A DNA stretch of 64,000 nucleotides from Pseudomonadota bacterium (GTDB lineage Bacteria; Myxococcota_A; UBA9042): contig SXRM01000025.1 of NCBI GenBank assembly GCA_005792545.1, positions 1 to 64,000 on the forward strand, in the 5' to 3' direction. The position numbers and the translations under genes are program-made. This document shows, one piece after another, positions 1 through 64,000 of this stretch (position 1 is the stretch's first letter; the number at the start of each line of letters is the position of its first letter). Below the pieces are notes generated by a model, which was not told where the DNA came from, did no database searches, and saw nothing but the letters and a program-made list of their open reading frames with translations.

Positions 1-254
1 CAACTTCAGGGACAATGCGAGCGCACAGGTGCACACAGCGCCAGAGGCCAGCGCCAGCTCGGTAACTACAGCGCAGCCCGACTCCACTGGCGACCGGACT
101 GGCATCCCATCGCTTCGTGGTTATGAATACACCCTCTAAGGAAGACCTTTTCGTCTGCCATTTGCGCACTCCTGAGTCGGCACAAGGCCAGTTCGGAACA
201 GACTGTACGCCCATTCTTGAGGTTAGCGCAACCAGCCCGGATCTCCGTTCAATC

Positions 255-1256
255 TTAGTCGCTCATGGTCCCGCGGCGCGCCCCCAACAACGCCCGCACC
301 ATCGCCTCCTGCCGCTCCAGCAGCCACTTCCGCATCGCCGTTTCCCGCGCGTCGAGGTGGCCGACCAACTCGGTTTCGCCCAGTTCCTGCGCGATCGCGC
401 GGGCCTCGTCAAGCCGCTGGTGCGCACGATCAAGAACGGGGCCGATGCCGGCAATGTAGCCAAACCGCTCACCGAGCAACGCGTTTTCGCGGACGCCGCA
501 CAGCTCTGCGACCCAGCCTCCTCGTTGGCCGCGGACATCTTCGGCCAAATCGACGACGTCCTCGAACAGCTGGTGGGCCTCGCCTAGCGCACTGAACAAC
601 GCGACTGATCTTTGGACTTCGCCGGCCTTGCCAACCCGGATGCACAGCGCAATCGACGGCAACGCCATCGGCGCGTACCGAAGTAGGCTCGCCTGCCATA
701 TCGATTCGGTCCAAGTGGCGCCGTCGACCGTCGCCTGCACTTCCACGGCCATGCCCTCGGCATACCGTGCCCAAGCCTGCGTCGCCTGTTGCAGCACCTC
801 GACTGAGCCGCGGGCGCCAGCTGCAGAAGCCAGCAAACGCAGGTGATGCGTCAGCAACACGCTGCCGGTCAATAGCGCCGTGGCTTCACTTCCAGCCGCC
901 TCGTCAAGCCGGTCGTCGTGCAACCGCACGGCCATGTAACCCAGTACGGCGGCCAGCGCCGCTTCTTGCACGGCCCGCCGCGGCACCCGCACACCCTGGC
1001 GACGCAAACGGCGCCCACAAAACCAGGGCAGCAGCGGCAACGGCAGCGCCAGTGCCGGTGGCACGCCCGCGGCTTTGGCCGGCCTCGGCAGCCGCAAACG
1101 GTCCCACAGTGCATTAAAATCGTGTTGCTGCGACGGGCCTAGCTGGCCACAGATCGTTTCTGCACCCGCCGCAAGCGCTCGCGCGGCAGCGGGCCAGTCC
1201 GGCGGTGCGGCGGCTCGCGCAGCGCGCCGAGTCGCTGAGGCCTTTGCCGCGATCAC
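255..1256 (-). CDS. Class 1 isoprenoid biosynthesis-like (all-alpha, Asp-rich motif) protein
   Basis: Protein from VIAAKASATRR... contains LHDDRLDEAAGSEA and LFEDVVDLAEDVRGQRGGW, resembling paired Asp-rich motifs of polyprenyl/squalene synthase-type folds. GTG start overlaps the upstream gene stop (GTGA). Confidence 0.5.
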   Translation of the reverse strand: MIAAKASATRRAARAAAPPDWPAAARALAAGAETICGQLGPSQQHDFNALWDRLRLPRPAKAAGVPPALALPLPLLPWFCGRRLRRQGVRVPRRAVQEAALAAVLGYMAVRLHDDRLDEAAGSEATALLTGSVLLTHHLRLLASAAGARGSVEVLQQATQAWARYAEGMAVEVQATVDGATWTESIWQASLLRYAPMALPSIALCIRVGKAGEVQRSVALFSALGEAHQLFEDVVDLAEDVRGQRGGWVAELCGVRENALLGERFGYIAGIGPVLDRAHQRLDEARAIAQELGETELVGHLDARETAMRKWLLERQEAMVRALLGARRGTMSD

Positions 1257-2029
1257 GCCGAAACGACCAGTTCCACAGCAGCAAGCCCCGCGACGTCCAG
1301 TCGTACGACCGCCGCAGCTTCCAACGCCACCGCCGCAGTCGCTGCGCCGCTCAACACCACGCAACCCGCCGGCACATGCAGGCCGTATTCGCCAGCGAGG
1401 TCGCCCAACTGCTGCAGCGACACCACCGGATCGCCCGAGATCTCTGAAGACCGACCGACCGCGGCGACGACGCCATGGACGACCATGCGCACCTCGACGT
1501 CGCGCACATCGACGTCGGCAGGGTCGCGCCACGACCCGACCACAAAGCGGAACGAGCTGCTGTTGTCCGCCACCACATCGGGCAATGAAAAGTACTTGAA
1601 GCCCACGTAGCGCGAATCCAGCACCTCCAGCGCCGCCGCCACGCCGTCGACGCACGCCCAGGCCTCGGCCCGCGTCATCCTCGAGCGCAGGGGCCGCGCC
1701 AGCCGAAAGGCAATCTCCGGCTCAACTTTGCAGTGGATGGCATCCCGCAGCGCCAGCGTGCCGGCGTCCGCGACCTGCATGGCATCGGTCAGCACGCCAT
1801 ACACCGGCGCGTGCAGGTTCATCTGCCGGCGCTTGCCCTCGCTGGTCAGGCCCATTTTGACCGCGACGACGCGCTCGCCCGCCGCTTCGCGCAGCGCGAT
1901 ACCTGCCGCCTGCACCGCATAGGCCTCTTGCAGCGACAGGTCGGGATGGTCGGCGGTCAAGCGTGCGATTTCGCGCCGCTCGAGTCGCGCCGCGTGCAGG
2001 CGCAGAGCCAGTGCATCGATGTCGGTCAC
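1253..2029 (-). CDS. 2-oxo-3-hexenedioate (4-oxalocrotonate) decarboxylase / 2-keto-4-pentenoate hydratase family protein
   Basis: VKMGLTSEGKRRQMNLHAPVYGVLTDAM, KVEPEIAF and ADNSSSFRFVVG motifs typical of the FAH-like hydratase/decarboxylase family. GTG start 5 nt after the stop of the upstream giant gene. Confidence 0.8.
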   Translation of the reverse strand: MTDIDALALRLHAARLERREIARLTADHPDLSLQEAYAVQAAGIALREAAGERVVAVKMGLTSEGKRRQMNLHAPVYGVLTDAMQVADAGTLALRDAIHCKVEPEIAFRLARPLRSRMTRAEAWACVDGVAAALEVLDSRYVGFKYFSLPDVVADNSSSFRFVVGSWRDPADVDVRDVEVRMVVHGVVAAVGRSSEISGDPVVSLQQLGDLAGEYGLHVPAGCVVLSGAATAAVALEAAAVVRLDVAGLAAVELVVSA

Positions 2030-2034
2030 GGGGC

Positions 2035-5000
2035 CTACTGTGCGCAGATGGTGCAGGCCCCGCCGGCGCAACCCTTGCACTGGGTCTGGTAGGTCGCCGG
2101 GTTGCACAAGATGACGACGCCCGTCCCGGTCGCACACTTGAGGCCAACCGTGGTGTTGAAGGCGTGGGCGCAGCCGGTGGTGGCGTTGCAGGTGTCGGTG
2201 GTGCAGTTGCAACCGTCGTCGCAGTTCTTCTTGGTCAACCCCGCCTGGCACTTGCCGGCGCTGCAGAAGTCGCCCACGGTACACGCGTTGCCGTCGGTAC
2301 AGGTCGTGCCCACCAACAGCGTGAAGTTGCACTTGCCGGCCGCGTCGCAGGCGTCGCTGGTGCACACGTTGTTGTCGTTGCACGGCGTCGCCGGGCCGGG
2401 GTTGCACTTGCCGTCTTTGCAGGCGTCGCCGACGGTGCAGTTGTTGCCATCGCTACACACCCCGCCTGTCGCCGGCGTGAACACGCACGACCCGGTCTTG
2501 CCGTCGCACTTGTCGGTCGTGCACGGGTTGTTGTCGTTGCACGCGACCGGGATGCCACCGCCGCACAGACCGTTGGTGCACTTTTCGCCGGTGGTGCACA
2601 GGTCGTTGTCATTGCACTGACCGATGCTCAGTTTGACGTTGAGGCAGGCGCCCGTCGCGGCTGTGCACGAGTCGATGGTACAGGCGTTCTTGTCGTCGCA
2701 ATCGGTGGCGGTGCCGCCGACACACTTGCCTGCTGCGCACTTGTCGCCGGCCGTGCACTTGCTCAGGTCGTCGCAAGGCGCCGCGTTGAACGGGTTGCTG
2801 CACAGGCCGGTCGCTGCATCGCACTTGTCGTCGGTGCACACGTTGGTGTCGGCGCAGGGCTTGGGCGTGCCAGCCGTGCAAAGTCCAGCCTTGCACAGGT
2901 CGCCGATCGTGCACTTGCTGCCGTCTTCGCAACCGATGCTGTTGGCGGTGTTGACGCAGCCGGTGGCCGCCACGCAGCTGTCGGTCGTGCACACGTTGCC
3001 GTCGTCGCAGACCTTGGTGCCCGAGCCCACGCACTTGCCCGACAAGCAGACGTCAGTCAGCGTGCAGGCGTTGTTGTCGGTGCATGTGCCGGCGCTGGGC
3101 ACGGCCACGCAGGCGCCGGTCAGGGTATTGCAGCTGTCCGCGGTGCACGGGTTGCCGTCGTTGCAGATGGCCACTTTACCAGCGACACAATTGCCCGTAG
3201 CACACACATCGCCGATGGTGCAGGCGTTGTTGTCGCTGCACGGCGCGGTGTTGTTGACGAACACGCAGGTGCCGGTCTTGCTGTCGCAGCTGTCCGTCGT
3301 GCACAAGTTCTTGTCGTCGCAGACGGTCTTGCTGAGCGCGACGCACTTGCCACCGCTGCACACGTCGCCGCTGGTGCACAGGTCATTGTCGGTGCACGGC
3401 GCGGTGTTGGCGTTGAACTTGCAACCGGTAGTCGGCTGACAGACATCATCGGTGCATGGAGTCTTGTCGTCACAGGTCTGCACCACGCCACCGCACTTGC
3501 CGACGACGCATTTGTCGCCGGTCGTACAGGCATTGCCGTCGTTGCAGGTCGTGCCATCGAGCGCCACGTAGGTGCACTTGCCGCCTGTCGACGACAGCAG
3601 GCAGCTGTCGGTTGTGCATGCGTTGTTGTCGTTGCATTGGGCAGGCAGCGAGCACGGGCAGGTGGCCAAGGGCTTGCCGACGCACACGCCGCTGGCGCAA
3701 GTATCGCTGCCGGTGCACGGGTTGCCGTCGTTGCACGTGCCAGTGGCAGGCAGCGTCAGGCACTTGCCGCTGGTCGGGTCGCACTTGTCGGTCGTGCACA
3801 CGTTGTTGTCGTTGCAGTCGGTGGTGGCCTTGGGCACGCACTTGCCGCTGGCGCATGCCTCGCCCTGGGTGCAGGCGCTGCCGTCGTTGCACGGCAGCAG
3901 GTTGGGCGTGTTGACGCACAGGCCGGTCAGCGAGCTGCACGCGTCGTCGGTGCAACTGTTGTTGTCGTTGCAGTTGGTGGGCTTGCCGGCGCACAAGCCG
4001 CCGCTGCAGGTGTCGGTCTGGGTGCAGGCGTTGCCGTCGTTGCAAGGCAGCGTGTTGTTCACGAACAGGCACTTGCCGGTCGCCGCGTCGCAGACGTCGG
4101 TGGTGCACGGCTTGCTGTCGTTGCATGTCACTGCCGGCTTGCCGGCGCACTTGCCGAGCGCGCAAACATCGCCCGTCGTGCACAGGCTGTTGTCGTCGCA
4201 CGGCAAGGTGTTGGCATTATTCAGGCACTTGCCGGTTTTGGTGTCGCACAGGTCGGTGGTGCACACGTTGTTGTCGTCGCAGTTCACGCTCGGCTTACCC
4301 ACGCACTTGCCGAGCACGCAAGCGTCGCCGCTGGTGCACAGGTTGGCGTCGTCACACAGAGCGGTGATGGCCTGGCTGGCGCACGCGCCGGTCGCGACGT
4401 TGCAGCTGTCTTGCGTGCACGGGTTGTTGTCGTCGCAGTTCTTGTTGGCCTTGGGGATGCACTTGCCAGCGCTGCAGGTGTCTTCCAAGGTGCACGGGTT
4501 GCCGTCGTTGCATAGCGCCGTGGTGTTGGCGTTGAGGCACAGGCCGGTCTTGCTGTCGCAGCTGTCGGCGGTGCAGGCGTTGCCGTCGTCGCAGTTCTTG
4601 ACCTTGCCGACGCACTTGCCGGCCGCGCACCCGTCCGCAGTCGTGCACAGCTGACCGTCGTCGCAGCCACCGGCGTTGAGCGGCGCATGGACGCACTTGT
4701 CCAACGCCGTATTGCACGAATCGGTGGTGCAGACATTGCTGTCGTCGCAGCCGATGGTCTTGGGTACGCACGACCCGGTGGCCGAGCAAGTTCCGGCGGT
4801 GTTGCAGGGCTTGCCGTCATCGCACAGCGTGCCGGCGACCGCGATCTTGTTGACGCACTTGCCCACAAGGCAGCTGTCGGTCGTGCACGGGTTGCCGTCG
4901 TTGCAAACGGTCGCCGCGTTGAGCAACGTACACGCACAACTGCTAGTACCCGCGGTGCAGGCGCCGCCCTTGCACAGGTCGCCGACGGTGCACTTGTTGC

Positions 5001-8000
5001 CGTCTTCGCAGGCTACGCCGTCCTGGTTGGCAAAGCTGCACTTGCCAGTGGTGCCGTCGCACTTGTTGGCCGTGCACGGGTTTTGATCGTCGCACAACAC
5101 CGCCGCACCGGCGCATGCACCGTTTGCGCAAAGGTCGCCGACGGTGCACAGCGTGCCGTCATTGCACGGGCCGCTGTTGAACTTGGTCGCGCACTTGCCG
5201 GTCTGCGGGTCGCAGAAGTCATCGGTGCAGACGTTGTTGTCGTCGCAGGCAAGCGGCTTGCCAGGCAGGCACTTGCCGAGCGCGCAGGTGTCGTTGGTGG
5301 TGCAAATATTGCCGTCGCTGCAGGTGGCGGCGTTCGGCAGGTTGACGCAGGCGCCGAGCTTGGCGTCGCACGAATCGGTGGTGCACGGGTTGTTGTCGTT
5401 GCAGGCCTTGACCGGGCCGGGCGCGCACTTGCCGGACGCGCAAGCGTCGTTGTCGGTGCACGGGTTGTTGTCCGAGCAGCTGCCGGCGGCGGGCGAGGTC
5501 GCACACTGCCCGGTCGCGGTGTCGCACTGGTCGGTGGTGCAAGGGTTGTTGTCGTTGCAGACCACCGGCTTGCCGGGCGTGCACACTTTGTTGGCACAGA
5601 CATCACCGCTGGTGCACTTGCTGCCGTCTTCGCACACCGCGGTGTTGGCGGTGTGGACGCAGCCGAGCTTGGCGTCGCACTTGTCGTCGGTGCAGGCGTT
5701 CTTGTCGTTGCAACCGAGCGCGGCGCCGGCAACGCACTTGCCGTTGGTGCACTTGTCACCGGCGGTGCAGACGTTGCCGTCGGCATCGCACGGCTTGCCT
5801 TCGCCAGCAGGCGCGGGGCCGCACAGGCCGGTGTCGGGGTTGCAGGTGCTGGTCGTGCACGCCACTGTGCCCGGCGCGCAAGTGACGGCCGTCTTGGGGT
5901 CCACCTTGCAGGTGTGCGGCACCGTGTTGGTGTCGCAGAACAGTGTGCCATTGCACTTGTCGCCGTCCTCCAGGCCAGAGCAATCGGCGGTGGTCTGGCA
6001 CACGCACAGGTTCTTGCCCGAGACGCACTTGCCGTTGGCGCAGGCGTCGCCGTCGGTGCAGGCGCTGCCATCTTCGCACGGCTCGGTGCTGTTGGTGTGG
6101 GTGCAGCCGGTCTTGGGGTCGCATTCGTCGGTGGTGCAGGCGTTGCCGTCGGCGCAGGAAACGGTGGCCTCTTTGGCAATGCCGACACACACGCCGGCCG
6201 TGCAGCCGTCGAACTCAGTGCACTCGTTGCCGTCGCTGCATGGTGCTGAGGCATCGGCGTGGGTGCAACCGGCCGTACTGTCGCAGGCGTCGCTTGTACA
6301 TGGGTTCTTGTCGTCGCAGTCGACCGCCTTGCCGGCGCAGCCCTTGTCGCCGCAAATGTCGCCGTCGGTGCAGGCGCTGCCGTCGCTGCAGGGGCTGTTG
6401 GCGGGCTTGGCGCTGCTGGCACAGGCGCCGTCGAGCGGGTTGCAAGCCCCGGTCATGCACGGGTCGGCAACGTCGCACACCTTGGCCGCGCCGGCCGTGC
6501 ATTTGCCGCCCGCGCAGATATCGCTGGTGGTGCACAGGTCGCCGTCTTCGCACTGGTTGCCGTCTTGCGCAGTGGCGGTGCAGCCGGCGGCAGTGTCGCA
6601 CGCGTCGGCGGTGCACGGATTCTTGTCGTCGCAAGCCACGGCCTCGCCGGTGCACTTGCCGCCCTTGCAGGCGTCGGCGCCGGTGCACACGCTGCCGTCG
6701 CTGCACTCGGTGCCGTCGGCAAAGTCTGCGTGGGTGCAAGCGCCCGTCGCTTTGTCGCAGTTGTCGGCGGTGCAGGCGATTTTGTCGTTACAGTCCACGG
6801 GCGCGCCGGCGGCGCACTTGCCGGCCAGGCAGCTGTCGTCCTTGGTGCAGGGGTTGCCGTCAGCGTCGCAGGGGCTGGCGTCGGCCTTGTCGGTGGCGGT
6901 GCAGCCCTTGGCGGGGTCGCAAGCGTCATCGGTGCAGGGGTTGCTGTCGTCGCACTTGGTCACGGCCGCGCCGCCACAGGTGCCGTCCTTGCAGGTGTCG
7001 CCGCTGGTGCACGCGTTGCCGTCGTCGCAGGCGTCGCTGTTGGGCGTGTTGACGCAGCCGGACTTGGGATCGCAGCTGTCCGTCGTGCACGGATTGCCGT
7101 CGGCGCAGGTCGCCTCATCGGTCTGGCCGTCGCAGTCGTCGTCAAGGCCGTTGCAGGACTCGGCTGCAGGCGCGGGCGCCGAGCAAGCGCCCAAGCCCTT
7201 GTCGGTGCAGGTCCGCGTGCCCTTGCAGGCGCCAGCTTCGTTGGCATTCTCGCAGGCGGTGGCGAGCGCTGCTGCCACGGCCTTTTCGCTGCATGCGCAG
7301 GTGCCGGGGGCGGTGTCGCCGACCTTGTCGGGGGCCTTGATACAGCGCAGCGCTTTGGCGCCAGCTTCGTCGGCCATCTCTTTGCACTGATAGCCGCTGC
7401 CGCAGTCGGCGTCGACTGTGCAGGCGTTGGCGCAGAACGAACCCAACGCCGGGCTGTACGTCACGCAAGCGGCCTTGTCGCCGCACTCTGCGCTGGTGGC
7501 GCAGGGGTTGCACAGCGTCGATCCGCTGGGGCCGACGCCGCCATCCAGTGGCGTCGTGTCGCTTTCGCCGGCGTCAACTGGGGTTGCCGTGTCACCCTGG
7601 CCGCCGCCGTCGGCGGGCGTACCTGTGTCTTGCGGGGTCACGGCGCCATCCGTGCCGCCGCCGGTGTCGTCCGGGGCCTTGGCGTCGCTGTCTGTGGCGG
7701 TGTCGTCCGGCGTTTTCGCGTCACTGCCCGCCGCCGTGTCGTCCGGCGACCCCGTGTCGCCCGCTGCACCGTCGCCCGCTGCACCGTCGCCAGTGATCGC
7801 GTCGTTCTGGGTCGTGCTGTCCGCGCCCGTGCCCTGGTCAGCGCCAGCGGCCGCGTCAGTCGATCCCCCGCCAGCACCATCGACACCCACCGCGACGTCG
7901 ACACCACCGCCGCTAGCCGCATCCTCGCCTTGAGTGCCGTCCGTGTTGCCGTCTTCACCACAACCCGTCGCCAACGCGCACAGCGCGATCACGGCAAGGC

Positions 8001-8055
8001 TGCGACGGTTGAACAGGGCGCGCGCAGCCGCGCTGGTACAGAGCCAGGATTTCAT
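2035..8055 (-). CDS. Giant Cys-rich repeat lipoprotein 1 (Dictyostelium CTDC-like repeats)
   Basis: Start MKSWLCTSAAARALFNRRSLAVIALCALATGC (SPaseII lipobox LATGC) with upstream GGAGA; acidic Asp/Gly/Ala/Thr tether; then roughly 50-52 aa units such as CDDNNVCTTDLCDTKTGKCLNNANTLPCDDNSLCTTGDVCALGKCAGKP to the C-terminus. The upstream in-frame extension to 8703 lacks coding character. Confidence 0.9.
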   Translation of the reverse strand: MKSWLCTSAAARALFNRRSLAVIALCALATGCGEDGNTDGTQGEDAASGGGVDVAVGVDGAGGGSTDAAAGADQGTGADSTTQNDAITGDGAAGDGAAGDTGSPDDTAAGSDAKTPDDTATDSDAKAPDDTGGGTDGAVTPQDTGTPADGGGQGDTATPVDAGESDTTPLDGGVGPSGSTLCNPCATSAECGDKAACVTYSPALGSFCANACTVDADCGSGYQCKEMADEAGAKALRCIKAPDKVGDTAPGTCACSEKAVAAALATACENANEAGACKGTRTCTDKGLGACSAPAPAAESCNGLDDDCDGQTDEATCADGNPCTTDSCDPKSGCVNTPNSDACDDGNACTSGDTCKDGTCGGAAVTKCDDSNPCTDDACDPAKGCTATDKADASPCDADGNPCTKDDSCLAGKCAAGAPVDCNDKIACTADNCDKATGACTHADFADGTECSDGSVCTGADACKGGKCTGEAVACDDKNPCTADACDTAAGCTATAQDGNQCEDGDLCTTSDICAGGKCTAGAAKVCDVADPCMTGACNPLDGACASSAKPANSPCSDGSACTDGDICGDKGCAGKAVDCDDKNPCTSDACDSTAGCTHADASAPCSDGNECTEFDGCTAGVCVGIAKEATVSCADGNACTTDECDPKTGCTHTNSTEPCEDGSACTDGDACANGKCVSGKNLCVCQTTADCSGLEDGDKCNGTLFCDTNTVPHTCKVDPKTAVTCAPGTVACTTSTCNPDTGLCGPAPAGEGKPCDADGNVCTAGDKCTNGKCVAGAALGCNDKNACTDDKCDAKLGCVHTANTAVCEDGSKCTSGDVCANKVCTPGKPVVCNDNNPCTTDQCDTATGQCATSPAAGSCSDNNPCTDNDACASGKCAPGPVKACNDNNPCTTDSCDAKLGACVNLPNAATCSDGNICTTNDTCALGKCLPGKPLACDDNNVCTDDFCDPQTGKCATKFNSGPCNDGTLCTVGDLCANGACAGAAVLCDDQNPCTANKCDGTTGKCSFANQDGVACEDGNKCTVGDLCKGGACTAGTSSCACTLLNAATVCNDGNPCTTDSCLVGKCVNKIAVAGTLCDDGKPCNTAGTCSATGSCVPKTIGCDDSNVCTTDSCNTALDKCVHAPLNAGGCDDGQLCTTADGCAAGKCVGKVKNCDDGNACTADSCDSKTGLCLNANTTALCNDGNPCTLEDTCSAGKCIPKANKNCDDNNPCTQDSCNVATGACASQAITALCDDANLCTSGDACVLGKCVGKPSVNCDDNNVCTTDLCDTKTGKCLNNANTLPCDDNSLCTTGDVCALGKCAGKPAVTCNDSKPCTTDVCDAATGKCLFVNNTLPCNDGNACTQTDTCSGGLCAGKPTNCNDNNSCTDDACSSLTGLCVNTPNLLPCNDGSACTQGEACASGKCVPKATTDCNDNNVCTTDKCDPTSGKCLTLPATGTCNDGNPCTGSDTCASGVCVGKPLATCPCSLPAQCNDNNACTTDSCLLSSTGGKCTYVALDGTTCNDGNACTTGDKCVVGKCGGVVQTCDDKTPCTDDVCQPTTGCKFNANTAPCTDNDLCTSGDVCSGGKCVALSKTVCDDKNLCTTDSCDSKTGTCVFVNNTAPCSDNNACTIGDVCATGNCVAGKVAICNDGNPCTADSCNTLTGACVAVPSAGTCTDNNACTLTDVCLSGKCVGSGTKVCDDGNVCTTDSCVAATGCVNTANSIGCEDGSKCTIGDLCKAGLCTAGTPKPCADTNVCTDDKCDAATGLCSNPFNAAPCDDLSKCTAGDKCAAGKCVGGTATDCDDKNACTIDSCTAATGACLNVKLSIGQCNDNDLCTTGEKCTNGLCGGGIPVACNDNNPCTTDKCDGKTGSCVFTPATGGVCSDGNNCTVGDACKDGKCNPGPATPCNDNNVCTSDACDAAGKCNFTLLVGTTCTDGNACTVGDFCSAGKCQAGLTKKNCDDGCNCTTDTCNATTGCAHAFNTTVGLKCATGTGVVILCNPATYQTQCKGCAGGACTICAQ

Positions 8056-8350
8056 GGTGGTTCTCCAAACCGTGGTCGCGTCGCAGGCGTAGCACCGCGC
8101 GCGAGCCGGGTCGAGGCTGGGGCAACGCCACCCTCGCGACGTTGCTCGCCCTCGTGCCGTTGCCGTGGGGCCAGTGGCCGCCAGAGCGGCACAGTCATAC
8201 ACGATTGGCGGTCGCAGGCGCAAGGCGATCGGCGGTCGTGGGTCTAATTGTGCCCCTCGCTGTGGGTGCTCGTCTTCGCAGTGGTTCCGTTCCGATCCGT
8301 TTCGCCGCACCATGGGCAGTAGCGGGGCTGGGTCTGGCCCGGTGGCGTCG

Positions 8351-9625
8351 ATGCGCAAATTCGCGGTCTTGTATGTTGCTGTTGCGGTCTGGACCGCCTG
8401 TGGTCGCGCCGGCGGGTCGAGCATGCCGGCTGCGGGGGCCACGGACTTACCTGCCGTGCAGCATGGTGAGCCCGCTGCACTCCGCGAGCCAGGGCAGCCT
8501 TTGCCGAGCCTGGCGGCAACGACTGCTGCTGCGGACGTCGCCGCGCCGACTGCCGAAGCCACTGCATCGACGGCCCCGGCGCCGGCACAGGCGTCAACGC
8601 CGACGTCTGCCTTGCCGCCGGAAGGTTCGCTGCTAGGCCTGCGCGACGGCCCGCGCTGGCTCGGGGCTGTCGGCACGTGGTTGCGCAAAACCGATCCGGA
8701 CATGGCAGTGGCTCAAAGCGGCGCCGTCGTGGGTAGTGCGGCGGCACCGGCCCAATGGCGGATCCAAGCCAACAGTGCTGCGGTCCTATGGCCAGCAGCG
8801 GGGCTGGCCTGGCATTTCGGCGCGCAAGGCTGCGCGGTTTTTGCGGCGACGGCAGCGCCGGCCGGTCAGGGTGGCAAGTGCGCGCCGACCGATGAAGGGG
8901 CGGCAACAGTGCAGCTTGCTGTGCTGGCGCTAGCGCGAGCGGACGTAGCCGCGAACCTGATTATTGAGACCCTGGATGTGCACGGCACTGGGGTGGACGC
9001 CGTTGTCGCCGCGACGTTGGCCTTGCCGGCCTGGCGCGCGCGCTGGCAGCTGCGCGCGCACGCGGACGGTCGCTTGCTGGCCGTCGCCTGGCCACGGGCA
9101 GGTGTAGAACTCGCGTCCCAGTCCGGCACCTGGCGGGTCAGCCAGCACGGACAGGCGCTGTTTGAGGTGCGATTTCTCAAGGCTGCACCCGACACACCGG
9201 GCGCCGTGCTTGAGGTGCCCTACGATGGCCGCGGCGATCCTGACGAAGCCATCGCCAGCGCTGCGCGGAGCGCCGACCTGATTCCGCTCGGCCCGGTGGC
9301 CGTGGTGCTGGAGTGGCAACCGCCGAAGCTGCGCATCGTCTCGGCGCGCCGCGCGGTGCTGGCAGCGCCGCGGGGCCTCGCTCAGGGTGCGGTTTTGCAG
9401 GCGCAGCCAGCAGCGCCGCTGTTTACCCAGCCGATCGTGCTATCGCGGCAAAATGCCGCGCAAGCCCTGCGGGACGCACCCGCTGGCTGCATCGAAGCGG
9501 TCTTGCTCGGCGACGCCACCACGGACCGCGGCGAGGCGATCGCTGGCGCTTCCTTGGCGCTGGTGCGCCGTTGCCACTTGGCCGCGGCTAAACCGCCCGA
9601 TCCGGCGGGGCCTGATAGACCTTGA
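8351..9625 (+). CDS. Predicted lipoprotein, unknown function
   Basis: MRKFAVLYVAVAVWTACGRAGG signal peptide with lipobox WTAC; long ORF to 9625. Confidence 0.6.
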   Translation: MRKFAVLYVAVAVWTACGRAGGSSMPAAGATDLPAVQHGEPAALREPGQPLPSLAATTAAADVAAPTAEATASTAPAPAQASTPTSALPPEGSLLGLRDGPRWLGAVGTWLRKTDPDMAVAQSGAVVGSAAAPAQWRIQANSAAVLWPAAGLAWHFGAQGCAVFAATAAPAGQGGKCAPTDEGAATVQLAVLALARADVAANLIIETLDVHGTGVDAVVAATLALPAWRARWQLRAHADGRLLAVAWPRAGVELASQSGTWRVSQHGQALFEVRFLKAAPDTPGAVLEVPYDGRGDPDEAIASAARSADLIPLGPVAVVLEWQPPKLRIVSARRAVLAAPRGLAQGAVLQAQPAAPLFTQPIVLSRQNAAQALRDAPAGCIEAVLLGDATTDRGEAIAGASLALVRRCHLAAAKPPDPAGPDRP

Positions 9626-10457
9626 GGCGCGGACCGCGCGCGTCGACGCCGACGCCCACCGCCTTGAGCAGGGCGCCCGCGGGCGCGCGGGCAAGCGCCG
9701 CAGCGCAGGCCTGCCCTCCACCACAATGCCGTTCGGCCAGCGCCGCGAGCGCCTCCACCGCAGCCGCCAGTGGCCAGCCGCGAAAATGCCAGTAGGTGTC
9801 ACTGGCGCTGTCGGGGCCGCCCAGATCGCTGCGCCACCACACATACCCCGCACTTGCGCCTGGATGGGCAGCCAGTCCGTGGGCGAGTTCGGGTGGCGGG
9901 GGCGGGCTCAGCGAGGCCGCGGCTTCAAGGTAATGCCGCCACCGGACCGGGCTGCCCGCCGCAGGCCACTGGCCCCCGACCATGGCCAGCGTCGGCGGAC
10001 CTTGGGCAGGCCCCAAGAGCGCCTGCAGCGGGCGCCGTTCGACGTAGAAGCGGCGGTTTTCAGCCTGACCGACTGCACGCTCCATGCCCAGGTGCACGGC
10101 AGTCGGGACTTCCCTTTCGATGCGCAGTCGGTCCAGACAAGCATGGACTTCGAGCGGGGCACTGGCACACAGCAGCCACGCGGTCAGATCGGCCCACGGC
10201 GATCGGCCAAGCGCCGCGACCGGCACGCCGACGATATAACGACGCGAGCAGAGCTTGCCGGGGCCCAGCGCCAGCGACGCCTCGACCGAAAAGGCAGCCT
10301 TGCCTGCCGTGACGAGGTTGGGACGACCGGCCACGTAGGCAGCGCAGGCGTCGAACAAGTCGAGGTCACCGCGCCGGTCTCCGAGCCCGTCGCAAATCAG
10401 CGAGCCGGCGAGGTGATCGCGCAGCGCTTGATAGGAGTCAGGCGATCTCGAAAACAA
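9588..10457 (-). CDS. Hypothetical protein
   Basis: Long ORF immediately downstream of the kinase gene. Likely TTG start near 10457 overlapping the kinase 3' end; no recognisable family. Confidence 0.5.
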   Translation of the reverse strand: MFSRSPDSYQALRDHLAGSLICDGLGDRRGDLDLFDACAAYVAGRPNLVTAGKAAFSVEASLALGPGKLCSRRYIVGVPVAALGRSPWADLTAWLLCASAPLEVHACLDRLRIEREVPTAVHLGMERAVGQAENRRFYVERRPLQALLGPAQGPPTLAMVGGQWPAAGSPVRWRHYLEAAASLSPPPPPELAHGLAAHPGASAGYVWWRSDLGGPDSASDTYWHFRGWPLAAAVEALAALAERHCGGGQACAAALARAPAGALLKAVGVGVDARGPRLKVYQAPPDRAV

Positions 10458-10473
10458 GCGGCAACGTCGCCGG

Positions 10474-12426
10474 TCAGACCTGGCCGCCCAGCAAGAGCCA
10501 CAGCGCAGCCCCGACCGCCACGGCCGCAAACAGCAGGCCCACGATGATGACCGGCTTGGGCAAAAAGGGCTTTTCCGCTGGTGCAGCCGCATGCACGCCC
10601 GAAGCGCGGGTTACGCGCACGACCTGGGTACTGGCGGCCGTCACCGAAGCGTCGGCGGCTGGCGGCGGGACTGGTTCCAGGCCCAGGCCCGGCTGAGTGG
10701 TGGCGCGGTCGTCGACGACTGGCACCGGCATGCCACGGCTGGGCGGTGGCCGGCGTGCCATCGTGTGCGCGTGGCCGCTCGGCGGCGGCGGTGGCTTGGG
10801 CGCGTTGGGCCGGTTGGTACCGGCCACGACCGCGCCAGGCGCTTCAACGGGCGACGACGCCGGACGCTGCGGCGGGGCAGACGGTGGCGCACTGCCGGGT
10901 GGGTTGGGCACCGCGTGCGCGCTTGCCGCCGGCGCAGCTGGCCGGCTGGACGAGGCGGCAGGCTGTGCCGCCGGACCAGCAGGCTGCGCGCCAGCTGCGG
11001 CAGGTACCAGTGCCGGGGCGGCAGTTGCACCGGTCGCGCGCTGCCGGGCGATCTCGGCGACCATCTTGCCCAGTCCCACGCCGACGATCGTGCGCTGGTC
11101 GCTGCTGTCATCGCCGACCGCAACGAACTTTCTGCGCTCCGCAGTCGGCGTGTTCGGCAGTTCGGGTGCCATACTGGGCAGGTCGTCGGGCGGCGGCCCG
11201 CTCGGCAGGTCGTCGGGCAGCTGCTCGAGTCCAATCGGCTCTTCGACGTCGATGGTCATCGCCGCGACCGGTGACATGCCAGACGACATGGCGCGTGCGC
11301 GCGCCGCCACGACACCTGCGGTGATCGCTGCGGTATCGACGGCCAGGGTGCGTGCCTCGGGCTCCGGGATCGCGGGTTGCTTGTTCGCAGGTCTGGCGCC
11401 CGGGGCGCTCACGCCCTCGTCGGCCGGATGGTCTTCGCGTACGGTCGGGTTGTCCGGCCGGCTCGGCATCACGCCGGCTTGTTGCAGGCCTGCGACCACG
11501 TCGGCGCCGAGCTCACTTTGGGTAGCACCAGACGCGATCGACTCGTTGTCGTGGCGCACTTCGGCCAGCATGCGCGCGAGTTCTTCGCGGACAGCCGATG
11601 CGGTCTGCGGACGATCCTGTTTTTTCTTGGCCAGCAGTTTGACGCACAACTCGCTCAAGCCATTGGGCAACTTGATGCCCAGACGCGACAGTTGCGGCGC
11701 CGGCGACGTGACGTGCTTGAGCAGGATATCAATGACGCTAGCGCCGTCGTAGGGCGGCTCGCCAGCGATCATCTCGTACAGCACGGCGCCGACGGCATAC
11801 AGGTCGGTTTGCGGGCCGACTTCCTTGCCCTCGACCTGCTCGGGCGCCATGTAGTGCGGGGTCCCAAATACCGACCCGGCACGCGTCAGCGCAGCCGTCA
11901 CCATCTCGGTCGGCAGCTTGGCGATCGAGAAGTCCAGGACCTTGACGAAGTCGCCGCCGCCAGCCGACAACAGGTACAGGTTCTCGGGTTTGATATCGCG
12001 GTGGATGATGTTGTGGCCGTGGGCGACGCTGAGCGCATTGGTCAGTTGTTCGGCGATGTTGAGCGACCGCTCGACGCCGAGCGCACCGACCTCTTCCATC
12101 ACGTCTGACAGGGGCTGACCGACCAGAATTTCCATCACCACGTACACGGTTCCCGCGTACTCGCCGACGTCGTGGATGGTGATGATATGGGGATGGTGCA
12201 GCGCGGCAGCAGCGCGCGCTTCGCGGATCAAGCGCTTGGCGGCCACTGGATCCGCGGCGATGTCTTTGCGCAGGACCTTGAGGGCCACCTCGCGGCCGAG
12301 GTTCTTGTCCGTGGCCTTGTAGACTACGGCCATGCCGCCCTTGCCCAGGCGCGACACCAGCTGGTAGCGATCGGCAAACGTGGTGCCGATGAGTGGGTCG
12401 TTCTCTTGGGGTTCCTGGCCGCTCAA
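10474..12426 (-). CDS. Hanks-type Ser/Thr protein kinase with C-terminal TM helix
   Basis: GKGGMAVVYKATD, VALKVL, IIHRDIKPENLYL, VLDFSIAK and GTPHYMAPEQ motifs; Pro/Ala-rich linker; C-terminal PVIIVGLLFAAVAVGAALWLLL. TTG start preceded by AGGAGG with 6-nt spacing. Confidence 0.95.
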   Translation of the reverse strand: MSGQEPQENDPLIGTTFADRYQLVSRLGKGGMAVVYKATDKNLGREVALKVLRKDIAADPVAAKRLIREARAAAALHHPHIITIHDVGEYAGTVYVVMEILVGQPLSDVMEEVGALGVERSLNIAEQLTNALSVAHGHNIIHRDIKPENLYLLSAGGGDFVKVLDFSIAKLPTEMVTAALTRAGSVFGTPHYMAPEQVEGKEVGPQTDLYAVGAVLYEMIAGEPPYDGASVIDILLKHVTSPAPQLSRLGIKLPNGLSELCVKLLAKKKQDRPQTASAVREELARMLAEVRHDNESIASGATQSELGADVVAGLQQAGVMPSRPDNPTVREDHPADEGVSAPGARPANKQPAIPEPEARTLAVDTAAITAGVVAARARAMSSGMSPVAAMTIDVEEPIGLEQLPDDLPSGPPPDDLPSMAPELPNTPTAERRKFVAVGDDSSDQRTIVGVGLGKMVAEIARQRATGATAAPALVPAAAGAQPAGPAAQPAASSSRPAAPAASAHAVPNPPGSAPPSAPPQRPASSPVEAPGAVVAGTNRPNAPKPPPPPSGHAHTMARRPPPSRGMPVPVVDDRATTQPGLGLEPVPPPAADASVTAASTQVVRVTRASGVHAAAPAEKPFLPKPVIIVGLLFAAVAVGAALWLLLGGQV

Positions 12427-12604
12427 ACACCGCCTCCTGCGGCGGCGAGGGTAAGGGAATTCAGGGTGCCGCGCAACCACGCGCCGAGGCGACAGTTTGC
12501 CGCAAACGCGCCGGTTGACAAAGGCATGGCACTGGTTAAGATGCTGCCCCCTTCGGCGTCTGCGCGCCGGATTTGGCGCGTCCTCGCGCCGCAAGGTCGC
12601 CGAC

Positions 12605-12829
12605 ATGGCCCGCATTACCATCGAAGATTGCCTCGACACTGTCCCCAACCGCTTCGCGTTGGTGATCATGACGTCCAAGCGCGCCCGTCAGCTGGTCGAC
12701 GGCCAGTCGCCGACCATCGAGACCAAGAACAAGGAGTGTGTGACGGCGTTGCGCGAGGCCGCGGACAACCGCGTGCGCTTCACCCGGGCGGTGATGCCGC
12801 TCATCGAGCGCCACTTGCGCGATCAGTAG
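12605..12829 (+). CDS. rpoZ: DNA-directed RNA polymerase omega subunit
   Basis: [30 protein letters not shown]...[16 protein letters not shown] matches RpoZ. Confidence 0.93.
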
Positions 12830-12830
12830 C

Positions 12831-12907
12831 CGCGCGCAAGCAGACGGTTATCGCGCGCAAGCAGACGGTTATCGCGCGCAAGCAGACGGTTATCGCGCGC
12901 AAGCAGA
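12831..12907. repeat. Tandem repeat, 21-bp unit CGCGCGCAAGCAGACGGTTAT, three full copies plus a partial
   Basis: Exact units at 12831-12851, 12852-12872 and 12873-12893, with a diverging fourth starting at 12894. Confidence 0.95.
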
Positions 12908-12914
12908 TTGGCAA

Positions 12915-12943
12915 CGGCGCGAGTTTGGCGCCGCCTTAATTTT
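12915..12943. terminator. Putative intrinsic terminator between convergent rpoZ and lytic transglycosylase genes
   Basis: CGGCGC-gagtttg-GCGCCG hairpin followed by ccTTAATTTT. Confidence 0.6.
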
Positions 12944-12974
12944 ATCCCATGCCAATTGCAGTACTTTCGCGGTC

Positions 12975-13733
12975 TCAGTCCGCGCCGGCCATCGCCGTCG
13001 ACTTGGGCGTGGTTGCAGGCGATGACGCTGTGAGCGCGCGACCGTCGCAGCCGTAACGCTGCAGCCGCGCCCGGGCTTCCAACACCCGCGTGGCATAGTG
13101 CAGATTGCGAGGCAATTCACTTTTCTTCCACGATCGCGTCGGCCGCGCCGGCCCGGCGTGGTACGCGCACAGCGCAAAGACCACGTCGCCCTTGTATTTG
13201 CGCAGCAGCGCCCGCATGAACTGAGCGGCAGCATCTGCGCCACAGGTCGGATCGCGCGGCCGGCCACAGCCGAAAACCCGCGAAGTCACCGGTTGCAGCT
13301 GCATCAGGCCCAGCGAGCCCGCGCCGGAGCGGATGCTGGGCGAAAACCCGCTCTCGACCCAGGCGACGGCCGCCAGCAGCCAGGGGTCGAGGTGGTAGCG
13401 GTCTGCTGCGCTTTCGAGCGTCGGCATGTGCTCGCGGCAGCGCGCCGCCATCCGCGTGCTGATGGTCAGTGGCCGCTTGGGGTCGTAGCGCACCAGGTCT
13501 TCTTCGTGGTCGGCCGGCAACGCGGCGTCATCGTCGATGGCTGCGCCGGCGGCGTGCTGCCCCTGGGCCAGGTGGGTGCGCGGCGCGGCGAGGCTGCGAC
13601 CAGGACCGACGGTGCCGGCACACGCGATCACACCCAACAGAGCGCGAATCAAGGCGTTTTGTGTTCGCAGCGGCGCAGGCCGCATTCCGGGCTCCAAGAC
13701 GCCTCTGGGCGTCGGGGCGCGCCGATCTGCCAT
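12975..13733 (-). CDS. Lytic transglycosylase (SLT domain) protein
   Basis: LLAAVAWVESGFSPSIRSGAGSLGLMQLQPVTSRVFG and FALCAYHAGPARP typical of the SLT fold; N-terminal signal-like segment. Confidence 0.85.
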   Translation of the reverse strand: MADRRAPTPRGVLEPGMRPAPLRTQNALIRALLGVIACAGTVGPGRSLAAPRTHLAQGQHAAGAAIDDDAALPADHEEDLVRYDPKRPLTISTRMAARCREHMPTLESAADRYHLDPWLLAAVAWVESGFSPSIRSGAGSLGLMQLQPVTSRVFGCGRPRDPTCGADAAAQFMRALLRKYKGDVVFALCAYHAGPARPTRSWKKSELPRNLHYATRVLEARARLQRYGCDGRALTASSPATTPKSTAMAGAD

Positions 13734-13831
13734 AGACTTTCAAGCATGTAAAGCACTCATGCACAACTTATCCACAGATCGCACGACTGCGGCCCCATGG
13801 CGGGGCCGGTCACCCCGTGACTCGTGACGGT

Positions 13832-13983
13832 AAAACGGGGCAAACTGATGTTGGTTACATTGAGGCCTGACTCAGCTGCCGTGAGTCGAACGCTTTCGCG
13901 AGCTTGGCAACCCACCAAGCGAGCAAACGGAAGGCCGACAAGATCGATACGATTTTGTCGGTGTCCGAAAACGGGGCAAACTG
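13832..13983. promoter_or_regulatory. Structured intergenic region upstream of topB: 16-bp direct repeats bracketing three inverted repeats
   Basis: AAAACGGGGCAAACTG at 13832-13847 and 13968-13983; GACTCA/TGAGTC (13869-13887), GCTTGG/CCAAGC (13902-13920), and near-palindrome CGACAAGATCGATACGATTTTGTCG (13936-13960). Confidence 0.55.
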
Positions 13984-14011
13984 CCGCCGCGCCCCGTGCG
14001 CCAGGTCCAAG

Positions 14012-16444
14012 ATGCGCCTCGTCCTAGCTGAAAAACCGTCGATGGCCCGGGCGATTGCCGCCGCGCTGGGTGTGACCGGCAAGGGCCGCAGCTCGCTGCA
14101 AGGTCAAGTCGGCGATGCGCGCGTCATCATCTCGTGGTGCGTTGGGCACCTCGTCGAGCCGGCCGACGCCGACCACTACGGCGCCAAAGCGTGGTCGTTC
14201 CACACGCTGCCCATCGTGCCGAGGCCGTTTGCCTACGCGCCGATTGCGGCGACGCGCGACCAGTACGACACCGTCCGTGGGCTGCTGCTCCGCCCCGACG
14301 TGACCGAGATTGTCAACGCGACCGACGCCGGTCGCGAGGGCCAGCTGATTTTCCACCTGGTCTATGATCTCGCTGGGTGCGACAAGCCGGTCAAGCGACT
14401 GTGGACCAGTGCGCTGACGGACGACGCCATTCGCTCTGCGTGGGCTCAGTTGCGCGACGAGTCCGAGTTCGCCGGGCTGACGGCTGCGGCGCACTGTCGC
14501 CAACAGGCCGACTGGCTGGTCGGTATCAACTGCACGCGCGCGCAAACGCTGGTGGCGCGGGCGTTGGGCCAATCGGGTGTGCGCTCGATCGGCCGGGTGC
14601 AGACGCCGACACTGGCGATTCTGGTCCGCCGTGAAAACGAAATCGCCAACTTCGTGCCCAAGGACTTCTGGACGTTGGTCGCGCGATTTCGCACTGCCGA
14701 CGGCCAGACCTACACCGGCCGCTGGTACAAGCCCGGCGAGGGCGACGCCGCAGTCGAGCGCTTTGACACCGAGCAGGCCGCACAGCAGATGCGCCAGCGT
14801 TTGCTTGCTGGCCAGGCGCACGTGCAAAAGGTCGACAAGAAGCAGGAGAAGCGCAAGCCAGAGCTCCTGTACGATCTCACGGCCTTGCAGCGCGAAGCCA
14901 ACAAGCGCTTTGGTTTGACCGCCGAGCAGACGCTGGCGATCGCGCAGGAACTGTATGAAGCACAACTGATTTCGTATCCGCGCACCAACAGTCGCTACCT
15001 GACGCAGCAAGACGCCGCGCAGGCACCGAGTTGGCTGAGCGCACTGGACCGCGGCCCGTGGGCGGCTTGGGTCGGCCAGGTGCGAGCGATGGGTCAGGGC
15101 GGCCAGTTTCCGCCGGTCGGCAAGCGCTTTGTTGACGACAAGGAGGTCGAGGACCACCCGGCCATCACGGTGACCAACAAGGCCGTGCGCATGGTCGAGG
15201 CCGAGCCCCAACTGAGCGCCGACCAGCAGCGCATCTACGATCTGGTGGCCCGCCGACTGTTGTCGACGTGGTTTGGCGACCGTATCGAGCAGAAGACGAC
15301 GGCGGTGACAGCGGTGCAGCCGGACCAGGGCGAGGTCGAACTGTTCAAGACCACGGGCGCGGTTGTCATCGATCCCGGCTGGACCGCAGTCGATCAGCCG
15401 CGCCGCGACAAGAGCACAAGGCTCGACGACGACGACGGCGAATTGCCACCGCTGCGGCGCGGTGAGCCAGTGGACGTGGTCGAACTGATGACCAAGGCCG
15501 GCAAGACCTCGCCGCCCAAGCCGATGAGCGAGGCGGACTTGCTGGCTGCAATGCAAGGCGCGGGCAAGCTCATCGACGACGAGGAGTTGCGCGGCGCAAT
15601 GAAAGACAGCGGCTTGGGCACGCCCGCGACCCGCGCCAACATCATCGAGACACTCATCAAGCGCGACTATGCGACGCGCAAGGGCAAGAACCTGGTCGCG
15701 ACCCCACTGGGCGTGGCGCTGATTGCCGGCCTGCCCCTGGATACGTTGAAGTCGCCCGAGATGACGGGGCAGTGGGAGGCGACGATGGAGCGCATCCGGC
15801 GCGGTCAGGCCGACCCTGCCGCGTTCGTTGCCGACATCGAACGCTTTACCGCCCAAGCGGTCACCGAACTGCGCCGCTTGGGCGTTGCAGCGGATAGCGC
15901 GCAAAGTGACGGCGCCTCTGCAACGCGCACCGCTTGCCCATCGTGCCGATCTCCGATGGCGGTTCAGGCGTTTGACGGTCGGCGTGCCATGCGCTGTACG
16001 GGCCTGCTGCGCCCAGAGTGCCGCGCCAGCTACAGCGTCGATGACAACGATCGGCCGACGGAGCGTTGCCGGCATTGCTCGGGTCCGCGTCAGTCCACCC
16101 GAAATGGTCCCGGCTACTGCTTGCGCTGTGGGCGCTCAGATCAGCCAGAGGCCGATCGTCCGCCGTGGCCAGCGCTGCACGCCTGCCCGGACTGTCGACA
16201 GCTGGCAAAAAGCGTGTGGGTAGCGCGCGATCGCAGCTGGGTCCACCGCTGCAACACCTGCAACGCTTGGATTGCCGGCGCGGCGCCGGAGCTGACCGGC
16301 AACGAGCCGACGCGGCCGCCCTGCGCACGCTGCCACACACCGATGACAGCCGTGTGGAGCCGCCAGCGCAACGCCTGGATGCTGCGCTGCTTGGACTGCG
16401 GCACCTGGTCGTGGGCCGGACCGGCGGCACCAGGCGGCGCGTAG
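14012..16444 (+). CDS. topB: DNA topoisomerase III (type IA) with C-terminal Zn-ribbon motifs
   Basis: MRLVLAEKPSMARAIAAALG, TDAGREGQLIFHLVYD, YPRTNSRYL and GLGTPATRANIIETLIKRDY; C-terminal CxxC pairs (CPSC, CRHC, CLRC, CPDC, CNTC, CARC, CLDC). Confidence 0.95.
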   Translation: MRLVLAEKPSMARAIAAALGVTGKGRSSLQGQVGDARVIISWCVGHLVEPADADHYGAKAWSFHTLPIVPRPFAYAPIAATRDQYDTVRGLLLRPDVTEIVNATDAGREGQLIFHLVYDLAGCDKPVKRLWTSALTDDAIRSAWAQLRDESEFAGLTAAAHCRQQADWLVGINCTRAQTLVARALGQSGVRSIGRVQTPTLAILVRRENEIANFVPKDFWTLVARFRTADGQTYTGRWYKPGEGDAAVERFDTEQAAQQMRQRLLAGQAHVQKVDKKQEKRKPELLYDLTALQREANKRFGLTAEQTLAIAQELYEAQLISYPRTNSRYLTQQDAAQAPSWLSALDRGPWAAWVGQVRAMGQGGQFPPVGKRFVDDKEVEDHPAITVTNKAVRMVEAEPQLSADQQRIYDLVARRLLSTWFGDRIEQKTTAVTAVQPDQGEVELFKTTGAVVIDPGWTAVDQPRRDKSTRLDDDDGELPPLRRGEPVDVVELMTKAGKTSPPKPMSEADLLAAMQGAGKLIDDEELRGAMKDSGLGTPATRANIIETLIKRDYATRKGKNLVATPLGVALIAGLPLDTLKSPEMTGQWEATMERIRRGQADPAAFVADIERFTAQAVTELRRLGVAADSAQSDGASATRTACPSCRSPMAVQAFDGRRAMRCTGLLRPECRASYSVDDNDRPTERCRHCSGPRQSTRNGPGYCLRCGRSDQPEADRPPWPALHACPDCRQLAKSVWVARDRSWVHRCNTCNAWIAGAAPELTGNEPTRPPCARCHTPMTAVWSRQRNAWMLRCLDCGTWSWAGPAAPGGA

Positions 16445-16650
16445 CCCCGGCGCTGGACGTTCTGCAGATTTTTTTCACCCGTTAGATCGCCTCCGCGGGA
16501 CCCGCGTCTGACCTCCATGCCGGGACGAACCCGGAACCGGAGCAAAGGCAAGGCGGAGTGGTTCCGCCCGCCAGCCGGACCCGACTGTCTACGCCCCCGC
16601 GACAGCTCGCCCCTTCACGGCCCCGCGCCGTCCACCTTGGAGTGCATCCC

Positions 16651-17022
16651 ATGAAGCGCATTGTCCTGACCCTGTCCGCCCTGTTTGCCGCCGCCCTGCC
16701 CTTGACCGGGTTCGCAGCGGGCGCCGCTCGGCCGGCCGCAAGCCAGACCTCCGCCGTGTCGGCGGCCTTTACCGCCGGCAATCTCGGCAGCTACGTGCAG
16801 CACAAAGGCGTCCGACCGGACAGCGCCATCGCTGGCGCGGTCAAAGTCAAGTTGATCAACGAGTTCGCGCAGCCGACCGCCCGACACGAGACCGCCGCCG
16901 CGCCGGACGTCGTCGGATTTGCGACGCTGCTGCCGCAAAAAAATGCGGCCATGCAGGGCCTGATGAGCGCCGGCCAGAACAACCTGGTGCTGCTGAACGG
17001 CCTGCCCGCCCGCGCCAAGTAG
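16651..17022 (+). CDS. Small secreted protein, unknown function
   Basis: MKRIVLTLSALFAAALPLTGFAAGA signal peptide; GGAG upstream; followed by a strong terminator. Confidence 0.65.
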   Translation: MKRIVLTLSALFAAALPLTGFAAGAARPAASQTSAVSAAFTAGNLGSYVQHKGVRPDSAIAGAVKVKLINEFAQPTARHETAAAPDVVGFATLLPQKNAAMQGLMSAGQNNLVLLNGLPARAK

Positions 17023-17041
17023 GATAACCCGCTGCACCGCG

Positions 17042-17080
17042 ACGGCGGCCTGCCATTTGGGGGCCGCCGTTGGCGTTTTT
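17042..17080 (+). terminator. Intrinsic terminator
   Basis: ACGGCGGCC / GGCCGCCGT stem followed by a TTTTT tract. Confidence 0.75.
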
Positions 17081-17164
17081 CCAGGGGTCCCGAGGTAAGT
17101 GTTGCCGGTTTGCCGCGACACGCCTAGACTGCGCCAAACGCCTTGTGGGGTCCGCGACTTGACT

Positions 17165-17521
17165 GTGCAACTCGACCACGCCGCGCTGACAAACATTTTG
17201 GACCTGTACTGCGACGATGCGGAGGGCCTGCAGTCGCTGGTCGCCAGTTTTGCGCTGTCGGCCACAGAGTTGAGCGAGGAAATCGCCTTGGGCGTCGAGC
17301 GCCTCGACGCACGCACGGTCGGCCGAGCGGCTCACACGCTCAAGTCTTCGGCCGGCCAATTTGGCGCCACCGAGCTTGCGCGGTTGTGCGGCGAGCTCGA
17401 ACGGCGGACACTGGTGGAGTTGGACTGGCCGACGGTCGTGGTGCTGTCGCCCAAGCTCGCGCCCACCCTTCAAGAGGCGTTGCACGCCGTGCACATGCTG
17501 GCGGCCGGCGCAGCCGAGTGA
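17165..17521 (+). CDS. HPt (histidine phosphotransfer) domain protein
   Basis: AAHTLKSSAGQFGATELARLCGELE is the canonical HPt phospho-acceptor helix. Start codon (GTG 17165 or TTG 17159) uncertain. Confidence 0.8.
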   Translation: MQLDHAALTNILDLYCDDAEGLQSLVASFALSATELSEEIALGVERLDARTVGRAAHTLKSSAGQFGATELARLCGELERRTLVELDWPTVVVLSPKLAPTLQEALHAVHMLAAGAAE

Positions 17522-17536
17522 GCGGCAACTGGACAG

Positions 17537-18595
17537 ATGAAGGCCAATCCCCGCGGCCCGTGGCTCAGTGAATCGCGCGTCGACAGCCTGATCGCGCTGG
17601 AGCCGTGCCTTGTGCTGGTCGCCGGCGGTCTGGCGATGTGGGTGCTCTACTCGCTGGCACTGCGGCGCGTCAGCATCGAGCGACACCGCAGTCTGCGCCA
17701 CGAACTGGCCAACCTGTCGCTACATACCGGCGTGTTTGGCGGCGTCGCGCTCACGTACTTCACGCTCGACCTCGAGTGGTTCATGCAGTTCGCGTTTGGC
17801 GGGCTGCGTGCATGGCTTGGCCTGCTGGTGCTGGTGCAGGGCGCGACCACGTTCGTCAAGACGCTCAAGATCCTGTTCACGCAACTGCTGTTCCTCGGCC
17901 ACATGCGCGAGGGCGTGCCAGCGCTGCTCATCAACACGTTCACGGCGGTAGTTGCGCTGCTGACGGGGGGCTGGCTGGCGGCACGGCTGTTCGACTTGCA
18001 CTTCGCGCCGTTGCTTGCGACGTCGGCAGTGGCGTCGGTGGTGCTGGGCCTGGCGATGCAGGACTCGCTGGGCAACCTGTTTGCCGGCATCGCCATGCAG
18101 ATCGACAAGCCCTACGAGATCGGCGACTGGGTCGAGGTGGTGGGCATCACCGGCAAGTGGAGCGGTCAGGTCCATGAGGTGACGTGGCGGGCAACCGTGC
18201 TCATTGGCCTGTGCGACGAACTCATCGTCATCCCCAACCGCGTCGTCGGTCAGGGCCAGGTGTACAACTTCACCCAGCGCGGCACGCCGATCTTGCGATC
18301 GCAGACATTCCACGTGCCCGTGCAGTACGACCTGGAGGCCGTGCGGGCGGTGGCGCAAGCCGCGCTGCGTGACGTGGACGGCATCGCGGCCGATCCGGCA
18401 CCTGCGGTGCTTTTCGGCGAGATCGGCGAGGGCTGGGTGCTGGCGCGCTGCAACTACTGGCTGGCGGACTACGGCGCGCAGTGGCGGGTCGGCGATGCAG
18501 TCATCACCCACGTCATCGCCGCACTCAAGGCCAACGACTTGCACCTGGCCGTGCAGCAAGTGCAGGTCTCGTCGGCCCCCGACGAGGCTCGATGA
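17537..18595 (+). CDS. Mechanosensitive ion channel (MscS family) protein
   Basis: VVLGLAMQDSLGNLFAGIAMQIDKPYEIGDWVEVVGITGKV-like core (..GKWSGQVHEVTWRAT..) and IPNRVVGQGQVYNFTQ. Confidence 0.92.
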   Translation: MKANPRGPWLSESRVDSLIALEPCLVLVAGGLAMWVLYSLALRRVSIERHRSLRHELANLSLHTGVFGGVALTYFTLDLEWFMQFAFGGLRAWLGLLVLVQGATTFVKTLKILFTQLLFLGHMREGVPALLINTFTAVVALLTGGWLAARLFDLHFAPLLATSAVASVVLGLAMQDSLGNLFAGIAMQIDKPYEIGDWVEVVGITGKWSGQVHEVTWRATVLIGLCDELIVIPNRVVGQGQVYNFTQRGTPILRSQTFHVPVQYDLEAVRAVAQAALRDVDGIAADPAPAVLFGEIGEGWVLARCNYWLADYGAQWRVGDAVITHVIAALKANDLHLAVQQVQVSSAPDEAR

Positions 18596-19374
18596 GCGCG
18601 GACGCTGGCGCCCGCATCGACTGCGTGGCCACGGTCGAGACACCGGAGCACCTCGTCGTCCAGTTTGAGGTGGCCGGGCCCTTCCAGCGCGGTGCGGCCT
18701 GGGCGCTCGACGGCGTGATTCGGTCGGCGGCGGTGGCAGGCCTACTGTTTGCGCTGTCGGTGTCCGCGGTGGCATTGCCCGCGCTGGACCAGGTGGGCTT
18801 GGGGGCCCTGCTGCTCGGTTGGTTCATCGTCGAGTGGTTCTACTACGTGCTGTTCGAGTGGCTGCGCGACGGCCAGACGCCGGGCAAGCGCTGGATGGGC
18901 CTGCGGGTGGTGCGGACCGGCGGCTACCCGATCGCGGGCGCCGACGCGCTGCTGCGCAACCTGCTGCGTGCCGCCGATGGTTTGCCGATGGCCTGCTATG
19001 TCGTTGGCACCGTGGCCAGCGCGGTCGATCCCCGCTTTCGCCGGCTGGGCGATTGGTTGGCCGACACCATGGTCGTCGTCGATCGACCGGAGCGGCCGAT
19101 GGGCGCGCCGCCTCGCGAGGCCGCCGACCCGCTGCTGCTGGCCGCGCTGCCCAAGCGCATTGTCTTGCCACCCGAGGAGCGCCGGACGCTCGACGCGCTG
19201 GTGCTGCGCCTGCCCACCATCGGCCGCGCGCGCGTTGCCGAAATCGCCTGCGAATACGCGCCGCAGCTGGCCCTGCGCCTCGGCTTGCCGGGGCCGGTGG
19301 AGCCGGTGGCGCTGTTGCTCGCCGTCTACGCCCGGCTGCACAATCGAGAGCAGGCCCAGCGAGGCCGGCCATGA
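18592..19374 (+). CDS. RDD family membrane protein
   Basis: AWALDGVIRSAAV...RDGQTPGKRWMGLRVVRTGGYPI...RRLGDWLADTMVVVDR. ATGA overlap with upstream gene. Confidence 0.85.
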   Translation: MSADAGARIDCVATVETPEHLVVQFEVAGPFQRGAAWALDGVIRSAAVAGLLFALSVSAVALPALDQVGLGALLLGWFIVEWFYYVLFEWLRDGQTPGKRWMGLRVVRTGGYPIAGADALLRNLLRAADGLPMACYVVGTVASAVDPRFRRLGDWLADTMVVVDRPERPMGAPPREAADPLLLAALPKRIVLPPEERRTLDALVLRLPTIGRARVAEIACEYAPQLALRLGLPGPVEPVALLLAVYARLHNREQAQRGRP

Positions 19375-20336
19375 CCGCAGCTGCCGGCGTGGACCGCCTC
19401 GATGATCGCTGGCGTCGTCTGGAGGCGCTGGTGGCGCGGGCCCAACGCCGCGATCCGAGCCTGACCGGCGGGGAGCTTGCCGAACTGGCTGCCCTCTACC
19501 GCGCCGTCGTCGCCGATGCTGCACGCGCGCGGGCCCGCGCGACCGATGATGCGACCCTGGCCTGGCTCGACGGCTTGATGGGGCGCGCCCACAATGCGCT
19601 GTACCGCGCGCAACCGCGCCAGTTCGACGTGGTCGCGTTCGTCGTGCAGCAGGTCCCGCAAGCGGTGCGGGCCAATGGCCGCTTGTTTGCGCTGTGTTCA
19701 CTGTTGTTCTGGGGCTTTTTCGTCTCGGCGGCGCTGGTCGCGTGGTTCGCGCCCCAGTTCGCGCGATCGCTGTGCGGCGAGGCGGCCATTGAGGATCTGC
19801 GGCGCATGCACGCCCAGGCGCCGCAGGCTGGACGGTCGCTGACCGAAGGCCTGGCCGGCGTCGCCTTCTACGTGCAGCACAACACCTCGATCGCGTTCAA
19901 CGCTTTTGCGGCTGGCATGTTCGCGGGGGCGGGATCGCTGTACCAGATGGTCGTGCAGGGACTGTACGCCGGCGCGAGCATCGGCTTTCTCGCGGGCGAC
20001 CACAAAGGCTTGCAAATCGTGACGTTTGTCTGCGGCCACGCCGCTTGGGAGCTCACGGCCCTGGTGGTAGCGGGCACGGCGGGGCTGCGCGCAGGCTGGG
20101 CTTGGGTTGCACCGGGGCAGTTGACGCGCCGCGACAGCTTGCGCGCCGCCAAGACCGACGTCACCACGCTGGTCGCCGGCGCAGCGGTAATGCTGGCCGT
20201 GGCTGCCTGTATCGAAGGTGTGTGGTCGCCGTCGCAAGTACCGATGCCCCTTAAGTGGGCCTTCGGTGCCCTGCAAGCGATGCTCGTTGCAGTGTGGCTG
20301 GGCGGGTGGCGGCCGCCGCGGCGGCCTGCGCGATGA
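19371..20336 (+). CDS. Stage II sporulation protein M (SpoIIM/DUF95)-like membrane protein
   Basis: Gene order and IAFNAFAAGMFAGAGSLYQMVVQGLYAGASIGF, GHAAWELTALVVAGTAGLRAGWAWVAPG. ATGA overlap. Confidence 0.85.
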   Translation: MTAAAGVDRLDDRWRRLEALVARAQRRDPSLTGGELAELAALYRAVVADAARARARATDDATLAWLDGLMGRAHNALYRAQPRQFDVVAFVVQQVPQAVRANGRLFALCSLLFWGFFVSAALVAWFAPQFARSLCGEAAIEDLRRMHAQAPQAGRSLTEGLAGVAFYVQHNTSIAFNAFAAGMFAGAGSLYQMVVQGLYAGASIGFLAGDHKGLQIVTFVCGHAAWELTALVVAGTAGLRAGWAWVAPGQLTRRDSLRAAKTDVTTLVAGAAVMLAVAACIEGVWSPSQVPMPLKWAFGALQAMLVAVWLGGWRPPRRPAR

Positions 20337-21097
20337 TGCCCGATCGCATTGCCTTGCGGCCGCGGTCGCTGCTGGCCGTCGGCGATCTGGCCATACAGTT
20401 CACGCGCCGCAATGCGCGGTGGCTGGCTTGGCCGGTGGCGTGGGCGGCGGCGCCCGTGCTGGTGCTGGCGTGGTTTGCGGTCGGCGCGGGAACGGAAGGT
20501 TGGGCAGTGTTGTTGGCGCTTGCCGCGGTCGGCCGGGTGTCGTCAGGCCTGGTGACGCTCGCATGCGCCGAACTGGCGCTGCACCCCCAAGTCAGGCTGC
20601 GGCCCCTGCTGTGGACGTACCTGCAGCGGCTGCCGCGCTGGGCGTGGCTGCAGGTGGTCGAGTGGCCAGTGCGGCTGGTGACGCTGGGCGTGGCGTCGAT
20701 CGCTTTTGCGTTCGCCCATGAAGTCGCACTGCTGGAGCGCGGCGGCGTCGCCCAAGTGCTGCGGCGGACCAGCCAGCTGCAGACGGCGCACGCGCAATTG
20801 CGGTGGACCATGCCTGCGCTCGCCTTGGCGATTCCGCTGTGGTGGTACGCGAGCGCCGTGCTGGGCTGGGAGGCGCTGCTGGGCATCTTGCAGATGGGTG
20901 GGCAGCGCCCAACCGGCGTGTTCGAGTCACTGCAATGGGTCGGCGTCGCTGGCGCCGCAGTGGGCGAAATGGCCTGGACGGTACTGCGGTTCCTGCTGTA
21001 CCTGGATTGCCGGACCCGCGGAGACGGCTGGGACTTGCAGGTACAGTGCCAGGCCCTGGTTCAGGCCCACGCTGGCACCGCTCGGCGGGCTGCATGA
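20333..21097 (+). CDS. Multi-TM membrane protein of the RDD-SpoIIM-MoxR cluster
   Basis: Several hydrophobic segments; C-terminal FLLYLDCRTRGDGWDLQV; ATGA overlaps with both neighbours. Confidence 0.7.
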   Translation: MMPDRIALRPRSLLAVGDLAIQFTRRNARWLAWPVAWAAAPVLVLAWFAVGAGTEGWAVLLALAAVGRVSSGLVTLACAELALHPQVRLRPLLWTYLQRLPRWAWLQVVEWPVRLVTLGVASIAFAFAHEVALLERGGVAQVLRRTSQLQTAHAQLRWTMPALALAIPLWWYASAVLGWEALLGILQMGGQRPTGVFESLQWVGVAGAAVGEMAWTVLRFLLYLDCRTRGDGWDLQVQCQALVQAHAGTARRAA

Positions 21098-23166
21098 TGC
21101 GCCCGCTCTGCATGGTAGTGGCAGCGCTCGGGCTCAGTACGGCGGTGCACGCGGCGCCCCCGCAAGCCGACGACCCCGCGGCGACCGTTCGCGACCTCAT
21201 CAAAACCAAAGACTATTCGCTTTGTGAGCGTTCGAAAGGCGGCGCGGATGGGCATCGCCGCTGGTGCACGGTCGCGCCCCGGGCCGAAGTCTGCAAGGCC
21301 TGGGCCGCCCACTGCCAAGACCTGCCGCTCTCCGCCGACGCGACCGGCTTGGTTGCCGCCCAAGCCAAGTCGCTGCAAGGGGGCGACGTCGATGGCGGTG
21401 GTCGCCGGCCGCATGGGCGAAACGGCAAGCGCGACGACGCTGAAGCCGACGCCGCGCCGGTGATGCCGTGGTCGCGCGACATCCTGGTCGGCCTGGTGAT
21501 CGCGTTGCTGGGCTGGCTGACATACAAAATCTGGCGGCAGTGGCGCGCGCAACCACCAACGGACGATCGGAACCAGCCCGCGGCGGCCGCAGCAGCGATC
21601 GACACGCTTGCGCTGGACGGCCCCCGTACGCTGCCGGACGTCGATGTGGCGCTGGACCGGGCCCGGGCATTGGCGCCGACCGAGCCCGGCCTAGCCTTGG
21701 CATGGCTCTACGCGGCAGCCCTGCGGCACCTGCATGACGGCGGTATCGTGCGCTGGCACCCGGCGCTGGGCAACCGGGCGGCGCTGCGGACGCTGGCAGC
21801 AGACCACCCGTTGCGCAAGCCGTTGCGCGAGGTGATTGCCGGCCTGGAACAGTGGCGCTTTGCCGGCAAGCCGCCCAACGCCGACCAGGCCGACCGCGCT
21901 GTGCGCACGGTGGCGCCACTTTTGCGCACGGTGCTGGCTGTGGTGGCGGCGATCCAGCTGACAGCGTGCGAACGCACGGGCGATACCACGGTCGCTGGCC
22001 GTGCACTGACCTGGGACCTGCTGCGCGCCCAGGGTTGGACGCTGACGGGGCACCGGCTTGCAGTGCGCGACATCGATGCCGGGTCGCCCACCCTGTGGGT
22101 CGACGCGGAGTACGCGACCATCCTGCCATCAATGGTGGCTGAGCTGCGCGACGCCGCCTGTCGCGGCGGCCGGGTAGTTCTGTTCGCCAGCCACGGCCAG
22201 TCGCTGGCGCCGCTGCACGGGGCAGTGGTCGATCTGGCGACGCCTGCTTCGCAAGTCGGTGATTTTGGCGCGATGCCGTCCTCGCGTGGTCCGATAGAGA
22301 GGCAAATCGTGCTGCCGCTTCGGCTCGTCGTCAGCGACGAGGCGTCCACCTTTGGTGTGCTGCGGCGCGAACTTGCAGGGCTCGTCCCCGAACTGAGCCA
22401 GCAACCCGCGCCAACGCCCGGCGACGTTGCACCGCCTGCGTGCGACCTGCAGCGCCAGCCGCAACCGCTGCTGTGGCTCGACGATCAGCCAGCGGCGCTG
22501 CGCTGGTCGGCGCCCGGCGGTGGCAGCCTGGTGGTGGTCGCCGACAACGATCTGCTGGCCAACGCGGCGATGTCCATGCCGCAAAACGCCAGAGCGCTGG
22601 TTGCGCTCGCCCGCGACACGGCGCCACTGCGCCAGGTGGCGCTGCTGGTTCCGCAGGGCGCACCGCCGGCAGCCGATGCGTCCGAAGCGTTGGCGGCGGC
22701 AGGGTTGCTGCCGTTTCTGAGCCAGGGCTTACTGATCCTGGCGCTGGCGGCGTGGCTGCACGCTGCGCGGTTTGGCGCTGCGCGGCCGCCACAGGCCGAC
22801 CGGCGGCGGGCCTTCACCGATCACGTCCGCGCACTGGGACAGCTATTGCGGTCGCGGGCCGCCACCCGCTGGCCCTCGGCACAACTGTGTGCACTGGGGC
22901 TCGACCGCTTGCAGCGACGCCTGGGGCCGACCGACCTGCCGACCTTGGCCGATCGCGTCGCGGCTGCCCAGCCCGGCGCCAACACCCGGACGGTTCGTCG
23001 CCTGCTGTTGGATGCGGAAGCCTTGCGCAACGACCCGCTTGGCGCCGACCATCCAGGCGACGGGCGCACGGCCCAGGCACTGCACGACCTGTTGGCAGAA
23101 CTCGACCGCAAGCTGCCGCCATCGCCCGCCGGGGGCGCGCCGCGCCGCACCAAAGGAGCACCATGA
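21094..23166 (+). CDS. DUF4129/DUF4350-like protein of the MoxR cluster
   Basis: Signal peptide; LVGLVIALLGWLTYKIWRQ; GRALTWDLLRAQGWTLTGHRLAVRDID...; GLLPFLSQGLLILALAAWLHAARFG. Position between SpoIIM-like and MoxR genes. Confidence 0.65.
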   Translation: MMRPLCMVVAALGLSTAVHAAPPQADDPAATVRDLIKTKDYSLCERSKGGADGHRRWCTVAPRAEVCKAWAAHCQDLPLSADATGLVAAQAKSLQGGDVDGGGRRPHGRNGKRDDAEADAAPVMPWSRDILVGLVIALLGWLTYKIWRQWRAQPPTDDRNQPAAAAAAIDTLALDGPRTLPDVDVALDRARALAPTEPGLALAWLYAAALRHLHDGGIVRWHPALGNRAALRTLAADHPLRKPLREVIAGLEQWRFAGKPPNADQADRAVRTVAPLLRTVLAVVAAIQLTACERTGDTTVAGRALTWDLLRAQGWTLTGHRLAVRDIDAGSPTLWVDAEYATILPSMVAELRDAACRGGRVVLFASHGQSLAPLHGAVVDLATPASQVGDFGAMPSSRGPIERQIVLPLRLVVSDEASTFGVLRRELAGLVPELSQQPAPTPGDVAPPACDLQRQPQPLLWLDDQPAALRWSAPGGGSLVVVADNDLLANAAMSMPQNARALVALARDTAPLRQVALLVPQGAPPAADASEALAAAGLLPFLSQGLLILALAAWLHAARFGAARPPQADRRRAFTDHVRALGQLLRSRAATRWPSAQLCALGLDRLQRRLGPTDLPTLADRVAAAQPGANTRTVRRLLLDAEALRNDPLGADHPGDGRTAQALHDLLAELDRKLPPSPAGGAPRRTKGAP

Positions 23167-24155
23167 CCGATGCCGAGCTTGTCCTGCAGCGCGACGCTCA
23201 GCGCTTTGCGCAGCGCTTTGAAGCTGTCACCAGCGCGGTCGGCAAGGCGGTCGTCGGCCAACCTGCGCTGGTGCAGCAGGTGCTGATTGCGCTGTTCGCG
23301 CGCGGTCACGTGCTCATCGAGGGCGTGCCGGGCTTGGGCAAGACGCTGCTGGTGAGCGCCCTGGCCGCTGCCGCCGACGTGCAGTTCAGGCGTATCCAGT
23401 TCACGCCGGATTTGATGCCGAGCGACGTGACCGGCGGCACCATTTTCGACAGCCGCGAGAACCAGTTCCGGTTCGTTCCGGGGCCGGTGTTCACGCAGCT
23501 ATTGCTCGCGGACGAAATCAACCGCGCACCAGCCAAGACCCAGGCGGCGCTGCTCGAAGCCATGCAAGAGCGTCAGGTGACCGTCGACGGCAAGCCGCTG
23601 GCGCTGCCCCGGCCATTCCTGTGCCTCGCCACCCAGAATCCGATCGAGTCGCAAGGCACCTATGCCTTACCTGAAGCCCAATTGGACCGCTTCTTGTTCA
23701 AGCTCGATGTGGGCCACCCGGCGTTGGAAGATGAAAAAGCTATCCTGCGACTGCACTTGCAGGGTCTAGACCCCGCGGATTTCGGTCGGATCGGTTTGCA
23801 CGCGGTCATCGATGGCGCGGAATTGCTTGAGTTGCAGTCGATTGCCGATCGCATTGAGGTTTCGGAGGCGGTGCTGGACTATGCCGTGCGACTCGTGCAC
23901 GCCACTCGCGCGCACCGGCAGGTGCACCTGGGCGCGTCGCCGCGCGCTTCGATTGCGCTGATTGCGGCAGGTCGGGTGCAGGCCGCCGCCGAGGGTCGCG
24001 GCTACGTCGTGCCCGACGACCTGCAAGACCACGCCCTGGCCGTGCTGCGGCACCGGCTGCTGTTGCAGCCCGACGCCGACCTGGAGGGAGCGACACCGGA
24101 CGAGGTAGTGCGCGAAGTGGTGCGGCAGGTGCCGGTGCCGAAGACTGCGGCTTAG
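23163..24155 (+). CDS. MoxR family AAA ATPase
   Basis: [66 protein letters not shown] and [24 protein letters not shown]. Confidence 0.96.
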
Positions 24156-24332
24156 AGGGTGTTTACATCCAAACGCCTACTGCGCGTAACCATGCATCCC
24201 GCCATGCTTCGTTGTCAGCCCCCTTCCTCCCTGCGGCGCACTGCTAGTGCGCCTCAGTCGTCACGAGGCCTCCGCCTCGCCTTGCGGGCGCCTGATTCCG
24301 CTCGCGAAGACAAAAATACGTCAACACCCTCT
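24154..24332. mobile_element. Putative MITE/REP-like palindromic intergenic element with terminal inverted repeats
   Basis: agagggtgtttac (24154-24166) and gtcaacaccctct (24320-24332) are 12/13 complementary; internal hairpin GGCGCACT-gct-AGTGCGCC (24235-24253) and CGAGGC-ctcc-GCCTCG. Confidence 0.5.
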
Positions 24333-24344
24333 TCGCCGATCCGC

Positions 24345-26741
24345 TTACGCACACTGGAGCCCGATCGCCGCCTGCACCCGCGCCTTGGTCCGTGCTCCAG
24401 CGGTCGCCCGCAACGCCGCCTGCAGCGCCGTCCGCAGCTCCGCGCTGCGTTCGCCACTTTCGGCCCGCGCGCACAACGCTTCGATGGCCTTCTTGACCGG
24501 GGCGCCGTGCAGCGGGTGGCCGGAGGTGACGCCGGCATCAGCCAGTTGACCCAACGCCATCGCCGTCGCGGCAAGTTCGTCGTCGGCACCGCCCCACAGG
24601 CCATCCGCGCGCTGGCGGAACAGCACGGCTTCGATCGGGTCGCTTGCGGCAGCACCGTCGGCGTCCTCTTCGAACGCGACGCACGCGTTGTAGATCGGCT
24701 CCGGCGCAGGGGCCGCCATGGCGGTTGGCGGCGCCGCCTTGAGCTTGCTGCGCAACGCCGAGAGCGCACGCCCGATCGGCGACGGGGCAGCCATCGGGGG
24801 CGGCGGCGCAGCCGGCAGAAGGCGCGCCATCGGAGCGGCCAGCGCCTGCGCCAGGTACGCCGTCGCACCCCCACCCGGGGCCAGGCCCGCCATCGTGACC
24901 GCCGCTTGCATGCCTGTGCACGCCCACATGGGCTGCTGCATCATGGCCCAGCCATGCGGCGCCGACACCGGCACCACCCGCAGCTCGGGCATGCCGCGCG
25001 CTTTGCGGTCGCCCTGGCGCCTTTGCACCAGCACGAAGCTGGTGTGCCTGCTCAGCACGCCGTAGGTCTTGGACAGCAGCACGATCTCGGCCTGCACGGT
25101 CCCTGCCCGCCTGCCGACGACGCGCAGCGCTTCCAATTCGGCAATGCGGCGTCCGGCCCAAGTAGCGGCGAGACCTTCGACGACCGGGGCTGCGGCGTCG
25201 AGCGTCACGGTCAGCCGTTGCTCAAACGGACCTTGCGGCCCCACGCCGCTGACCACCAACTCGCCGACGCCGCCCGTCTGCCAGGTAGCAGCAAGGGTCC
25301 ACGGCACGCCATCCACGAGATCGGGCGCGTCGCCTGGCACCTGGTCGTCCACCTCGACGCCGGACCACGCCACTTTGACCTTGGCCACGCGGGCTGCGGT
25401 CGCCTTGGCGAACAGCGCGATGACCTTGGCGTCCAGGCCCTCTTCGGGGTGCACGCGCTCCAGGTCGCCGCCCGTCTGGCGGCCGAGCTCGGCGAGCAGC
25501 GCGTCGCTGACTGCCTCGCCAATGCCCAGGCTGTAGATGCGCGAGGCCTTGGCGCGGGGCACGATGTCGCGCAGCACCTCGTCCTGATTGCCAATCTGAC
25601 CGTCGGTCAGCAGCACGACCACGCCGGCCGAGCACAGGTTCAACGCTGCCTGCAGCGCGGGCAACAGGTCGGTGCCGCCGCGGGCGTCGATGCCGGCGAT
25701 CCAGCGATCGGCCTCGGCCAGGGTCTTTTCGCCCATGGTGCGCAACTTGTTGGCGAGCAGGTCGCAGCGATCGTCAAAGGCCACCACGCCGAACCGGTCC
25801 CCGGCGCGCAGATGGCGCAGGCACAGCCGCAAGGCCTTGCGCGCGGCGACCATCGCCGTGCCGTCCATGGAACCCGAGCGGTCGAGGACGAACACCACGT
25901 CGACGGGGGTGCGGGCGCCGATGCCGAGATCGGGCACCAGCGTCGCCGTCACGATGCCGGGCTTACCCTCGCACGGACCCTGCGCCACCACGCCCGCGGG
26001 CGACCCGGCAACGCCGGCGATGTCGACAATGAGGTCGCGGTCCAGCGGCCAACCTGACAGCTCGAATTGCCCACCTTCGCCGGCCGATTGCACGTTCAAA
26101 GCGTGCGAGGGACTTGACACCACAACTGCGCAGCCCAGCTGCACCGAACCGCGCAAAGTGAGCTGGTAAGGTGCATCGCCAACCGGCGGCGAGATGCGAT
26201 CGGCGTCGAGCACGCGATCGGTGGGCGCGTGGTTGCCGTGGCCGGTGCGCGCCCCCTGCGGCGTGCCGGGCATGTAGCGCGGCGCCACCACCGTCGGCAG
26301 CACCCAGCGCAGCGCGCCCTCATCGGCGGTCAAGCGCTGCACGAAGCGGATCTGCACCTTGGTCGTCTCGCCCGGCAGCAGGTTGGCCAGGCTGAGCGTG
26401 AACACGTCGGGGCGCTCTTGCTCCAGCAGCGCTGCGCCGTGGCCCGCCAGCACCGCCTTGTCGTAGCGGGCAAAGGCAGCCTCGCGTTCGTCGATCTCGG
26501 CCTCGGTCACCTCTTCGCCGCAGGTCACGCGCAGGCCCGTCACCGCGGCGTCAGCTGGCAGCGGAAACACGTACACGGCCTCGACGGGCTTGGGCTCATC
26601 GTTACGCCACGCTTGTTCGACGGTCACGCGGGCCTGGCCGGCGACGACGCGCACATCGACATCGACGCCCTGCAGCGGCACGGGGTGATCATCGACCAGT
26701 AGGCCACAGCGCGGCGGGGGTTCAAGCTGGGAGTGACTCAT
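24345..26741 (-). CDS. VIT domain + von Willebrand factor A domain protein
   Basis: N-terminal VIT features (VTVEQAWRNDEPKPVEAVYVFPLPADAAVTGL, LLPGETTKVQIRFVQRL) and vWA MIDAS DVVFVLDRSGSMDG...VVLLTDGQIGNQDEV. Confidence 0.92.
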   Translation of the reverse strand: MSHSQLEPPPRCGLLVDDHPVPLQGVDVDVRVVAGQARVTVEQAWRNDEPKPVEAVYVFPLPADAAVTGLRVTCGEEVTEAEIDEREAAFARYDKAVLAGHGAALLEQERPDVFTLSLANLLPGETTKVQIRFVQRLTADEGALRWVLPTVVAPRYMPGTPQGARTGHGNHAPTDRVLDADRISPPVGDAPYQLTLRGSVQLGCAVVVSSPSHALNVQSAGEGGQFELSGWPLDRDLIVDIAGVAGSPAGVVAQGPCEGKPGIVTATLVPDLGIGARTPVDVVFVLDRSGSMDGTAMVAARKALRLCLRHLRAGDRFGVVAFDDRCDLLANKLRTMGEKTLAEADRWIAGIDARGGTDLLPALQAALNLCSAGVVVLLTDGQIGNQDEVLRDIVPRAKASRIYSLGIGEAVSDALLAELGRQTGGDLERVHPEEGLDAKVIALFAKATAARVAKVKVAWSGVEVDDQVPGDAPDLVDGVPWTLAATWQTGGVGELVVSGVGPQGPFEQRLTVTLDAAAPVVEGLAATWAGRRIAELEALRVVGRRAGTVQAEIVLLSKTYGVLSRHTSFVLVQRRQGDRKARGMPELRVVPVSAPHGWAMMQQPMWACTGMQAAVTMAGLAPGGGATAYLAQALAAPMARLLPAAPPPPMAAPSPIGRALSALRSKLKAAPPTAMAAPAPEPIYNACVAFEEDADGAAASDPIEAVLFRQRADGLWGGADDELAATAMALGQLADAGVTSGHPLHGAPVKKAIEALCARAESGERSAELRTALQAALRATAGARTKARVQAAIGLQCA

Positions 26742-27328
26742 CGGGTCTCCTTGCGGGCCGCAGCCGCGGCCGTTTGGGCGGCCTGGAGCACGACGTCTTG
26801 CAGCAACCGTTGCGCAGCGTCGGTCTCGTGGCGCAGCCACATGTCGATGCCCTCGGCGATGGGCATCCGGATCCACACCTCGGCGGGCGCTTGGACGCGC
26901 ACGACCGGTGGCGGGTTTACTGTCGAGTTGACATCGGTCGCGGCAAGATCGCCGGGTATGAGGCCGGGTGCTGGCCGCGCCGGTGCGGCGGGAGCGGGGT
27001 CAGGTTGCAGCGTTCGCGCCGGGTGCAGGGGCAGCGGCGTCGCGCGCAGATCGGCAGGCGTGAGCGTCCGAAAGCCGCGGCTGCGGCCGGTCGTCGGGTC
27101 GAGGTCATGCAGGGCCAAAGCGATCTGGTCCAGCGACCAGCCGGCGGCCTGGCGGGCGCTGATGAAACGCAACCAGTCTACGTAACGGCGGTCGTAGCCA
27201 GTGTGCGGGCCGCGAAAGAGCGGCGGCGGCAAGACTCCACGTTGCACGTAGTAACGAATCGTCCGCGGCGGCAACTCGGTCTCGCGGGCCAGCTCTTCGA
27301 GGGAGTAGGTGAGGTCGGCGTCGCTCAT
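26738..27328 (-). CDS. MerR family transcriptional regulator
   Basis: YSLEELARETELPPRTIRYYVQRGVLPPPLFRGPHTGYDRRYVDWLRFI; ATGA overlap with the downstream VIT-VWA gene. Confidence 0.88.
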   Translation of the reverse strand: MSDADLTYSLEELARETELPPRTIRYYVQRGVLPPPLFRGPHTGYDRRYVDWLRFISARQAAGWSLDQIALALHDLDPTTGRSRGFRTLTPADLRATPLPLHPARTLQPDPAPAAPARPAPGLIPGDLAATDVNSTVNPPPVVRVQAPAEVWIRMPIAEGIDMWLRHETDAAQRLLQDVVLQAAQTAAAAARKETR

Positions 27329-27504
27329 GGGGACAATCTAGCGGCGCCATTTGACAGTGTCCAGTTGACAGTCAAGACGCGTCGCCGATCGAGCGCGAGA
27401 CGGTGAATCCCCGCCACCACCGGGATTGGCCAAGGGTCACACCAGGGCTGTCGCGTCTGCCGATTTGGTGTACCCTGCGTCGCCCGCGAAGCCTGGAGAA
27501 ACCG

Positions 27505-29952
27505 ATGATTGCACGCAGCCGCCTGACCCATCTCGCCGCCACCCTGACCGCGATCGCAGCGATCGCCTGCGGCAGCGACCCCGCCACACCGGCAGATGCC
27601 GGAGCCAAAACCGACGCTGGATCCAACGGTGACGTTGGCGCGACGGAGACCAGCGGCGGTGGCGATGCCAGCCGGGGCAGCGACGCCAGCGCTGGATCGG
27701 ACGGCGCAGGGTCCGACAGCGCATCGGCGGGCGATGCAGGCGCGGATGTCCAGGTCTTTCCGACCGCGCTGTTTGCCCGCGGCAGCGTGCGTCAGGTACA
27801 CGCCACCCACGCCGAGCCAAATCAGGAGCTGGAGCTGCGCGACGCCGCTGGCAAGGCCGTGCAGACGGCCAAGGCCGACAAGTGGGGCAGCAAGGTCTTT
27901 CGCAAGGTCGCGCCCGGCAAGGGCTATCGCGTAGTCGCCTTGGGCGCAAAGGCAGCCGAGGCTGGCCCGGTCGATGTCACGGACGCGGAGAACAGCCTGC
28001 CCAAGCCGTCCTACTACGCTGAGCAGGTGATCAAGGCCGGCACCGGCTACCTTAAGATGCGCGATGGCACCATGCTGGCGTACTTCGCGACGCTACCAGG
28101 CCCTGCCGATAAAGGTCCTTATCCGACGGTCATCAACTACAGCGGCTACGAGCCGGCGCGGCCCGGCAAGCCCATCGTATCCAAGGAGCAGGAGGCGCTG
28201 TGCGGCACCTACCCGGTGCTGTGCGCAGCGCCCTCAGATCCAAGCGCGCTGGTGATGGCGCTGTCGGGCTACGCCACGGTCAGCGTCAACTTGCGCGGCA
28301 CCGGCTGCTCGGGCGGCGCCTACGACTACTTTGAAGAGCTGCAGCTCCTCGACGGCTATGACACGGTCGAGATCGTCGCTGCCCAGCCGTGGGTCGCGCA
28401 TCACAGGGTCGGCATGGTTGGCCTTTCGTACCCGGGCATCACCCAGTTGTTCGTGGCCAAGACGCAGCCGCCAAGCCTGGGGGCGATTGCGCCGGTGTCG
28501 GTCATCGGCAACACCGCGACCACGTTGGTGCCCGGCGGCATCCTCAACAAGGGCTTCGCGCTGTCGTGGATCACCCATGTTCTGGACAAGGCCGTGCCGT
28601 ATGGACAGGGCTGGGAGAAGCCACAAGTCGACGCGGGCGACCTTCAGTGCAAGGAAAATCAACTCTTGCATGATCAGCGCGTCGACAATGTCGAACAGGC
28701 CAAAAACAAGGCCGAGTGGAAGCCAGAACTGCTCGATCCGCTCAATCCGACCGGCTGGGCCGGCAAAATCCAGGTGCCGGTGTTCCTGGCAGGTAGCTGG
28801 CAAGACGAGCAGACCGGGCCGTTCTTTGTCACGCTGCTCGACAAGTTCAAGGGCAGCCCGTCTCGGCGGATCCTGGTCTACAACGGCGTGCACGCGGACG
28901 GTTTTGCGCCACAGGTGCTGGTCGAATGGAAAGCGTTCTTCGACTTGCACATCGCCAAGACGGTGCCATCGGTGCCCGGGTTCTGGTCGCTGGCATTGCC
29001 GGCGTTTACCAAACAAGTTTTTGGCACCGAGCTGGCGATTCCCGAGGACCGCTGGGCCAACTATAAGACCCATGGCGAAGCCCTGGCTGCCTGGCAAAAG
29101 GAGCCAGAAATCCAGGCCTACCTGGCCAATGGCGGCAGCAAAGACGCGCCCGGCGCGCCGGTTGCCCAGGTCAAGCTGGGTTTTGAAGCCTGGCCGCCCG
29201 CAAAAACTCAGGTGCAGCGTTGGTTTTTTCAGCCCGACGGCAGCCTGCTGGCGGCCGCGCCGACCGCTACCTCCGCCGCGAGCACATTTGAACACGATGC
29301 GACTGCAGGCGAACAGGGCATCGGCGTCAAGAACCTGTACAGCACCAAGCCGACCTACGACTGGAAGAAGCCGTCGGCCGGCAAGGAAGTGTCGTTCCTG
29401 TCGGCGCCGCTGCAAGCCGACCAGGTGATGCTCGGCACCGGCAGCGTCGACGTGTGGGTGCGCACCACCGCGACCGACGTCGACGACGCCGACCTGGAGG
29501 TCAACCTGAGCGAAGTGCGCGGCGACGGTCAAGAGCAGTTCGTACAAAGCGGCTGGTTGCGCGCCAGTTTTCGCAAGCTCAGCCCCAACGCCACGGCGCT
29601 ATTGCCGGACCTGACCTACAACGTCGCCGATCAGCAGGCCCTGGTCGCCAAGCAGTGGACACAGGTGCGCATCGCGATTGCTGGCTTTGGCCACGTGTTC
29701 CGCAAAGGCTCACGCATCCGCCTGGCTATCGACACACCGGGTGGTAGTCGCGCCGACTGGAGGTTTGAGCTGCTGCCGTGGAAAGGCCCGGTTTTCTATG
29801 ATATTGGTCACGACGCCGAGCGGCCGTCGAGCGTCGCCCTGCCGTTGATTGCGTCGGCGGCGCTGCCCAAGGACACGCCGGAACCCGGGTGCACACTGCG
29901 CGGGATGCAGTGCCGTGCGCACACCGAGGTGCCGAACGTGCCGGCGAAATAG
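27505..29952 (+). CDS. CocE/NonD family (S15, X-Pro dipeptidyl peptidase-like) hydrolase, predicted lipoprotein
   Basis: MIARSRLTHLAATLTAIAAIAC lipobox, acidic Asp/Ser/Gly tether, MRDGTMLAYFATLPGP, VGMVGLSYPGITQLF and YNGVHADG; C-terminal jelly-roll domain. Confidence 0.88.
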   Translation: MIARSRLTHLAATLTAIAAIACGSDPATPADAGAKTDAGSNGDVGATETSGGGDASRGSDASAGSDGAGSDSASAGDAGADVQVFPTALFARGSVRQVHATHAEPNQELELRDAAGKAVQTAKADKWGSKVFRKVAPGKGYRVVALGAKAAEAGPVDVTDAENSLPKPSYYAEQVIKAGTGYLKMRDGTMLAYFATLPGPADKGPYPTVINYSGYEPARPGKPIVSKEQEALCGTYPVLCAAPSDPSALVMALSGYATVSVNLRGTGCSGGAYDYFEELQLLDGYDTVEIVAAQPWVAHHRVGMVGLSYPGITQLFVAKTQPPSLGAIAPVSVIGNTATTLVPGGILNKGFALSWITHVLDKAVPYGQGWEKPQVDAGDLQCKENQLLHDQRVDNVEQAKNKAEWKPELLDPLNPTGWAGKIQVPVFLAGSWQDEQTGPFFVTLLDKFKGSPSRRILVYNGVHADGFAPQVLVEWKAFFDLHIAKTVPSVPGFWSLALPAFTKQVFGTELAIPEDRWANYKTHGEALAAWQKEPEIQAYLANGGSKDAPGAPVAQVKLGFEAWPPAKTQVQRWFFQPDGSLLAAAPTATSAASTFEHDATAGEQGIGVKNLYSTKPTYDWKKPSAGKEVSFLSAPLQADQVMLGTGSVDVWVRTTATDVDDADLEVNLSEVRGDGQEQFVQSGWLRASFRKLSPNATALLPDLTYNVADQQALVAKQWTQVRIAIAGFGHVFRKGSRIRLAIDTPGGSRADWRFELLPWKGPVFYDIGHDAERPSSVALPLIASAALPKDTPEPGCTLRGMQCRAHTEVPNVPAK

Positions 29953-30033
29953 GCATTTCGGGCCGCCGCCGCACCCGTCCAAAGACCGCCCCGCGTTTGC
30001 AACCCCCCGCCGCACCTGCCAGACTGCCGGGCC

Positions 30034-30996
30034 ATGACACCTGAGCGCCCGCACACGCCGACGCAGCCCCACAGCAAGCCGGCGCCCGGCGCCGCAAAGC
30101 GCTTCGGCGCACGCTGGTGGCTGGTGTGCGCGGTGGGCCTGTCGTGCGTGTTTTGCGCCAGCGTCGCCTCGCAACGGCGGCCGCACTTGTCGGTCGCTGC
30201 CGGCGGCGGTGGGGCGCAGGCCTATCACAACACCTTCAACTGCCAGAATCGCCTCAATCACCACGAAGCCCACCGGATGATGGGCGGTGGCGTCGAGGTG
30301 GACTTTGAAGGCGAGCAGGGCATCTTGCTTGGCGGCAGCGCCGCAGTGCACCAGTTCGAGATCCAAAGGGTCTCGTCGTCACCCACTCCGATTGCCTCGG
30401 GCATCAAAGGCGAGACGTCGTACTTGAGCACGGCACTTGCTGCACGCGGCGGCTACTCGTTCGGCTGGGGTAGCATCGAGGCGGGCGCCACGTTTTTCTT
30501 GGACCTGCAAGCGGCCTGGCCGTTGCTGCGCGTGCGGGGCGGTGCACTCGGCAACGGTCTATCCGGCGTGCTGCAGCTGGGCGCGGAGAATGCCCAGTGG
30601 GGCGCACCGACGATTTCGGCCGGCGGGCGCATGCGCATCGATCGCCTGTCGATCCAGGCACTGGCCGGCAACATGTCGCGGCTCATGCGCGAACATAGCA
30701 ACGCCAATGGCGTTTTCGTGCCCGGCAAGACCGTGCGGGGATCGATCGGCCGCAATGGTGACGCGGCACTGATGGTGCAGGCAGACATCGCGATTGACGA
30801 TGCGATCGCCTTTCGCCTTGACGGCGCAGTCGCCGAGGCGTGGTCGGCGTCGGCGTGGCTGGTCTGGACTCAAGCACCCGCGCGACCAGCAGACGCGGAC
30901 GTGCGCGCGTTCCCGCCACCGGCCGAAGCCGTCTCGCCCGAACCGCCCGTCCCAGCACCCGAATCCGCCACGGCGACGGCCGTGCCGCGAGGTTGA
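30034..30996 (+). CDS. Hypothetical outer-membrane/secreted protein
   Basis: N-terminal hydrophobic segment WWLVCAVGLSCVFCASVAS; repeated short amphipathic strands (GGVEVDFEGEQGILLGGSAAVHQFEI...) suggest a beta-barrel. Confidence 0.5.
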   Translation: MTPERPHTPTQPHSKPAPGAAKRFGARWWLVCAVGLSCVFCASVASQRRPHLSVAAGGGGAQAYHNTFNCQNRLNHHEAHRMMGGGVEVDFEGEQGILLGGSAAVHQFEIQRVSSSPTPIASGIKGETSYLSTALAARGGYSFGWGSIEAGATFFLDLQAAWPLLRVRGGALGNGLSGVLQLGAENAQWGAPTISAGGRMRIDRLSIQALAGNMSRLMREHSNANGVFVPGKTVRGSIGRNGDAALMVQADIAIDDAIAFRLDGAVAEAWSASAWLVWTQAPARPADADVRAFPPPAEAVSPEPPVPAPESATATAVPRG

Positions 30997-31060
30997 ACAA
31001 CTGCCCAATTCGGGCTACCTTTTGCGTTTTGCCCGCCTGGCGCACCGCGCGGGAAAAGGA

Positions 31061-34000
31061 ATGCGCACGCAAGCAATGTGCCATCAACCACTCGGCTTCT
31101 TGTTCGCCCGTCGCGCGATGGCCCTCGCCGTGGCTACCGCCCTGGTCGCGCTCGGCGGCTGTCTCGCGACCGAATTCGTGCCAGAGGACGCCGTCGGCGC
31201 AGGCACCACTGCCGATAGCGCGGTGCCGCTGGACGGCGTTGCCGATACGCCCGCGGCCGAAACGGTTGTGGACACCGCCGCGCAGGAGACCAGCGAAGAA
31301 GTCGCGGATGCGGCTGCGCCCGACCTCGATGGTGCCGTCGAAGTCGAGGCCGAGGCGGCCGACGATGTGCAGGAAGTCGACGCCGGGGCCGATGCACCGA
31401 CGGATGTGGCGCCGAGCGACGCCGATGTCGTTGTGCTGCTGCCCCTTGGCAGCACCTGCACGGCGGACGCCCAGTGCGAGTCCAAAGAATGTGTGACAGT
31501 CACCGGTTCGCCCAACGTATGCAGCAAGCCCTGCACCGGCGACTGTCCGGCCGGCATGCGCTGCGGTCTGGACATCGCAACCAAGTCGATCACGGTTCCG
31601 TACTGCCTGCCGCTGCCCGACGACCTATGCAAGCCCTGCGAAGTCGATGACGACTGCAAGGCCAAGGCCTGCGTACCGCTGACCGACACCAAGGAGTCGC
31701 TGTGCGGTGTGGCGTGCGGCGCTGGCGGCACCTGCCCGGTCGGCTTTGTGTGTCAGCAATTCAAGTCGGGCGACGTCTGCGTGCCACAACTGAGCACCTG
31801 CACCTGCAACGTGGCGCAGTTGGGCAACGCCTGGTCGTGCCAGACCAGCACACCGGTCGGCAAGTGCCTGGGCAGCCAGATCTGTACCGACGGCGGCTGG
31901 ACCGCCTGCAGCGCGCCGCTGCCGATCCCCGAATTGTGCGATGGCCAAGACAACGACTGCAACGGCCTGACCGACGAGACGTACACCACGCTCGGCTCCT
32001 CGTGTGGTTTGGGCGCCTGCGCGGGCGGCAAGCTCGTCTGCGCCGACAGCAAGAAGGCGGTGGTGTGCTCCACCGAAAAGAAAAAGCCGACCAAGGACAT
32101 CTGCAATAACGCCATCGACGACAATTGCGACGGCAAGACCGACGAGGGCTGTCCGCCCAAAGACAGCGACAAAGACGGCACCCCCGACCTCGGCGACTGC
32201 GGACCGTATTTGAGCGAAATGCACCCCGGCGCGACTGAGCCCTGTTGCGGGGCGATTCCGCTGAGTGGTCAGCCGACGCTTATCGACAGCGATACGACCA
32301 GCAAGGCCTGCGACCTCAATTGCGATGGCAAGGTCATTGCATGCGCAGCCGCCGACCTGGACAAAGACGGTTTTCTCGCGCCCGAGGACTGCAACGACAA
32401 AGAGCCCACCATCAACCCCAAGGGCAAAGACAAGTGCGGCGACGGCATTGACCAGGACTGCAAAGACGGCGACAGCGTTTGCACGCCGCAAAACGACCAG
32501 GACAGCGACGGCTGGCCTGAGCCTTTCGACTGCGAGGACTCGACCGACAAGATTTCGCCCGGCGCCAAAGAACTGTGCAACGCCATCGACGACGACTGCG
32601 ACGGCGTCACCGACGACGGCAATCCCGGCGGCGGCGGACCTTGCGGTGCCACCGGCGGCGCATGCAAAGCCGGCACACTGGTCTGCACTGTCGTCGAGTC
32701 CAAGAAAGTGGTGGCCTGCATCGACGCGGTCGCCGGCGAAGCCGAGACCTGCAACACCGTCGACGACAACTGTGACGGCAAGACCGACGAAAACTTCGTC
32801 GATTTGGGCCTGGGCGCGACTTGCGATACGGACGACAGCGACTTTTGCTCCAACGGCATCAAGACTTGTCAGGCCGATGGGCTGTCGCTGACCTGCGCCA
32901 GCGAAAAGATCTACGACATCGTGGAGAGCTGCAAAGGGCCGGGCCAGGGCAACAACGTCGACGAAGACTGCGATGGCCTGACCGACGAGAGCTGCTACGC
33001 CAGCGACATCGACGGCGACGGCAGCGTAGCGCCGCAGGACTGCAACCCCAGCGACTCGGGCTACTCGCCCAAGGTGCCCAAAGAGGCGTGCTGCGACCCG
33101 GCGCTCGGCAGCGGCCCCGAGGCGTTGGCCAAGTGTGACAAGAACTGCGACGGCCAGATCGGCACCTGCGACCCGGCCGACAAAGACTCGGACGGCTTTG
33201 TCGCCGACGACTGCAACCCACAGGACCCCGCCAGCTATCCGGGCGCGCCCGAAAAGTGCGGCGACGGCATCGACCAGGACTGCAAAGACGGCGACATCGA
33301 CTGCGGCGCGATCAACGATGAGGACGGCGACGGCTACGACAACGAGGTCGACTGCAAGAAATTCGACAAAGAGGTGTTCCCCGGCAACCCCGAGGTCTGC
33401 AACGGCAAAGACGACGACTGCAACGGCGCCACCGACGACGGCAATCCGGGTGGCGGCGCGGCGTGCGGCTCGAACATCGGTGCATGCCAGCCGGGCGTGA
33501 CGGTTTGCACCAAGGTCAACTTTCAGGCGCAGGTGCTGTGCGTGCCCAAGAAGGGACCGCAGCCCGAGTTATGCAACGGCCTGGACGACAACTGCAATGG
33601 CAAGACCGACGAAGTCTACGCCAAGCTGGGCAAAGCCTGCGACGGCCCCGACGCCGACGGCTGCACCAACGGCACCTGGACGTGCTCGACTGACTTCAAG
33701 AAAGAAGAGTGCGTCAACGAGTCGGTCACCGACCTGTACGAGCTGTGCAACGGCCTGGACGATGACTGCGACGGCAAGACCGACGAAGAACTCGCCTACC
33801 TGGGCAAGACCGTCGGCCAGGACTGCGACGGCTTTGGGCAGTGTGGTCCGGGCAAGGTAGTGTGCTCGCCTGAGCTGCTGGTGCCGGTGTGCTCGACCGA
33901 TTACTTCGGCACCACGCCAGAGTCCAAGGCCGAGACCTGCAACAAGGCGGACGACGACTGCGATGGCCAGACCGACGAAGACCAGACGTTTGGCGGCAAG

Positions 34001-36988
34001 AAGCTCGGCGAGTCGTGCGTCGGCGCAGGCGCCTGCTCCACGGCGACGGGCAAAGTCGAGTGCGCGGCCAGCGGCAAGGCGATTTGCAGCGTCATGCAAG
34101 GCGGCAGCAGTTTTGCGGGCAAGTCAGAGTCCTGCGACGGCGTCGACAACGACTGCGACGGCCACGTGGACGAGGGCTTGAAGATCGGCGACTCGGCCTG
34201 CAAGAAGGCCGGCGTGTGCAACCAAGCCAATGTGGTGGCCAAGTGCGTTGCCGGTACCTGGGACTGCTCGTACAACGGCGTGGTCGGCTATCAGCCGGAC
34301 AAGGAGTACAGCTGCGACGCGCTCGACAACGACTGCGACGGCAAGACCGACGAGGATTTTGAAGTCGGTCTGGCCTGCGACGGCACCGACAGCGACAAGT
34401 GCCAGAACGGCACCTGGCTGTGCAGCGAAGACAAGGGCGGCAAGGTCTGCATCAACGAAACCAAGACCGACATCGCCGAGTCGTGCAACGGCAAGGACGA
34501 CGACTGCGACGGCGAGACGGACGAAGGCTTTGACACCGGCGTGCCCTGCGATGGCCCCGACGGCGACAAGTGCAAGAACGGCGTCAACATCTGCACCGCC
34601 GACGGCAAAGGCGTGACCTGCGGCGACGAATTCAAGAAAGACATCGCAGAATCATGTAACGACCAGGACGATAACTGCGATGGCGTTACCGACGAGGGCT
34701 TTACCTTCGGCACCGACAACATCGCGCTCGGCGCAGCTTGCGACGGCCCCGACAGCGACAAGTGCAAGCACGGCACGGTGCTGTGCGCCGCCGACGGCAA
34801 GTTCGCAGTCTGTGGAGCGGAAAGTAAAGAGAACATTGTCGAAGTCTGCAACGCGGTCGATGACAACTGCGACGGCAAGACCGACGAAAGCCAGACCTAC
34901 TCGGGCAAGGCTCTGGACGCCAGCTGCACCGGCACCGGCGCGTGCGGCGCGGGCACCGTGGTGTGCTCACCGGTCACCTTCAAGGCGACGTGCTCGACCA
35001 ACCCCGATGCGTTCCTCATCTTCAACGGCCAGGAGCTGTGCGACGGCCTGGACAACGACTGTAACGGCAAGATCGACGACAACCTGAGCCTAAGTGGCGT
35101 CCCGCTCGGCGGCAATTGCCCCGCAGTCGGCGAGTGCGCCGCCGGCAAGGTGCAGTGTGGCAGCAGTAAGCAGGTGGTGTGCAGCACCCAAAAAGGCGGC
35201 GGCGTCGACCAGAGCAAGGCCGAAACCTGCGACGGCAAGGACAACGACTGCGACGGCAAGACCGACGAAGACCTGACGGTGGTCGACTCGACCTGCAAAA
35301 AAGTTGGCGTCTGCGGCAACGACAAGCTGGTCGCCGTGTGCGCCAACAGCAAGTGGACCTGCGACTACAGCCAGGTGCCCGGCTACAGCGAAAAGGAGCT
35401 GTGTGACGGTCTCGACAACAATTGCGACGGCAAGACCGACGAAGGCTTCGACATCGGCGCGCCGTGCGACGGCCCTGACGGCGACCAGTGCAAGACCGGC
35501 GCTTGGACCTGCAAGCCCGACGGCAGCGACCACCAGTGCAACAACGAGGAAGAGACCGACAAGCTCGAGGTCTGCGACGGCAAGGACAACAACTGCGACG
35601 GCAAGACCGATGAGGGCTTTGCTTACGGGCCCGACAAGCTGGCGCTCGGCGCCAGTTGCGACGGCTTGGGCATCTGCGGCCCCGGCAAGGTCATCTGCGG
35701 CAAGAACCTGACCGCCACCTGCAGCACCGACCCCGATGGCACCAGCCCCGGCAACAAAGACGAGGTGTGCAACACCATCGACGACGACTGCGATGGCACG
35801 GCCGACGACGGCTTGAAGTACGGCGGCCTCGCCGTGGGCGCCCCGTGCTCTGGCATCGGCGAGTGCGGCAACGGCAGTGTGGTGTGCAACAGCAAGTTCG
35901 TCGCCGTGTGCTCGACCAACCCCGATGGCCCCGACTACGACCAGAAGATCGAGCTGTGTAACCTCAAGGACGACGACTGTGACGGCCAAACCGACGAAGA
36001 GCTGGACCCCAAAAAGTCGACCTGCAACCAACTGGGCGTTTGCGCCACGGCGCTCAAGGCCACCTGCAACAAGGGCGCATGGAAGTGTGCGTACGACATC
36101 ACGCTCGGATTCGAGTTCAAAGAGACTGTGTGCGACGACCTCGACAACGACTGCAACGGCGTGACCGACGACCCGTACCCGACCAAGGGCAAGCCGTGCG
36201 ATGGCGACGACGCTGACCTGTGCAAGAACGGCGCGTTCGTGTGCACCGACAGCAAGAAAGACGTGGTGTGCAAGGAGACCGGCCCTGGCGGTGCCAGCGC
36301 GGAAATCTGTGACGGCAAGGACAACGACTGCAACGGCCAGACTGACGAACAGTTCACGACGCTTGGCCAGGCCTGCGACGGCCCGGATACCGACCTGTGC
36401 CCCAACGGCGTGCTGATTTGCAGCAGCAACGGCAGCGGCGTGGTCTGCGGCAGCGAGTTCATTCAGAATTTGAAAGAGCTGTGCGACTTCCAGGACAACA
36501 ACTGCGACGGCAAGACCGACGAGGGCTTGGGCCTGGGCGACAAGTGCGACGGACCTGACAGCGATCAGTGCCAGTTCGGCACCTGGACCTGTGGCAGCGC
36601 CGGCAAGGTCGTGTGCGACAACGAGTCTAAAGTCGGCATCACCGAGATCTGCAACAACCTCGACGACGACTGCAACGGCAAGACCGACGAGAGCTTTGGC
36701 CAGAAAGGCCAGAAGTGCGACGTGGCCACCGACATCGACAGCTGCTTTACAGGGTCGTTTCAGTGCACAGCGCAGGGCGCTCTGGCGTGCATTGGCGACA
36801 TCGCATGCTCGGGCGGCACGCCTTGCAAGCCGTCCACAAGCATCAACCAGCTGGACCAGTGCATCTGCGGCACGCAGACCTGCTCGGTCGACCAGGGCGA
36901 CCAGTGCGGCGGCGACAACAAGTGCACCTGCAAGGGCGGAGCCGCCTGCGTGGCGCCCAAGAAATGCACATCGACCGGCTGCAAGTAG
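31061..36988 (+). CDS. Giant Cys-rich repeat lipoprotein 2 (MopE-like metal-binding motif repeats)
   Basis: MRTQAMCHQPLGFLFARRAMALAVATALVALGGC lipobox (start 31061 or 31076); acidic tether; about 24 copies (by eye) of [E]xCxGxDDDCDGKTDE. Confidence 0.9.
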   Translation: MRTQAMCHQPLGFLFARRAMALAVATALVALGGCLATEFVPEDAVGAGTTADSAVPLDGVADTPAAETVVDTAAQETSEEVADAAAPDLDGAVEVEAEAADDVQEVDAGADAPTDVAPSDADVVVLLPLGSTCTADAQCESKECVTVTGSPNVCSKPCTGDCPAGMRCGLDIATKSITVPYCLPLPDDLCKPCEVDDDCKAKACVPLTDTKESLCGVACGAGGTCPVGFVCQQFKSGDVCVPQLSTCTCNVAQLGNAWSCQTSTPVGKCLGSQICTDGGWTACSAPLPIPELCDGQDNDCNGLTDETYTTLGSSCGLGACAGGKLVCADSKKAVVCSTEKKKPTKDICNNAIDDNCDGKTDEGCPPKDSDKDGTPDLGDCGPYLSEMHPGATEPCCGAIPLSGQPTLIDSDTTSKACDLNCDGKVIACAAADLDKDGFLAPEDCNDKEPTINPKGKDKCGDGIDQDCKDGDSVCTPQNDQDSDGWPEPFDCEDSTDKISPGAKELCNAIDDDCDGVTDDGNPGGGGPCGATGGACKAGTLVCTVVESKKVVACIDAVAGEAETCNTVDDNCDGKTDENFVDLGLGATCDTDDSDFCSNGIKTCQADGLSLTCASEKIYDIVESCKGPGQGNNVDEDCDGLTDESCYASDIDGDGSVAPQDCNPSDSGYSPKVPKEACCDPALGSGPEALAKCDKNCDGQIGTCDPADKDSDGFVADDCNPQDPASYPGAPEKCGDGIDQDCKDGDIDCGAINDEDGDGYDNEVDCKKFDKEVFPGNPEVCNGKDDDCNGATDDGNPGGGAACGSNIGACQPGVTVCTKVNFQAQVLCVPKKGPQPELCNGLDDNCNGKTDEVYAKLGKACDGPDADGCTNGTWTCSTDFKKEECVNESVTDLYELCNGLDDDCDGKTDEELAYLGKTVGQDCDGFGQCGPGKVVCSPELLVPVCSTDYFGTTPESKAETCNKADDDCDGQTDEDQTFGGKKLGESCVGAGACSTATGKVECAASGKAICSVMQGGSSFAGKSESCDGVDNDCDGHVDEGLKIGDSACKKAGVCNQANVVAKCVAGTWDCSYNGVVGYQPDKEYSCDALDNDCDGKTDEDFEVGLACDGTDSDKCQNGTWLCSEDKGGKVCINETKTDIAESCNGKDDDCDGETDEGFDTGVPCDGPDGDKCKNGVNICTADGKGVTCGDEFKKDIAESCNDQDDNCDGVTDEGFTFGTDNIALGAACDGPDSDKCKHGTVLCAADGKFAVCGAESKENIVEVCNAVDDNCDGKTDESQTYSGKALDASCTGTGACGAGTVVCSPVTFKATCSTNPDAFLIFNGQELCDGLDNDCNGKIDDNLSLSGVPLGGNCPAVGECAAGKVQCGSSKQVVCSTQKGGGVDQSKAETCDGKDNDCDGKTDEDLTVVDSTCKKVGVCGNDKLVAVCANSKWTCDYSQVPGYSEKELCDGLDNNCDGKTDEGFDIGAPCDGPDGDQCKTGAWTCKPDGSDHQCNNEEETDKLEVCDGKDNNCDGKTDEGFAYGPDKLALGASCDGLGICGPGKVICGKNLTATCSTDPDGTSPGNKDEVCNTIDDDCDGTADDGLKYGGLAVGAPCSGIGECGNGSVVCNSKFVAVCSTNPDGPDYDQKIELCNLKDDDCDGQTDEELDPKKSTCNQLGVCATALKATCNKGAWKCAYDITLGFEFKETVCDDLDNDCNGVTDDPYPTKGKPCDGDDADLCKNGAFVCTDSKKDVVCKETGPGGASAEICDGKDNDCNGQTDEQFTTLGQACDGPDTDLCPNGVLICSSNGSGVVCGSEFIQNLKELCDFQDNNCDGKTDEGLGLGDKCDGPDSDQCQFGTWTCGSAGKVVCDNESKVGITEICNNLDDDCNGKTDESFGQKGQKCDVATDIDSCFTGSFQCTAQGALACIGDIACSGGTPCKPSTSINQLDQCICGTQTCSVDQGDQCGGDNKCTCKGGAACVAPKKCTSTGCK

Positions 36989-36996
36989 GTCTGCAG

Positions 36997-38247
36997 ATGT
37001 CGCCGGTGTTGCGGTGGACCGCAACAGTTGCCGCTGTGAGCGTCGCCGCCTGCCAGGGCAAGCCGCCCGCGCCGCCCGCCGCGCCTGCCCCTCAACCAGC
37101 CGCCGTTGCGGACACGGCCAAGCCGCTTGCCCAGCCTGCGACGCCGGCGGCTGCGCCTGCTGCGGCCATCGAACCAGAGCCGTACGCTCTGCCGGCCGGC
37201 CAGACATTGGGTGACGCGCTTCCGCAGCTGCCGGCGTCAGCGCCACGCTTGGGAAGTGGTGGCGGAGCCGTGGGTGGCGCCGTCCTGCAGGCCAAGACGG
37301 GTTGCGCCGCTGACGCTCCGGATGACTACACGCTGGTGCGGCGGGTGGAGCAAACCTACCCACCGGCCAAGCCAGGCGAACCGGCGCAGGTGCTGGAAGT
37401 GTGCCTGTTGCAGAAGCCGGTGGACCGCGCCGACAAAGTTGCCGAAAGTGGCAAAGCTTTTTTGGTGGTGGCTGCGTTCGCCGATGACTCGCGGGTGTCA
37501 CACACCTTCGAGCAACTGGCGAGACCTCCGACTGCGTTGCCCCCCGAGCGCCAGAAGGCCGGCCATGACGGCGGTAGCTGGGCCGGGCTATTCGCGACCG
37601 GCGACCCGGATCGCCCTGCCCTTGCGGTGGTGTCGGGCCGCTTCTACGACGGCGCGCTGGGGGAAGACGTGCAGTTCTTGCGGGTTGCACGCTTGCTGAC
37701 CAAGACTGCGCAAGGCTGGCAATGGAGCGCCCTCGCGGAGCGCAGCCACAAAAGCGTAGACCTGGAGCACCTGCGTGCACTGTGCGCTGGCAAGGCCGAC
37801 GCGTCGCCTGCCGACAGGGCTGCTGGCGCGTTGGCCGCGGCCTGCGATCGCGTCGACGCCGTCGAGACCGAGGCAGCCAAAGCCGAAGCCCGCATGGCTA
37901 CGCGCAAAAAGCGGCTGGCAGGAGCTGGCGGCGGCAAGCCGGAGACCGACCCCGATCCGCAGTCGATCTGGCTGCGCGATGCCCGCGCGGCGCTGGCCAA
38001 GGGCGACCCTGGCGCGGCCATCGAGACGGCTCTCAAAGTCGACGTCGTGTGCGGCGAAGCGGTCAGTGAGACGCACGCCATCGTCAAGGAAGCGCTGGGC
38101 GCTCTGAAAGTCGAGCCGCTGCGCGCGCAACCACAGCAAACCCTCGGCGAATTGTGCGAGCCGCTGCCCGACAAGCCGGCGCCGCGCCGTCCGCGCGAGA
38201 CTACGGCCAAAGGCAAGCCGGAAAAAGGCGGAGACCGCGCACCGTGA
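36997..38247 (+). CDS. Predicted lipoprotein, unknown function
   Basis: MSPVLRWTATVAAVSVAAC lipobox and Pro/Ala-rich tether, directly downstream of giant 2. Confidence 0.65.
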   Translation: MSPVLRWTATVAAVSVAACQGKPPAPPAAPAPQPAAVADTAKPLAQPATPAAAPAAAIEPEPYALPAGQTLGDALPQLPASAPRLGSGGGAVGGAVLQAKTGCAADAPDDYTLVRRVEQTYPPAKPGEPAQVLEVCLLQKPVDRADKVAESGKAFLVVAAFADDSRVSHTFEQLARPPTALPPERQKAGHDGGSWAGLFATGDPDRPALAVVSGRFYDGALGEDVQFLRVARLLTKTAQGWQWSALAERSHKSVDLEHLRALCAGKADASPADRAAGALAAACDRVDAVETEAAKAEARMATRKKRLAGAGGGKPETDPDPQSIWLRDARAALAKGDPGAAIETALKVDVVCGEAVSETHAIVKEALGALKVEPLRAQPQQTLGELCEPLPDKPAPRRPRETTAKGKPEKGGDRAP

Positions 38248-38309
38248 CGCGTTTTTGGCAACTGCGCGTCTTGAACACGCGGCCCGCAAACCGGGCTGGA
38301 TTGGGGACC

Positions 38310-39338
38310 ATGCGGCGATGGCAACACAGCGCGAGACTTGCAGTAATAACGGCCGCGCTGACCGCGTTCGCGTGTGAGAAACAGCAGTCGCCTCCGCCCG
38401 TTGCGACCGACGTCGCGCTGGCGCTCGCGCCCCCAGAAGCGCTGCCGCCTGGACCCGAGGAAGCGCAGATCGTCTTTCAGCAAGGCCCGCCGCCACCTGC
38501 CAAGGCCAAGCCCAAGCCCAAGCCAACCGAGCCAAAGGCTGAACCGCCCAAGGCGCCCGCGGTCCGCCCGGACCCGCCCAAAGATGTACCCAGACCGCCA
38601 GATCCCAAAGGCTTGACGGTACCCGCGAGCGACGGCAGCTCAGCCTCCGGCTCCAGTGGTCGGCCGCCTCCACCCACTCCGGCTACGCCGCCGCCGACGC
38701 CATCTGCGCCGGTACGCCCGCCGCCGGTACGCATCTCGTCGCTGCCGGCCGGCAACTTCGACGCGGGCACCGCGACATCGTTCCGGGAAATCGCTGTCAG
38801 CACCGGCGGCAGCGTGCTCGCGGCAGGCTCAGCTTCGCAGCTGCCCGGGGCCATCCAGCGCCTGCTTGGCACCTTGACCGCGGTACCCGACCTCGACATG
38901 GTGCTGCTCATCGACACCACCGGGTCTATGCGCGACGACCTGTCGGCCATGCGCAGCGCGGCGGCCAGCATGCTCGCGACCGCCTTCGCGCGGCCGGGCA
39001 AGACCAGGGTTGGCGTGGTCTACTACAAGGACAAGACGCCCGACTGTACCTACGTGACCAAGCTCGAGCTGGGGCTGAGCGAAGACAAAGGCGACATTGC
39101 CGGTGCACTGGCGCGCGCCAAAGTCGACTGCGGCGGCGACTTTCCAGAGCACGTGTATGCGGGCATTCACCGCGCCGCCACCGGTATGGCCTGGCGCCCC
39201 GAGGCGGCCAAGGTCATCGTGCTGATTGGCGACGCCCCGCCGCACGACGAGTACACTGACGTGACCCGCGGCATGGCCATTGGCGCTGCCAAGTCGCGTG
39301 GAATCGGCGTGACCTCGATAATCGTCAACAAAGACTAA
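38310..39338 (+). CDS. vWA domain lipoprotein
   Basis: MRRWQHSARLAVITAALTAFAC lipobox; Pro-rich tether; LDMVLLIDTTGSMRDDLSAMR MIDAS motif; AAKVIVLIGDAPPHDEYTD. Confidence 0.85.
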   Translation: MRRWQHSARLAVITAALTAFACEKQQSPPPVATDVALALAPPEALPPGPEEAQIVFQQGPPPPAKAKPKPKPTEPKAEPPKAPAVRPDPPKDVPRPPDPKGLTVPASDGSSASGSSGRPPPPTPATPPPTPSAPVRPPPVRISSLPAGNFDAGTATSFREIAVSTGGSVLAAGSASQLPGAIQRLLGTLTAVPDLDMVLLIDTTGSMRDDLSAMRSAAASMLATAFARPGKTRVGVVYYKDKTPDCTYVTKLELGLSEDKGDIAGALARAKVDCGGDFPEHVYAGIHRAATGMAWRPEAAKVIVLIGDAPPHDEYTDVTRGMAIGAAKSRGIGVTSIIVNKD

Positions 39339-39340
39339 CA

Positions 39341-39488
39341 GCTATACAGGATGGCGATGACCCGAGGTCATCTGCGATCGCTGTTCTTGCTTGCTCAGTG
39401 GGTCGCAAACTCGCGGCTTTGCAAGCCGACTCGTCGCTCCTTCCTTGCGGCAGGTTTGATCTCACCTCAAGGCGATTCTGTATAGGCT
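39341..39488. mobile_element. Putative second palindromic/TIR intergenic element
   Basis: gctatacagGATggcg (39341 onward) and cgATTctgtatagGC (39473-39487) are imperfect inverted repeats; internal hairpin CGGCTT-tgc-AAGCCG (39414-39428); internal ACTCGTC...CTTGCGG...TGAT resembles the 24154-24332 element. Confidence 0.4.
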
Positions 39489-40261
39489 GCAAGGTCCAGC
39501 CAGATCGGGCAGTGGTCCGATCCTTGGATTTCGGCAGCGATTCCGGCACCGCTCAACTGTTTTGCCGCCGTGGGTGAGACCAGGCTCAAGTCGATGCGCC
39601 AGCCGACGTTCTTGGCGCGTACGCCAAAGCGCTGTGACCACCACGAATAGGCGCCAGTCACCGTTGGATGCTGGTGGCGAAAGGCGTCGACCCAGCCCAA
39701 AGCCAGCCAGCGTGCGACCTCGGCGCGCTCCTCTGGCAAGTAGCCGCTGGTCTTTTCGTTGTCCTTGGGCCGCGCGAGGTCGATGGCCGCCGGCGCGGTG
39801 TTCCAGTCACCGATCACGACCACGGGCTCACCGGCATCGGCAAGCGGCTGCAGCCGCGCCTGCAGCGCCTGGTAGAACGCGAGCTTGTACGGCACCCGAC
39901 TGTTATCCCGCTCTTTGCCGTTGCCGTTGGGAAAGTAGACGCCAGCGACCCACAGGCGACCAAAGCGCGCCAGTTGCAGCCGACCCTCGCTATCGAAAGC
40001 CGGATCGCCGAGATCGGTGTGCAGCTCGTCCCACGGCTGGCGGGCCAGGATCGCCACGCCGCTATAGCCGAGACGCTCGGCGGGCCGGAAGGCAACGTGC
40101 CAACCCGGCGGATCGCGCAAGTCATCCGGTAGTTGATCAGGTGTTGCGCGCGTCTCTTGCAGGCAGACAATATCGGCACCACACGCCTGCAGCCAGGAGC
40201 CGAAGCCCTTCTGACCGCAGGCGCGCAGCCCGTTGACGTTCCAGCTCGCGATGCGTAGCAA
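39467..40261 (-). CDS. xth: Exodeoxyribonuclease III (ExoIII/AP endonuclease family)
   Basis: LLRIASWNVNGLRAC, IVCLQETRATPDQLP, VGVYFPNGNG-like (VAGVYFPNGNGKERDNSRVPYK), VIGDWNTAP, AYSWWSQRFGVRAKNVGWRIDL and GSDHCPIWLDL. Probable TTG start, 26 nt downstream of the giant 3 stop. Confidence 0.93.
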   Translation of the reverse strand: MLRIASWNVNGLRACGQKGFGSWLQACGADIVCLQETRATPDQLPDDLRDPPGWHVAFRPAERLGYSGVAILARQPWDELHTDLGDPAFDSEGRLQLARFGRLWVAGVYFPNGNGKERDNSRVPYKLAFYQALQARLQPLADAGEPVVVIGDWNTAPAAIDLARPKDNEKTSGYLPEERAEVARWLALGWVDAFRHQHPTVTGAYSWWSQRFGVRAKNVGWRIDLSLVSPTAAKQLSGAGIAAEIQGSDHCPIWLDLAAYTESP

Positions 40262-40287
40262 TCGACCCAATACCTGCCGCGGTAGGG

Positions 40288-43200
40288 CTACCAGCCCTTG
40301 CGCCCGTTGCCGGTGCCCGGCTGGCCATAGACGCCGTTGCTGACTTCCAGCTTGTAGTTGCCGCAGGTCGGCGCGCCGCTCGGGCGGTACACCTTGATGT
40401 AGAACCACGCCGAGTCGTCCTTGCAGGTCGTCATGTAGTAGCCGCGCGGGAAGCACACGCCGTTGGTGTTAAACTGCATGCAGTACGGATTACCACCCGT
40501 CGACCAACCGGTGTTGCTCTGGTCGAAGGTGTCACCCGTGCTGCACGGGCACTCGCCGTATTCACTCCACTGCCGGCTGGGCTCGCCGCCGCTGGCACCC
40601 TTGAAGTTGGTGAACCAGTTGAAGGACGATTGACCACAGCAGGTCTGGTTGCCGGCAACCGACTCGTAGCGCTTGTCCTGGTCACTGTTGAGCGACGGCT
40701 TGCCTTCCGGTCCTGGCGGGCCAGGCAGCGGACTCACCGGACAACTGCCGCGGTACACGTCCAGGCCCAAGCCGCCCGGTTGTTTGACGAACGACACGCG
40801 CAGGTTGAACTTGTCGCATACCGCATAGCCACCCTCGCCAAGGTCGGCAGCGTAGACGCGGTACCAGTCCTGGTCGGTCGTCACCACGCGACCTTCTGGG
40901 CTGTACACCAGCTTGCCGCCGTCGTTGAGCGACGAGTCGAGCAAGTAGGCTTGCGAGCAGGAGTCGTTAGGCTCGAACTGGTCGTTGCCGTTGCACTCGC
41001 AGCCGTCGCTGAACGCGGCGTTGAGGTCGTAGAAGCCGGTCGCGCACGACTGGATGATGCACTGCCCCGCCTGGCACTTGAACACGGCGTTCTTGTCCAG
41101 CGGGCAGCCGTCCGCCGCCTGCTCATCGGTAATCGAGTTGCAGTTGTCGTCGAGCTTGTTGCACAACTCCTTGGCGCCAGGCGACATGCTGGCGTCGTTG
41201 TCGTTGCAGTCCAGGCCGCCCTTGCTGCAAGTCGGCGCAGTGCCGATGGTGACCATGCCGGCATCGCAGAAGTCGTCATTGTCGTCGTCGCAGCCTTCGT
41301 CGACCGTGTTGTTGCAGTTGTTGTCTTTGCCTTCGCACTGTTCGGCGAAGCCGGGGGCGCACGTCGAACACGCATCGTCGCAGTCGGTGCTGTTCTTGGC
41401 GGTGAACAACGACAGCGAGCGCGAGCAGACGTAGCCAGCAGTCGCCGTGGCGGAGTCGTCGGCCCACTTGCCGCTGCCCTTCATGTACACGAAGTCTTCA
41501 GGGTTGTCCGGGCCGCCAGTCGCGGTGCCGTTGGCGTAGTAGACCTCAACTTCGTTGAGCTGCCAGCCGCTGTACTGGTAGCTGAAGTAGTTCATGCAGT
41601 TGCCGTTGCCGCACGAGCCGACCGGGCAGTAGTAGCTGTAGCCGAAGTAGGTGTAGCCGGACTTCATGCTCGAATCCACATGCAAATCGTGACCGCCACC
41701 GAATGTCGGGCCGTAGCTTGGGTGGTTGTAGGTACCGTAGTTCTGGCCCGCGCAGTTGCCGCCCCAGTCACTCTTGAAGTTATTCTTGAAGCTGAACAGC
41801 CAGGTGCCACCCGGGTTCTGGTAGCTGCCGCCGCCAGCCCAGCTGCCGCTGTTGTAGCCGCCAAAGATGTTGCCGCTGGTGTCGCGCAGAATCGACAGGG
41901 TCTTGGTGTACTGGTCACACTTGCTGTGGAACGTGTTGCTGCTAAAGCCATCCTGGGTGCCGCGGTAGCACAGTGACCATTTCTGCGCGCCGTTGCCGTA
42001 CCAGGTGTTGAGCTGGGACTGCTGGGTCGGCGTCAACATCGTGGTCCCGACAAACGCCGCGCCGGCCGGCTCGTTGCTGTCCCAGTTACTGTAGGTCATG
42101 GTCTCGTTGCTGACCCACTTGAACACGCCTTCCTGCACGCTGTCGGACAGGCCTACCCAGACGTTGCCGGTTACGCCGGAATCGTTGGCGAGCTTGCGCA
42201 CGTAGCCGTTATCGCCGTCGCTGTAGATAGACACCAGGTCGCCGCCCCAGGCCTTGCAGTCGGCGCGAGCGTTGGCGTAGGTCGCCGGTGTAGCGACAGC
42301 TTTGAATTGCTTGCCCGACTCGCACAAGCACTGGCTACTGTTGACGCCGTAGCCGTCCTGGTCGCCGTCGTAGTAGTAGTTCGAGCAGCCGGTGGCGCCC
42401 GCTTCGTCGACGACCTTGTTGCAGTTGTTGTCGGCGCCGTCGCAGACCTCTTGGGTAGCCGGGTTGACCTTGACGTTGGTGTCGTCGCAGTCGCCACCAC
42501 CGTACACACAGCCACTGGTGAACAAGTTGGCGCAGAACACCTGACTGCTGTTCGGCGACACGCAGTATTCCTTGCCGTTGAACGCCATGTTGTTGATGTT
42601 GGTCGGGATGTAGAACTGGTCTATGAAGTTAAGCGTGGCTTTGTTGTAGCGGTAAACGTTGCCGTCGTACCGACCCAGGTAGAAGTAGTTGCCGACCACC
42701 GCCAGACCGCCGTATTGCGTGGTGTCCACGCCGCCGTTGAGCGTCTGCTGCTTGATGAGGCTGCCGTTGTTCTTGTCGAGCACCCACATGGTGTGGCCCC
42801 AGTACGGCATGGCGTAGACGTACTTGTCGTCGGCGGTAACGGCGCTGACATAGTTGCCGACGTTGGTGCTCCAAATCGTGGTCGAACTCTTGTCGGCCTT
42901 CTTCTGCACCGTGTAGTAGTGCCAGTTGGCAATGTAGTACGAGCCGTCGGTGTCGCCCCACAACTGCATCGAGTACGGGTGACCGGTGTCAAACGTACCC
43001 AAGAACACGCGGTTTTTGTCGTAGCGATAGACCGTGGACGAACCCCAGTTCGGGTACCAGTACTCGTTGTACTTGGGCGAGAAGCCGCCGCCGTGCGAGT
43101 AAGTCTCCATGGTCACCGGTGCGCCGTTGTACTTGCCGGGCCCAGGGTCGGGCGTGCCGACGACGGTCATGCCGCTGTCGCACCAACCGTCCAGGTCGTC

Positions 43201-46200
43201 ATCGCAGCCTTCGTCTTGCAGGCTGTTGCAGTTGTTGTCAACGCCGTCGCACATCTCCTTGATGCCCGGGTTGACGCCCTTCTCCAGGTCGCTGCAGTCG
43301 TCGCCAAACGTACAGGCACTCGGGTTCAGGTTGTAGCAGTACACCTGGTTGTTGTTGGCCGAGATGCAGTACTCCTTGCCGTTGAACGCCATGTTGTAGA
43401 TGTTGGTGGCCACCGTGAATTGGTTCTTGAGCTGGCCAGTCATTTTGTCGTAGCGGAACACCGCGCCGTTGTACCGGCCCAGGAACAAGGAGTCGCCGAC
43501 GGCAGCCAGGCCGCCGTACATTGTGGTGTCCTGGCCGCCAGTCAAGGTGATCTTCTTGACCCCCTGGCCATTGGCCTTGTTGATGACGTGCACTTCCATG
43601 CCGTAGTAGACCATGGCATAGACAAAGGTGTCGTCGGCCGTTACGGCGCCCGTGGTGGTGGGCATGTTGTACTGCCACAACTGCGTCGCGCCCTTGTCGC
43701 TCCACTTCGACACCGAGTTGTAGCCCCAGTTGGCGGTGTAATAGGTGCCGTCGGTGTCGCCCCACAGTTGCATGATTTCGCCGCGCCCCGAGTTGAATGA
43801 CCCGAGGTACTGGTAGCTGGAGTTATAGCGGTAAATCGTGGCGCTGGCCCAGTTCGGGTACCAGTATTCGTTGTACTTGGGCGAGTAGCCGCCGCCGTGC
43901 GAATACGTCTCCATGGTCACCGGCGCGCCCTTGTAGGTCGGCGGCATGGTCAGGCAGGTCGAGCTGACCAGGTTCGTCTTGGGGCACGCCGCATTGCTCG
44001 TGACCTTGAGCTTGGCGTCGCAGTAGCCGTCCTTGTCGGCGTCGCAGCCTTCGTCCACCACCAGGTTGCAGTTGTTGTCTTTGCCGTCGCAGACTTCCGT
44101 CGGGGCGGTGTTGCCGGCGATGGTGTAGCAGTGGACCTGGTTGCTGTTGTTCGAAATGCAGTAGTCGCTGCCGTTGAAGGCCATGTTGTAGATGTTGGCC
44201 GCTGTGGCGAACTGGTCGATGAAGGCGCCGGTTGCCAAATCATACCGATAGACCTGGGCATGGTCGCGACCGACGTAAAGCACGCCGCCGTACACGGCCA
44301 TGCCACCATTCATGCCACCGTCACTGCCGCCTGACAGGTTGATGGTCTTGACCTGGCCGCCGGTGTTCTTGTCGAGCACCCACACCTGCATGCCCGAGGA
44401 CCGCATGGCGTACACGTTGTTGGCGTCGGCGGTCACACCGCCGGCGGTCGATCCGATATTGAATGACCACACCTGGTTACCGCCCATGCCCTTCCACTTG
44501 TTGATGGTGCTGTAGCCCCAGTTGGCGGTGTAGTAGGTGTCGTCGCTGTCGCCCCACAGTTGCATCATCTGCGGCAAGCCGCTGTTGAAGGTGCCCTTGT
44601 AGTTGTACTGCTGGTCGTAGCGGTAGATGGTGTAGCCGGCCCACTCGGGGTACCAGTACTCATTGTAGGTCGGGCTGTAGCCGCCGCCGTGGGACCGGGT
44701 TTCCATGGTGATGGGAGCCCCCTTGTACACGCCCGAGATGGCCTTGGGCACGCCGGTGCCGGAGAACTGCTTGGGATCGTTGTCGTCACAGTCGCCGCTC
44801 TGCAGGGCCGAGTACTTGCCGCTGACCGAGCAGCGGCACTCAAAGGCTGTGGTGCCCTGGCCGTCGCCGTCGTTGTCGAAGTACCACTTGGAGCAGCCGA
44901 GCGCGCTCAACTGATCCGACGCGCCGTCGCAGTTGTCATCCTCCGGCGTGGCGCAGTTCTCCTTGGTCGTCGGCGCCGGATTGATCGACGGCGTGTTGTC
45001 GTTGCAGTCGCCGCCACCGCCGGTACACGTGCTCGGGGTTCCAACAATAGTCAGACCCGCTTCGCAGTAGTTGTCGTTGTCGTCGTCGCAGCCGTCGTCA
45101 ACCAGGTTGTTGCAGTTGCTGTCGGCGTTGTCGCAGATTTCGGTAGCGTTGGGGTACGTCGTGCTCTTGTTGTCGTCGCAGTCATCGCCCTTGGTGCAGT
45201 TCGAGCCAGCGACGTTGTAGCAGTATACCGTACTGGAATTATTCGAGATGCAGTACTTGTCACCGGTGAACGACATGTTGTAGATGTTGGTCGCTGCGCT
45301 AAACGTACTGACCAACGGAACCGACTTGCCGTACAGCGCGTAGCACCACACCGTGCTGCTGTTGTTGCTGATGCAGTACTCGCTGCCCGTGTACGCCATG
45401 TTGTAGATGGTGGCCGCGACGTTGAACGAGTCCAGGAACTGGTAGGTGTTCTTGTTGTAGCGGTACACCGTCGAATCGCGACCGACCAGCAGCTTGTCGC
45501 CAACGACCGCCAGGCCACCATGACAGGTGCTGCCGGTGTTGCCACCGATAAAGTTGTAAGTCGCCACGACCGAGCCGTTCGACTTGTTGAGGCGCCACAC
45601 CTTACTGCCATTGGCCGGCACCGCGTAGACATAGTTTTCGTCCGCGGTGACGCCGCCCATGGTCTGACCAAGGCTTGACGTCCACAAGCGGGTACCCGAC
45701 TTGTTCGCCATCTTGGTCACGGTGCCGTAGCCCCAGTTGGCGGTGTAGTAGGTGCCGTCGGTGTCGCCCCACAGCTGCATCATTTGCGGCTGACCCGAGT
45801 CGAAGGTGCCAAGGAACTGGTACTGCTCGTTGTAGCGATAGACCGTGGTGCCCGCCCACCCGGGGTACCAGAACTCCTTGTCTTTCGGGCTGTAGCCGCC
45901 ACCGTGCGAGCGCGTGTCCATGCTCACGGCGCCGGTGTAGACCGGGGGCCAGATGTCGCCGGTGGTCATTTGGTTCAGCGAATAGTGGTACACGGTGCCA
46001 GAGCCGCGCCCGACCAGCAGGTTCGGACCGCCAACGGCCATGCCGCCGTAGATGGTCTCACTGCCACCGCCGCTCAGCAGGAAGGTGTCGATGAGTGCGC
46101 CTGTGGCCTTGTTGAGGCGACGCACGCGCATGCTATCGGCGCCAAGGGCATACACGTAGTCCGGGTCAGCCGTAACTGCGCCCGCGGATTCGCCCATGTT

Positions 46201-49200
46201 GTACGTCCACGCTGTGGTGCTGCCCAGGTCCACCTTCTTGGTGATGGTGTTCATGCCCCAGTTGGCGGTGTAGTAGTAGCCGTCAGTGTCGCCCCACAGT
46301 TGCATCATCTGCTGCTGGCCGCTGTCAAACGTGCCGATGAAGCTGTAGTTGCTGGCGTTATAGCGGTACACGGTCGAACCGGACCACGACGGGTACCAGA
46401 ACTCCTTGGCTTTCGGGCTATAACCACCGCCGTGGCTCTGGGTGCTGAAGTTGACGACCGAACTGGACTTGGGCGGCCACAGAATCGAACTCGAACACGA
46501 CTGGCCACACACGTTGCCATACACCTTGTAGCTGTACACGGTGCTGCTGTTGGCCGAAATCAGGTAGTCGGTGCCGTTGAACGCCATGTTGTAGATGTTG
46601 GTCGCGACATTGTAGCTGCCGGTGTTGTTGAGCGTATTGGCATCGTAGAGCCACACCACACCGTTGCCGCGACCGACGAGGAAGGTATCGCCGACCTTGG
46701 CGAGGCCGCCGTAGATCCAGTCGCCAAAGCTGCCGCCGTTCAGATTGAAGGTCTTGATGAGCGCGCCAGTGCTCTTGTTCAACTGGTGCACGGTGTAGCT
46801 GTAGTCGGCGCGCATGGCGTAGACGTAGTTCGAGTCAGCCGTTACGGCGCCCGCGTAGTAGCCAATGTTGTAAGTCCACAGGATCTGATTGCTCAGCGCC
46901 TTGCGCTTGGTGACAGTGTAGTAGCCCCAGTTGGCGGTATAGAAGTCGCCGTCCGTGTCGCCCCACAGTTGCATGATCTCGCCCTGGCCGGCGTTGAAGG
47001 TGCCTTTGCTCTGGTAGTTGAGGTCGTAGCGGTAAATGGTGCCGCCCGACCACTCGGGGTACCAGTATTCCTTGTAGAACGGGTTAAAGCCGCCGCCGTG
47101 CGACCGCGTGTCCATGCTGATGGGCGAACCCTTGTACTGCGGCGGCCAGATCGCCTGATCCTTGCACGAGGTCAACGACTTGGTGCACTTGGCCGTATCC
47201 TTCAGGATCATGGTGTTGTCGCAGTACAGGTCGCCGTCGTCGTCGCAGCCGTTGTCCGCGCCATTCTTGCAGTCGTTGTCGAGGTTGTCGCAGACCTCGG
47301 CCTGCCCCGGGTTGACGCTGATGTCCGTATCTTTGCAATCGCCGCCGATATTGGTGGGCAGCGTCTTGCTCTGGGTGCATTGGCAGGTGCCAGTGCCGCC
47401 GCCGTAGCCGTCAAGATCCTCGTCTGCATACCAGGTGGTGCAGTTGGCGGCGTTGCTCTCGTTGACGATACCGTTGCAGTTGTCGTCGGTCGCTGTGTTG
47501 CAGTCTTCGCTGGCGGCCGGATTGACGTTCTTATCGCCGTCGTTGCAGTCGCCACCACCGTTGGGGCAGCTGGCCGACAGCGGTGAACCCAAACCGTCTT
47601 TGGCGCCAGTCGAGTAGGTCGGCGAGGTCGAGCCAGCGGACACCAGTGTGTTGGCGTCAATGCGGATGCGACCGTTGCCGCCGGCGCCGCCGGCTGTACC
47701 GCAGTTGTTGCCGTCTTGCAGCTGGCCAGCCGCGCCGCCCAAAGCGCTCAAGGTGCCGCCCGAGATGTCCACCTTGTTGCCGCGGACCCAGATCGCACCA
47801 CCCGCGCCGCCGCCCGAGGCCCCGCCGTCGCAGTTATTCTTCTGCCAGCCGCCCGCGCCGCCATTGGCCGTGACTTTGCCGGTAATGATGACGTCGGGTG
47901 CGTCAAAGCGCACCACACCGCCGCCGCCGCCGCCGCCCGCGCCCGTGGCATTGTAGGCCGAGCCGTAACCGCCCGCGCCGCCGCCCGAGCCGCCGATGAG
48001 CTTGTCTTGGTCGATAGAGCCGTAGGTGCCGCCGCCCATGCCCTGGCTGCCGTTGGCCGAGCCGCCGTTGGCGCCCGCGCTGCCGTGACCGCCGCCGCCA
48101 CCGCCGGAGCCGCAGCCGCCGCTGAAGTTGTAGATGCCTTCCTTGCCGGGACCAGGGCCATTACCGGGGTACGCGCCGCTGCTCGAGTTGGCGTAGATGC
48201 CGTAGCCGCCGTCGTAACCGCCCGCGACGCCCTTGCCCGGTGTGCTCTGCCCGCCCAGACAGCCGTTGCTGCTATCGGTGGCGTCGGTGCCCGCGCCGCC
48301 GTCGACGACCAGCGTGCCCTTAATGTCAATCTTGTTGCTGGCACGAATCAACAGTGGCTCTGCGTTGCCGACCACCGTAACAACCACGCCCGCCGCAATG
48401 GTGAAGTTCTTGAAGTTGTAACCCTTGGCCGTCAAAGTCTGGTTGGCCGTCGCGTTGAAGTCGCCGTCATTGCCGTTGCCACAGGTGGCGCATCCCACGC
48501 TGCCGTTGCAATAGCCGTCCTTGTCAAGGTCCGCACAGACTTCGTCCACGCCACCCGCGCAGTTGTTGTCGATGCCGTCGCAGGCCTCAATGGCGCCTGG
48601 ATTGATGGCCGCGTCCGCGTCTTTGCAGTCGCCGCCGCCCTTGATGCACACCGCCGGCGTGCCGATCGTTGCCATGGCGCTGGTGCAATAGCCGTCATTG
48701 TCGCCGTTGCAACCTTCGTCCTTGCTGCCATTGCAGTTATTGTCGAGGTCGTCGCAGTTTTCGGCCTTACCCGGGAAGATGTTCTTGTTGCCGTCGTCGC
48801 AGTCGTCCTTGCCCAGCTTGCAAATGGCCGGGGTGCCGACCACGGTCTTGCCGGCCGCGCACCATTGATCGCCGTCGGCGTCGCAGGTCTCGTCGGTCGC
48901 GGCGTTGCAGTTGTTGTCCAAATCGTCGCAAGACTCGCCGCCGCCCGGATTGACCGTGGACTTGGTGTCGTCACAGTCGTTGCCGCCGTTGGGGCAGATG
49001 GTCGGAGCAGGTACCGCGGTTTCCATGGCCTGATCGCAGTACTTGTCGCCGTCGTCGTCGCAGCCTTCGTCCACGGTGCCGCCGGTGACGATGAGGTAGG
49101 CCTGGAAGGTGACATCGGTCGATCCGCTCGCCAATGCCGACCAGCTGAACGGCGAGCTAGGTGCAATGTGAGCCGCGCCCTTGGGATACTGGTTGCCAGA

Positions 49201-52200
49201 GCTTTCCAGGATGGTCAGGCCGGTGCTCGACGCCTTCCAAACGAATACCCATTTCTCGCCCGCTGCGACCATGGGCTTGGCGACCGAGGTGAAAGTGTAC
49301 TTGGTGTAAACGCCGGCGCCGTTCTGTGCGACCGACACCGGTCCAATGGTTTCCACAGGCGTCGGACTGGTGATGGACACCGGCAGCGTCGTTGTCTTGA
49401 AAATGGTCAGCGTAACGTTCTGCGCGGTCGGGGCATTGAAGGACACCTCAATCTTGGCGAAGCTGCCAGGCAGGGTCCAAACAACTTCCTGTGCCAGGTA
49501 GTTGGTCAGGCTGTTGTTGGTTCCGGTCGCAAGATTGGTCTCAACCGCGCTCGGCGCCGCGCCGTTGCAGTTGTTGTCCTTGCCGTCGCACAGCTCGAGT
49601 TTGCCTGGGTTGGTCTGACCGTCACCGTCATTGCAGTCACCAGCGACTGTCGCGATGTTACTGCCCGAAGCGACGCACGCGCACACGGCCGGGCCTACAC
49701 CGTAGCCGTCTTTGTCAGCGTCCAGGTAGAAGTTGGTGCAGTTGGTCGCACCCGCGTCGTTCAAGCTGCCGTTGCAGTTGTCGTCGTAGGACGTCGCGCA
49801 GTTTTCAGGCACGCCAGGCTTGACCGCGCTGTTGGTGTCGTCGCAGTCGCCGGCCGCCACAGCCTTGAAGGCGCCGTTGGCCGCGCACATGCACTGCTTG
49901 ACGTTGGCGCCGTAACCGTCGCTGTCGCCATCGTAGTAGAAGTCGATACAGCCCGCGCCGCCGGTACCGTTGAGGTTGCCGTCGCAGTTGGTGTCGACTC
50001 CGTCGGCGCAGCTCTCAATGGCACCCGGATTGATGGTCTTGTCGGTGTCCTTGCAGTCGCCGCCGCCCTTGGGGCAAGTGCTTGGCGTGCCGATGGTAAT
50101 CTTGGCCGAGTCACAGTAGCCGTCGCCGTCTTGGTCGCAGCCTTCGTCAATGACGCTGTTGCAGTTGTTGTCGATACCGTCACAGACCTCGGTCGCGCCG
50201 GTGAACACGTTGCTGTTGCCGTCGTTGCAGTCGCCGCCCTGAGTGGTCTTGTAGGTGCTGTTGGCGATGCACAGGCACTGCGACTCACCTGTGCTGGACA
50301 CCTGGCGCAGCCAGGTGACGAAGGTGCTGTTGGCGCCACCGTTGGGTTGGCCAGCCGACGGACTGCCGTCGAGCGCGTAGTTGGCGGCGTTGTTCAGCCC
50401 GGTGATGTCACCGGTAAAGGCGATAGTGCCGCTGGCACCGTTGCTGGGTGCGCTGCCGAGTTGCGTCTTGGCCGCTGCGCCCAGTGCGCCCGTAGCGGCG
50501 CCGTAACGGATGGAGTCAATGCTGGTAGTGCCCGCACTACTGGTGTCGATCCAGGCGACGTCGGACGCTGCAAAGTCGCCGCCCGCCGCGGTCACGGACA
50601 CCAAGCTAGTGTCAAAGAGCAGCGTCAGGTTCCAGTCTGCACCGGCCGGATTGTAGGTCAGATCCTGCGCGACGCCCGCGCCCTGACCGGCGACCGTGAT
50701 GATGGTGCCGGCTTTGAGCGTGGTTAGGTTCAGCGAACCCAACGCCAGCTGGTACTTGCCGAGCTTGGCTGCGCCATCTGTGGCGGAGTCGCCGAAGTAG
50801 TACGTGGCCAGTTCCGTCGCGGTGATGTCGGCCGTGATCAGGAACTCGATGAACTCGTTGCCAGTAACACCCGGAAAGCCATTGGTATTGCGGCGGATCT
50901 CGTTTATCGCCACTTTCTTGAAGACCGTACTGCCCTTGCCGTAGCCGTCACCGTCAAAGTCGGCAAAGAAGATCTGGCAGTTGACAGCGTTCGGATCGTT
51001 GGTGCTGCCCGAGCAGTTCTCGTCGATGGTGTTGCCGCAAACTTCCTTAGCGCCAGGGTTGATGGTGTTGTCGTTGTCGGCACAGTCGCCGCCGCCCTTG
51101 CTGCAGGTCGGCGCCGTGCTCGGAGTCGACATGTTGCCGTCGCAATAGTCGTCATTGTCGTCGTCGCAACCGTCGTCTGCGGTGTTGTTGCAGTTGTTGT
51201 CTTTGCCGTCGCAGACCTCGTTGCCGGCTGGGTTGACGTTCTTGTCGGTGTCATCGCAGTCGCCGCCGCCCAGCGGGCACACGTTGGGTGTGCCGCTGAC
51301 GGTCATCGCCTTGGTGCAGAACTGGTCGCCGTCCGCGTTGCAGCCTTCATCGACTTTGGTGTCACAGTTGTTGTCGATGTTGTCGCAGATCTCGGTCTTG
51401 CCCGGCACCATGTTCGGGTTGGTGTCGTCGCAGTCGCCCTTCTGGCTGGCCGTATAAGGCGAAGCCGAGGCGCATTTGCAAGCCACCAAATCCAAGCCAT
51501 AGCCATCTTTGTCGTTGTCATAGAAGTAGTTGGTGCAGCCGGTCGAGCCGTCTTCGTCGACGTCGCCATTGCAGTTGTTGTCGAGCGTGTCGCACTTCTC
51601 GGCCTGACCAGGGGCGACGGAGGCGCTGGCGTCGTCGCAGTCACCTGATAGCTTGGCCTTGTAGGCCCCAGAGGCCTGGCACAGGCACTGTGCGATGTTC
51701 AAGCCGTAGGTGTCGCTATCGGCGTCAAAGTAGAAGTTGATGCAGCCAATTGCGTTGGGATCATTCTGCGAACCGCTGCAGTTGTCGTCTTTGAGGTTAC
51801 TGCACACTTCTTTGGCGCCCGGGTTGACCGAACTGTCGTAGTCGTCGCAGTCGCCGCCGCCCTTGATGCAGGTGCTTGGCGCCGGATTGCTGACCGTCAG
51901 CGCCGCATCGCAGTAGGTGTCGCCGTCGTCGTCGCAGCCGTTGTCTGCTTTGCCGTCGCAGTCATCGTCGAAACCGTCGCACACTTCACCGACTTTGCCC
52001 TTGTAGACGTTGGGCTTGGTGTCGTCGCAGTCGCCGCCGCCGTTGGGACAGATGGTCGCGCTGCCGCCATAACCCATGCTGCCGTCGCAGTAGCCGTCCT
52101 TGTCATCGTCGCAGCCCTCGTCGATGCTGCCGTCGCAGTTGTCGTCTTTGTCGTTGCAGGCTTCCGGAGCGCCAGGGTTGATGGTCTTGGTGGTGTCGTC

Positions 52201-55200
52201 GCAGTCGGCGCCGTTGGTCGAGGTGAAGGTACCCGCTGTCGTGCACATGCACTTCTTGGCGCCGGCACCGTAGGTGTCGCCATCACCGTCGGCGTAGAAT
52301 GCGTTGCAGCCAATGGCGTTGACATCATTCTCGCTGCCGTTGCAGTTGTCGTCCTTGCCGTTGTTGCAGATTTCAGCTTTGCCCGGGTTGACGGCGGCAT
52401 CGGTGTCGATGCAGTCGCCGTTGCCATTGGCGCACACGGTCGGGCTACCGATGACGGTCATGAGGCTGTCGCAGAACAGGTCGCCGTCGTCGTCGCAGCC
52501 GTTGTCGACCTGCTTGTCGCAGTCGTTGTCGGCGTTGTCGCAGATTTCCTTGGCGTTGGGGTTGATGAGCTTGTTGTCGTCGTTGCAGTCGCCCGGGTTC
52601 TCCGCCGAGTACTGACCGACCGGCTGGCAGTAGCATTTGTAGGCGTTGGTGCCGAACTTGTCGCCGTCTGCATCGAAGAACAGCGGCGTGCAGTCGATGG
52701 CGCCTGCGTCGTTGTTGCCGCCGTTGCAGTTGTCGTCGTCTGCAGTCTTGCAGTTTTCTTGCATCCCCGGGTTGATGTTCGAGTTGCCGTCATTGCAGTC
52801 GCCACCGCCGAGTGGGCAGGCCTTGGGCTTGCCAACGGTGAAGATGCCGCTGTCGCAGTAGCCGTCTTTGTCTTTGTCGCAGTCTTCGTCGATGACGCCG
52901 TCAGAGTTGTTGTCCTTGCCGTCGCAGATTTCTTTGCCTTCGGGATTGATCGCCGGGTCGAGGTCGTCGGTGTCGCCCGGACCCTTGGGGCAAACGTCGA
53001 GCGAAGCCGTGCCGGCGCCAGCGGAGCAGGTGGCGACCACAGCCATGGTCTTGACAACGCCGCCGCACGGGTCGCCGAGCACCGTGTGCCAGTTGATGGT
53101 CGAACAGCTGGACTTGCCGATGCAGTTGCTGGCGATGTAGTTGATCTCGCCGGCGGCGTCGCAGCTGCCCTTGGTAAAGGTCGGGCAGGTGCCGGTGACG
53201 GTGCCGTACTCGGCGTACTTAATCGCGGTGATGGTGCTGCCCGCCGGGCACGCCAGGGTCAGGGTCTGGCCGTCTTTGGCGCTGTTGCAGACGTCTTTGC
53301 CCGCGGCCGGCGGATCGTAGGCCAGGCCTGTGTCGCAGTAGTCGTCGGCGTCGTCGTCACAGCCTTCGTCGATCTGGCCATTGCAGTTGTCGTCGACGGC
53401 GTTGCATTTCTCGTCGATGGCCGGGTTGACACCGGCGTTAGCATCATTGCAGTCGCCCGGTTGCTTGGCGCTGACCAGGCCGTTGCCGACGCACATGCAC
53501 TTGAACGGCGTAGTGCCGTAGGCGTCGCCGTCGATGTCGGTGTAGAAGTTGCTGCAACCTAGCGCGTTGGTGTCGTTGTTGCTGCCGTCGCAGTTGTCAT
53601 CCTCGGGCGTCGCACAGGTTTCTTGCATGCCCGGGTTGATGGTCTGCTTGGCGTCGTTGCAGTCGCCGCCCTTGGTGGCCTTGAAGGTGCCCGACGCGGC
53701 GCACAGGCATTTGCTGGCGCCGGAGCCGAAGGCGTCACCGTCAAGGTCGGTCCACAACTTCGTGCAGCCATTGGCATTCTCTTCGTCTTGCAGCGTGTTG
53801 CAGTTGTCGTCTTTCTTGTTGTTGCAGATCTCAGCGAGGCCCGGATTGACCGTGCCGTCGTTGTCGTTGCAGTCGCCGGTGCCGTTGACGCAGATCGGCG
53901 GCTTGCCGACCACCGTCAGGCTCGAGTCGCACCACGCGTCACCGTCGTCGTCGCAGCCTTCGTCAATGGTGCCCGAGCAATTGTCGTCGATGCCGTTGCA
54001 GATTTCGACCTGGCAGGCCGGGTCACCGCAGCACGACGTCTTGTCGAGGCAGTCAATGAGCGTATTGGCGTTGTCGTCTTTGCCGTTGGTGCAGTCTTCG
54101 CCTTGGCCGCAGGTGATCGACAGGTCGAACTGGGTGGTGTCGTTCGGGCCAGCCGTGTCAACGACCACGTAGTACTGGATGTTGGCGCCGGCGGCGAAGG
54201 TGATGCTCTTGGCGTCGTTGGCGATGCAGCCCAGCGGGTCGCAACCCTTGCCGGTGGCCTTGAGCACGAACAGGCGGGTCTTGGTCGGGTTGCTGACGTT
54301 CTTGAGCTCGACCGTGACCGGCTTGCCCTGGGTGGCCTTGAACCCGTACGACACTTCCTTGCCCAGCCACTGGTTGGCCAGATCGCACGAGTAGACGCTA
54401 GTCGCCTGGGTGCTGTCGCCGCCGTTGTTGACCAGCTTGGTCGGCGCGGCGCCACAGTCCAGATTGGTCTGCGCGGCGCACAGGCAGGTGTTGTCGTTGG
54501 TGCATGCGCCGGTCGCGCACTTGTCGGCGGTGCAGGCGTTGCCGTCGTCGCAGTCGGTGTCGGCTTTGCAATCCGGGAAGCCATTGTTGAAGAAGGTGAT
54601 GATGCGCTCCATCATCACGGTCTGGGTGTCAGTTCCGCTGGCGATCACGCCGCCAAATGGCACCGACATACCGATGGTGCGGTACTTGGCGGTCGGATTG
54701 TCGTGGCCCACTGCAACCCAGAACTTCTCGATTGCGTCGTTCTTGAGCAGGTTGCGGGTCTTCTGGACCGCCAGGTTGCCGTCGATCTGGTCGTTGACGT
54801 TGTTGTACGCCAGACCTTGATCAAAGGCCCAGGCCTTGGGCGTCGGCGGCGAGGTGCTGGTGTCCGCGAACGCGGCGTAGCCTTTCAGTGGCCCGGTGAC
54901 GCCGTTTGGTGCCGAGTCGAGCACACCCTTGATCTTGAAGAACGAGTGCAGCGTGGTCGGCGTGTCGAACATGAAGGTGTCGCCACCTTCCATGTAGACC
55001 TTGCCGCCGCCGGACAGGTAGGCCTTGAGCGGAGCGACCTCGCCGTCGAGGAGGACGTGGTTGTCCGGGTAGACGCCGAGTGTAATGAACACACCGTTGA
55101 ACTTGGCCAAATCTGGATACAGCGACAGATCGCTGATGATCTGGCCGAACTGACCCTTGGAGGTCAGCGCAGCCTTGATGGCGTTGGCGCTGGCCACTGG

Positions 55201-58200
55201 GACTTCACTGGGCTTCCAGATGAGGTAGCCGCCCTGGTAGGTGACCGTGACCTTGAAGGTGCACAAGCCCTGCAGGAAGCCGTCGGTATAGCGCACGGTG
55301 ATCGTGTGGTCGCCGACGTCGGTGAGCTGCGTTGGCTGGATGACGACGTTGCTGTTCCAGGTTTCGTCGATCCAGTAGTACAGGGCCGATGAGACGCTGG
55401 CAAAGCTCGGGCCGCTGACCAACTGGAAGCTGATGATATCTGCGGCATCGGGATCAATGACCTTGATCGGCACGTTGAATTTGGTGCCCACGGCAACGCT
55501 TTGGTTGGCCGGGCAACCGTTCTTGGTCACCGGCGGTCCGCCCTTGACGATACAGACGTTGTCGACGGCGAATTCGTCGAAGTTCAAGCTACTGGAGGCG
55601 GCGACGCAGAAGGCGATGCGCAGGCCGTTGGAGCCGGTCAACTCAGGCGGCAGCTTGATGGTTAGCTTCTCAGGTCCAAGCTGGTCCGTGGTGGCGATTG
55701 GGCCGTCGAGGATCGCCGCGGTGTTCCAGTCCACCGAGGCGCCGCCGAGCGAGCCGCGGATGGTCAGTGTCGTGTTGGCGATCGCCGGCAAGAACGACCG
55801 ATCGAACTGCATGGTGATGGCCGCGGCGCCGGCTGCTTGAACCACCGGCGACTGCAGGCAGGTCAGGAAATTGGTCTTGGTCGGTGTCCAGGTCAGCCGC
55901 GCATACTGGTCCGGGCCGAGCGGGCCGTCTTTGGCGATACCCCAGTTGGAGGCGGCCGTGCCGGCGACGTCACCCGGCAACCAGCCCATCGACTTGACGG
56001 TGCCTGCGCCTTCAAAGTCTTGACAATACGACAGGTTGACCACGCACGGAGTCTTTTCGACCGCGGCGCACTTGAGCGCGCCGTCGCCCTGAGCCTGGCA
56101 CTTGCCCACCGCGCACGAGGTATTGAGGTACGCGCAGTCCACGGCCTCGGTGGCCGGGTCGCAGCACAAGGTCTGGCCAGCTTCGCTCGCCGTGTGCACG
56201 CATTCGTTGAAGATGCAGTAGTCGTAGGTGCAGGGCTTGCTGTCGTTGCAGTCCAACTTGTCGAGGCAGCAACCGACGATCGCCGTGTGGGTCTGCTTGT
56301 AGACGCCGCCAGTCAGGACGCATCCGTCGGCGGTGCAGACGTTACCGTCGTCATAGCTGCTGGCCTGCTCGGGACTGCACGCGTTGCAGCCAGGCGTGGT
56401 CACGTAGGCGCAGGCGCCCTTGCCGGCCACGATGTTGCTGCACTTGTCGGTGGTGCAGCCGTTGCTGTCGTTGCAGTCGGCGTCGTTGGCGCAGCAACCG
56501 TTCTTGGGCACCGTGTGGCGGCACTGGTTGTTCAGGCAGTACTCGATCGTGCAGGCATTGTTGTCATTGCAAGCGGTCTGGGCGTCGGTGTCATCCAGGC
56601 AGCACTCGTTGATCTTGGACGACGAGCACTTGTTGTCCGAACCGCACTTGTCGAGCGTGCACGGGTTCTTGTCGTCGCAGTAGGCGTCGTTGTCGCAGCA
56701 CAATGCAGCTGGTTGGGCCACGTTTTGGCACTGGCCACAGCCGTCAACGGTGATGCATTTGTCCTGCGTGCACGGCTTGGCGTCGTCGCAGTCGAGGTCA
56801 ACCTTGCACTTGCCGGTGGCGAGCGTGTGCTTGCACTGGTTGAAGCCGTCGCAAAAGTCCTGGGTGGTGCAGTCGTTGTCGGCGCACTCTTCATTGGTAG
56901 CGCAGCAGCCGGCCTGGCCGTTGCTTTGGAATTTGCAGGTGTTCGAAGTCGCCGCGAGCGTGGCGTCGATGCCCCAGCTCTTGCGCAGGTAGTTGAGCAC
57001 CGCGTTCTTGTCGTCATCCGACAGCGGCTTGTCGTAGTACAGAATCTGGCCGATGTACGCGTGCGAGTCCTCAGAGATTTCCGACGAGCCCACGAACAGC
57101 ACCTTGGTGCCCTGGCCAATGGTGTTGCCGTCGGCTGTCGACTCGACGTAGCTCGACCCGCCGCCGACCGCGGCGTAGGTGCGCTTGGTGCCGGCGACGC
57201 GGCCGAACAGGATGTAATTGGTGTTCTCGAGCAGCGTCAGCTCGGCGCCGTTGTTGTCGTTGCCGCTCTGGAAGTGGGTGGTGCCCGGCTGCTTGGCGGC
57301 GTTCTGCTCGAGCGACCAGTCCATGTCGCGGTTACCATGGTGGGCGATCGCGCCCCAGCCGTCGGACTTGCGCCATTGAATGACCGTAAAGACTGTGACC
57401 TCAGTCGTCAGCGGGAAGCCCGCGGTCGCCATCCGGCGATCTGCGCCGTCAAAGTCGATCGCCGGCAGACCGTTGATGAGCTTGTCGCCAAACATCGGCG
57501 CGGGGCCGTTGGGCGTCAGGTGGCGGCCCTTGCCGCTCAAATCTTTCCATTCGGTGACCTTGCCGGTGCCGTCTTTGACGATGCTCAGGGCATTGCGCGC
57601 GTCGTAGTGCGCGGCGAGACCTGCCGTGACCGGCAGTGCGCCAGCGCCGAGATCGCAAGTGTCGAAAGTACACGGGTTGCCGTCGCTGCACTCGGCGTTG
57701 GACTCGCAGCACAGCGGCTTGGTCAGGTCCTTGCTGTAGACGCAGACCTTGTTGACGCAAGCGTTAATGGTGCACAACTTGCCGTCGTCGCACTCGGCGT
57801 CCGTGTCGCAGCAGCTGGGGTCGGTCTTGCTGTACTTGCAAGTCAGCGCCGCGTAGTTGCAGGTGTCCAGGGTGCAGAACTTGTTGTCATCGCAGTCCGA
57901 GATCGTTGTGCAGCAGCCGGCGATCTTCTTATAGGTGCACAAACCGGCAGTCTGGCCTTCGGCGATTTCGCAGGCGTCCAACGTACAAGGGTGGTTGTCG
58001 TCGCAGTCAAGAGTCTGCTGGCAGCAGTCTTTGACCTTGAGGTTTTTGCACTCGTAATTGTCGCAAAAGTCGTTGGTGCACGGCTGCTTGTCGTCGCATT
58101 GGGCGTTGGTGCCCTTGATATCGCAGCACTTGGGCTTGGTGGCGTCCTGGGTATGCACGCACTGAGTCCAGCCGCCCATGTTCTTTTCGCACTTGTCGAT

Positions 58201-59316
58201 CGTGCAGTAGTTCTTGTCGTCGCAAGTAGTGTTGTAGCCCGCTGAGCAACACTCGGGCTTGAAGATGTCCGGTCCGGTACGGCACTCGTTGTCGACACAA
58301 GAGGCGACCAGGCACGGGTCGGCCGTGGAGCAGTCGTTGTCCTTGCAGCACACGTTGGCGGGCTGCACGTGCTTGCACTTGCCGACGTTGGTGTCGCAAC
58401 TGTCTACCGTGCACGACTTGCCGTCGTCGCAAGGCGCTGTGGCCTTGGAGCAGCATTCCGGATCAGTCATAGTGTTCTTGCACACGCCCTTGGTGCCGCT
58501 GAGATCGCAAGTGTCGTTGGTGCACGACTCGTTGTCGTTGCAGTCGGCGTTGGCGGTGCAGCCGGAGCACTTGGCGGTCGGCGTATTGGCGTTGACGCAG
58601 GTTTCGCCAGCGGCGCAGTTGTACTTGCTCTGGCAGCAGGCCAGCTTGATGCCATAGACGCACTGCAGATCGACGCACGCCTCGTCCGAGCAAGCATTGT
58701 CATCGACGCAATCGGAGCCAAGGGTGCACGGTTCCGCGACCTTGGCGATGAGCGCAAAGCGTGCAGTCGGCGCGGTCAGCTCCGTGCCGGAATTGTCGGC
58801 CAGCACGCAAGCAAGGGTGTGTGCACCCTTCTTGACGCCGGTGAACTTGAATGTGGTGCCGGTGCCCTGGCCAACGGAGACGCCGTTGATGTAGCAGCGC
58901 ACCTGACCGAGCGCAAAATTGCTGACCGTGTAGGTGACGTCGATGTTGACGCCGCCGCCCTTGAGGACGGGAAAGGTGGCTTCGTTTTTCGGAGAGCTGG
59001 CGGTCAACGTCGGCTCGCCCAGCGCGAAGGCCTTGACCGCGAACTCGGCGTCAATGCCACCGGCGTCTTTGGCGTCGGCCTTGGGATCGACTTGCGGCGG
59101 CTCGGGTTCGATTTGCGGCGCGCACGCGGCCAGCGCAGCGATGGCAAGGCCAACGAGCGCGGACCTCGCGGTCGCCAAGCGGACGCGGGACACACCGGGC
59201 GGTGCCGCGGCCGCTCCCGGATCCGAAATGGCTCCAGGTTGCGGTTGCGGACCGATCGCGGCGGGGGGCGCGGCGTCCTGTGAGAGTGCTGCGCGCAGAA
59301 GGTGCTGGTTTCGCAT
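40288..59316 (-). CDS. Giant multidomain Cys-rich lipoprotein 3 (about 6,342 aa): CTDC-like and MopE-like repeats, ConA/LamG-like, ThuA-like, SUEL lectin-like, LTD-like, Gly-rich, propeller-like modules, CTLD with TLD insertion
   Basis: MRNQHLLRAALSQ...LATARSALVGLAIAALAAC lipobox with AGAGGA upstream of ATG; one uninterrupted frame over 19 kb; recurrent CDGxDNNCNGxxDEGC / GGGDCDDxxxxxNPGAxE motifs. Confidence 0.92.
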   Translation of the reverse strand: MRNQHLLRAALSQDAAPPAAIGPQPQPGAISDPGAAAAPPGVSRVRLATARSALVGLAIAALAACAPQIEPEPPQVDPKADAKDAGGIDAEFAVKAFALGEPTLTASSPKNEATFPVLKGGGVNIDVTYTVSNFALGQVRCYINGVSVGQGTGTTFKFTGVKKGAHTLACVLADNSGTELTAPTARFALIAKVAEPCTLGSDCVDDNACSDEACVDLQCVYGIKLACCQSKYNCAAGETCVNANTPTAKCSGCTANADCNDNESCTNDTCDLSGTKGVCKNTMTDPECCSKATAPCDDGKSCTVDSCDTNVGKCKHVQPANVCCKDNDCSTADPCLVASCVDNECRTGPDIFKPECCSAGYNTTCDDKNYCTIDKCEKNMGGWTQCVHTQDATKPKCCDIKGTNAQCDDKQPCTNDFCDNYECKNLKVKDCCQQTLDCDDNHPCTLDACEIAEGQTAGLCTYKKIAGCCTTISDCDDNKFCTLDTCNYAALTCKYSKTDPSCCDTDAECDDGKLCTINACVNKVCVYSKDLTKPLCCESNAECSDGNPCTFDTCDLGAGALPVTAGLAAHYDARNALSIVKDGTGKVTEWKDLSGKGRHLTPNGPAPMFGDKLINGLPAIDFDGADRRMATAGFPLTTEVTVFTVIQWRKSDGWGAIAHHGNRDMDWSLEQNAAKQPGTTHFQSGNDNNGAELTLLENTNYILFGRVAGTKRTYAAVGGGSSYVESTADGNTIGQGTKVLFVGSSEISEDSHAYIGQILYYDKPLSDDDKNAVLNYLRKSWGIDATLAATSNTCKFQSNGQAGCCATNEECADNDCTTQDFCDGFNQCKHTLATGKCKVDLDCDDAKPCTQDKCITVDGCGQCQNVAQPAALCCDNDAYCDDKNPCTLDKCGSDNKCSSSKINECCLDDTDAQTACNDNNACTIEYCLNNQCRHTVPKNGCCANDADCNDSNGCTTDKCSNIVAGKGACAYVTTPGCNACSPEQASSYDDGNVCTADGCVLTGGVYKQTHTAIVGCCLDKLDCNDSKPCTYDYCIFNECVHTASEAGQTLCCDPATEAVDCAYLNTSCAVGKCQAQGDGALKCAAVEKTPCVVNLSYCQDFEGAGTVKSMGWLPGDVAGTAASNWGIAKDGPLGPDQYARLTWTPTKTNFLTCLQSPVVQAAGAAAITMQFDRSFLPAIANTTLTIRGSLGGASVDWNTAAILDGPIATTDQLGPEKLTIKLPPELTGSNGLRIAFCVAASSSLNFDEFAVDNVCIVKGGPPVTKNGCPANQSVAVGTKFNVPIKVIDPDAADIISFQLVSGPSFASVSSALYYWIDETWNSNVVIQPTQLTDVGDHTITVRYTDGFLQGLCTFKVTVTYQGGYLIWKPSEVPVASANAIKAALTSKGQFGQIISDLSLYPDLAKFNGVFITLGVYPDNHVLLDGEVAPLKAYLSGGGKVYMEGGDTFMFDTPTTLHSFFKIKGVLDSAPNGVTGPLKGYAAFADTSTSPPTPKAWAFDQGLAYNNVNDQIDGNLAVQKTRNLLKNDAIEKFWVAVGHDNPTAKYRTIGMSVPFGGVIASGTDTQTVMMERIITFFNNGFPDCKADTDCDDGNACTADKCATGACTNDNTCLCAAQTNLDCGAAPTKLVNNGGDSTQATSVYSCDLANQWLGKEVSYGFKATQGKPVTVELKNVSNPTKTRLFVLKATGKGCDPLGCIANDAKSITFAAGANIQYYVVVDTAGPNDTTQFDLSITCGQGEDCTNGKDDNANTLIDCLDKTSCCGDPACQVEICNGIDDNCSGTIDEGCDDDGDAWCDSSLTVVGKPPICVNGTGDCNDNDGTVNPGLAEICNNKKDDNCNTLQDEENANGCTKLWTDLDGDAFGSGASKCLCAASGTFKATKGGDCNDAKQTINPGMQETCATPEDDNCDGSNNDTNALGCSNFYTDIDGDAYGTTPFKCMCVGNGLVSAKQPGDCNDANAGVNPAIDEKCNAVDDNCNGQIDEGCDDDADDYCDTGLAYDPPAAGKDVCNSAKDGQTLTLACPAGSTITAIKYAEYGTVTGTCPTFTKGSCDAAGEINYIASNCIGKSSCSTINWHTVLGDPCGGVVKTMAVVATCSAGAGTASLDVCPKGPGDTDDLDPAINPEGKEICDGKDNNSDGVIDEDCDKDKDGYCDSGIFTVGKPKACPLGGGDCNDGNSNINPGMQENCKTADDDNCNGGNNDAGAIDCTPLFFDADGDKFGTNAYKCYCQPVGQYSAENPGDCNDDNKLINPNAKEICDNADNDCDKQVDNGCDDDGDLFCDSLMTVIGSPTVCANGNGDCIDTDAAVNPGKAEICNNGKDDNCNGSENDVNAIGCNAFYADGDGDTYGAGAKKCMCTTAGTFTSTNGADCDDTTKTINPGAPEACNDKDDNCDGSIDEGCDDDKDGYCDGSMGYGGSATICPNGGGDCDDTKPNVYKGKVGEVCDGFDDDCDGKADNGCDDDGDTYCDAALTVSNPAPSTCIKGGGDCDDYDSSVNPGAKEVCSNLKDDNCSGSQNDPNAIGCINFYFDADSDTYGLNIAQCLCQASGAYKAKLSGDCDDASASVAPGQAEKCDTLDNNCNGDVDEDGSTGCTNYFYDNDKDGYGLDLVACKCASASPYTASQKGDCDDTNPNMVPGKTEICDNIDNNCDTKVDEGCNADGDQFCTKAMTVSGTPNVCPLGGGDCDDTDKNVNPAGNEVCDGKDNNCNNTADDGCDDDNDDYCDGNMSTPSTAPTCSKGGGDCADNDNTINPGAKEVCGNTIDENCSGSTNDPNAVNCQIFFADFDGDGYGKGSTVFKKVAINEIRRNTNGFPGVTGNEFIEFLITADITATELATYYFGDSATDGAAKLGKYQLALGSLNLTTLKAGTIITVAGQGAGVAQDLTYNPAGADWNLTLLFDTSLVSVTAAGGDFAASDVAWIDTSSAGTTSIDSIRYGAATGALGAAAKTQLGSAPSNGASGTIAFTGDITGLNNAANYALDGSPSAGQPNGGANSTFVTWLRQVSSTGESQCLCIANSTYKTTQGGDCNDGNSNVFTGATEVCDGIDNNCNSVIDEGCDQDGDGYCDSAKITIGTPSTCPKGGGDCKDTDKTINPGAIESCADGVDTNCDGNLNGTGGAGCIDFYYDGDSDGYGANVKQCMCAANGAFKAVAAGDCDDTNSAVKPGVPENCATSYDDNCNGSLNDAGATNCTNFYLDADKDGYGVGPAVCACVASGSNIATVAGDCNDGDGQTNPGKLELCDGKDNNCNGAAPSAVETNLATGTNNSLTNYLAQEVVWTLPGSFAKIEVSFNAPTAQNVTLTIFKTTTLPVSITSPTPVETIGPVSVAQNGAGVYTKYTFTSVAKPMVAAGEKWVFVWKASSTGLTILESSGNQYPKGAAHIAPSSPFSWSALASGSTDVTFQAYLIVTGGTVDEGCDDDGDKYCDQAMETAVPAPTICPNGGNDCDDTKSTVNPGGGESCDDLDNNCNAATDETCDADGDQWCAAGKTVVGTPAICKLGKDDCDDGNKNIFPGKAENCDDLDNNCNGSKDEGCNGDNDGYCTSAMATIGTPAVCIKGGGDCKDADAAINPGAIEACDGIDNNCAGGVDEVCADLDKDGYCNGSVGCATCGNGNDGDFNATANQTLTAKGYNFKNFTIAAGVVVTVVGNAEPLLIRASNKIDIKGTLVVDGGAGTDATDSSNGCLGGQSTPGKGVAGGYDGGYGIYANSSSGAYPGNGPGPGKEGIYNFSGGCGSGGGGGGHGSAGANGGSANGSQGMGGGTYGSIDQDKLIGGSGGGAGGYGSAYNATGAGGGGGGGVVRFDAPDVIITGKVTANGGAGGWQKNNCDGGASGGGAGGAIWVRGNKVDISGGTLSALGGAAGQLQDGNNCGTAGGAGGNGRIRIDANTLVSAGSTSPTYSTGAKDGLGSPLSASCPNGGGDCNDGDKNVNPAASEDCNTATDDNCNGIVNESNAANCTTWYADEDLDGYGGGTGTCQCTQSKTLPTNIGGDCKDTDISVNPGQAEVCDNLDNDCKNGADNGCDDDGDLYCDNTMILKDTAKCTKSLTSCKDQAIWPPQYKGSPISMDTRSHGGGFNPFYKEYWYPEWSGGTIYRYDLNYQSKGTFNAGQGEIMQLWGDTDGDFYTANWGYYTVTKRKALSNQILWTYNIGYYAGAVTADSNYVYAMRADYSYTVHQLNKSTGALIKTFNLNGGSFGDWIYGGLAKVGDTFLVGRGNGVVWLYDANTLNNTGSYNVATNIYNMAFNGTDYLISANSSTVYSYKVYGNVCGQSCSSSILWPPKSSSVVNFSTQSHGGGYSPKAKEFWYPSWSGSTVYRYNASNYSFIGTFDSGQQQMMQLWGDTDGYYYTANWGMNTITKKVDLGSTTAWTYNMGESAGAVTADPDYVYALGADSMRVRRLNKATGALIDTFLLSGGGSETIYGGMAVGGPNLLVGRGSGTVYHYSLNQMTTGDIWPPVYTGAVSMDTRSHGGGYSPKDKEFWYPGWAGTTVYRYNEQYQFLGTFDSGQPQMMQLWGDTDGTYYTANWGYGTVTKMANKSGTRLWTSSLGQTMGGVTADENYVYAVPANGSKVWRLNKSNGSVVATYNFIGGNTGSTCHGGLAVVGDKLLVGRDSTVYRYNKNTYQFLDSFNVAATIYNMAYTGSEYCISNNSSTVWCYALYGKSVPLVSTFSAATNIYNMSFTGDKYCISNNSSTVYCYNVAGSNCTKGDDCDDNKSTTYPNATEICDNADSNCNNLVDDGCDDDNDNYCEAGLTIVGTPSTCTGGGGDCNDNTPSINPAPTTKENCATPEDDNCDGASDQLSALGCSKWYFDNDGDGQGTTAFECRCSVSGKYSALQSGDCDDNDPKQFSGTGVPKAISGVYKGAPITMETRSHGGGYSPTYNEYWYPEWAGYTIYRYDQQYNYKGTFNSGLPQMMQLWGDSDDTYYTANWGYSTINKWKGMGGNQVWSFNIGSTAGGVTADANNVYAMRSSGMQVWVLDKNTGGQVKTINLSGGSDGGMNGGMAVYGGVLYVGRDHAQVYRYDLATGAFIDQFATAANIYNMAFNGSDYCISNNSNQVHCYTIAGNTAPTEVCDGKDNNCNLVVDEGCDADKDGYCDAKLKVTSNAACPKTNLVSSTCLTMPPTYKGAPVTMETYSHGGGYSPKYNEYWYPNWASATIYRYNSSYQYLGSFNSGRGEIMQLWGDTDGTYYTANWGYNSVSKWSDKGATQLWQYNMPTTTGAVTADDTFVYAMVYYGMEVHVINKANGQGVKKITLTGGQDTTMYGGLAAVGDSLFLGRYNGAVFRYDKMTGQLKNQFTVATNIYNMAFNGKEYCISANNNQVYCYNLNPSACTFGDDCSDLEKGVNPGIKEMCDGVDNNCNSLQDEGCDDDLDGWCDSGMTVVGTPDPGPGKYNGAPVTMETYSHGGGFSPKYNEYWYPNWGSSTVYRYDKNRVFLGTFDTGHPYSMQLWGDTDGSYYIANWHYYTVQKKADKSSTTIWSTNVGNYVSAVTADDKYVYAMPYWGHTMWVLDKNNGSLIKQQTLNGGVDTTQYGGLAVVGNYFYLGRYDGNVYRYNKATLNFIDQFYIPTNINNMAFNGKEYCVSPNSSQVFCANLFTSGCVYGGGDCDDTNVKVNPATQEVCDGADNNCNKVVDEAGATGCSNYYYDGDQDGYGVNSSQCLCESGKQFKAVATPATYANARADCKAWGGDLVSIYSDGDNGYVRKLANDSGVTGNVWVGLSDSVQEGVFKWVSNETMTYSNWDSNEPAGAAFVGTTMLTPTQQSQLNTWYGNGAQKWSLCYRGTQDGFSSNTFHSKCDQYTKTLSILRDTSGNIFGGYNSGSWAGGGSYQNPGGTWLFSFKNNFKSDWGGNCAGQNYGTYNHPSYGPTFGGGHDLHVDSSMKSGYTYFGYSYYCPVGSCGNGNCMNYFSYQYSGWQLNEVEVYYANGTATGGPDNPEDFVYMKGSGKWADDSATATAGYVCSRSLSLFTAKNSTDCDDACSTCAPGFAEQCEGKDNNCNNTVDEGCDDDNDDFCDAGMVTIGTAPTCSKGGLDCNDNDASMSPGAKELCNKLDDNCNSITDEQAADGCPLDKNAVFKCQAGQCIIQSCATGFYDLNAAFSDGCECNGNDQFEPNDSCSQAYLLDSSLNDGGKLVYSPEGRVVTTDQDWYRVYAADLGEGGYAVCDKFNLRVSFVKQPGGLGLDVYRGSCPVSPLPGPPGPEGKPSLNSDQDKRYESVAGNQTCCGQSSFNWFTNFKGASGGEPSRQWSEYGECPCSTGDTFDQSNTGWSTGGNPYCMQFNTNGVCFPRGYYMTTCKDDSAWFYIKVYRPSGAPTCGNYKLEVSNGVYGQPGTGNGRKGW
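41418..42315 (-). other. C-type lectin-like domain interrupted by a TLD-like domain (TLD about 41535-42045)
   Basis: CTLD: TYANARADCKAWGGDLVSIYSDGDNGYVRKL...VWVGLSDSVQEGVFKWVSNETMTYSNWDSNEPAG // GGPDNPEDFVYMKGSGKWADDSATATAGYVCSRS. TLD-like insert: KWSLCYRGTQDGFSSNTFHSKCDQYTKTLSILRDTSGNIFGGY...FSFKNNF...GPTFGGGHDLHV...WQLNEVEVYY. Confidence 0.72.
42505..47152 (-). repeat. Six copies of a repeated propeller-like module in giant 3
   Basis: Approximate modules at 46505-47152, 45960-46488, 45195-45958, 44110-44745, 43315-43955 and 42505-43140. Each contains SHGGG[YF]SPKxxE[YF]WYPxW..T[IV]YRY, MQLWGDTDGxYYTANWGY, GAVTADxxYVYAM, GGLAVVGDxLxVGR and (most) ATNIYNMAFNGxEYCISNNSSTVYCY. Confidence 0.85.
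47575..48480 (-). other. Gly-rich domain in giant 3
   Basis: GGQSTPGKGVAGGYDGGYGIYAN...GGCGSGGGGGGHGSAGANGGSANGSQGMGGG...GGSGGGAGGYGS...GGGGGGGVVRFDAPDVIITGKVTANGGAGG. Confidence 0.8.
50290..50930 (-). other. Lamin-tail-domain-like (LTD) region in giant 3
   Basis: VAINEIRRNTNGFPGVTGNEFIEFLITADITATELATYYFGDS...YQLALGSLNLTTLKAGTIITVAG...GSPSAGQPNGG. Confidence 0.6.
53015..53285 (-). other. SUEL/rhamnose-binding (Gal_Lectin)-like domain in giant 3
   Basis: QTLTLACPAGSTITAIKYAEYGTVTGTCPTFTKGSCDAAGEINYIASNCIGKSSCSTINWHTVLGDPCGGVVKTMAVVATC. Confidence 0.7.
54575..55225 (-). other. ThuA/GATase-like domain in giant 3
   Basis: YLIWKPSEVPVASANAIKAALTSKGQ...YPDLAKFNGVFITLGVYPDNHVLLDGEVAPLKAYLSGGGKVYMEGGDTFMFD...MERIITFFNNG. 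Confidence 0.5.
56955..57620 (-). other. Concanavalin A-like/LamG-like domain in giant 3
   Basis: AAHYDARNALSIVKDGTGKVTEWKDLSGKGRHLTPNGPAPMFGDKLINGLPAIDFDGADRRMAT...AYIGQILYYDKPLSDDDKNAVLNYLRKSWGI. Confidence 0.75.
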
Positions 59317-60022
59317 CACAGTCCTCTTGCCGATGGCGCTGTTCCCCGCAGTTTGACCACCAAGTTGCGGCCGCTGGAGCGGCGGGCGTGCTTGGACCGA
59401 AATAGCCAATGCGCAAACTGAATTTAGTCTGCGCTGGGTAGCGGCCGTAGGCGCCATGCTTGAGTTGGCGGGCGAGCCGTCAAGGCAGGCGCCAGCGCAA
59501 GGCATCGAGGTGGTGAAACGGTGAGAAATCCTCCATCGTGTCGCCCTGTTGCCAGGGTGTGCGTGCGCATCGCCGGTCGGGCGGCGGAGAGCCGGCCTCG
59601 GGCGAACTGGGGGATCGGGCTTGGGGATCGAAACCGCGACCGGGAAATCTGCCGTGTACGAGTTCGCCAAGGGGGGTTCGCGCTGCGCGTCCCGGCCGCG
59701 GTGAACGGCAAGTGTGCGCAACGTCGGCGGTTTCTCGAGCACGGGCGGCCGTCGACTGGGGGTGGCGGCGGCCGCGGAGCGTGGGCCCTGGTGGGCCCTA
59801 AGTGCAAGGCTGATCAGGCCTCACAAGGGCCATTGCGCGTCCGCGTAGGACGACGCAAGCCCTCAACCGGCACCCTAACAAAGCGAGGCATGCAACGCAA
59901 GCAAAGGTCGTGGCGGCGCCGGCAAATTGCGCACGGCTTGCAGGGTGCAGGGCGGCGCGACGGGCGCTGGTACGCATCTGCGCTAACATTTTTTCACAGA
60001 TTGAAAGGGTGCGCGGCGGTTG

Positions 60023-60904
60023 TCAGGACAGCGTCAGCCACGCGTAGACGATGGGCGCGGCGAACAGCACACCATCTACGCGGTCGAACAGGCCGCCGTG
60101 ACCGGGGAGCAGAGCCCCGGAGTCCTTGGTGTCGGTGGCGCGTTTGAATAAACTCTCCGCAAAATCACCGACCTGGCCGAAGGCGCCGCAAGCCGCCCCG
60201 AGCGCGACACCTTGTGCCAGCGACGCATCAGGACGCAACAGCATGACCCAAAGTGCGCCAGCGCCCATGGATGCCAGGAGCCCGCCAATGCCGCCTTCGA
60301 CCGTTTTTTTCGGGCTAACCAGTTGGTAGAGTTTGTGTCGACCAAAAGCCTTGCCGGCGAAAAACGCGCCGGTGTCGCCGGCGAAGACCATGGCGAGGCA
60401 ACCGAGCAAGCCGCTGCGCCCGAGATCGAAAGCGCTGGTCGGCAACTTTTGGTCGATCGCGAAGGTTGCGACCAGCATCGCCACCAAAGCACCGAGGTAC
60501 ACCATGCCGAGCGCGCCAAGGGCCGCCCGCTCCGCCGCCTTGGCCAGATCGCCTGGCTCGACAAGGCACGCGCCGAGCCAAAATGCGGTGGACAGCGTCA
60601 ATACCAGCGCGAACGCCTGCCAGCCGAAAAGCGGGCTGCACGCGATAGCCGCAGCCTGGGCTGCGATGAGGAAGCGGTCGCGCTGCCGTACCACGGCGAA
60701 CATGCGGACCAACTCGTCGGCGCAGCGGCCCGCCGCGATGACCAGGATCGCCAGCATGACCCACTTGGGCGCCCACAAGATGGCCCAGATGGCGGCCGGG
60801 GCAAGAACCAGGCCAGTGGCGATGCGAACGAGCACGGTGCCTCGCGCGGTTCTGAGCCGACTGGGGCATTGCGCCGCCGGTAACCGCTCGGGCGATGGTG
60901 GCAT
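60023..60904 (-). CDS. cdsA: Phosphatidate cytidylyltransferase (CDP-diglyceride synthase)
   Basis: LVSPKKTVEGGIGGLLASM, GDFAESLFKRATDTKDSGALLPGHGGLFDRVDGVLFAAP signature. Confidence 0.95.
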   Translation of the reverse strand: MPPSPERLPAAQCPSRLRTARGTVLVRIATGLVLAPAAIWAILWAPKWVMLAILVIAAGRCADELVRMFAVVRQRDRFLIAAQAAAIACSPLFGWQAFALVLTLSTAFWLGACLVEPGDLAKAAERAALGALGMVYLGALVAMLVATFAIDQKLPTSAFDLGRSGLLGCLAMVFAGDTGAFFAGKAFGRHKLYQLVSPKKTVEGGIGGLLASMGAGALWVMLLRPDASLAQGVALGAACGAFGQVGDFAESLFKRATDTKDSGALLPGHGGLFDRVDGVLFAAPIVYAWLTLS

Positions 60905-61115
60905 GGCGGGCGCCTGCGCACAAGAAAACGCCGGTCAGCGAGCAGGGCAATCGCAAGTTCCAGTTTTTGGGGTGCGGACAGGTCTCTGCGGCTGACCGGG
61001 CAAGGAGCAATCGCTTGACTGAACCGGACAGGACTGGAACCCTGGCCGAACGCTACACCGGGAATGGCGACCTTGCGATAGCCGTGGGTTAGCGAGGGAC
61101 TGCGGCGTGTGAGCG

Positions 61116-61863
<748 letters not shown>

Positions 61864-61877
<14 letters not shown>

Positions 61878-62862
61878 GGTCCTCCTTTGGCGCTGCGGTC
61901 GACGGCGCAGCGCGGTCCTCAGCGGCGGGCCAGCTGCGGCCGCGCCACAGCACCCAAGCCGACCAAGCGAACAGCGGCAGGCTGATGAGCTGCGATGTCG
62001 TCAGCGCCCCGCCGAGCCAGACGCCACGGTCGTCGGCCCGCAGCCATTCGATGCCGAAGCGGAAAGCCGCGTAGAGCAACATGAACCAAAAAAACGCCTC
62101 GCCTGCAAAGCGGACGCCCTGGCGCACCCGGCGCCAGCACAGCCAACTGATGGCTGCACACGCGGCAGCCTCATACAGTTGAGTCGCATGGACCGGCAGA
62201 GAATGCGTCGCGAGGTCGGCGATGCGGTGATCGGCGAGGTGTCGATCCCAAGCGGGCGACCAGCGACCAAAGCGAACGCCGAGTTCCGAGTCTGTGACCG
62301 CGCCAAAGCAGCAGCCGGCAAGAAAGCAGCCGACGCGGCCAAAGACCAGGCCCATGGCGATACCGAAGCTGGCGAGGTCGGCGACCCGCCAGATCGGCAT
62401 GTGATTCTTGCGCAAGAACCACAATCCGGTTGGCACGGCCAGCAGAAAGCCACCGTAATAGGCGTAGCCGCCGTACCAGATCTTGAATACGCGCAAGCAG
62501 TCCTGTCGTTGCCGGCACAGGCCGGTGGCGGCTTCGCACCAGTCTCCCAGGCCGGCGTCGAGGCACTGGTTGTCGCTAGCGCACTTGAGGCCACGGCCAA
62601 GGCTGAGCGCGGGCACCTGCATCGGGTCGGTGCACAGGTGCACGTAGTCCCAAAACTGGCCGTCCGCCACGATGTGCAGCGCGCGCGAGCCCATGAGCCC
62701 ACAGGCGAGCATCAGCAAGCCCAGGTCCAAGATTGGGTTGCCCGGCATTCCCTGCTGCATGCCCAACTTGTGGGCCCACAAGATCGCCAGCGTAAAGCCG
62801 ACCATCAGCAGGGTGAAGTAGGCCGGCAGCGTCGTGATGCCGATGTCGAACGAAGGATGCAC
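61864..62862 (-). CDS. lgt: Prolipoprotein diacylglyceryl transferase with Cys-rich loop insertion
   Basis: GGYAYYGGFLLAVPTGLWFLRKNHMPIWRVADLASFGIAMGLVFGRVGCFLAGCCFG, HATQLYEA and RFGIEWLRADDRG. GTG start at 62862 just after the lspA stop; ATG at 62934 is an alternative. Confidence 0.93.
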
Positions 62863-62863
62863 G

Positions 62864-63832
62864 CTAAGCGCTTGGCGTGGCGGCAGCAGGCGCCGCCGCG
62901 GCGGGTTGGCGTCGGAAGATCGACTCGGCGGCAATCAGGATCACGCCGCAGGTAATCCCGATGTCGGCCACGTTGTAGACCGGCCAGCCGTGAACCTTGC
63001 CGTCGGTCACCACGAACATGTAGATGAAGTCGATGACGACACCATAATTCAACCGATCCACAAGGTTGCCTATTGCGCCCCCCAGAATCGCCGCCAACGA
63101 CCAACTGGCGAGCGCCGTGCCGCCATTGCCCTTCCACAGCCACCAAGCCAGACCAAGCGAAGCCAGCGAGGCGATGACGGTAAACAGCAGATGCCGCAAC
63201 AGGGGCGGCGCGTTGGTCAGAAAGCTGAAAGCGGCGCCCGGGTTTTCGGCGTAGACGAAGTGCAGCCAGTCGGGCAGCACCACGATGTTGCGATCCAGAA
63301 TGGCCAGCCCTTCGCCCGAGCCAAGTGCCACGTCTAGCGTCGGCGCCTGCTCGCCAACCTGCCAAGCGCGAGTCAGCATGACCGGGACTTTTTCGGCATC
63401 AACCCGCCAGGCCTCGCCCAGCACCTCGGCCACGGGTTTGCCGAGGTGGCGATTGAGCAGCCGGGTCGCGCGCGGCGCCGCGTTGCCGCTGCCTTCACTG
63501 ACGACGATCTGGCGGCCGAGCCACTGCCCGTCCACGTTGGCGGACTTGGGCCACTGACCGGGCTGCAGCCTGGCCAACGCGCCGCGCTTGTCGATGACGT
63601 CGGCTTCGGCGCGGTCGATGCCGCGCGAGGCGAGCAGCGCGGCTGGCGTCTTACCTGCGGCGTCCGTCCACACCATCGGGTGGACCCAACTGGCCAGGGC
63701 ACCGGTCGCCCAGGCCTTGGTCCCGAGATCGAGCACCGCCACCAACGCCGCGAACGCAAACAGGGTCGCCGGCCGCATGAACCACGGTAACGGCACCGGA
63801 CTTGTGGCGATGGGTGCGCTTTCGTTTGCCAT
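62864..63832 (-). CDS. lspA: Lipoprotein signal peptidase (signal peptidase II), enlarged by a central insertion
   Basis: VLDLGTKAWA, VYAENPGAAFSFL, GGAIGNLVDRLNYGVVIDFIYM and WPVYNVADIGITCGVILI. Confidence 0.93.
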   Translation of the reverse strand: MANESAPIATSPVPLPWFMRPATLFAFAALVAVLDLGTKAWATGALASWVHPMVWTDAAGKTPAALLASRGIDRAEADVIDKRGALARLQPGQWPKSANVDGQWLGRQIVVSEGSGNAAPRATRLLNRHLGKPVAEVLGEAWRVDAEKVPVMLTRAWQVGEQAPTLDVALGSGEGLAILDRNIVVLPDWLHFVYAENPGAAFSFLTNAPPLLRHLLFTVIASLASLGLAWWLWKGNGGTALASWSLAAILGGAIGNLVDRLNYGVVIDFIYMFVVTDGKVHGWPVYNVADIGITCGVILIAAESIFRRQPAAAAPAAATPSA

Positions 63833-64000
63833 TTTGGGTCGCTCGCGCCTGCGGAAAAGGGGCCGGGATTTTAGGCCCGGGTTGGCGGTGCGTCAACGCA
63901 TTTTTCGGCTCCGCTATTCCCGCGGCAGGAGGTTGTGCCGGCGATCTGGTGGCGCCTTGCGCCGGCGCCACTGCCTCGTGCTAAGGTTGCGCCATGGTGC

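Follow-up and report, generated by a model that had tools for sequence, protein, structure and literature searches.

Insertion of one protein domain into another, including into exposed loops, is a known process. In C-type lectin-like domains (CTLDs), calcium site 2 includes the asparagines of the EPN and WND motifs. The TLD fold is most familiar from oxidation-resistance proteins of animals. The studied members of the TLDc family are intracellular proteins of eukaryotes, and papers on the family handle TLDc as a eukaryotic domain (PMC5614904, PMC8608904). A search of 5.39 million open-access papers found none that joins TLDc with the C-type lectin or treats bacterial TLDs. Each of the domains considered here is already known and what appears to be new is their nested combination; the preliminary description of the locus had known of no earlier report of it, and no description was found in the open-access literature.

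The window (the whole stretch of DNA that was analysed, 64,000 nucleotides of contig SXRM01000025.1) was found to contain the ORF 'giant 3' at 40288..59742 on the minus strand (6484 aa counted from the first GTG), a scaffold of MopE-type repeats with many inserted domains. Tandem CDxxD..NPG..E.CDG.DNNC repeats identified it as a MopE-repeat protein, and PF11617 matched both of its halves (13 and 18 stretches; E 3.8e-75 and 8e-76, Pfam). The likely true N-terminus was found at 59122..59193 (minus strand), where a GTG start at 59193 was followed by the lipoprotein signal VSRVRLATARSALVGLAIAALAAC ending in the lipobox ALAAC, the cysteine of which is Cys207 of the ORF (read by eye and with a regular expression). 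The C-terminal region (residues 6225-6484; 40291..41070, minus strand) was found to be conserved in the giant family, with a homologue in 43 of 53 relatives. This region of approximately 260 aa had no Pfam match and is a candidate new family; its homologues (L116-L145) often terminate giants.

The repeat array of giant 3 (41290-59124, minus strand) was interrupted by many unlike domains on which Pfam was mostly silent. A SUEL lectin insert was matched by PF02140 (E 1.1e-15, Pfam), and jelly-roll, LamG-like and LTD-like inserts, a Gly-rich beta-helix-like stretch and seven propeller-like modules of about 200 aa were named by eye. Elsewhere in the window, the ORF at 2035-8703 (minus strand, 2222 aa) contained at least 12 Dictyostelium-type CTDC repeats (PF00526, E 1e-92), the name of this family coming from slime moulds, and the ORF at 30794-36988 (plus strand, 2064 aa) contained MopE-type repeats (PF11617, E 3.1e-90). 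Immediately upstream of the giant lipoprotein gene, cdsA-, uppS- and lspA-like genes were found at 60023-63832 (minus strand).

Residues 5812-6113 of the 6484-aa ORF were found to form a TLDc domain nested inside a CTLD, an architecture that is near certain. The N-terminal half of the CTLD (residues 5812-5892; 42067..42309, minus strand) contained beta1-alpha1-alpha2-beta2 and the WVGL motif, as read from PF00059 and the structure model, followed by the presence of the TLDc guest (residues 5895-6069; 41536..42060, minus strand) and of the C-terminal half with beta3-beta4-beta5 (residues 6076-6113; 41404..41517, minus strand). The preliminary description had proposed a TLD in the long-loop (ligand) region of a CTLD at 41418-42315. 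These coordinates were correct within a few bases, the strand, unstated there, was found to be minus, and all eight of the peptides quoted were found in the quoted order in a single minus-strand frame. Both the nesting and its place were borne out, PF07534 lying between halves that jointly fill positions 2-106 of the 107 of PF00059, and the alignment with uninserted CTLDs putting the insertion point after the EP of the EPN motif and before the -ED- that precedes beta3.

The guest was matched by PF07534 with 79.2 bits (E 4.5e-22, profile positions 7-167 of 170, Pfam), above the curated cut-off of 24.5 bits. The modelled guest was found to have the TLDc fold, with a Foldseek match to 7obp (TM by target 0.80-0.84, probability 1.00) and further matches to 7uzg, 6r82 and 4acj; the matches of the middle of the nest were the TLDc structures of NCOA7, OXR2 and Skywalker.

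In the intact sequence, the Lectin_C match (PF00059, Pfam) was placed just before the TLD, reached 47.7 bits and ended at position 78 (2-78/107), which favours the reading that the TLD merely follows a truncated CTLD and that the likeness of the C-half is accidental. With the halves joined and the guest left out, PF00059 gave a full-length CTLD match of 62.4 bits (2-106/107, E 7.7e-17). A control HMM for which only uninserted CTLDs were used (41, taken from related genomes) scored the joined halves at 108.8 bits for the window copy and its N-half alone at 82.1 bits, whereas shuffled C-halves (n=300) gave a mean of 83.4 bits (SD 1.7, maximum 92.3) and 467 other 38-mers of giant 3, used as the C-half, reached at most 89.8 bits. 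The joined score exceeded every shuffle in all six nests described below, and the C-half alone scored 17-25 bits. Since the joined score lay above all shuffled and substituted C-halves, the nesting is not due to chance. With these scores and the invariant cysteine of YVC against it, the reading as a truncated CTLD is refuted at the level of sequence and is hardly credible.

An AlphaFold2 model of the nest was built from 27 sequences (alignment A2), a check that the preliminary description had suggested, and reached a pLDDT of 85.7 with a pTM of only 0.64. It contained CTLD beta1, alpha1, alpha2 and beta2 followed by a confident TLD and by CTLD beta3 to beta5, the strands of the C-half being in fitting order with a pLDDT of about 82-90 except for the last residues. 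The modelled N-half was matched by Foldseek to mannose receptor CRD4, conglutinin and SP-D; only this half of the CTLD was aligned, since the guest leaves a gap before the C-half. The canonical CTLD disulphide would join Cys5829 in alpha1 (42256..42258, minus strand) to Cys6106 in YVC past the guest (41425..41427, minus strand); each of these cysteines was invariant, and both were kept in 47 of 47 CTLDs, including six of six nests, as in a true CTLD. A second cysteine pair, whose members also lie on opposite sides of the guest, was found with both members in 25 domains and with neither in 4, and was split in none (p 4e-5, gapped rows being set aside); it was kept across the guest in the nests of L005 and L010, and the L001-type nests contained neither member. 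The joined scores and the cysteine pairs support the predicted packing of the two CTLD halves with each other.

The CTLD was in turn found to be a guest. Its flanks were the upstream half (42310..42390, minus strand; GCSNYYYDGDQDGYGVNSSQCLCESGK) and the downstream half (41290..41403, minus strand; TAKNSTDCDDACSTCAPGFAEQCEGKDNNCNNTVDEGC) of one MopE-type repeat, which align with unbroken repeats and with empty sites, respectively, in paralogous giants. The hosting repeat of the window thus reads CLCESGKQFKAV-[CTLD]-LFTAKNSTDCDDACSTCAPG, and an empty repeat, for example CLCAKAGLFSATNSSDCNDTCPTCFPG, was found in paralogous or orthologous giants of G001, G003, G004, G005, G006, G008, G011 and G013, the repeat being without the CTLD in at least 9 giants. 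The three levels are therefore repeat, CTLD and TLD. CTLD[TLD] was found to occupy two sites of the MopE-repeat giants, L034 and L035 using another place in the repeat array.

The preliminary description had also proposed a search for homologues with and without the insert. Complete nests were found in a single Myxococcota family, in six distinct genomes (four of the window's genus, namely G000, G001, G002 and G005, and also G018 and G012), with uninserted CTLDs common alongside; CTLDs were found in 35 of 36 genomes, and PF07534 in 16 of 185 relatives by profile search. A search of the GTDB collection named the carriers of the nest as Myxococcota assemblies, lake ones among them (VGRO01000024.1, SHZD01000071.1, CAIXGW010000239.1, JAUIAC010000004.1, CALGHC010000648.1), and the giants that bear it belong to freshwater Myxococcota. 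In a search of 377 genomes across the phylum, no full nest was found outside the family, and the plasmid and phage collections contained CTLD half-matches only and no nest. The truncated CTLD matches L191-L194 of relatives were considered as further CTLDs split by guests and were rejected, being divergent yet unbroken and without guests, so that the TLD is the sole guest seen in a CTLD.

The genome of the window is a fragmented assembly (435 contigs, 77.75% complete), and the nest contig of G012 was also binned in G011, two points that could suggest an assembly chimera or mis-binning. Against this, the six full nests are distinct, come from separate assemblies and are 90% down to 39% identical to the window copy, the frame is open through 6484 codons, and GC and GC3 agree among the guest, the host and giant 3. 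A chimeric origin is already refuted by the separate nests, and its probability is negligible. Cross-binning in the public collection was seen as one contig sequence in two assemblies for L010 and L029 (G012:C551, G011:C648) and also for L035 and L036.

The nest was found to be retained by four congeneric species and by members of other genera, with the insertion point identical in both nest lineages. The dN/dS of the guest was 0.10-0.38 and that of the host parts 0.04-0.57, and in four of five pairs the guest was better conserved than either half of the host. It is conceivable that a mobile TLD came by constructive-neutral insertion into a tolerant loop, with nothing gained over a terminal TLD; insertion into exposed loops is known, and TLDs occupy many positions (C-terminal, in tandem, after propellers, in a jelly-roll). 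The purifying selection on the guest, its retention in these species and genera and the insertion point shared by both lineages speak against a neutral history, which we consider unlikely.

Tree tests of how many insertions took place gave conflicting results. When the nested CTLDs were constrained to one clade, the constrained tree beat the free one (AU p 0.74). The nested TLDs as one clade, a group named before the tree, were weakly rejected (p 0.023), and the nested TLDs with the jelly-roll guests described below as one clade were not rejected (p 0.10). Pairwise identities do not decide between one and two insertions; the nest may have arisen by a single insertion followed by exchange between guests, or there may have been two insertions.

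The host was found to have lost its calcium motifs. The former EPN motif at the guest insertion point (42064..42072, minus strand) now reads E-P-A, and EPN or QPD was found in 34 of 41 uninserted CTLDs. The former WND motif (41458..41466, minus strand) now reads W-A-D, and W[N/S]D was found in 31 of 41 uninserted CTLDs and in none of the six nests. All six nests contained EP[A/M/T] and W[A/V/Y]D, so calcium site 2 has lost both of its asparagines and neither the EPN/QPD nor the WND signature of a calcium-dependent CRD is present. Motif loss goes with insertion (Fisher p 0.0007), but less strongly than this value suggests, because the six nests represent two lineages only and 10 of the 41 uninserted CTLDs also lack WND. 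Since the lectin's own calcium and sugar site is lost, the lectin is now probably a holder of the TLD. It could instead still be a lectin by another route, with the TLD enlarging or gating the binding site and both domains touching one ligand; the location of the guest at the ligand loop and the retention of the E of EP and the D of W-x-D are consistent with such a joint site. The loss of both asparagines in six of six nests and the faster evolution of the host halves than of the guest in the four pairs mentioned above argue against it, and a joint site is improbable.

The statement of the preliminary description that TLDs are mostly eukaryotic needs amending, since the domain is not confined to eukaryotes and homologue searches found bacterial TLDs in several phyla (Myxococcota, Bacteroidota, Planctomycetota, Nitrospinota, Acidobacteria, KSB1, Proteobacteria). 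Their position was found to vary among proteins, being C-terminal, tandem, after propellers or within a jelly-roll. Among the secreted-looking bacterial TLD proteins, some were found to contain PEP-CTERM- or VPLPA-like tails (by eye; L056, L058, L060, L064, L065, L069, L073, L077-L079, L083), others tandem triplets (L055, L062), and in others the TLD followed collagen-like repeats (L042, L048) or hexapeptide repeats (L015, L023, L027, L030).

A second TLD was found to interrupt a jelly-roll domain in two giants that also carry CTLD[TLD] (L034:4261-5364, L035:4267-5364), which makes the TLD a recurrent guest. The jelly-roll host had a weak Pfam match to the InhA-like MAM (E 0.0054) and nothing convincing against the PDB by sequence; its full-length relatives without the insert were found in many genomes. 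In the model of this nest, strands flanked a confident TLD, the overall confidence being medium (pLDDT 73.4).

The family and the fold being shared, the guest might be expected to act like the eukaryotic TLDc, in V-ATPase binding or oxidation resistance. The lipoprotein signal (by eye) and the secreted-type, cysteine-rich repeats of the giant point the other way, as they would put the TLD outside the cytoplasm, where the V1 sector is presumably inaccessible, and a eukaryotic-type role is very unlikely. Work on TLDc has dealt almost entirely with oxidation resistance and V-ATPase control in eukaryotes; in bacteria the domain probably also acts outside the cell, in which case a V-ATPase partner cannot account for the whole family.

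The best explanation overall, which we hold to be somewhat probable, is that the CTLD has turned into a scaffold that displays the TLD on a surface lipoprotein. Giant 3 would be a long surface lipoprotein of MopE-type repeats, with the CTLD in one repeat and TLDc in the ligand loop of the CTLD. The CTLD would still fold, kept together by the disulphide across the guest, and would no longer bind calcium and sugar in the usual manner. It may instead hold the TLD rigidly at both ends and present it at the position of the lectin's ligand site; for display of the TLD by the CTLD as such, we put the chances at about even. Recognition or adhesion outside the cell would be carried out by the surface of the TLD. 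We know of no ligand for any bacterial TLD, and the likeliest class would be glycoproteins or polysaccharides on the cell surface or in the matrix of a partner or prey. A wider and more tentative proposal, to which we lean a little less than to its opposite, is that TLDc is a recurrent guest of bacterial surface giants in the loops of other binding domains, and that here it took over from the lectin, the calcium site of which was dismantled afterwards. If this is true, the nest is a natural replacement of a recognition module, in which a whole new domain was inserted into an old binding site. The locus is unusual in its three-level nest, the empty middle-level sites in paralogues, the many uninserted relatives of the inner level and the degraded active site of the host, and it allows one to ask how a binding site passes from one domain to another. 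It also offers a natural design in which a 175-aa domain is placed in a CTLD loop and the fold would be preserved.

Giant 3 shares with the MopE-repeat (PF11617) giants of Myxococcota the CDxxDNNCN repeat scaffold and the conserved C-terminal region common to the giant family, whereas most of these relatives are without the CTLD[TLD] package at the hosting repeat. The guest shares with the TLDc of OXR1, NCOA7, TBC1D24 and mEAK7 (PF07534) a near-full-length profile match, the C-terminal E-x-E-V motif and the fold; it differs from the studied members in being bacterial, cysteine-rich, inserted inside another domain and, in all probability, extracytoplasmic. The host shares with the CTLDs of mannose receptor CRD4, SP-D and tetranectin (PF00059) a full-length match once the guest is removed, the WxGL motif, the canonical disulphide cysteines and the fold of the N-half, whereas its long loop is split by about 175 aa and its EPN and WND calcium motifs are gone. 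The CTLDs with hypervariable loops that are targets of diversity-generating retroelements likewise use a CTLD scaffold with the loop region as the changing recognition surface, whereas the loop of the nest houses an entire second domain.
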